The notes under the pieces are model-generated. The model worked only from the letters and a program-made list of their open reading frames with translations. It made no database searches and was not told the origin of the DNA. Positions 1 through 19,726 of a stretch of 19,726 nt of DNA are shown piece by piece. The stretch comes from Spirochaetaceae bacterium (lineage in GTDB: Bacteria; Spirochaetota; Spirochaetia; Treponematales; Breznakiellaceae). A program made the position numbers and the translations under genes. Each line of letters opens with the position of its first letter. The stretch's first letter is position 1. The stretch lies in NCBI GenBank assembly GCA_031255315.1, contig JAIRSS010000269.1:1-19726 (forward strand). The letters run 5' to 3'.

Positions 1-129
1 GGGGGGCCCGCTGGACAAAAAACGCAGAGGCTGCGGAGTTTGCCGCAAATCAGGGGCTGTTCCCCTATTCCCCCTGTAGCTCCGCTCCCCCTGCGGTTAT
101 GTTTTTCTTTGAGCGATCCTGTTTTCCAC

Positions 130-145
130 CCCCGGACGGCCGGGG
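130..145 (-). terminator. GC-rich inverted repeat after the aldehyde dehydrogenase gene
   Basis: CCCCGG and CCGGGG arms (6 bp) around a 4-base loop lie 10 bases past the stop codon of the minus-strand dehydrogenase. No T-run follows, so this may be an mRNA 3'-end stabiliser or a weak terminator rather than a classic intrinsic one. The rest of 1-154 holds short C/G-rich runs and no gene I can support. Confidence 0.3.
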
Positions 146-154
146 AGGTTTCTC

Positions 155-1588
155 CTAAATGATATTTTTCAGCACGATGGTCTTGGTCCGGGTTACTTCG
201 TCAAACGTGGACAAGACCCCTTCGGTTCCGATGCCGGAATACTTGTAGCCGCCGAAGGGCATCTCGAAGCTGCGGAAGAAGCTCGCGCCGTTGATAATCA
301 CCCCGCCGCACTCAAGTTGGGCCGCTGTCTTCCAGGCGGTCTTGATGTCCGCGGTAAAAATACAGCCGCAAAGCCCGAAGATGGAGGCGTTGGCAATCTC
401 AACGGCCTCTTCCAGGGTTTCAAAGCCGATAACCGGCACGACCGGGCCGAAAATTTCCATGTCCTTGGCCGCGTCAGCGGTTTTGGGAACCCCCGCGATG
501 ACGGTAGGTTCGTAGAAGGCGCCGTTCCGCCTACCCCCCAGGACGATTTTGCCCCCCTGGGATACGGTGAGGTTCACCTGGCGTTCCACTTCAATGGCCG
601 CTTTTTCGCTGATGAGGCAGCCGATCTGGGTGGCGTCGTCCGCCGGGTCGCCGGTCTTGATCTTCTTGATCCGCTCCACCACTTTTTCCGTAAACGCATC
701 CTTGAGGCTGTTGTGGATGAGGAAGCGCTTGGAGGCGCAGCATACCTGGCCGGTGTTGTACATCCTGCCCCAGATCACTTCCTCGACCGCCAGATCCAGG
801 TCCGCGTCTTTCCACACGATAAAGGCGTCGTTGCCCCCCAGTTCCAGGGCGATATGCGCCAGATGGTTCGCGGCGTTTTTGTAGGTTTCGATCCCCACTT
901 CGGTTGAGCCGGTCAGGGTGATGGCGTGAACATCCGGGTTTTTGCAGAGCCAGCTTCCCACCAGGGAACCCCGGCCGGTAACAATTTCAATGGCCCCGTC
1001 GGTAACGCCCGCCTTGACCAGAAGTTCCGCCAGCATACAAAGGGTCAGGGGATTGTCCGTTGAGGGTTTTACGATGGCGGCGTTTCCCGCCAGCAATGCC
1101 GGCGCGACTTTCTGATCAAAAAGATCGCAGGGAAAATTGAAGGGGATGACGCAGGCCACTACGCCGATAGGTTCCCGTACAGTTAAGAGGACGTGGTGTT
1201 CCTGGTTTTTCTCCTGGCCCGCGGGGATAACGTCGCCGTAGAGGTGCTTCGCCCGTTCCACAAAGCCCTTAAAGGCGATGGGAATGTTGGCTATTTCCCC
1301 CCGCGCCTCGGTGATGGGTTTGCCGGTCTCGTCCGAAAGGGTTCTTGCCAGCTTTTCCTTGTTTTCCTCCACCAAGGCGACGAATTTGAGGAGTATGTCC
1401 CCCTTCTCGTGGACCGGAACCTGGGCCCATTTCTTCTGCCCCTCTTTGGCTTTTTCTACCGCCAGCTTGACGTCGGCTTCGGCGGCTGCCGGAACCGTGT
1501 CGATGACGGCGCCGTTTGCCGGATTGGTTACCTCGATAACCGCCCCGTCGGATGCGTCTACCGCTTTTCCGCCAATGATCATTTTCAT
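155..1588 (-). CDS. NAD(P)-dependent aldehyde dehydrogenase
   Basis: Soluble 477-residue enzyme of the aldehyde dehydrogenase superfamily, oxidising an aldehyde to the acid with NAD(P). Visible motifs: PFNFP with the oxyanion Asn near 151, KPS near 174-176 (cofactor binding), the LELGG general-base Glu near 249, and GQVCCASKR with catalytic Cys near 283. The C-terminal EMPFGGYKYSG motif is typical of the succinate-semialdehyde/lactaldehyde-type branch. Length is normal and all catalytic residues are present. The ATG has a strong AAGGAGA ribosome site at 1599-1605. It is the last gene of a same-strand series with the ROK kinase, glycyl radical enzyme and FIST protein, but the 126-base gap and hairpin before it may separate its expression. 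Lactaldehyde, glyceraldehyde or succinate semialdehyde are possible substrates; the sequence does not decide. Confidence 0.93.
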   Translation of the reverse strand: MKMIIGGKAVDASDGAVIEVTNPANGAVIDTVPAAAEADVKLAVEKAKEGQKKWAQVPVHEKGDILLKFVALVEENKEKLARTLSDETGKPITEARGEIANIPIAFKGFVERAKHLYGDVIPAGQEKNQEHHVLLTVREPIGVVACVIPFNFPCDLFDQKVAPALLAGNAAIVKPSTDNPLTLCMLAELLVKAGVTDGAIEIVTGRGSLVGSWLCKNPDVHAITLTGSTEVGIETYKNAANHLAHIALELGGNDAFIVWKDADLDLAVEEVIWGRMYNTGQVCCASKRFLIHNSLKDAFTEKVVERIKKIKTGDPADDATQIGCLISEKAAIEVERQVNLTVSQGGKIVLGGRRNGAFYEPTVIAGVPKTADAAKDMEIFGPVVPVIGFETLEEAVEIANASIFGLCGCIFTADIKTAWKTAAQLECGGVIINGASFFRSFEMPFGGYKYSGIGTEGVLSTFDEVTRTKTIVLKNII

Positions 1589-1627
1589 TTTTATTTTTTC
1601 TCCTTGATAGTTACACTGAACGTCTAC

Positions 1628-1642
1628 GGTAAAAACTTTACC
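1628..1642. promoter_or_regulatory. Small palindrome upstream of the aldehyde dehydrogenase
   Basis: GGTAAA-AAC-TTTACC, a perfect 6-bp inverted repeat with a 3-base centre, lies about 40 bases upstream of the dehydrogenase ATG. It is a possible protein-binding site. A second near-copy of one half (GTAAAAGTT at 1650-1658) could pair alternatively with AACTTTAC. No regulator can be assigned. Confidence 0.25.
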
Positions 1643-1676
1643 ACAGACTGTAAAAGTTCCGCCGCTGCCTGTTCGA

Positions 1677-1703
1677 GGCGGTTTCAGAACATCAGAAACC
1701 GCC
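1677..1703 (-). terminator. Hairpin behind the FIST gene
   Basis: GGCGGTTTC (1677-1685) and GAAACCGCC (1695-1703) form a perfect 9-bp stem with a 9-base loop, 11 bases past the FIST stop codon on the minus strand. There is no clear U-tract, so termination could be partial or the stem may protect a 3' end. It sits between the FIST gene and the dehydrogenase. Confidence 0.45.
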
Positions 1704-1714
1704 CCGCTCAGATA

Positions 1715-2878
1715 CTATTGGGCAAAGCCCGTATACGAGAGCATGAGGCCGCCTGTGGTATTGTTGCCGTCGTCCTCGTACCCGTATTCCCCAAAGGTGA
1801 ACTCCATGATGAACGGTACGTCCCCCGCCGCCTTCTTCACCCCGGAGACCAGTTCTTCGATTCGGTCTCCGATACCGGCCCGTCTGCCGCCGCAGTGTAC
1901 CAGGTGGAACGCCGCCGGAGGCGCGGTCATTTTCTTCTTGAGGGCTTCCAGCGTCTCAGAACCAGCGGAGATGAGTTCGTCCACCGTTCCCTCCATGCGG
2001 ATTACCGCGGTCTTTTCCGCCAGGTTCGCGCCGATGTTCATGGAATAGTCAGTGTTCCCGTTCATAGGGTGGCGGATGGCGGTAAGATCCCCCAGCCGGT
2101 CCTTGACTCCCAGGGGGGACGTGATGGTATAGACCAGAAGATCCCCGCCTTTAAGGGTTTCAGGGTCAACCCCCGCCCATTCGGCGTAGCGCTTCAGGGC
2201 CGGCTTGCCGTCGATCTCCACCAGAACCCGCTTGTCCCGGACTTTGGTGATGACGCCGACGTCGCCGGTCTCCCGGTAGGCTCCGGTAAAGAGATTGGTT
2301 GCCGGTTTTTCGGAATAGAAAAAAGCCAGGGTTATGCCGTCGGCAAAGACCTGCTGATTGGTAAAGAGCTTCCATTCGCCGGCGATGGCGTTGTCCGCCG
2401 CGCTGCCGCCGAAGAAAGGCTTGCGGCCAATCACGTCGCTTACGCCCTTGAGGAAGGTTTCTTCCTCCCCCGGAGGCGCGGCCATGTAGAAATAGTCCGG
2501 CGGGCAGGTTTTTCCCGCGTTCTTCATAGCTTCCCGGGCCGCCAGCCTTCCGGTTTCCCGGGCGCATCCCCCCTTGGGCACTCCGGCGGCCCCGACGCAT
2601 ATATCGTCCCCCGCCAGGGCCAATATGCCTACAAAACCTTTCTCACCGGAGATAAAGCCCTCGGGGGTAATGACGCCGGTAAACGAGGTGTTCCCAACTA
2701 CGGGAACCCCCGGCAGTTCCTCGCGGATCCCTGAGAGCATCTGAGCCAGATCATAGGCTGCGCTGGCATAGGCAAAGGCAATTTTGACGCCCCCAAGCCC
2801 CGCTTTGACTTTTCCCGCCGCTTCTTTCCCGGCCTCTTTCGGATCAAAAGCAACGCTGGAACCGGTAATACTTTTCAT
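1715..2878 (-). CDS. FIST-domain (FIST_N/FIST_C) sensory-type protein
   Basis: Cytoplasmic 387-residue protein resembling stand-alone FIST N + FIST C proteins, a family proposed to bind small ligands, often amino acids, in signal transduction; no catalytic residues are established. The FIST_N-like part runs about residues 1-210 (VGNTSFTGVI near 61-70, then the FFGGSAADN stretch). The FIST_C-like part covers the rest, ending in the EFTFGEYGYEDDGNNTTGG stretch. I chose the ATG at 2878 over an upstream in-frame ATG at 2938 because AGGAGG lies 7 bases before it. It follows the glycyl radical enzyme on the same strand after a 111-base gap and precedes the dehydrogenase. No kinase or cyclase domain is fused, so any signalling partner lies elsewhere. 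The family call is fairly sure; the role is not known. Confidence 0.82.
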   Translation of the reverse strand: MKSITGSSVAFDPKEAGKEAAGKVKAGLGGVKIAFAYASAAYDLAQMLSGIREELPGVPVVGNTSFTGVITPEGFISGEKGFVGILALAGDDICVGAAGVPKGGCARETGRLAAREAMKNAGKTCPPDYFYMAAPPGEEETFLKGVSDVIGRKPFFGGSAADNAIAGEWKLFTNQQVFADGITLAFFYSEKPATNLFTGAYRETGDVGVITKVRDKRVLVEIDGKPALKRYAEWAGVDPETLKGGDLLVYTITSPLGVKDRLGDLTAIRHPMNGNTDYSMNIGANLAEKTAVIRMEGTVDELISAGSETLEALKKKMTAPPAAFHLVHCGGRRAGIGDRIEELVSGVKKAAGDVPFIMEFTFGEYGYEDDGNNTTGGLMLSYTGFAQ

Positions 2879-2989
2879 AATACGCCTCCTGATACGTTCT
2901 GATAGAATTTGCACGAACCATACGCTCCGTGATACCACAATGGTAACTCCGCTTTTCTTGTCTGTAAAGCGCGGATTGTACGAAAGGTC

Positions 2990-5395
2990 TTACAGGCTCT
3001 GTTCCGTCCGCTTGATTATGTCGTCCTGGGTCTGCCGGGAAAGCACGTTGAAGAACGCGCTGTACCCGGCCACCCTGACGATGAGGTCCCGGTGCTTTTC
3101 TGGGTGAACCTGGGCGTCGAGCAGGGTTTCCCGGGATACCACGTTGAACTGCACGTGGAAGCCGCCGAGGCGGTTGAAGAAGGCGCGGAGTAAGGACGCC
3201 AGCTTGGCCCGGTTTTCCCCGGATTCGAGCATGGCGGGGGTGAGCTTCTGGTTCAAAAGAACGCCGCCGGTAATTTCCGGGATGGGCAGCTTGGACACGG
3301 ATTTGAACACCGCCGTCGGCCCGTTTTTGTCCATCCCGTGTGAGGGGGAACAGCCCTCCGCCAGGGGCTCGCCGGCCTTGCGCCCGTCAGGGGTCGCTGT
3401 GGTGCCCGCGCCCTGGGGCACGTTCGCCGAAATGGAAGAGGTGCCCGCGTAATACACGCCGCCTATGGGCCCCCGTCCGTAACGGGTGTTGCGGTATTTC
3501 TTCATCTCGTCAATGTAGACGTCGTAGGCGGCGCGGACAAGGAAGTCAACGTAATCGTCGTCGTTGCCGTATTTCGGGGCCGCGATTAAAAGTTCCCGTA
3601 TGCGCTCGTTTTCGGCCCCCTCGAAATTCCGCTCCAGGGCGTTCCACAGTTCTTCCGCCGTTACCGACTTATCCTCGAACACGCACTTTTTTACCGCCCC
3701 AAGGGAATCGGCGAGGTTGGCGATTCCCACCTGGAGATCGCTGATAAAGTCGTAGACCGCGCCGCCCTCCTTCAGGTTGCGGCCCCGCTCAATGCAGTCG
3801 TCGCACAAGGCCGAACACAGAATATCCGCTGTATCGCGTTCCAGCACCGTGTCGCAGACCGAATCAATAATGACGCACTGCCGGGTAAATTCACGGATAA
3901 TCTTGTCCCAGGCCCCCATCACCTCGTCAAAGGACCGCATGGCCGTAAAGTGCCCCGCCCCTTCGCAGACCCTGGTTCCCGATTCAAGGTCCACGCCGTC
4001 GTTCAGGGCGATAAGCAGGGACTTGGGAAAGTTGAGGAAACTCATGCCCGTGCAGCGGTAGCCCCATTTACCGGGAACGGCCACTTCCACGCAGCCGATG
4101 GCGCTGTAATTGTAAGCGTCCTCTTTTTTCACCCCCTTCGCGATAAACGAGGGGATGATAACCTCATCGTTGTTAAAGGCCGGCATTCCGAACCCCAGGC
4201 GCACCACCTCGATACATTCCCTCATAAAATCCTCATTAAGCCGCCTGTGGCAGCGCACCGTCAGATTCGGCTGGGGAAGCCGCGTTTGGGCGACGCTCCG
4301 CAGGATAAGGAACGAAAGCGGGTTTACCGCGTCTTCCCCGGCAACGGTCTGCCCGCCAATGGTAACGTTCTGGTAGAGCGGGCTCCCGGCGGAAAAGCGG
4401 GTATGGCTCCAACTCCGGATCTTATTAATGGTAAATGTTTTAAGCCACAGGTTGGTCAAAAGCTCGCAGGCGCTTTTGGCGTCGATGTTCCCCGCCTGTA
4501 CATCCTTCTCGTAGTAGGGGTAAAGGTACTGGTCCACGCGCCCGTAGGAAAGGGAGTGGCCGTTGCTTTCTATCTGAAGGCACAGGTGCACAAGCCACAG
4601 GGACTGCACCGCCTCCCGGAAAGATTCGGCGGGCCCCGCGGGAACCTTATCCAGAATCCTCCCCATCGCAAGAAGTTCCGCCCGCCGCTTTTCGTCCGCT
4701 TCCGTTTCCGCCATTTCCCGGGCGAGGCGGGCGTAGCGTTGCGCGAAGGCGGCTGTCGCGTCCACCACCAGGGAAACCGCCCGGTAAAAGTAGGATTTTG
4801 CCAGATTCCGGTAGTCCGTCAGGTCCAGGGCGGCCAGTTTTTTCTCCACCCGCCGCTTGTACTCCAGAAGCCCTTCCCGCAGCATACGGTTGTAATCAAC
4901 CGCCAGGTGCGCGTCCCCGGAGGTGATGTTTCCCTCGGCCTTGATTATCCCAAGGTCGTAGAAGACCTTCGCCTGGGCGGGCATGGCGGCCAGGCCCCGG
5001 TCCTTGACCGTGTTGCGCCGCCAGAACGGGGCGATTTCCCGTAATACCCGCTTGTTTTCTTCGGTAATGGAGAAACGGTCACCGTCCCGCTTTTCAAATT
5101 CATCGAGTTCCGCGACAACCCAGTCCATCGCGTATTCGGGGAAGACCGGGGCCGCCCGGTTGCGTGACGCGTGGTTCCCCGCGATTAGGGTTTCCTCCTC
5201 GATAAAGACGCTCATCTTTTCCAGGACGTTTTTGTACATCAGCGCCCGCTTTAGGGCCAGGGGCTGGTCCAGATTTTCCCGGTACGTATCGGTGGTGATT
5301 ACCGCCCGCTCGACGCAAACCCGGGGCTTCACGTTTAAGAGCTTCAGGCGGAATTGATGCATCCGCGGTGTCAGTATTCCAAAGCCGCTTTCCAT
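2990..5395 (-). CDS. Glycyl radical enzyme, YbiW-like (C-O-cleaving type rather than pyruvate formate-lyase)
   Basis: Oxygen-sensitive radical enzyme of 801 residues, the usual length for the dehydratase/lyase branch. The glycyl radical loop RVAGYSAFF is at the C terminus (Gly about 777). The active-site loop reads AIGCVE, with a single thiyl Cys about 435 and the partner Glu about 437; pyruvate formate-lyase has two adjacent Cys instead. Blocks such as IIKAEGN..SGDAHLAV, IESNGHS, GSPLYQNVTIGGQ and GKWGYRCTGMSF match my recollection of E. coli YbiW (PflF), reported to open 1,5-anhydroglucitol-6-phosphate to 1-deoxyfructose-6-phosphate. The ATG at 5395 is chosen over one at 5503 because AGGAGA precedes it; that ribosome site overlaps the stop of the upstream ROK kinase, so the two genes are probably translationally coupled. 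Its activase is encoded divergently. A dehydratase for another polyol is the alternative. Confidence 0.93.
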   Translation of the reverse strand: MESGFGILTPRMHQFRLKLLNVKPRVCVERAVITTDTYRENLDQPLALKRALMYKNVLEKMSVFIEEETLIAGNHASRNRAAPVFPEYAMDWVVAELDEFEKRDGDRFSITEENKRVLREIAPFWRRNTVKDRGLAAMPAQAKVFYDLGIIKAEGNITSGDAHLAVDYNRMLREGLLEYKRRVEKKLAALDLTDYRNLAKSYFYRAVSLVVDATAAFAQRYARLAREMAETEADEKRRAELLAMGRILDKVPAGPAESFREAVQSLWLVHLCLQIESNGHSLSYGRVDQYLYPYYEKDVQAGNIDAKSACELLTNLWLKTFTINKIRSWSHTRFSAGSPLYQNVTIGGQTVAGEDAVNPLSFLILRSVAQTRLPQPNLTVRCHRRLNEDFMRECIEVVRLGFGMPAFNNDEVIIPSFIAKGVKKEDAYNYSAIGCVEVAVPGKWGYRCTGMSFLNFPKSLLIALNDGVDLESGTRVCEGAGHFTAMRSFDEVMGAWDKIIREFTRQCVIIDSVCDTVLERDTADILCSALCDDCIERGRNLKEGGAVYDFISDLQVGIANLADSLGAVKKCVFEDKSVTAEELWNALERNFEGAENERIRELLIAAPKYGNDDDYVDFLVRAAYDVYIDEMKKYRNTRYGRGPIGGVYYAGTSSISANVPQGAGTTATPDGRKAGEPLAEGCSPSHGMDKNGPTAVFKSVSKLPIPEITGGVLLNQKLTPAMLESGENRAKLASLLRAFFNRLGGFHVQFNVVSRETLLDAQVHPEKHRDLIVRVAGYSAFFNVLSRQTQDDIIKRTEQSL

Positions 5396-5405
5396 GGTGG
5401 TTCTC

Positions 5406-6380
5406 CTAAAACAGTAATTCCGAAGCGCCGATGACGCCGAAATCTTCGCCCAACTCCGCTTCCTTAAAATAAACCGGCAGAGCGTTCCGGTTATACCCGT
5501 CAAATACCGCTTTCATGCTTTCGAGCAGATTGCCGCCCTTCCCTTCGTCCTTAAGGTTCCTCCACATCTTCAAAAGGCCGCCGCCGAAGATAAAACAATG
5601 TATGTTGAGCGTTACATAGAGATTGTAGGTCCAGACGCCCAGGTACTTGATCATCTGAGCGACGGCCCGGCGGGCCAGGGCGTCCCCCACGTTGTAGGCC
5701 CGCTCAATGTGGATGCAACTAATCTCCCCGCCTCCGGCAAATTCAGGGATCCGGGATTTTTCCCCCCCGTCGATCCAGTTTTGCACGTGCTTCGCTATCA
5801 TCGATCCGGAGCACCAGGACATGATGCAGCCCCGGTTCCCGCAGCCGCACTCCACGCCGTCGTCCGGCGTCATTATCATGTGGCCGCTCTCGCCCGACCA
5901 TCCGTAACGGCCCCGGAATATCCTGCCGTCGATGATAATGGCCGACGAAATCCCCGTGCTTACCGGGCAGTAGAGCAGATTGTCAAAGCCCCGCCCCGCC
6001 CCCAGCCGGTGTTCCGCGAGGGCCGCGGCCCGGGCGTCGTTGTCCAGAACCACCCGGACGCCGCCCAGCTTTTCCATCAGGTAGGCCCGGGCCGGGAAAT
6101 CCCGGAGATTCGTCAGGTTGGAAGTCTTAACGATACGCCCCTCCTCAAACAGGATAAAAGAAGGCGCCCCCACCCCGACGCCCCGGAGATTCTCCTTTTG
6201 TATACGCCGGGCCGCCATGAGTTCCCGGATATTACCGGCAATGCGGTCAAAAAAAACTTCCGGGGAACAGGACGCGTCCGAGGGATGGCTCAGACGGGCG
6301 ATAATATTCTTCCCCCCGTCCAGCAGCCCGTACGCCGTCTTGGTCCCGCCCACATCAATCCCTATCGTATACTGCTCCAT
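5406..6380 (-). CDS. ROK-family sugar kinase with altered sugar-binding motif
   Basis: Predicted cytosolic ATP-dependent sugar kinase of 324 residues. It has the N-terminal phosphate loop DVGGTKT (9-15), the catalytic Asp in LDNDA (about D115), the GESGH motif with zinc ligand His 167, and the zinc motif CGCGNRGC (Cys 178, 180, 185). It lacks the N-terminal helix-turn-helix of ROK repressors, so it is a kinase rather than a regulator. The Glu that normally follows the zinc motif (GCxE) is Met 187 here, and the following residues are SWCSG instead of AYASG. In characterised ROK hexokinases that Glu contacts the sugar near C1/C2, so the substrate may be unusual. Ribosome site GGAGGAGG lies 9 bases before the ATG. 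The stop is 10 bases before the glycyl radical enzyme ATG, making an evident two-gene operon. Confidence 0.9.
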   Translation of the reverse strand: MEQYTIGIDVGGTKTAYGLLDGGKNIIARLSHPSDASCSPEVFFDRIAGNIRELMAARRIQKENLRGVGVGAPSFILFEEGRIVKTSNLTNLRDFPARAYLMEKLGGVRVVLDNDARAAALAEHRLGAGRGFDNLLYCPVSTGISSAIIIDGRIFRGRYGWSGESGHMIMTPDDGVECGCGNRGCIMSWCSGSMIAKHVQNWIDGGEKSRIPEFAGGGEISCIHIERAYNVGDALARRAVAQMIKYLGVWTYNLYVTLNIHCFIFGGGLLKMWRNLKDEGKGGNLLESMKAVFDGYNRNALPVYFKEAELGEDFGVIGASELLF

Positions 6381-6451
6381 AGTTCAGCCTCCTCCGGTTA
6401 GTATTCACCCCAGGCCGTATTCTCTCATATTCTTATTTCATTGATAAGCTC

Positions 6452-6467
6452 TCCCGGTCAGCCGGGA
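6452..6467. promoter_or_regulatory. TCCCGG-N4-CCGGGA palindrome between kinase and activase
   Basis: Perfect 6-bp arms around TCAG in the 208-base region between the divergent kinase and activase genes. The same arms with a 5-base centre recur upstream of the LacI-family gene at 8561-8577. It could be a shared operator or a 5'-UTR hairpin. CCGG-rich palindromes are frequent in this DNA, so chance is not excluded. I could not fix a convincing -35/-10 pair for either gene here. Confidence 0.25.
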
Positions 6468-6588
6468 AGCCTCCTCCTTTGAAACAAGCCCGGTACAGAA
6501 TGCTTTACAATCTTCCGGGCGGAGCGTACCATCTCAGTATGTACATTCCAACACCCCCCGGCGGCGGGTTCGTACCGGTGGAACGGGC

Positions 6589-7485
6589 ATGAAGCGGAAC
6601 AATACGGCGTTTCTTTCCAACATCCAGAAATTCAGCCTCCACGACGGCCCGGGTATACGGACGGTAGTGTTTTTCACGGGCTGCCCCCTCTCCTGCCTCT
6701 GGTGTTCAAACCCCGAAACCAGGGAAGCCGCCGGTTCCGTTTTACGGGACGCCGCGAAATGCGCCCGCTGCCTGCGCTGCGCCGCGGCCTGCCCGGTTCG
6801 CGCGGTTGGGGAAGACCTTTCCATAAACAGGGAAGCCTGTGCTGTCTGCGGGGCCTGCGTCCGGGAATGCCCGCGGGGGGCCTTGTCTATAAACGGCCAG
6901 AGCCGCTCCCTGGAGGAGATCCTGCATGTATGTGTACAGGACCGGCCCTTTTACGAAGAATCCGGGGGCGGCGTAACCCTGTCGGGCGGCGAGGCGCTGG
7001 CCCAGGCGCGGCCCGCCCGCAGGCTGCTGGAAGCCCTCAGGCGCGAGGGAATACACACCGCCCTTGAAACCAGCGGCTGCGCCCCGCCCGCTGTTTTCCG
7101 GCGATTGGCGGAAGCGGCGGATCTGCTGCTCTTTGACCTAAAGCATCACGACAGGGAACGCCATTTTCAAGGGACCGGCGTGTATAACGATCCCATCCTT
7201 GCCAACCTCACAGCCGCCCTTGCCGCGGGAAAACCCGTGCTTCCCCGGATCCCCGTCATACCCGGCTTCAACGATTCCCTGGAGGACGCCCGGGGGTTTT
7301 CCCGGCTTCTTGACTCACTGGGGTTAAAACGGGCCCAGTTGCTGCCCTTTCATCAATTCGGCGAGAAAAAGTACGAAATGCTGGGGCTGCCGTACCCCAT
7401 GCGGGGCGTTCCCCAGCTTCACCGGGAAGACCTTGAGGAATACCGGCGGGTTTTCACCGGTCAGGGCCTTGACTGTTTTTTTTAG
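6589..7485 (+). CDS. Glycyl radical enzyme activating enzyme (radical SAM)
   Basis: Iron-sulfur enzyme of 298 residues that uses S-adenosylmethionine to place the radical on the Gly of its partner enzyme. The radical-SAM motif CPLSCLWC (Cys 32, 36, 39) is followed by a ferredoxin-like insert with two 4Fe-4S motifs: Cys 58, 61, 64, 68 and Cys 84, 87, 90, 94. This insert is typical of activases of the non-PFL glycyl radical enzymes, and the length is close to that of E. coli YbiY. The SAM-binding GGE motif is in TLSGGEAL. The start has only a modest ribosome site (GGTGGAA). It is divergent from the kinase-radical enzyme operon, the only glycyl radical enzyme in view, and is almost certainly its activator. 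Confidence 0.94.
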   Translation: MKRNNTAFLSNIQKFSLHDGPGIRTVVFFTGCPLSCLWCSNPETREAAGSVLRDAAKCARCLRCAAACPVRAVGEDLSINREACAVCGACVRECPRGALSINGQSRSLEEILHVCVQDRPFYEESGGGVTLSGGEALAQARPARRLLEALRREGIHTALETSGCAPPAVFRRLAEAADLLLFDLKHHDRERHFQGTGVYNDPILANLTAALAAGKPVLPRIPVIPGFNDSLEDARGFSRLLDSLGLKRAQLLPFHQFGEKKYEMLGLPYPMRGVPQLHREDLEEYRRVFTGQGLDCFF

Positions 7486-7519
7486 CCCCCCGGCGTTTCA
7501 GGAAACCGCTGCACGCCCC

Positions 7520-8533
7520 CTATCCCTGTCTTATCGTGGTCGATTCCCGTACCAGAAGCTCGGTTTCCAGTATTATGTTGTGCAGGGGAATTTGCGGGTT
7601 GGAAATATACTCGATCAAAAGTTCGCAGCTTGAAAAGCCAAGCTGGTACTGCGGCTGGCTTATGGTAGTAATCGTGGGGTTCGTCATAATGGAAATGTCC
7701 ACATTATCAAAACCCACCACCGCAATGTCGCCGGGTATTGAAAATCCTTTCCGCATCCCCACCTTTATAGCGGCTGCGGCCAGGACGTCGGAAGCGCAGA
7801 GAAACGCGTTCGGTCGTTTGCCGGAGTCAAAAAGCGTGCTGACCGCCGAAGCCGCGAAGTTATAGTTGATTTCAGAAAGCTGGATTCTCATCTTGGGGTC
7901 AGCGGGAATACCCGCGTCCTGAAGCGCTTCAAGGTAGCCCTGAAGCCGGTGCCTGGCGTATTTGTAGCGAATCGGCCCGTTAATGAAGGCTATATTTTTC
8001 CTCCCTATCGAGAAAAGGTATCCTATCGCGGTTTTTGTGGCCGCCACATCATCAATTGACACGTAGGGCAAATCAAAGCCGGCGTCGTACTCGCAGCATT
8101 GCACCAGGGGGACCGTTTCGCTGATCTTTTTCAGATACACCGGATCCATGTGGTTGGTCGTAATAAGGCCGGACACCGGGACCTTCCGGAGCAGGCGCAG
8201 GAAATTATCAATGGTGTTTTCGTTGATATGGTCCTCGTTAATCAGGAGGTGGCACCCCCGGTGCGTCGCGGCGGCTTTCGCCCCATGAATAATCTGGGTA
8301 TAGAAGGGATTCCCCGTTGAAGGCACATTCAGAAGAACCAAGATGTTTCCTTGGTTCTTCCGGCGCTTTTCAATAAATGCGGTGTCGTAACCGTAGTTTT
8401 TGAGCGCCTCAAGAACCCTGCGCCGGGTATCCGCCCGCACGTTCGAAGCCCCGGTAAAAACACGCGAGATGGTCGAAATGGAAATCCCTGTTTCTTCAGC
8501 GATACGCTGGTACGTTGTCTCTTTTTTGTTCAT
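7520..8533 (-). CDS. LacI-family transcriptional regulator
   Basis: DNA-binding repressor or activator of 337 residues. The N-terminal LacI helix-turn-helix is at about 7-27 (YQRIAEETGISISTISRVF) with the hinge helix at about 36-50 (TRRRVLEALKNYGY). A periplasmic-binding-protein-like effector domain follows from about 62 to the end, with GFDNVDIS and TTISQP segments typical of the family. The ATG at 8533 has TGGAG about 9 bases upstream. It converges on the activase with 34 bases between stops and is divergent from the sugar importer across 741 bases, so it most likely controls the importer and possibly the kinase/radical-enzyme genes in response to a sugar. The effector cannot be named from sequence. 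Confidence 0.93.
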   Translation of the reverse strand: MNKKETTYQRIAEETGISISTISRVFTGASNVRADTRRRVLEALKNYGYDTAFIEKRRKNQGNILVLLNVPSTGNPFYTQIIHGAKAAATHRGCHLLINEDHINENTIDNFLRLLRKVPVSGLITTNHMDPVYLKKISETVPLVQCCEYDAGFDLPYVSIDDVAATKTAIGYLFSIGRKNIAFINGPIRYKYARHRLQGYLEALQDAGIPADPKMRIQLSEINYNFAASAVSTLFDSGKRPNAFLCASDVLAAAAIKVGMRKGFSIPGDIAVVGFDNVDISIMTNPTITTISQPQYQLGFSSCELLIEYISNPQIPLHNIILETELLVRESTTIRQG

Positions 8534-8560
8534 ACAGGCGTCTCCAATCAGTATACCCTA

Positions 8561-8577
8561 TCCCGGCTCTTCCGGGA
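8561..8577. promoter_or_regulatory. TCCCGG-N5-CCGGGA palindrome upstream of the LacI-family gene
   Basis: Perfect 6-bp arms 28-44 bases upstream of the regulator ATG, the same arms as at 6452-6467 between the kinase and activase genes. Candidate autoregulatory operator or leader hairpin; weakly supported. Confidence 0.25.
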
Positions 8578-8585
8578 AGAGGTGT

Positions 8586-8655
8586 ATGAAAAAAATATGA
8601 AAATTTTCACTGGAATTATGAAATTTTACAAAAATTTGCAAGTATTTATGAAAAA
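8586..8655. promoter_or_regulatory. TATGAAA-type repeats with a TGAAAATTTTCA palindrome
   Basis: ATGAAA units begin at 8586, 8597, 8618 and 8648, spaced 11, 21 and 30 bases, close to whole helical turns. The second forms the perfect palindrome TGAAAATTTTCA (8598-8609). They lie immediately upstream of the TTGACA promoter of the sugar importer. The half-site recurs across the predicted transcription start (8706-8729). Candidate operators of the neighbouring LacI-family regulator, or phased A-tracts that bend the promoter DNA. Confidence 0.45.
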
Positions 8656-8667
8656 TTCGCCTATTCA

Positions 8668-8697
8668 TTGACAAATTTAAAAGATTATGTCTATACT
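8668..8697 (+). promoter_or_regulatory. Sigma-70 promoter for the sugar importer leader
   Basis: TTGACA (8668-8673), 18-base spacer, TATACT (8692-8697): a near-consensus vegetative promoter in AT-rich DNA. Predicted start is about 8704, giving a leader of roughly 570 bases before the binding-protein ATG at 9275. Confidence 0.7.
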
Positions 8698-8705
8698 GTC
8701 TAAGA

Positions 8706-8729
8706 ATTTTCAGAAAAGAAGATGAAAAT
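8706..8729. promoter_or_regulatory. ATTTTCA-N10-TGAAAAT inverted repeat at the transcription start
   Basis: Arms at 8706-8712 and 8723-8729 overlap the predicted start of the importer transcript and use the same half-site as the 8598-8609 palindrome, a position suited to repression. Candidate operator for the LacI-family protein. Confidence 0.4.
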
Positions 8730-8871
8730 CCGTATGGTTTTATTTGTACTTTATGCAGCTTGTATTGTAATGCGGGGGACCCGTGGTCGTGATAAATGGC
8801 GTTCGAATGTCTGCTTTACTACGCCGCTGTTATGTGATGCTCAATTTCTTTTTCAAGGAGGAAGCCTATGA
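8722..8871 (+). CDS. Small ORF 1 in the importer leader (49 codons)
   Basis: An uninterrupted 49-codon frame starts about 18 bases after the predicted transcription start, behind a weak AGAAG ribosome site. The product begins MKIRMVLFVLYAACIV: a charged start and a hydrophobic stretch ending in AAC, vaguely like a lipoprotein signal but without the usual Leu at -3. The remainder is polar with two further Cys. The stop TGA overlaps the ATG of a second micro-ORF (ATGA). I recognise no homologue. It may be a real small membrane-linked peptide, a leader peptide, or chance. Confidence 0.3.
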   Translation: MKIRMVLFVLYAACIVMRGTRGRDKWRSNVCFTTPLLCDAQFLFQGGSL

Positions 8872-8915
8872 TGCAGTCTAGGAGTTTGCTGCGCTTCGCG
8901 CTTAAAAATATATAA
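8868..8915 (+). CDS. Micro-ORF 2 in the importer leader (15 codons)
   Basis: MMQSRSLLRFALKNI, with a strong AAGGAGG six to seven bases before the double ATG; it overlaps the stop of small ORF 1 by ATGA. Its codons 5-8 form the left arm of a 9-bp stem (8881-8889 with 8944-8952) and its stop codon lies in the left arm of a 13-bp hairpin (8911-8939). A ribosome translating it would therefore melt or block both stems, the geometry of a regulatory leader peptide. No homologue is known to me. Confidence 0.35.
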   Translation: MMQSRSLLRFALKNI

Positions 8916-9021
8916 ATATTCATGAAATGAATATTTATACCGTGCAAACTCCAAAAGGAGCCCTGTTAATCGGGATTTTTGCATGAATATGCAAAAAAAT
9001 CCACAGGTGCAACAGGCTCCT
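8881..9021 (+). other. Multi-stem structured leader upstream of the sugar-binding protein gene
   Basis: Five stems can be drawn. P1: GGAGTTTGC 8881-8889 with GCAAACTCC 8944-8952, enclosing P2 (GCGC-TTC-GCGC, 8891-8901) and P3 (13 perfect base pairs, 8911-8923 with 8927-8939, loop GAA). P4: 8956-8967 with 9011-9021, 11 pairs with one bulged C. P5, nested inside P4: GGATTTTTGCAT (8973-8984) with 8989-9002, two bulged A. I do not recognise a known riboswitch class. It could be a regulatory leader or a small palindromic repeat element inserted upstream of the gene. The remaining leader (9022-9274) holds a 6-bp inverted repeat at 9145-9164 and a GCCGTC/GACGGC hairpin at 9214-9234, and no gene. Confidence 0.5.
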
Positions 9022-9274
9022 GGGACCTCCTGAAAAATTGTTAATTTCCAGCGGGGTCCGATGATTTCCCGTTCATTTAAAAATTGGCTGTTTCAAATGA
9101 TCCGGCTGTATTGAACGGTAGATTCAACATCTGTGGTTGGGCGGTTAGAAATGAAGCATTCTAAATGGTTAGATCGATTAATTCCAGCCGCGATTCTGAT
9201 TGAGGCAGGATTTGCCGTCTGTACAACGGACGGCGGGGCCTATGAAATATTAGTGCAAGTGTAAGGAGAAGAAG

Positions 9275-10429
9275 ATGCAAAAGAAAACGCTTTTGGTTTT
9301 GCTCGGCATTGTTTTGATGCTCGGCATTATCGCGGGTAATGGCTTTGCCAGCGGCGGCAAACAGACCGGAGACACCGTGTACGTGTTCGGGCCTACCCCG
9401 GATCACGGCTGGACAGGTTCTGCGGCGCGTTTCGCCGAGGAAAAAATTGCCCAGTTGAACGCGGCCGGCGGGAAATACCGGTATGTATTCCGCGCCGCCG
9501 GCAGCCCGGATGACCAGATCAAGCAGATCGAGGCCGTGATGGCGGAAAGCAGAAAGCCCGCCGGGGTGGTCATCCAGGCGTCCGACAACATGGTGCAGGC
9601 TGCGGTGGAGCAGATTGCCAACGCGGATATTCCGCTCATTCTGTTCGACCGGCTTCTGGACGGGACCAGCCCTCTTATCAGGCAGAAGATGCTTATCGCC
9701 ATGAGCGCCGACAACTACGCGATTGGCGCGGGGGCGGCCTATTATATGGTGCAGAAGGGCCTTACCCCTGGAGAGGCCATCTGGGAACTCCCCGGGGACA
9801 ACTCGGCGGTAAGCGTCGAGCGGGCTACCGGTTTCCGTGAATTCCTCCTGGGGACCCGGCCGTTCAACGATGATCAGGGACAGGCCCACACTATCCCTGC
9901 GGACAAGAAGTGGACTGAAGCCCAGATCCAGAGCGCTGTCACCTCTTCCCAGGTCGCCAACTGGTCGCGGGATAACGCCAAAACCTACTTTGAGTCCTAT
10001 ATCGCGGGCAAGACTCCCCAGACCATGGCGAAGTGGCTGTGGACTATGGACGATGAATTCGTAATGGGCATTCTGGAATTGCTCCAGACCCCGGCTAAGG
10101 CCGCTGAAAACGAGGTCTTTGAATCCACCGTCAAGGTTATTACCGGCTGCGGCGGCCTTATCGCGCTTTACGACGTGATGGGCAGGACCAAGGCGGACGC
10201 CGGCAACCAGCTCTACCAGCCCGACGGGGTGGCCATCATGAGCCCCACCTGCCGTCCCGGCTTCTTTGTCGACGCCATCCAGCTTATGGACGAGGCGCTG
10301 AACGGCAAGGATCTTTCCCCGTATTTTACGGACAGGCCGGCAAAGCGTTTCCATGAACCGCCCCACCTGGTGGATACCGCAAGCTGGGCGGCTAACAAGA
10401 ACAACCCGAGCTGGCGCGGGTTTGACTAA
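9275..10429 (+). CDS. Sugar ABC transporter periplasmic substrate-binding protein
   Basis: 384-residue periplasmic binding protein of the ribose/galactose-type (type 1 PBP fold) that captures the sugar for the downstream ATPase and permease. Residues 1-26 are a typical signal peptide: MQKK, a long hydrophobic run and a GFAS|GG-like cleavage site with no lipobox Cys. The mature part has the two-lobed pattern: VYVFGPTPDHGWTG, then VVIQASDNMVQAAVEQ and ADIPLILFDR at the first lobe and hinge, and a second lobe with WELPGDNSAVSVERATGFREF. It is somewhat longer than E. coli MglB (about 330). The ribosome site AAGGAG before the ATG is strong. The ligand is unknown; galactose or glucose cannot be assumed, and the neighbouring kinase and radical enzyme make a modified hexose or polyol possible. 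A terminator-like hairpin after the gene fits its expected excess over the membrane subunits. Confidence 0.9.
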   Translation: MQKKTLLVLLGIVLMLGIIAGNGFASGGKQTGDTVYVFGPTPDHGWTGSAARFAEEKIAQLNAAGGKYRYVFRAAGSPDDQIKQIEAVMAESRKPAGVVIQASDNMVQAAVEQIANADIPLILFDRLLDGTSPLIRQKMLIAMSADNYAIGAGAAYYMVQKGLTPGEAIWELPGDNSAVSVERATGFREFLLGTRPFNDDQGQAHTIPADKKWTEAQIQSAVTSSQVANWSRDNAKTYFESYIAGKTPQTMAKWLWTMDDEFVMGILELLQTPAKAAENEVFESTVKVITGCGGLIALYDVMGRTKADAGNQLYQPDGVAIMSPTCRPGFFVDAIQLMDEALNGKDLSPYFTDRPAKRFHEPPHLVDTASWAANKNNPSWRGFD

Positions 10430-10445
10430 GAGCCGGGGGGCTTTG

Positions 10446-10475
10446 CCGGCGGGCTTTCGGAGCGACGCCTGCCGG
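10446..10475 (+). repeat. First hairpin after the binding-protein gene
   Basis: CCGGCGGGC (10446-10454) pairs with GCCTGCCGG (10467-10475), nine pairs with one G-U, 17 bases past the stop codon. A short GTAAAA/TTTTAC inverted repeat follows. Likely stabilises the 3' end of the binding-protein mRNA. Confidence 0.4.
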
Positions 10476-10502
10476 TAAAAGCGATTATTTTACAGAACAG
10501 GC

Positions 10503-10531
10503 GCGGCGGGGGCGCATGGCATCCCCGCCGC
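10503..10531 (+). repeat. Second hairpin, GCGGCGGGG/CCCCGCCGC
   Basis: Perfect 9-bp arms (10503-10511 and 10523-10531) with an 11-base loop, directly followed by a run of A and the third repeat. Same likely role in mRNA processing or stability. Confidence 0.45.
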
Positions 10532-10534
10532 AAA

Positions 10535-10581
10535 AACCACGAAGTCAGGGATGTTTTTCCACGCCTTCGTGGTTAATTTTT
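10535..10581 (+). terminator. Terminator-like hairpin between binding protein and ATPase genes
   Basis: AACCACGAAG (10535-10544) and CTTCGTGGTT (10565-10574) form a perfect 10-bp stem followed by AATTTTT. With the A-run before the stem this looks like a partly active intrinsic terminator that would lower ATPase/permease expression relative to the binding protein. Confidence 0.55.
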
Positions 10582-10589
10582 GAACAACC

Positions 10590-10664
10590 GAGGCTGATCC
10601 AAAACCGCGTCCCCGGCTATGCCGGGAACCTTAGCGCACAGTCAATTAGTTTTGGAACAGCCTC
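10590..10664. repeat. 75-base palindromic element upstream of the ATPase gene
   Basis: GAGGCTGATCCAAAAC (10590-10605) and GTTTTGGAACAGCCTC (10649-10664) are inverted with one mismatch in 16. The enclosed DNA holds a perfect CCCGGC-TAT-GCCGGG hairpin (10612-10626). A partial relative (GAAGCTGTTCCAAAC) occurs near 16167 upstream of ruvA, suggesting a dispersed repeat family, perhaps a REP/MITE-like element; copy number cannot be judged from this window. Confidence 0.4.
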
Positions 10665-10696
10665 AACCTCAATATCTTTTGTATAGAGAAGTGCCA

Positions 10697-12250
10697 ATGA
10701 CGATACTTTCAATGAAGAATATTTCCAAGACATTTTTCGGCGTAACGGTCCTTGAAAACGTGAACTTTGAAGTCGCGGCGGGGGAAGTCCACGCCCTCCT
10801 CGGGGAAAACGGGGCGGGGAAGTCCACGCTGATGAATATCCTTGGCGGAGTCTACACAAAAGATTCCGGCGAGGTTACGGTAAACGGCGTTACGCTGGAA
10901 AACCCTTCGGTTTTGGAATCTGAAAAAGCGGGGGTGGCTTTTGTTCACCAGGAACTTAATCTTTTTAACGAGCTGCTTGTTTTTGAGAATCTGTTCCTCG
11001 GCAAGGAGATTCTGTACAAGACACGGACGCTGAATAAAAAGGCGATGATCGCCCGGGCGTCGGAATTGTTCGCCAGCCTGGGGGTCAGTATTAACCCCAG
11101 GGCGCTGGTAACGAATCTTGAAACCAGCCAGAAACAGCTTCTGGAAATCGCCAAAGCCCTTGACGCTGACGCGAAGCTGATCATCCTTGACGAGCCGACC
11201 ACCGCGCTTAACACATCGGAGATTGAACATCTTTTTTCCATAATTAGGCGTTTAAAAGAAAAAGGAATGAGCTTTATTTTTATTTCACATAAAATGCCCG
11301 AAATTTTTGCCCTCGCCGACGGGTATACGGTTTTACGGAACGGGCGTTTTATCAGATCCGGCAGGATCGCCGATACCAACCCCAAAGAACTCACCGCTTT
11401 TATGGTGGGGCGCGAGGTTTCGGATGGGGAAACATACGAAAAACGAAACCCCGGAAACGTGGTCCTTGAACTGGAAAACTGTTCCGGCGAGGGATTCCGC
11501 GGCATTTCCCTTAAAGTCAGGAAAGGGGAAATTATCGCCCTTACGGGCCTTGCGGGTTCCGGGGCAAGCAACCTGATGCAGGCCATGTTCGGGGCCGCCC
11601 CCTTCTATTCCGGGAGATTCACCGTTGCCGGGAAAAAAACGTCGAACATCAACATCCGAGCCTACGGCATCCATACCGCTATGAAAACCGCCCGCATCGG
11701 CATGGTGCCGAGCAACCGGAAGGAAAATTCCATACTGCCCTTTATGCAGCTTCTGGAAAACGAGTATATTTCAGAGCATACGCTTTCGGCCTTTCGGTTC
11801 CATATTTTTAATAAAAAGGAAGCCGCCAAATACAACGGGTACAAACAACTTCTTAATATAAAGGCGAATACCTGCAAAGACCCGATTACCAGTCTGTCGG
11901 GAGGCAACCAGCAGAAGGTTATTCTGGCCCGGCTCCTCAACACAAACGCCGAAATTTTCCTGCTGGACAATCCAACCCAGGGTATAGACGTGGGCGCCAA
12001 AAGCGAGGTTTACAAGCTGATCCTTCAGCTTTCCGAACAGGGCAAAACCATCCTGGTTAACACTCTTGAAATCCCCGAAATCGAGAAGGTTGCGGATCAA
12101 TGCGTGGTTTTCTACCACGGCAGAATTCACGCCATCCTTGACAGAAACGACATTAACGAAACAACCGTAATGCTGCACGCCACCGGCGCGGTGTTGGGCG
12201 GCGCCGCGGAGGCGGGAACGCCGGAAACAAAACAGGGAGTGGAAATATGA
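10697..12250 (+). CDS. Sugar ABC transporter ATPase with two nucleotide-binding domains (MglA/RbsA type)
   Basis: 517-residue fused double ATPase powering sugar import, on the cytoplasmic face. Domain 1 (about 1-240): Walker A GENGAGKS (36-43), Walker B LIILDEP with catalytic Glu near 166 and switch His 198, but a degenerate signature (LETSQ near 141). Domain 2 (about 255-495): Walker A reads GLAGSGAS with no Lys, Walker B reads LLDNP with Asn at 425 in place of Glu, while the signature LSGGNQQ (400-406) is canonical. So one composite site is complete and the other is lost on both halves. I chose the ATG at 10697 over an in-frame ATG at 10619 because domain homology begins there and a weak AGAGAAG precedes it. 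Its stop overlaps the permease ATG (ATGA). Confidence 0.94.
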   Translation: MTILSMKNISKTFFGVTVLENVNFEVAAGEVHALLGENGAGKSTLMNILGGVYTKDSGEVTVNGVTLENPSVLESEKAGVAFVHQELNLFNELLVFENLFLGKEILYKTRTLNKKAMIARASELFASLGVSINPRALVTNLETSQKQLLEIAKALDADAKLIILDEPTTALNTSEIEHLFSIIRRLKEKGMSFIFISHKMPEIFALADGYTVLRNGRFIRSGRIADTNPKELTAFMVGREVSDGETYEKRNPGNVVLELENCSGEGFRGISLKVRKGEIIALTGLAGSGASNLMQAMFGAAPFYSGRFTVAGKKTSNINIRAYGIHTAMKTARIGMVPSNRKENSILPFMQLLENEYISEHTLSAFRFHIFNKKEAAKYNGYKQLLNIKANTCKDPITSLSGGNQQKVILARLLNTNAEIFLLDNPTQGIDVGAKSEVYKLILQLSEQGKTILVNTLEIPEIEKVADQCVVFYHGRIHAILDRNDINETTVMLHATGAVLGGAAEAGTPETKQGVEI

Positions 12251-13245
12251 GCGATGTTTCTAGTGGGGTGAAACGTACCAAAACAGCGGACAATATTCTC
12301 GCGCTATGGGAACGTTACAGTTATGCGGCGATTTTTATCGCGATATTTATCACCTTCGTCGTGGTAAGCAAGAACCTTACCTGGTCAAGCGTCATGCTTG
12401 TACTGCGCCAAAGCGCGGTTATCGGCATCATAGGATTCGGCATGGCCCTGGTTATCCTTGTGGGAGACATCGATCTTTCCGTGGGTTCCGGTATGGTGCT
12501 TATATCCGGTCTGACCGTTATGGTGTACAACGCGACGGACGGCAATTCGCTTGCCGCCCTGCTTGCGGCGCTGGGCATGGGGATGGCGGCCGGTTTCTTC
12601 AACGGTCTTTTAGTGGGCCTGGCGAAAATGCCGCCCTTTATCGTTACGCTTGCCACCATGCTCATCTTCCGTTCTCTGGCCCTGTACATAAGCGATTCCA
12701 AACTTTACGAACTGGATTCATCCAAAGATTCTTTCAGAACGCTGCATTACGGATTCGGCAATTCTTCTTTTCTTACCGTCCCCATTGTAGGCATCATGTT
12801 CCTCCTGGTCGCCTGCGCGATTATCTACCTGTGTACTTCGACCAAATACGGGAAGAAGATATACGCGCTGGGAAGCAACGCCAGGGCGGCGCGGCTTGCG
12901 GGCATCAACACCGAATGGCTAAAGGTAAGCCTGTTTGTAATCTGCGGAGTGCTTGTGGGCTTTTCCGCCTTTGTGAACGCCGCCATGAACCGCAGCGTTT
13001 CGCCGGCAACCACCGGCCAGACCTTCGAGATGTTCGCCATCGCGGGGATTGTGCTGGGAGGCATAAGCATGTCAGGGGGCAAGGGGCATACGGCGGGAAT
13101 AATTTTCGGTACCATGTCGTTTACTATGGTCAGCCGGATCATAGACGCCTTTGAGTTAAGCACCACCATGAACAACACCGTCAAAGGCGTCATCCTGCTC
13201 CTTGCCATCGCCCTCCAGATGATCAAGAAGCGGGCGAAAGAATAG
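12247..13245 (+). CDS. Sugar ABC transporter permease (MglC/RbsC type)
   Basis: 332-residue inner-membrane permease of the branched-chain/ribose class. It has many hydrophobic spans beginning at about 27-41, and the family motif GDIDLSVGS at about 73-81, normally G(G/A)IDLSVGS. The conserved cytoplasmic loop YGKKIYALGSNARAARLAGI at about 199-218 couples to the ATPase, and a GISMSGGKG loop lies near 274-282. Full length. ATG overlaps the ATPase stop by four bases and has GGAG upstream, so the two are translationally coupled. With the binding protein and ATPase it completes one importer. E. coli counterparts carry galactose or ribose; the substrate here is not decidable from the permease. Confidence 0.94.
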   Translation: MSDVSSGVKRTKTADNILALWERYSYAAIFIAIFITFVVVSKNLTWSSVMLVLRQSAVIGIIGFGMALVILVGDIDLSVGSGMVLISGLTVMVYNATDGNSLAALLAALGMGMAAGFFNGLLVGLAKMPPFIVTLATMLIFRSLALYISDSKLYELDSSKDSFRTLHYGFGNSSFLTVPIVGIMFLLVACAIIYLCTSTKYGKKIYALGSNARAARLAGINTEWLKVSLFVICGVLVGFSAFVNAAMNRSVSPATTGQTFEMFAIAGIVLGGISMSGGKGHTAGIIFGTMSFTMVSRIIDAFELSTTMNNTVKGVILLLAIALQMIKKRAKE

Positions 13246-13281
13246 GGAGTGATGCTCCTCGGGGATTCGGGAATTTCCTGA

Positions 13282-13329
13282 AAGGAGGCGGTGATTCCAG
13301 CCGGCAGGCCGGTTTTCTCCCGCCTCCTT
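13282..13329 (+). terminator. Long-arm inverted repeat after the permease gene
   Basis: AAGGAGGCGG (13282-13291) and CCGCCTCCTT (13320-13329) are perfect 10-bp arms around 28 bases that contain CCGG-CAGG-CCGG. It lies 36 bases past the permease stop. It has no T-run after the stem, so it is a probable operon end or 3' stabiliser rather than a textbook terminator. Confidence 0.45.
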
Positions 13330-13380
13330 ACGCCGTTTGGCTGTTCCCTCCTTCAGTTCGACGCTCTTTGCCGCGGTATG

Positions 13381-13408
13381 TTGTTTTACGCCCTAATTGT
13401 AGTATATT
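13381..13408 (+). promoter_or_regulatory. Promoter of the TrpR-family gene, leaderless geometry
   Basis: TTGTTT (13381-13386), 16-base spacer, TATATT (13403-13408). Only six bases separate the -10 box from the ATG, and no Shine-Dalgarno is present, so transcription should start at or next to the A of the ATG. Confidence 0.55.
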
Positions 13409-13414
13409 TACCCT

Positions 13415-13705
13415 ATGAAAATTGACGATCCTGTCGTAACGGAAAACCTAGAGGAACTGGTCCAGCGTTTGGCGGAAACCACGGACGGGAGGCTTATTGA
13501 GGACTTTTTACGCTGCCTTTTGACCCCTGCCGAGATTACGGACATAGCCGCCCGTTGGGCGCTGGTTAAAGCCCTGGACAAAAAAGTGCCCCAGCGGGAA
13601 ATTTCAGAAACCCTGGGGCTTTCTCTTTGCAAAATCACCCGCGGCTCACGGGAACTCAAAAAGCCGAATTCGGCGTTCAAGCGTATGCTGGAACCTCCGA
13701 ATTAG
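13415..13705 (+). CDS. TrpR-family (TrpR/YerC-like) transcriptional regulator
   Basis: Small 96-residue all-helical DNA-binding protein. It aligns well with E. coli TrpR over LTPAE...ARW.LVKAL...QREISETLGLS...ITRGSRELK, with the helix-turn-helix at about 63-82. Of the TrpR residues that hold tryptophan, the counterparts of Thr44, Arg54 and Arg84 are present (LTP, AARW, ITRGS), whereas the Thr81 position is Lys. It could therefore still sense tryptophan or a related ligand, but no tryptophan gene lies in the window, and the related YerC family has no firm ligand. The gene has no ribosome site and looks leaderless. Its stop codon TAG overlaps the TAA of the convergent hydratase gene. Confidence 0.85.
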   Translation: MKIDDPVVTENLEELVQRLAETTDGRLIEDFLRCLLTPAEITDIAARWALVKALDKKVPQREISETLGLSLCKITRGSRELKKPNSAFKRMLEPPN

Positions 13706-16026
13706 CCGCCGGACGCTTCTTGCCCGACAGCCTTTGTTTTTCGATTATAATTAATCAGACTCCCCGCCAGTACAATTTCTTTCTCTGAGGGGGTAAGTTC
13801 CGGAGTCTCCAGGGTAAAAGCGGACGCTCCGTCCTTTCCGACAACATACGCCGTCAGATTCCCTCCTTCTCCCCGCACGGCGGCGGCTATTTGGGGAATA
13901 AAAACATAGTCCCCGTTTTTGAACGGAGGTTCCCCCGCCACCGTAAAGGGAAGGACGCCCCAGTTGATAAGGTTGCTGCGGTACCGTTTCGTGGCGTACT
14001 CCCGGGCGAAATTTACCGCACCCCCCAAAACCCGCTGGCAACTTGCGGCTTGTTCGCGGGCGCTGCCGTCTCCGGGTTTTACCGCGTAAATGGCGGACCC
14101 GATGCGGAGGGCCTCCAGCTCAAGCCCCTTTCCTTCAGGGAGGCGCCGGATTTCCGCCATGAGATCGGCGATATCCGGCAGATCCGCGCCGTTTCTGACC
14201 GCTTCCTGCCGGGCAAGTTCGAGCCGGCGTACTGTTTTGGCCCGGCCAACATAGGCGGGGTCCTTTCGGGACAGGGTGAATTCCGCAAGGCCCACCGGAT
14301 TAGACCGGTACGACGAGGTTTCCCCGGAGGGAATGATTTCATCGGTGGTGGTAACCGGATCGGTGATAAAAGAAACGATCTTAACGAGCAAATGATCCCC
14401 CAGGTCTTCCATCGTGGGCCAATCGGTGATGTTGGGACCGAGGCGGAGCGGTTCATCAGGCCGGGGTGAACCTATGCCGTTGTACACCCGGTTCCGGTAT
14501 GGGGCGTCGTCGTACTGATAGGGGGGAATGCCGGCGTCTTCCGGAAAAGATTCAGCTGAGGTAAGAAAGCCGCCGTTCCGGGCGGTGGCGGCTATGCTCC
14601 GGCTGTCCATAAGGGCGACCGAAGCGATCTGTCCGTTGATAGGCCGGGAACCCTCCCGGTTGGGGAAGTTCCGGGTGGCGTGGCGGATAGAAAGGCCGTT
14701 GTTGGCGGGTACGTCCCCGGCGCCGAAACAGGGGCCGCAGAAGGCGGTACGAATCACCGCCCCTGATGCGATAAGGCGGCTGATACAGCCGTTACGGGTA
14801 AGGTCCAGGAGCAAGGGCTGGCTTCCGGGGTATACCGAGAGGGAGAAGAAATCCCCGCCCGCGCCTTTTCCTCCCAGAATGGCGGCGGCGGCCATGATAT
14901 TCTCGTATGTCCCGCCCGCGCAGCCCGCGATGATTCCCTGGTCTACCCGTATCCGGCCTGATTCATCGATCTTATTGGTAAGGGTAAACCGTATGCCGGG
15001 ATTTTCAATGAGGGCGGCGGCGTCTTTTTCGACCGTGCGAAAGATGTCGCCGGGATTCTCCAGAAGGGCGTCGATCTCCCAGACATTGCTGGGATGAAAG
15101 GGCAGCGCGATCATGGGCTTGACGGCGGAAAGATCCACCCGGATTAAACGGTCGTAATAGGCGACCGGACCGGGGCTTAGCTTCCGGTAATCGCCTTCCC
15201 GTTTATGAACGCGAAGATAATCCCGTATCGTCTCGTCGGTTTCCCAGATAGAGGACCAGCAGGCAGTCTCGGTAGTCATTACGTCTATACCGCAGCGGAA
15301 GTCAGCCGAAAGCCCGGAAACTCCGTCCCCCAGGAACTCCAGGACCGCGTTCTTCACGATCCCCCCCCGGAATAACGCGCCGATAATCGCCAGGGCCGCG
15401 TCCTGAGGACCTACTCCGGGCCGGGGCTTCCCGGTAAGATATACTCCTACCACCGGGGGATACGCGATGTCATAGGTCTGGTTCAAGAGCTGCTTCACGA
15501 GTTCGCCGCCGCCCTCTCCTACGCCCATAGCGCCCAGCGCGCCGTAGCGGGTATGGCTGTCGCTCCCCAGAATCATCTTGCCGCAGCCCGCCTGGGTTTC
15601 CCGGATATACGAATGGATCACCCCAAGGTGGGGCGGCACGTAAATCCCGCCGTATTTTCTGGCCGCCGAAAATCCAAAGGCGTGGTCGTCTTCGTTGATG
15701 GTCCCCCCTACGGCGCACAGGGAATTGTGGCAGTTCGTCAATATATAAGGAAGGGGAAACGTCTCAAGGCCGCTCACCCGTGCGGTTTGTATAATGTTGA
15801 CAAAGGTGATGTCGTGAGAGGTTAGGGCGTCAAACTTGAGGCGCAGCTTCGTTTCGTCCCCTGACTCATTGTGAGCGGCGATGATTCCGTACGCAATAGT
15901 CCCGCGCCTGGGCGCGTCTTTATCCGGCGGCAGACGCTTTTGCAAAATCCCGGCGTTCTCCGGGGTATCCTCCAGGATTTCCCGGCCGTTAAAAATATAG
16001 GCTCCCATATCAGCTATTCGTATCAT
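13702..16026 (-). CDS. Aconitase-superfamily hydratase (YbhJ-like), substrate uncertain
   Basis: 774-residue cytosolic 4Fe-4S (de)hydratase. The three cluster Cys are present: GCAGG (about 369) and CGPC (about 430 and 433). Other active-site signatures seen are TNCHNS (about 97-102), GSDSHTR (about 154-160), and in the swivel domain GDGSAREQA with the Ser and Arg matching aconitase GSSRE (about 655-657). The sequence follows the group usually annotated simply as 'hydratase', not the classic AcnA/AcnB; the SCTNS motif of aconitase is replaced by GCAGG. It may isomerise citrate or act on another hydroxy-acid. I chose the ATG at 16026 over one at 16056 because a TATAAA box lies six bases before it and there is no Shine-Dalgarno for either. 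Convergent with the TrpR-family gene, divergent from ruvA. Confidence 0.88.
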   Translation of the reverse strand: MIRIADMGAYIFNGREILEDTPENAGILQKRLPPDKDAPRRGTIAYGIIAAHNESGDETKLRLKFDALTSHDITFVNIIQTARVSGLETFPLPYILTNCHNSLCAVGGTINEDDHAFGFSAARKYGGIYVPPHLGVIHSYIRETQAGCGKMILGSDSHTRYGALGAMGVGEGGGELVKQLLNQTYDIAYPPVVGVYLTGKPRPGVGPQDAALAIIGALFRGGIVKNAVLEFLGDGVSGLSADFRCGIDVMTTETACWSSIWETDETIRDYLRVHKREGDYRKLSPGPVAYYDRLIRVDLSAVKPMIALPFHPSNVWEIDALLENPGDIFRTVEKDAAALIENPGIRFTLTNKIDESGRIRVDQGIIAGCAGGTYENIMAAAAILGGKGAGGDFFSLSVYPGSQPLLLDLTRNGCISRLIASGAVIRTAFCGPCFGAGDVPANNGLSIRHATRNFPNREGSRPINGQIASVALMDSRSIAATARNGGFLTSAESFPEDAGIPPYQYDDAPYRNRVYNGIGSPRPDEPLRLGPNITDWPTMEDLGDHLLVKIVSFITDPVTTTDEIIPSGETSSYRSNPVGLAEFTLSRKDPAYVGRAKTVRRLELARQEAVRNGADLPDIADLMAEIRRLPEGKGLELEALRIGSAIYAVKPGDGSAREQAASCQRVLGGAVNFAREYATKRYRSNLINWGVLPFTVAGEPPFKNGDYVFIPQIAAAVRGEGGNLTAYVVGKDGASAFTLETPELTPSEKEIVLAGSLINYNRKTKAVGQEASGG

Positions 16027-16032
16027 ACTGTT

Positions 16033-16061
16033 TTTATACCACATTTCCTGGAACAAAGAAA
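16033..16061 (-). promoter_or_regulatory. Promoter of the hydratase gene, leaderless geometry
   Basis: On the minus strand TATAAA (16033-16038) ends six bases before the ATG at 16026. The matching -35 (TTTCTT, 16056-16061, 17-base spacer) is poor, so the -10 box carries most of the weight. Confidence 0.45.
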
Positions 16062-16194
16062 GTATCGCAGTCAGAAATTTTACAGTAATGAGGCATTGAA
16101 TGGGGAATGCTCACGGCGCCGCCGCGCCGGCGATCCGGAACGCATGATGGAAAACCGCCGCTAATTGAAGCTGTTCCAAACGGGGATTCTATTC

Positions 16195-16223
16195 TTGAAA
16201 CTCGCCGGTCCGCCGGGTATCAT
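16195..16223 (+). promoter_or_regulatory. Promoter of ruvA, leaderless geometry
   Basis: TTGAAA (16195-16200), 17-base spacer, TATCAT (16218-16223), then six bases to the ATG at 16230. There is no ribosome site in the gap. Confidence 0.6.
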
Positions 16224-16229
16224 TCGGGT

Positions 16230-16823
16230 ATGTTTAACAGTATACGGGGAATCATCACCGAAAAGACCGGCGACGGCCTGCATATCGATACTGGAGGAGT
16301 GGAATGGGACATCGCCGTGCCCGCTGCAGACAGAGACCTCCTGCCGCCGGAAGGGGGAGAAGGACGGGTTTTTGTGTGGCTTTATCACCGGGAAGATCAG
16401 ATGAAGCTCTACGGTTTCGCCGACGCCGCACGGCGGGCCACGTTTTTGGAACTTCTCAAAGTTGAAGGCATAGGCCCCAAGGGCGCCCTTAAAATTCTGG
16501 GGGGCATCAGTCAGGAAGACCTGGAGCGGGCGCTGGAAACGGAAGACCTGGGCCGCCTTGAAGCGGTGCCCGGACTGGGGAAAAAGACCGCCCAGAAGAT
16601 GATCCTGGCCCTCCGGGGAAAATTGACCCCTATTTCGGCTGCTTCTCAAAAGACAAGCCCCTATGGGGAATTGGCGGAGGCTCTGGCGGGTATGGGATAC
16701 GACCGCAGGGCCGCAACGGACGCTCTTACAAAGGCGGAAACCGCCCTGCCCCCGGGATTAAGCGCGGCGGAAAAGGAGAAAGCCCTGTTCAAGCAGGCCA
16801 TCATGTATTTGAGCGGCCTTTAA
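16230..16823 (+). CDS. ruvA: Holliday junction branch migration protein RuvA
   Basis: 197-residue DNA-binding subunit that grips the four-way junction as a tetramer and recruits the RuvB motor. The N-terminal OB-fold domain starts MFNSIRGIITEK, with YHREDQMKLYGF near 53-64. Two helix-hairpin-helix motifs follow: VEGIGPKGALKIL and VPGLGKKTAQKMIL. A linker leads to a C-terminal RuvB-binding domain ending in KALFKQAIMYLSGL. Length is standard (E. coli 203). An in-frame ATG at 16107 exists, but the leaderless promoter and family alignment favour 16230. Unlike most genomes it is not directly followed by ruvB: mscS on the other strand lies between them, and ruvC is not next to it. Confidence 0.97.
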   Translation: MFNSIRGIITEKTGDGLHIDTGGVEWDIAVPAADRDLLPPEGGEGRVFVWLYHREDQMKLYGFADAARRATFLELLKVEGIGPKGALKILGGISQEDLERALETEDLGRLEAVPGLGKKTAQKMILALRGKLTPISAASQKTSPYGELAEALAGMGYDRRAATDALTKAETALPPGLSAAEKEKALFKQAIMYLSGL

Positions 16824-16831
16824 CGTTTTAC

Positions 16832-16873
16832 CGGGGCCTCGTTCCCCGCCCGCCGGAAAAACAGCGGACGGGC
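16832..16873. terminator. Paired hairpins between the convergent ruvA and mscS genes
   Basis: CGGGG/CCCCG (16832-16848, 5 bp) adjoins GCCCG-CCG/CGG-CGGGC (16848-16873, 8 bp with one bulge) in the 54-base convergent gap. Possibly a bidirectional termination zone; neither side has a good T-run. Confidence 0.35.
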
Positions 16874-16877
16874 CTCC

Positions 16878-17720
16878 TTAGTTGGCGGGTTCCCCGTCTT
16901 TTTCTATGAACAGATGTATATCCCGCAACGGGAAGGGGATGGTCAGGCCGGCCGCTTCGATGTTCTCTTTAAGGCTGCGCATCACCGACCAGTAAATCGT
17001 CCAGTACGCCTCAACAGACGCCCACGCCCGAAGAGCTATGGTTATGCCGTTCTCTCCGTAGGCTTGCACTATAATCTGGGGTTCCGGGGTTTTGAGGAAC
17101 CGGCTTTCGGCGGCAATAATTTCCTGCATAACCCGGAAGGCGGTCTCGATGGAATCGGAATAGGAGATGGAGACCGGAACGTCCATGCGGCGGCGTCCGT
17201 TGCGGGTATAATTTTTAAGCGGCGTTCCCCAGATGCTTGAATTAGGAGCGGAAATATAAACGCCGTCGGGAGTTTCCAGGATGGTTGTGAAAAGGTTAAT
17301 GCCCGTCACTGAGCCGCTGTAGGCCCCGAATTCAATGTAGTCATTCCGGCGGTAGGTGCGCAGAACGAGCAGGATGATGCCGGCGGCGATATTGCTTAGG
17401 GTGTCCTTCAAAGCCAAGCCCACAGCAACGCCCGCCGCGCCCAGGACAGCCAGGAGGCTCGCGGTATTAACGCCGAAGGTGTTGAGGATCATGATAAGGC
17501 AGATGATGAATATTCCGTAACGAATAGTGTGCTGCAAAATGAGCGTGACCGTATCGTCGATTTTAAGGTTATTTAAGGAAGCCCGGGTTACCAGCCGCCT
17601 GCCCGTCCGGCTTAGTATACGGCCCGCCAGGATAATGATAATCGCCGTAACTATATCCCGAATAAATTCAAGAATTTCCCCGGAATAGCTGTTCCAAAAA
17701 TTAATCAAAAAGTTATTCAT
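16878..17720 (-). CDS. mscS: Small-conductance mechanosensitive channel MscS
   Basis: 280-residue inner-membrane channel that opens under membrane tension to release solutes on hypo-osmotic shock. Three transmembrane helices at about 20-38, 66-82 and 88-120; the pore helix reads VLGAAGVAVGLALKDTLSNIAAGI, very close to E. coli MscS. A cytoplasmic beta/alpha-beta domain follows. The E. coli hinge pair Gln112-Gly113 corresponds to Lys-Asp (about 105-106) here, placing charges at the pore kink. Length matches E. coli (286). I chose the ATG at 17720: the in-frame ATG at 18236 would read back through ruvB antisense, and a TTGCAA/TATTCT promoter ends seven bases before 17720. It lies between ruvA and ruvB on the opposite strand. 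Confidence 0.95.
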   Translation of the reverse strand: MNNFLINFWNSYSGEILEFIRDIVTAIIIILAGRILSRTGRRLVTRASLNNLKIDDTVTLILQHTIRYGIFIICLIMILNTFGVNTASLLAVLGAAGVAVGLALKDTLSNIAAGIILLVLRTYRRNDYIEFGAYSGSVTGINLFTTILETPDGVYISAPNSSIWGTPLKNYTRNGRRRMDVPVSISYSDSIETAFRVMQEIIAAESRFLKTPEPQIIVQAYGENGITIALRAWASVEAYWTIYWSVMRSLKENIEAAGLTIPFPLRDIHLFIEKDGEPAN

Positions 17721-17727
17721 ACCCCGT

Positions 17728-17779
17728 AGAATACTAGAAGTATCCGCTTCTTGCAACGCCGGGCGCCGGCGGGTATAGT
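17728..17779. promoter_or_regulatory. Divergent mscS/ruvB promoter sharing one palindromic -35 box
   Basis: TTGCAA at 17751-17756 is its own reverse complement. To the right: 17-base spacer, TATAGT (17774-17779), eight bases, ruvB ATG. To the left on the minus strand: 17-base spacer, TATTCT (17728-17733), seven bases, mscS ATG. The whole mscS-ruvB intergenic gap is 67 bases and is fully used by the two promoters. Confidence 0.65.
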
Positions 17780-17787
17780 TTGGGAAT

Positions 17788-18939
17788 ATGGGAAAAAGTA
17801 AACCCAAAGCGCCGTCCGTACATCCGGCCCGGACGCTCCAATCCGAAACGCCGGGCGGCGCGGGTAAACCCGCCGGTATTACCGCCGATAAGCCGGGCAT
17901 AACCCATCCTGAACGGTACTCCGAAGACGACGACCGGGACTTGTCCCTGCGCCCCCAAAACCTGGCTGAATTTGTAGGCCAGGCTTCCATGAAGGAGAAC
18001 CTCGCCGTTTTTATCGCCGCCGCCAGAAAACGGAACGAAAGCCTGGACCACCTGTTCCTTATAGGACCGCCGGGCTTGGGGAAGACCACCCTGGCCCAGG
18101 TGGTGGCCCATGAATTAGGTGCGGAGTTCAAGGTAACTTCCGCGCCGGCCCTGGACAAGCCCAAGGACCTGGCGGGGATACTCACCATGATAAGCGAAAA
18201 GACCGTATTTTTCATCGACGAGATACACCGGCTCAAACCTGCTATAGAGGAAATGCTCTACATTGCTATGGAGGATTACGAACTGGACTGGATCATCGGG
18301 CAGGGGCCCAGCGCCCGGACCATCAGGCTTCCCATACCCCCGTTTACCCTGGTAGGAGCCACCACTAAGGCGGGGAACGTTTCAAGCCCCCTCATCAGCC
18401 GTTTCGGCATCACCTGCCGGTTCTCTTTTTACGAGCTTGCGGATGTGGAAGCCATAGTCCGCCGTTCCGCGGGGATCCTCCGGGTCTCCATTGACGATGA
18501 CGCCGCTTCCCTCCTAGCCGCCTCGTCCAGGGGCACCCCCCGGGTGGCGAACCGCCTTCTCCGCCGTATGAGGGACTTCGCCCAGGTCCGGGAAGCCGTT
18601 GCCGGCGGGACGGCTGCAGGCGGAACGGCTGACATTACCCGCTCCGTCGTGGAGGAAGGGCTTGCCCGCCTGGAAATTGATTCTCTGGGGCTCGAACGCC
18701 ATGACCGGGATATTCTTAAGATCATCATCGAACGGTACAACGGCGGGCCGGTGGGGGCGGAAACTCTGGCTATCTCCGTTGGGGAAGCGGCGGATACCCT
18801 TGAAGACTACTATGAACCCTACCTTATCCAGTCGGGCCTCTTGCAGCGCACTCCCCGGGGCCGGATGGTAACCGCCCTGGCCTACGAACACCTTAAACTC
18901 CCCCGGAAGGACCATGAAAACCCAGGATTTCTCTTTTGA
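17788..18939 (+). CDS. ruvB: Holliday junction branch migration helicase RuvB
   Basis: 383-residue AAA+ motor that, as a hexamer with RuvA, pumps DNA through the Holliday junction. Walker A GPPGLGKT (93-100), Walker B FFIDEIH (about 142-147), sensor-1 [18 protein letters not shown] (about 190-207) including the Arg that acts on the neighbouring subunit, and a C-terminal winged helix ending in [16 protein letters not shown]. It is longer than E. coli RuvB (336) because of a 45-residue low-complexity, Pro/Gly/Lys-rich N-terminal extension and a small Gly/Ala insert near 271-282. The sensor loop is usually TTRAGLLTSPLRDRFG, so this copy diverges there. The transcript appears leaderless. The 3' end overlaps queA by 26 bases. 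Confidence 0.97.
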
Positions 18940-19726
18940 GCTCCCGGAAGCGCTGATAGCTCAGACGCCCCCGGCTGAACGGGGGCGGAGCCGGCTTATG
19001 GTCCTGGACCGCGCTTCCCGGACGCGGAGCCACCGCATGGCCGCCGAGCTCCCGGAGATTCTGGACAGGGGCGCTCTTTTGGTCTTCAACGATTCCAGAG
19101 TCCGCAAGGCCCGGCTTTTCGGCGAGTCGAAAAGTTCAGGGGCCCGGGCCGAATTCCTCCTCCTTCAAAAACTTGACGCGCATACCTGGCGGACCCTGGT
19201 TCAACGGTCCCGCCGCCGGCGGCCCGGGAGCCGCTATGCCTTTCCCGGCGGTCGTGAGGGGGAGATCTGCGGCGCCGACGGCGAATTCCGTTTTCTCCGG
19301 TTTGACACCCCGATTGACGACGCATGGCTGGACGTCCACGGCCATATCCCCCTGCCGCCCTACATCAAGCGGCGGGATACGCCGGAGGACGCGGATCGTT
19401 ACCAGACGGTTTACGCCGCCGCGCCGGGTTCCGCCGCCGCGCCTACTGCGGGGCTCCACTTTACCCGGGAACTCCTGGCCCGTCTTGAGGAACGGGGGAT
19501 CGAAACCGCCTTCCTAACCCTTCATGTGGGGCTGGGTACCTTCCTGCCGGTCAGGGCCGAAAATATTGAGGACCACCGGATGCACGAGGAACCGTATACT
19601 ATACCCGAAGAAACCGCGTCCCGAATTGAAAAAGCCCGCTCCGAAGGCCGGAAGGTGATCGCCGTGGGGACCACCAGCCTTCGTACCCTGGAATCGGCAT
19701 GGAGAGACGGACGGCTGGTACGGGGG
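18914..19726 (+). CDS. queA: S-adenosylmethionine:tRNA ribosyltransferase-isomerase QueA (3' end outside window)
   Basis: First 271 codons of QueA (about 350 residues in full), which transfers and isomerises the ribosyl group of SAM onto preQ1-modified tRNA to form epoxyqueuosine. Seen in order: [26 protein letters not shown] at the N terminus (read from 18935), the VFNDSRV motif, [29 protein letters not shown] followed by HRMHEE, and [10 protein letters not shown] just before the window edge. All signature motifs are intact. The ATG lies inside ruvB, 26 bases before the ruvB stop in another frame, with GGAAGG three bases upstream, so it is translated in the same transcript; ruvB-queA adjacency is common in bacteria. 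The frame is open to the last base. Confidence 0.95.

Follow-up and report, generated by a model that had tools for sequence, protein, structure and literature searches.

The window, meaning the whole analysed stretch of 19,726 nucleotides from a Spirochaetaceae bacterium, carries a locus that probably represents the front end of a YbiW pathway for anhydrosugars independent of the phosphotransferase system (PTS). In E. coli, the 'radical-mediated glycolysis' of YbiW, YbiY, and FsaA was reportedly described by Ma et al. 2024. The genes and elements of the locus are arranged as follows.

2990..5395, minus strand: YbiW-type glycyl radical enzyme, 801 aa, ATG at 5395; predicted 1,5-anhydrohexitol-6-phosphate ring-opening lyase
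5406..6380, minus strand: ROK-family kinase, 324 aa (ROK 165 bits); predicted 1,5-anhydrohexitol 6-kinase
6381..6588, no strand: intergenic region separating the divergently oriented kinase-enzyme operon and activase; 6504-6532 is a weak promoter-like match (consensus scan only)
6589..7485, plus strand: glycyl radical activase with ferredoxin-like 4Fe-4S motifs (TIGR02494 317.5 bits, cut-off 174)
7520..8533, minus strand: LacI-family regulator (homologues in loci L010, L176, and L001)
8668..8697, plus strand: promoter-like TTGACA-18-TATACT upstream of the importer (11/12 consensus match)
9275..10429, plus strand: sugar-binding protein of the importer (Peripla_BP_4 66 bits)
10619..12250, plus strand: two-domain sugar ABC ATPase (profile matches)
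12247..13245, plus strand: sugar ABC permease (BPD_transp_2 139 bits)

All named genes lie at roughly the positions given in the sequence-only reading, and the sole correction concerns the start of the radical enzyme, which is 5395 and not 5503; an ORF starting at 5503 would run into the kinase gene. An AGGAG stretch resembling a Shine-Dalgarno sequence overlaps the kinase stop codon TAG (5408-5406), and the ATG of the enzyme follows 10 bases later, so the two genes look translationally coupled. A leader of about 570 bases follows the promoter-like element of the importer. Rfam models gave no match in the window at the gathering threshold, and the terminator scan stayed at background level (16 vs 17.9 in shuffles). 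An aldehyde dehydrogenase, a FIST protein, and a hydratase also coded in the window were rejected as pathway members, having no counterpart in the other loci compared (identity thresholds of 45-60% over 100 residues). In a plasmid search, 156 records had a match, and the best five listed are about 63% identical.

Judged by its sequence, the radical enzyme is of YbiW type and nearer to YbiW than to other families of glycyl radical enzymes. It is 54% identical to E. coli YbiW and 39% to E. coli PflD. In a sequence search of the PDB, 6xs4 (925 bits) and YbiW (913 bits) were the best matches, followed by the next family, glycerol dehydratase, with 604 bits. The PFL-like (693 bits) and Gly_radical (121 bits) domains were recognized, together with the catalytic pair Cys435/Glu437 (Cys435 codon at 4091-4093) and the radical motif RVAGYSAFF with Gly777 (codon at 3065-3067). 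The stretch GKWGYRCTGMSF and an RYGRGP insert are common to the enzyme and YbiW and are missing in PflD. A quick tree was also computed, in which YbiW and PflD, both on long branches, are the sole named references; seven main enzymes whose search motif varies bear the label 'out_' in error. A glycerol, propanediol, choline, hydroxyproline, or sulfopropanediol lyase, for which general family membership (TIGR01774) is the sole argument, is extremely improbable, as the enzyme reached 540-603 bits, below all NCBIfam cut-offs (1000-1109) of the choline, hydroxyproline, sulfopropanediol, and PflD equivalogs, and glycerol dehydratase scored 300 bits under YbiW; the choline, hydroxyproline, sulfopropanediol, and glycerol types were rejected on these values. 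The clustering half of the refutation test set beforehand thus came out on the side of YbiW, and the grouping proposed earlier stands.

The kinase accompanies the enzyme in many relatives as well. Of 80 related genome loci, 39 have a member of its family next to the radical enzyme, more than chance would give, and 64 have the activase family. Among 195 genomes, mostly metagenome bins with completeness not stated, 31 carry the kinase and 29 of these also the enzyme, while 8 of the 37 enzyme-bearing genomes, an author-selected set of spirochaete relatives, show no such kinase. In genome G093, the regulator, activase, and kinase are present, and no enzyme is found within the 677 bases remaining on the contig. 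The pairing of kinase and enzyme proposed from the window is conserved. The picking of ORFs and the clustering of loci were heuristic, and contig ends influence the cluster counts.

The ROK signature GHx9-11CxCGx2G(C/H)xE (PMC2742894) ends with Glu, and in the window kinase this residue is replaced by Met187 (codon at 5820-5822), which lies at the position of the contact to the sugar 1-OH. The DxGGT / ATP motif, the ND, GH, E, and H sugar residues, and the three-cysteine zinc motif are kept. Met occupies this position in all 40 kinases of the cluster and in 157/157 of a set picked by similarity, with some proteins counted twice. In the alignment, the column corresponds to D187 of NagK, said to engage the sugar 1'-OH, and holds Glu in all four solved ROK proteins shown. 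When 30 ROK genes were read in 14 genomes, all 11 of the Met type adjoined a YbiW-type enzyme; the remaining paralogues had Glu (12) or Gln (2), and five were without a residue call. Loss of the 1-OH contact suits a 1,5-anhydrohexitol as the substrate of the kinase, since such a sugar lacks the 1-OH. An ordinary glucokinase standing by chance upstream of the enzyme seems very improbable: the ROK glucokinase subfamily is the best NCBIfam match, but its 160 bits fall below the cut-off of 260, and the uniform exchange of Glu for Met and the enzyme in nearly all kinase genomes also argue against it. The exchange in the zinc motif may serve as a one-residue signature, searchable in genomes, that predicts kinases for sugars without an anomeric hydroxyl.

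Replacement of the PTS by the ABC importer and the ROK kinase, as suggested earlier, is supported in part. No PTS match was found in the window by profile search or by tblastn with E. coli PtsA, FrwC, and FrwB. Of 31 related spirochaete genomes, 19 gave no PTS_EIIC match, which agrees with the proposal, as does residue 187. Against it, the other 12 have a PTS_EIIC gene, and so do 10 of 13 Firmicutes genomes searched. In its favour, loci L027, L033, and L060, which lack the ROK gene, carry PTS proteins, and L068 carries FrwC/FrwB-like proteins. A full-text literature search, assessed from titles and abstract starts, found no kinase/ABC variant of the pathway.

The expected downstream enzymes are absent from the window, as noted earlier: tblastn with E. 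coli FsaA, FsaB, and GldA gave no match there. The expectation that they are coded elsewhere in the genome found no support in the relatives searched, where FSA was recognized only as one fragment among the 37 enzyme-bearing genomes and GldA-like genes in only 7 of 31. Since FSA was not found in 36/37 and GldA not in 24/31, the known pathway cannot be completed, and its downstream half may be different in this lineage. Enzyme-bearing spirochaete genome G023 (locus L047), outside the 37, has a full FSA, but its ROK gene is from another family. In the wider set of related loci, an FSA-type aldolase is nearby in 34 of 80, and all 34 aldolases keep K85, Q59, T109, and Y131 of FsaA. Kinase, enzyme, and FSA-type aldolase occur together in six Firmicutes loci.

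A radical enzyme acting on another sugar or polyol phosphate, with a different product, would explain the missing FSA. The identity of 54% to YbiW allows shifted specificity. In addition, of 13 Firmicutes genomes that carry this kinase and were chosen for loci without adjacent FSA (L017 excepted), 7 gave no FSA match at 1e-15. This explanation is nevertheless unlikely, as the conserved stretches of the enzyme are identical in members with and without FSA and the change in the kinase suits a ring sugar without 1-OH. An extra class II aldolase as a substitute for FSA was rejected, because PF01116 occurs in 167 of 195 genomes; the matches listed include 33 of the 37 enzyme genomes, of which 23 have a single copy and 10 have two to five, and nothing there points to a second enzyme in common. 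Some genomes code for an unclassified protein of about 360 aa from the transaldolase/FSA superfamily (loci L109 and L112), a candidate aldolase. The absence of the aldolase from nearly all enzyme genomes of the family makes the use of the product a concrete, testable question.

The importer consists of ribose-type (CUT2) components: a binding protein, a two-domain ATPase, and a permease. The model of the binding protein (pLDDT 75) has a fold of the ribose/galactofuranose-binding class; its ten best fold matches, 15-19% identical and including ribose-, galactofuranose-, and arabinose-binding proteins, do not single out a ligand, and no close relative was found in a sequence search of solved structures. 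Linkage of the importer to the kinase-enzyme pair was observed in three spirochaete loci (the window, L010, and L166), and a distant homologue is in the Oscillospiraceae locus L077. L010 and L166 are close relatives with DeoR 95% identical, so the linkage represents few independent events. Of the 20 importer genomes, 14 have the enzyme, compared with 37 among all 195 (Fisher 1.3e-7, in a test that ignores kinship); conversely, no importer was seen in 23 of the 37 enzyme genomes and no enzyme in 6 of the 20 with the importer. LacI homologues at identity of at least 45% were found only in L010 (67%), L176 (56%), and L001 (94%, partial); the gene is divergent from the importer in the window and L176 and next to it in L010, so that this regulator seems to be associated with the importer block.

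Importer and LacI regulator may instead serve another sugar of the ribose class and be neighbours by chance, with the anhydrosugar entering otherwise, e.g., through rbs-type importers. This is possible, if not favoured. In most spirochaete genomes with both systems, the importer is on other contigs and in other contexts, its ligand is left undefined by the fold matches, and a second, rbs-type importer (c6-c9) stands beside the pair in seven loci (L006, L046, L054, L062, L072, L074, and L075). Against it are the linkage in L010 and L166, the L077 homologue, the co-occurrence with the enzyme, and the importer of L177, which adjoins a DeoR regulator like that of the enzyme loci (72%). A single family of Gfo/Idh/MocA oxidoreductases argues in the same direction: its gene is the immediate neighbour of the importer in L099, L166, L168, and L176 and immediately precedes the kinase in L034. 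The link of the importer to the pathway, unproven in the sequence-only reading, has thus gained moderate support, tempered by its location mostly elsewhere.

In the preferred pathway, the importer would take up a 1,5-anhydrosugar, 1,5-anhydroglucitol or -mannitol; alternatively, the keto form would enter and be reduced by the Gfo/Idh/MocA oxidoreductase that relatives code for near the importer or kinase. The ROK kinase would phosphorylate the anhydrosugar at O6 with ATP, and the radical enzyme, charged by the divergent activase, would open the ring to 1-deoxyfructose-6-phosphate, which would then be split or used in another way; apart from the one fragment, FSA was not found for this step in the 37 enzyme-bearing relatives. 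The interpretation offered earlier is retained in respect of the YbiW type, the kinase pairing, and residue 187, and is weakened in respect of the FSA-type aldolase and GldA. A broader proposal, which we regard as doubtful, is that the pathway differs from that of E. coli at both ends. The supply would then be a dedicated importer and a DgpA/anhydrofructose-reductase-like enzyme, with the 1,5-anhydrohexitol possibly derived from keto-anhydrosugars released by cleavage of glycosides or glucans. The Met-type ROK 1,5-anhydrohexitol 6-kinase would be a new class replacing the PTS, and a non-FSA aldolase, for which the protein of about 360 aa is a candidate, would split the deoxyfructose-6-phosphate.

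Review PMC12441222 describes the E. coli system YbiW/YbiY/FsaA as radical-mediated glycolysis. The window resembles it in the radical enzyme with its own activase and, through the wider related loci, in the nearby FSA-type aldolase, but has a ROK kinase and an ABC importer in place of the PTS, and FSA and GldA were not found in most relatives of its lineage. The E. coli system PflD/PflC/FsaB/GldA with the Frw PTS shares the enzyme superfamily and, according to the same review, the product, but its enzyme is more distant and its cluster contains PTS genes. The kinase is like NagK, NanK, and glucokinases in fold family, ATP motif, ND, E, H, and zinc cysteines, and differs in the Met at the last Glu of the signature (Asp in NagK). 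Among named proteins of solved structure, the oxidoreductase is nearest to DgpA1 (181 bits), DgpA (173 bits), and 1,5-anhydrofructose reductase (2glx, 95 bits); the similarity is moderate only, and the gene is coded in relatives and not in the window. If the proposed pathway is correct, a recently described anaerobic sugar pathway extends to organisms that are often without the PTS uptake with which it was described.

Every gene named in the sequence-only reading was found in the window. Of the relatives found, metagenome bins of Treponema and Spirochaetaceae come closest to it (91.7% DNA identity over 3432 bases). The locus and its neighbours are as follows:
1715-2938, minus strand: FIST-domain protein, weakly similar to NosP (60.7 bits against a cut-off of 450)
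2990-5395, minus strand: YbiW-type glycyl radical enzyme
5406-6380, minus strand: ROK kinase
6589-7485, plus strand: activase
7520-8533, minus strand: LacI-type regulator
9275-10429, plus strand: importer binding protein
10619-12250, plus strand: importer ATPase
12247-13245, plus strand: importer permease
13702-16056, minus strand: hydratase of the aconitase superfamily, PRK11413 family (1203 bits, cut-off 641)
The hydratase is flanked by the importer and a ruvA-like ORF (named by eye). The radical enzyme is best read as starting at 5395; the stop codon of the kinase gene and an AGGAG stretch are found immediately upstream of this ATG, so kinase and enzyme look co-translated.

Among solved structures, 6xs4 (925 bits) and E. 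coli YbiW (913 bits) are the best sequence matches of the radical enzyme, followed by B12-independent glycerol dehydratase (604 bits). It is 54% identical to YbiW over 805 columns in BLASTP and 39% identical to PflD, and falls far under all cut-offs of the NCBIfam equivalogs for PflD, hydroxyproline, sulfopropanediol, and choline enzymes. Stretches common to the window enzyme and YbiW and absent from PflD include GKWGYRCTGMSF and the RYGRGP insert. The enzyme of related locus L001 is 94% identical, and in a quick tree the window enzyme and those of L001-L003 form one well supported group. Another YbiW-type enzyme (62% identity to that of the window) is coded in the Christensenella hongkongensis genome at L226, a second locus besides L046. 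This locus has a kinase (ROK, Met-type) and an activase of its own, together with a LacI-like regulator and an rbs-like importer.

ROK kinases have the common motif GHx9-11CxCGx2G(C/H)xE, the final Glu of which is E588 in human GNE, one of five sugar-binding residues (PMC2742894), and is counted among residues needed for ManNAc (PMC5458393). In P. shigelloides NagK, D187 occupies this column (position counted on the sequence), and according to its authors it engages the 1'-OH (PMC10031466). The window kinase has Met187 there. Met also fills this column in all kinases of its cluster (40/40, window included) and in each of the 157 entries of a larger, similarity-based set that contains some proteins twice. 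A control reading of 30 of the 70 ROK matches from 14 genomes gave 11 Met, 12 Glu, 2 Gln, and 5 not resolved. A YbiW-type enzyme adjoins all 11 Met-type control kinases, as judged from contig positions or, for L214, from sequence stretch L226; positions of Glu/Gln-type kinases were compared with that of the enzyme in spirochaetes only. Because a 1,5-anhydrohexitol has no 1-OH, loss of the 1-OH contact would be expected in a kinase for such a substrate, and on sequence grounds Met187 would fit such a kinase.

Of the best 80 of 181 genome loci with close enzyme relatives, many of them cut by contig ends, 64 have an activase of the same type, 60 a DeoR regulator, 39 the ROK family of the window, 34 an FSA-type aldolase, and 10 a second ROK family, which is BglK-like. 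Kinase, enzyme, and FSA occur together in six of these 80 (L012, L013, L017, L024, L029, and L043). FsaA residues K85, Q59, T109, and Y131, which matter in that enzyme, are conserved in all 34 aldolases of the loci. The BglK-like ROK, without zinc motif, lies 3' of FSA in L030, L032, L037, L047, L057, L058, L059, L063, L066, and L073, and the Met-type kinase is absent from these ten loci. One neighbour cluster is common to L057 and L066, and its L066 member is PTS_EIIC. In L064, L070, and L075, a PflD-like radical enzyme, the activase that belongs to it, and a hexokinase-like protein of about 600 aa (named by eye) adjoin the YbiW-type locus, and parts of this set are present in L074. The set may be a further kinase-based branch that serves the mannitol isomer.

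The sequence-only reading had proposed, as an unproven link, that the importer supplies the pathway. Homologues are linked to the enzyme in L010, 3' of enzyme and epimerase (binding protein 79%, ATPase 74%, permease 78% identity), in its close relative L166, where ROK, enzyme, epimerase, importer, and a Gfo/Idh/MocA oxidoreductase lie on a single continuous strand, and, distantly, 3' of the enzyme in the Oscillospiraceae bin locus L077 (32, 55, and 41%). Of 195 genomes of the spirochaete family, 37 have the enzyme at no less than 69% identity (our selection, partial matches counted), 20 the importer, and 14 both (Fisher 1.3e-7, kinship ignored), but the importer was not seen in 23 of the 37 and, in most spirochaete genomes with both, lies on other contigs. 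A close binding-protein orthologue is present in 8 of 26 enzyme-bearing spirochaete genomes (one a fragment), each time on a contig other than that of the enzyme. In seven loci, the importer next to the kinase-enzyme pair is another one, of rbs type and with two permeases. The importer is a plausible, less certain supplier of the module, and the LacI regulator seems to belong with it. In 8534-9274, a leader of about 570 bases separates a strong promoter-like site from the binding-protein gene; it gave nothing in Rfam at the gathering threshold.

The oxidoreductase, of which no gene lies within the window, directly adjoins the importer in L099, L166, L168, and L176. In L171 and L175 about 1.2-1.3 kb separate the two, and in L034 the oxidoreductase is immediately 5' of the kinase. 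It occurs in 42 of the 195 family genomes, 18 of them enzyme-bearing, and so keeps other company too. Among solved structures it comes closest to DgpA1 (181 bits) and DgpA (173 bits); 1,5-anhydrofructose reductase 2glx scores 95 bits. Glycoside eliminases yield 1,5-anhydro-hex-1-en-3-ulose, there turned into glucose (PMC10628242); it is speculation that either this compound or 1,5-anhydrofructose enters the pathway here.

The downstream half, FSA-type aldolase and GldA, is not supported in this lineage. At 1e-15 the FSA profile matches 8 of the 195 family genomes; just one of the 37 with the enzyme is among them, and its match is a fragment. GldA-like proteins are present in 7 of 31 genomes searched. 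Class II aldolases were found in 167/195 and 33/37 genomes, so genome incompleteness alone does not explain the lack of FSA matches. G023 (L047) is the exception: this spirochaete, which is not part of the family set, has the enzyme, FSA, and a ROK of the second family. At the same threshold, 10 of a further 22 enzyme-bearing genomes gave no FSA match, including 7 of the 13 with a Met-type kinase beside the enzyme; one genome with this pair and no match is G212 (Flintibacter muris, an isolate by title). Weak profile matches led to a TAL_FSA-superfamily protein of about 360 aa in 6 of 26 spirochaete genomes (G011, G014, G015, G017, G019, and G021; stretches L109, L110, L112, L113, L114, and L120). 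The L109 and L112 proteins score 135-142 bits to PF00923 and are under every NCBIfam cut-off, including curated transaldolase and FSA; the protein is no more than a candidate for the aldolase step.

PTS_EIIC is present in 10 of 13 Firmicutes and 12 of 31 spirochaete genomes searched, and was not found in the other 19 spirochaete genomes. Among the part of the loci scanned for PTS genes, PTS proteins are near the enzyme in L027, L033, and L060 and FrwC/FrwB-like proteins in L068, all without the window-type ROK kinase. The known pathways, as described in PMC12441222, start with a PTS. Here, the kinase and radical enzyme would form a PTS-independent anhydrohexitol module of predicted chemistry, as the sequence-only reading had proposed, and comparative evidence (pairing in 39 of the best 80 of 181 loci, the Met residue) supports it well.
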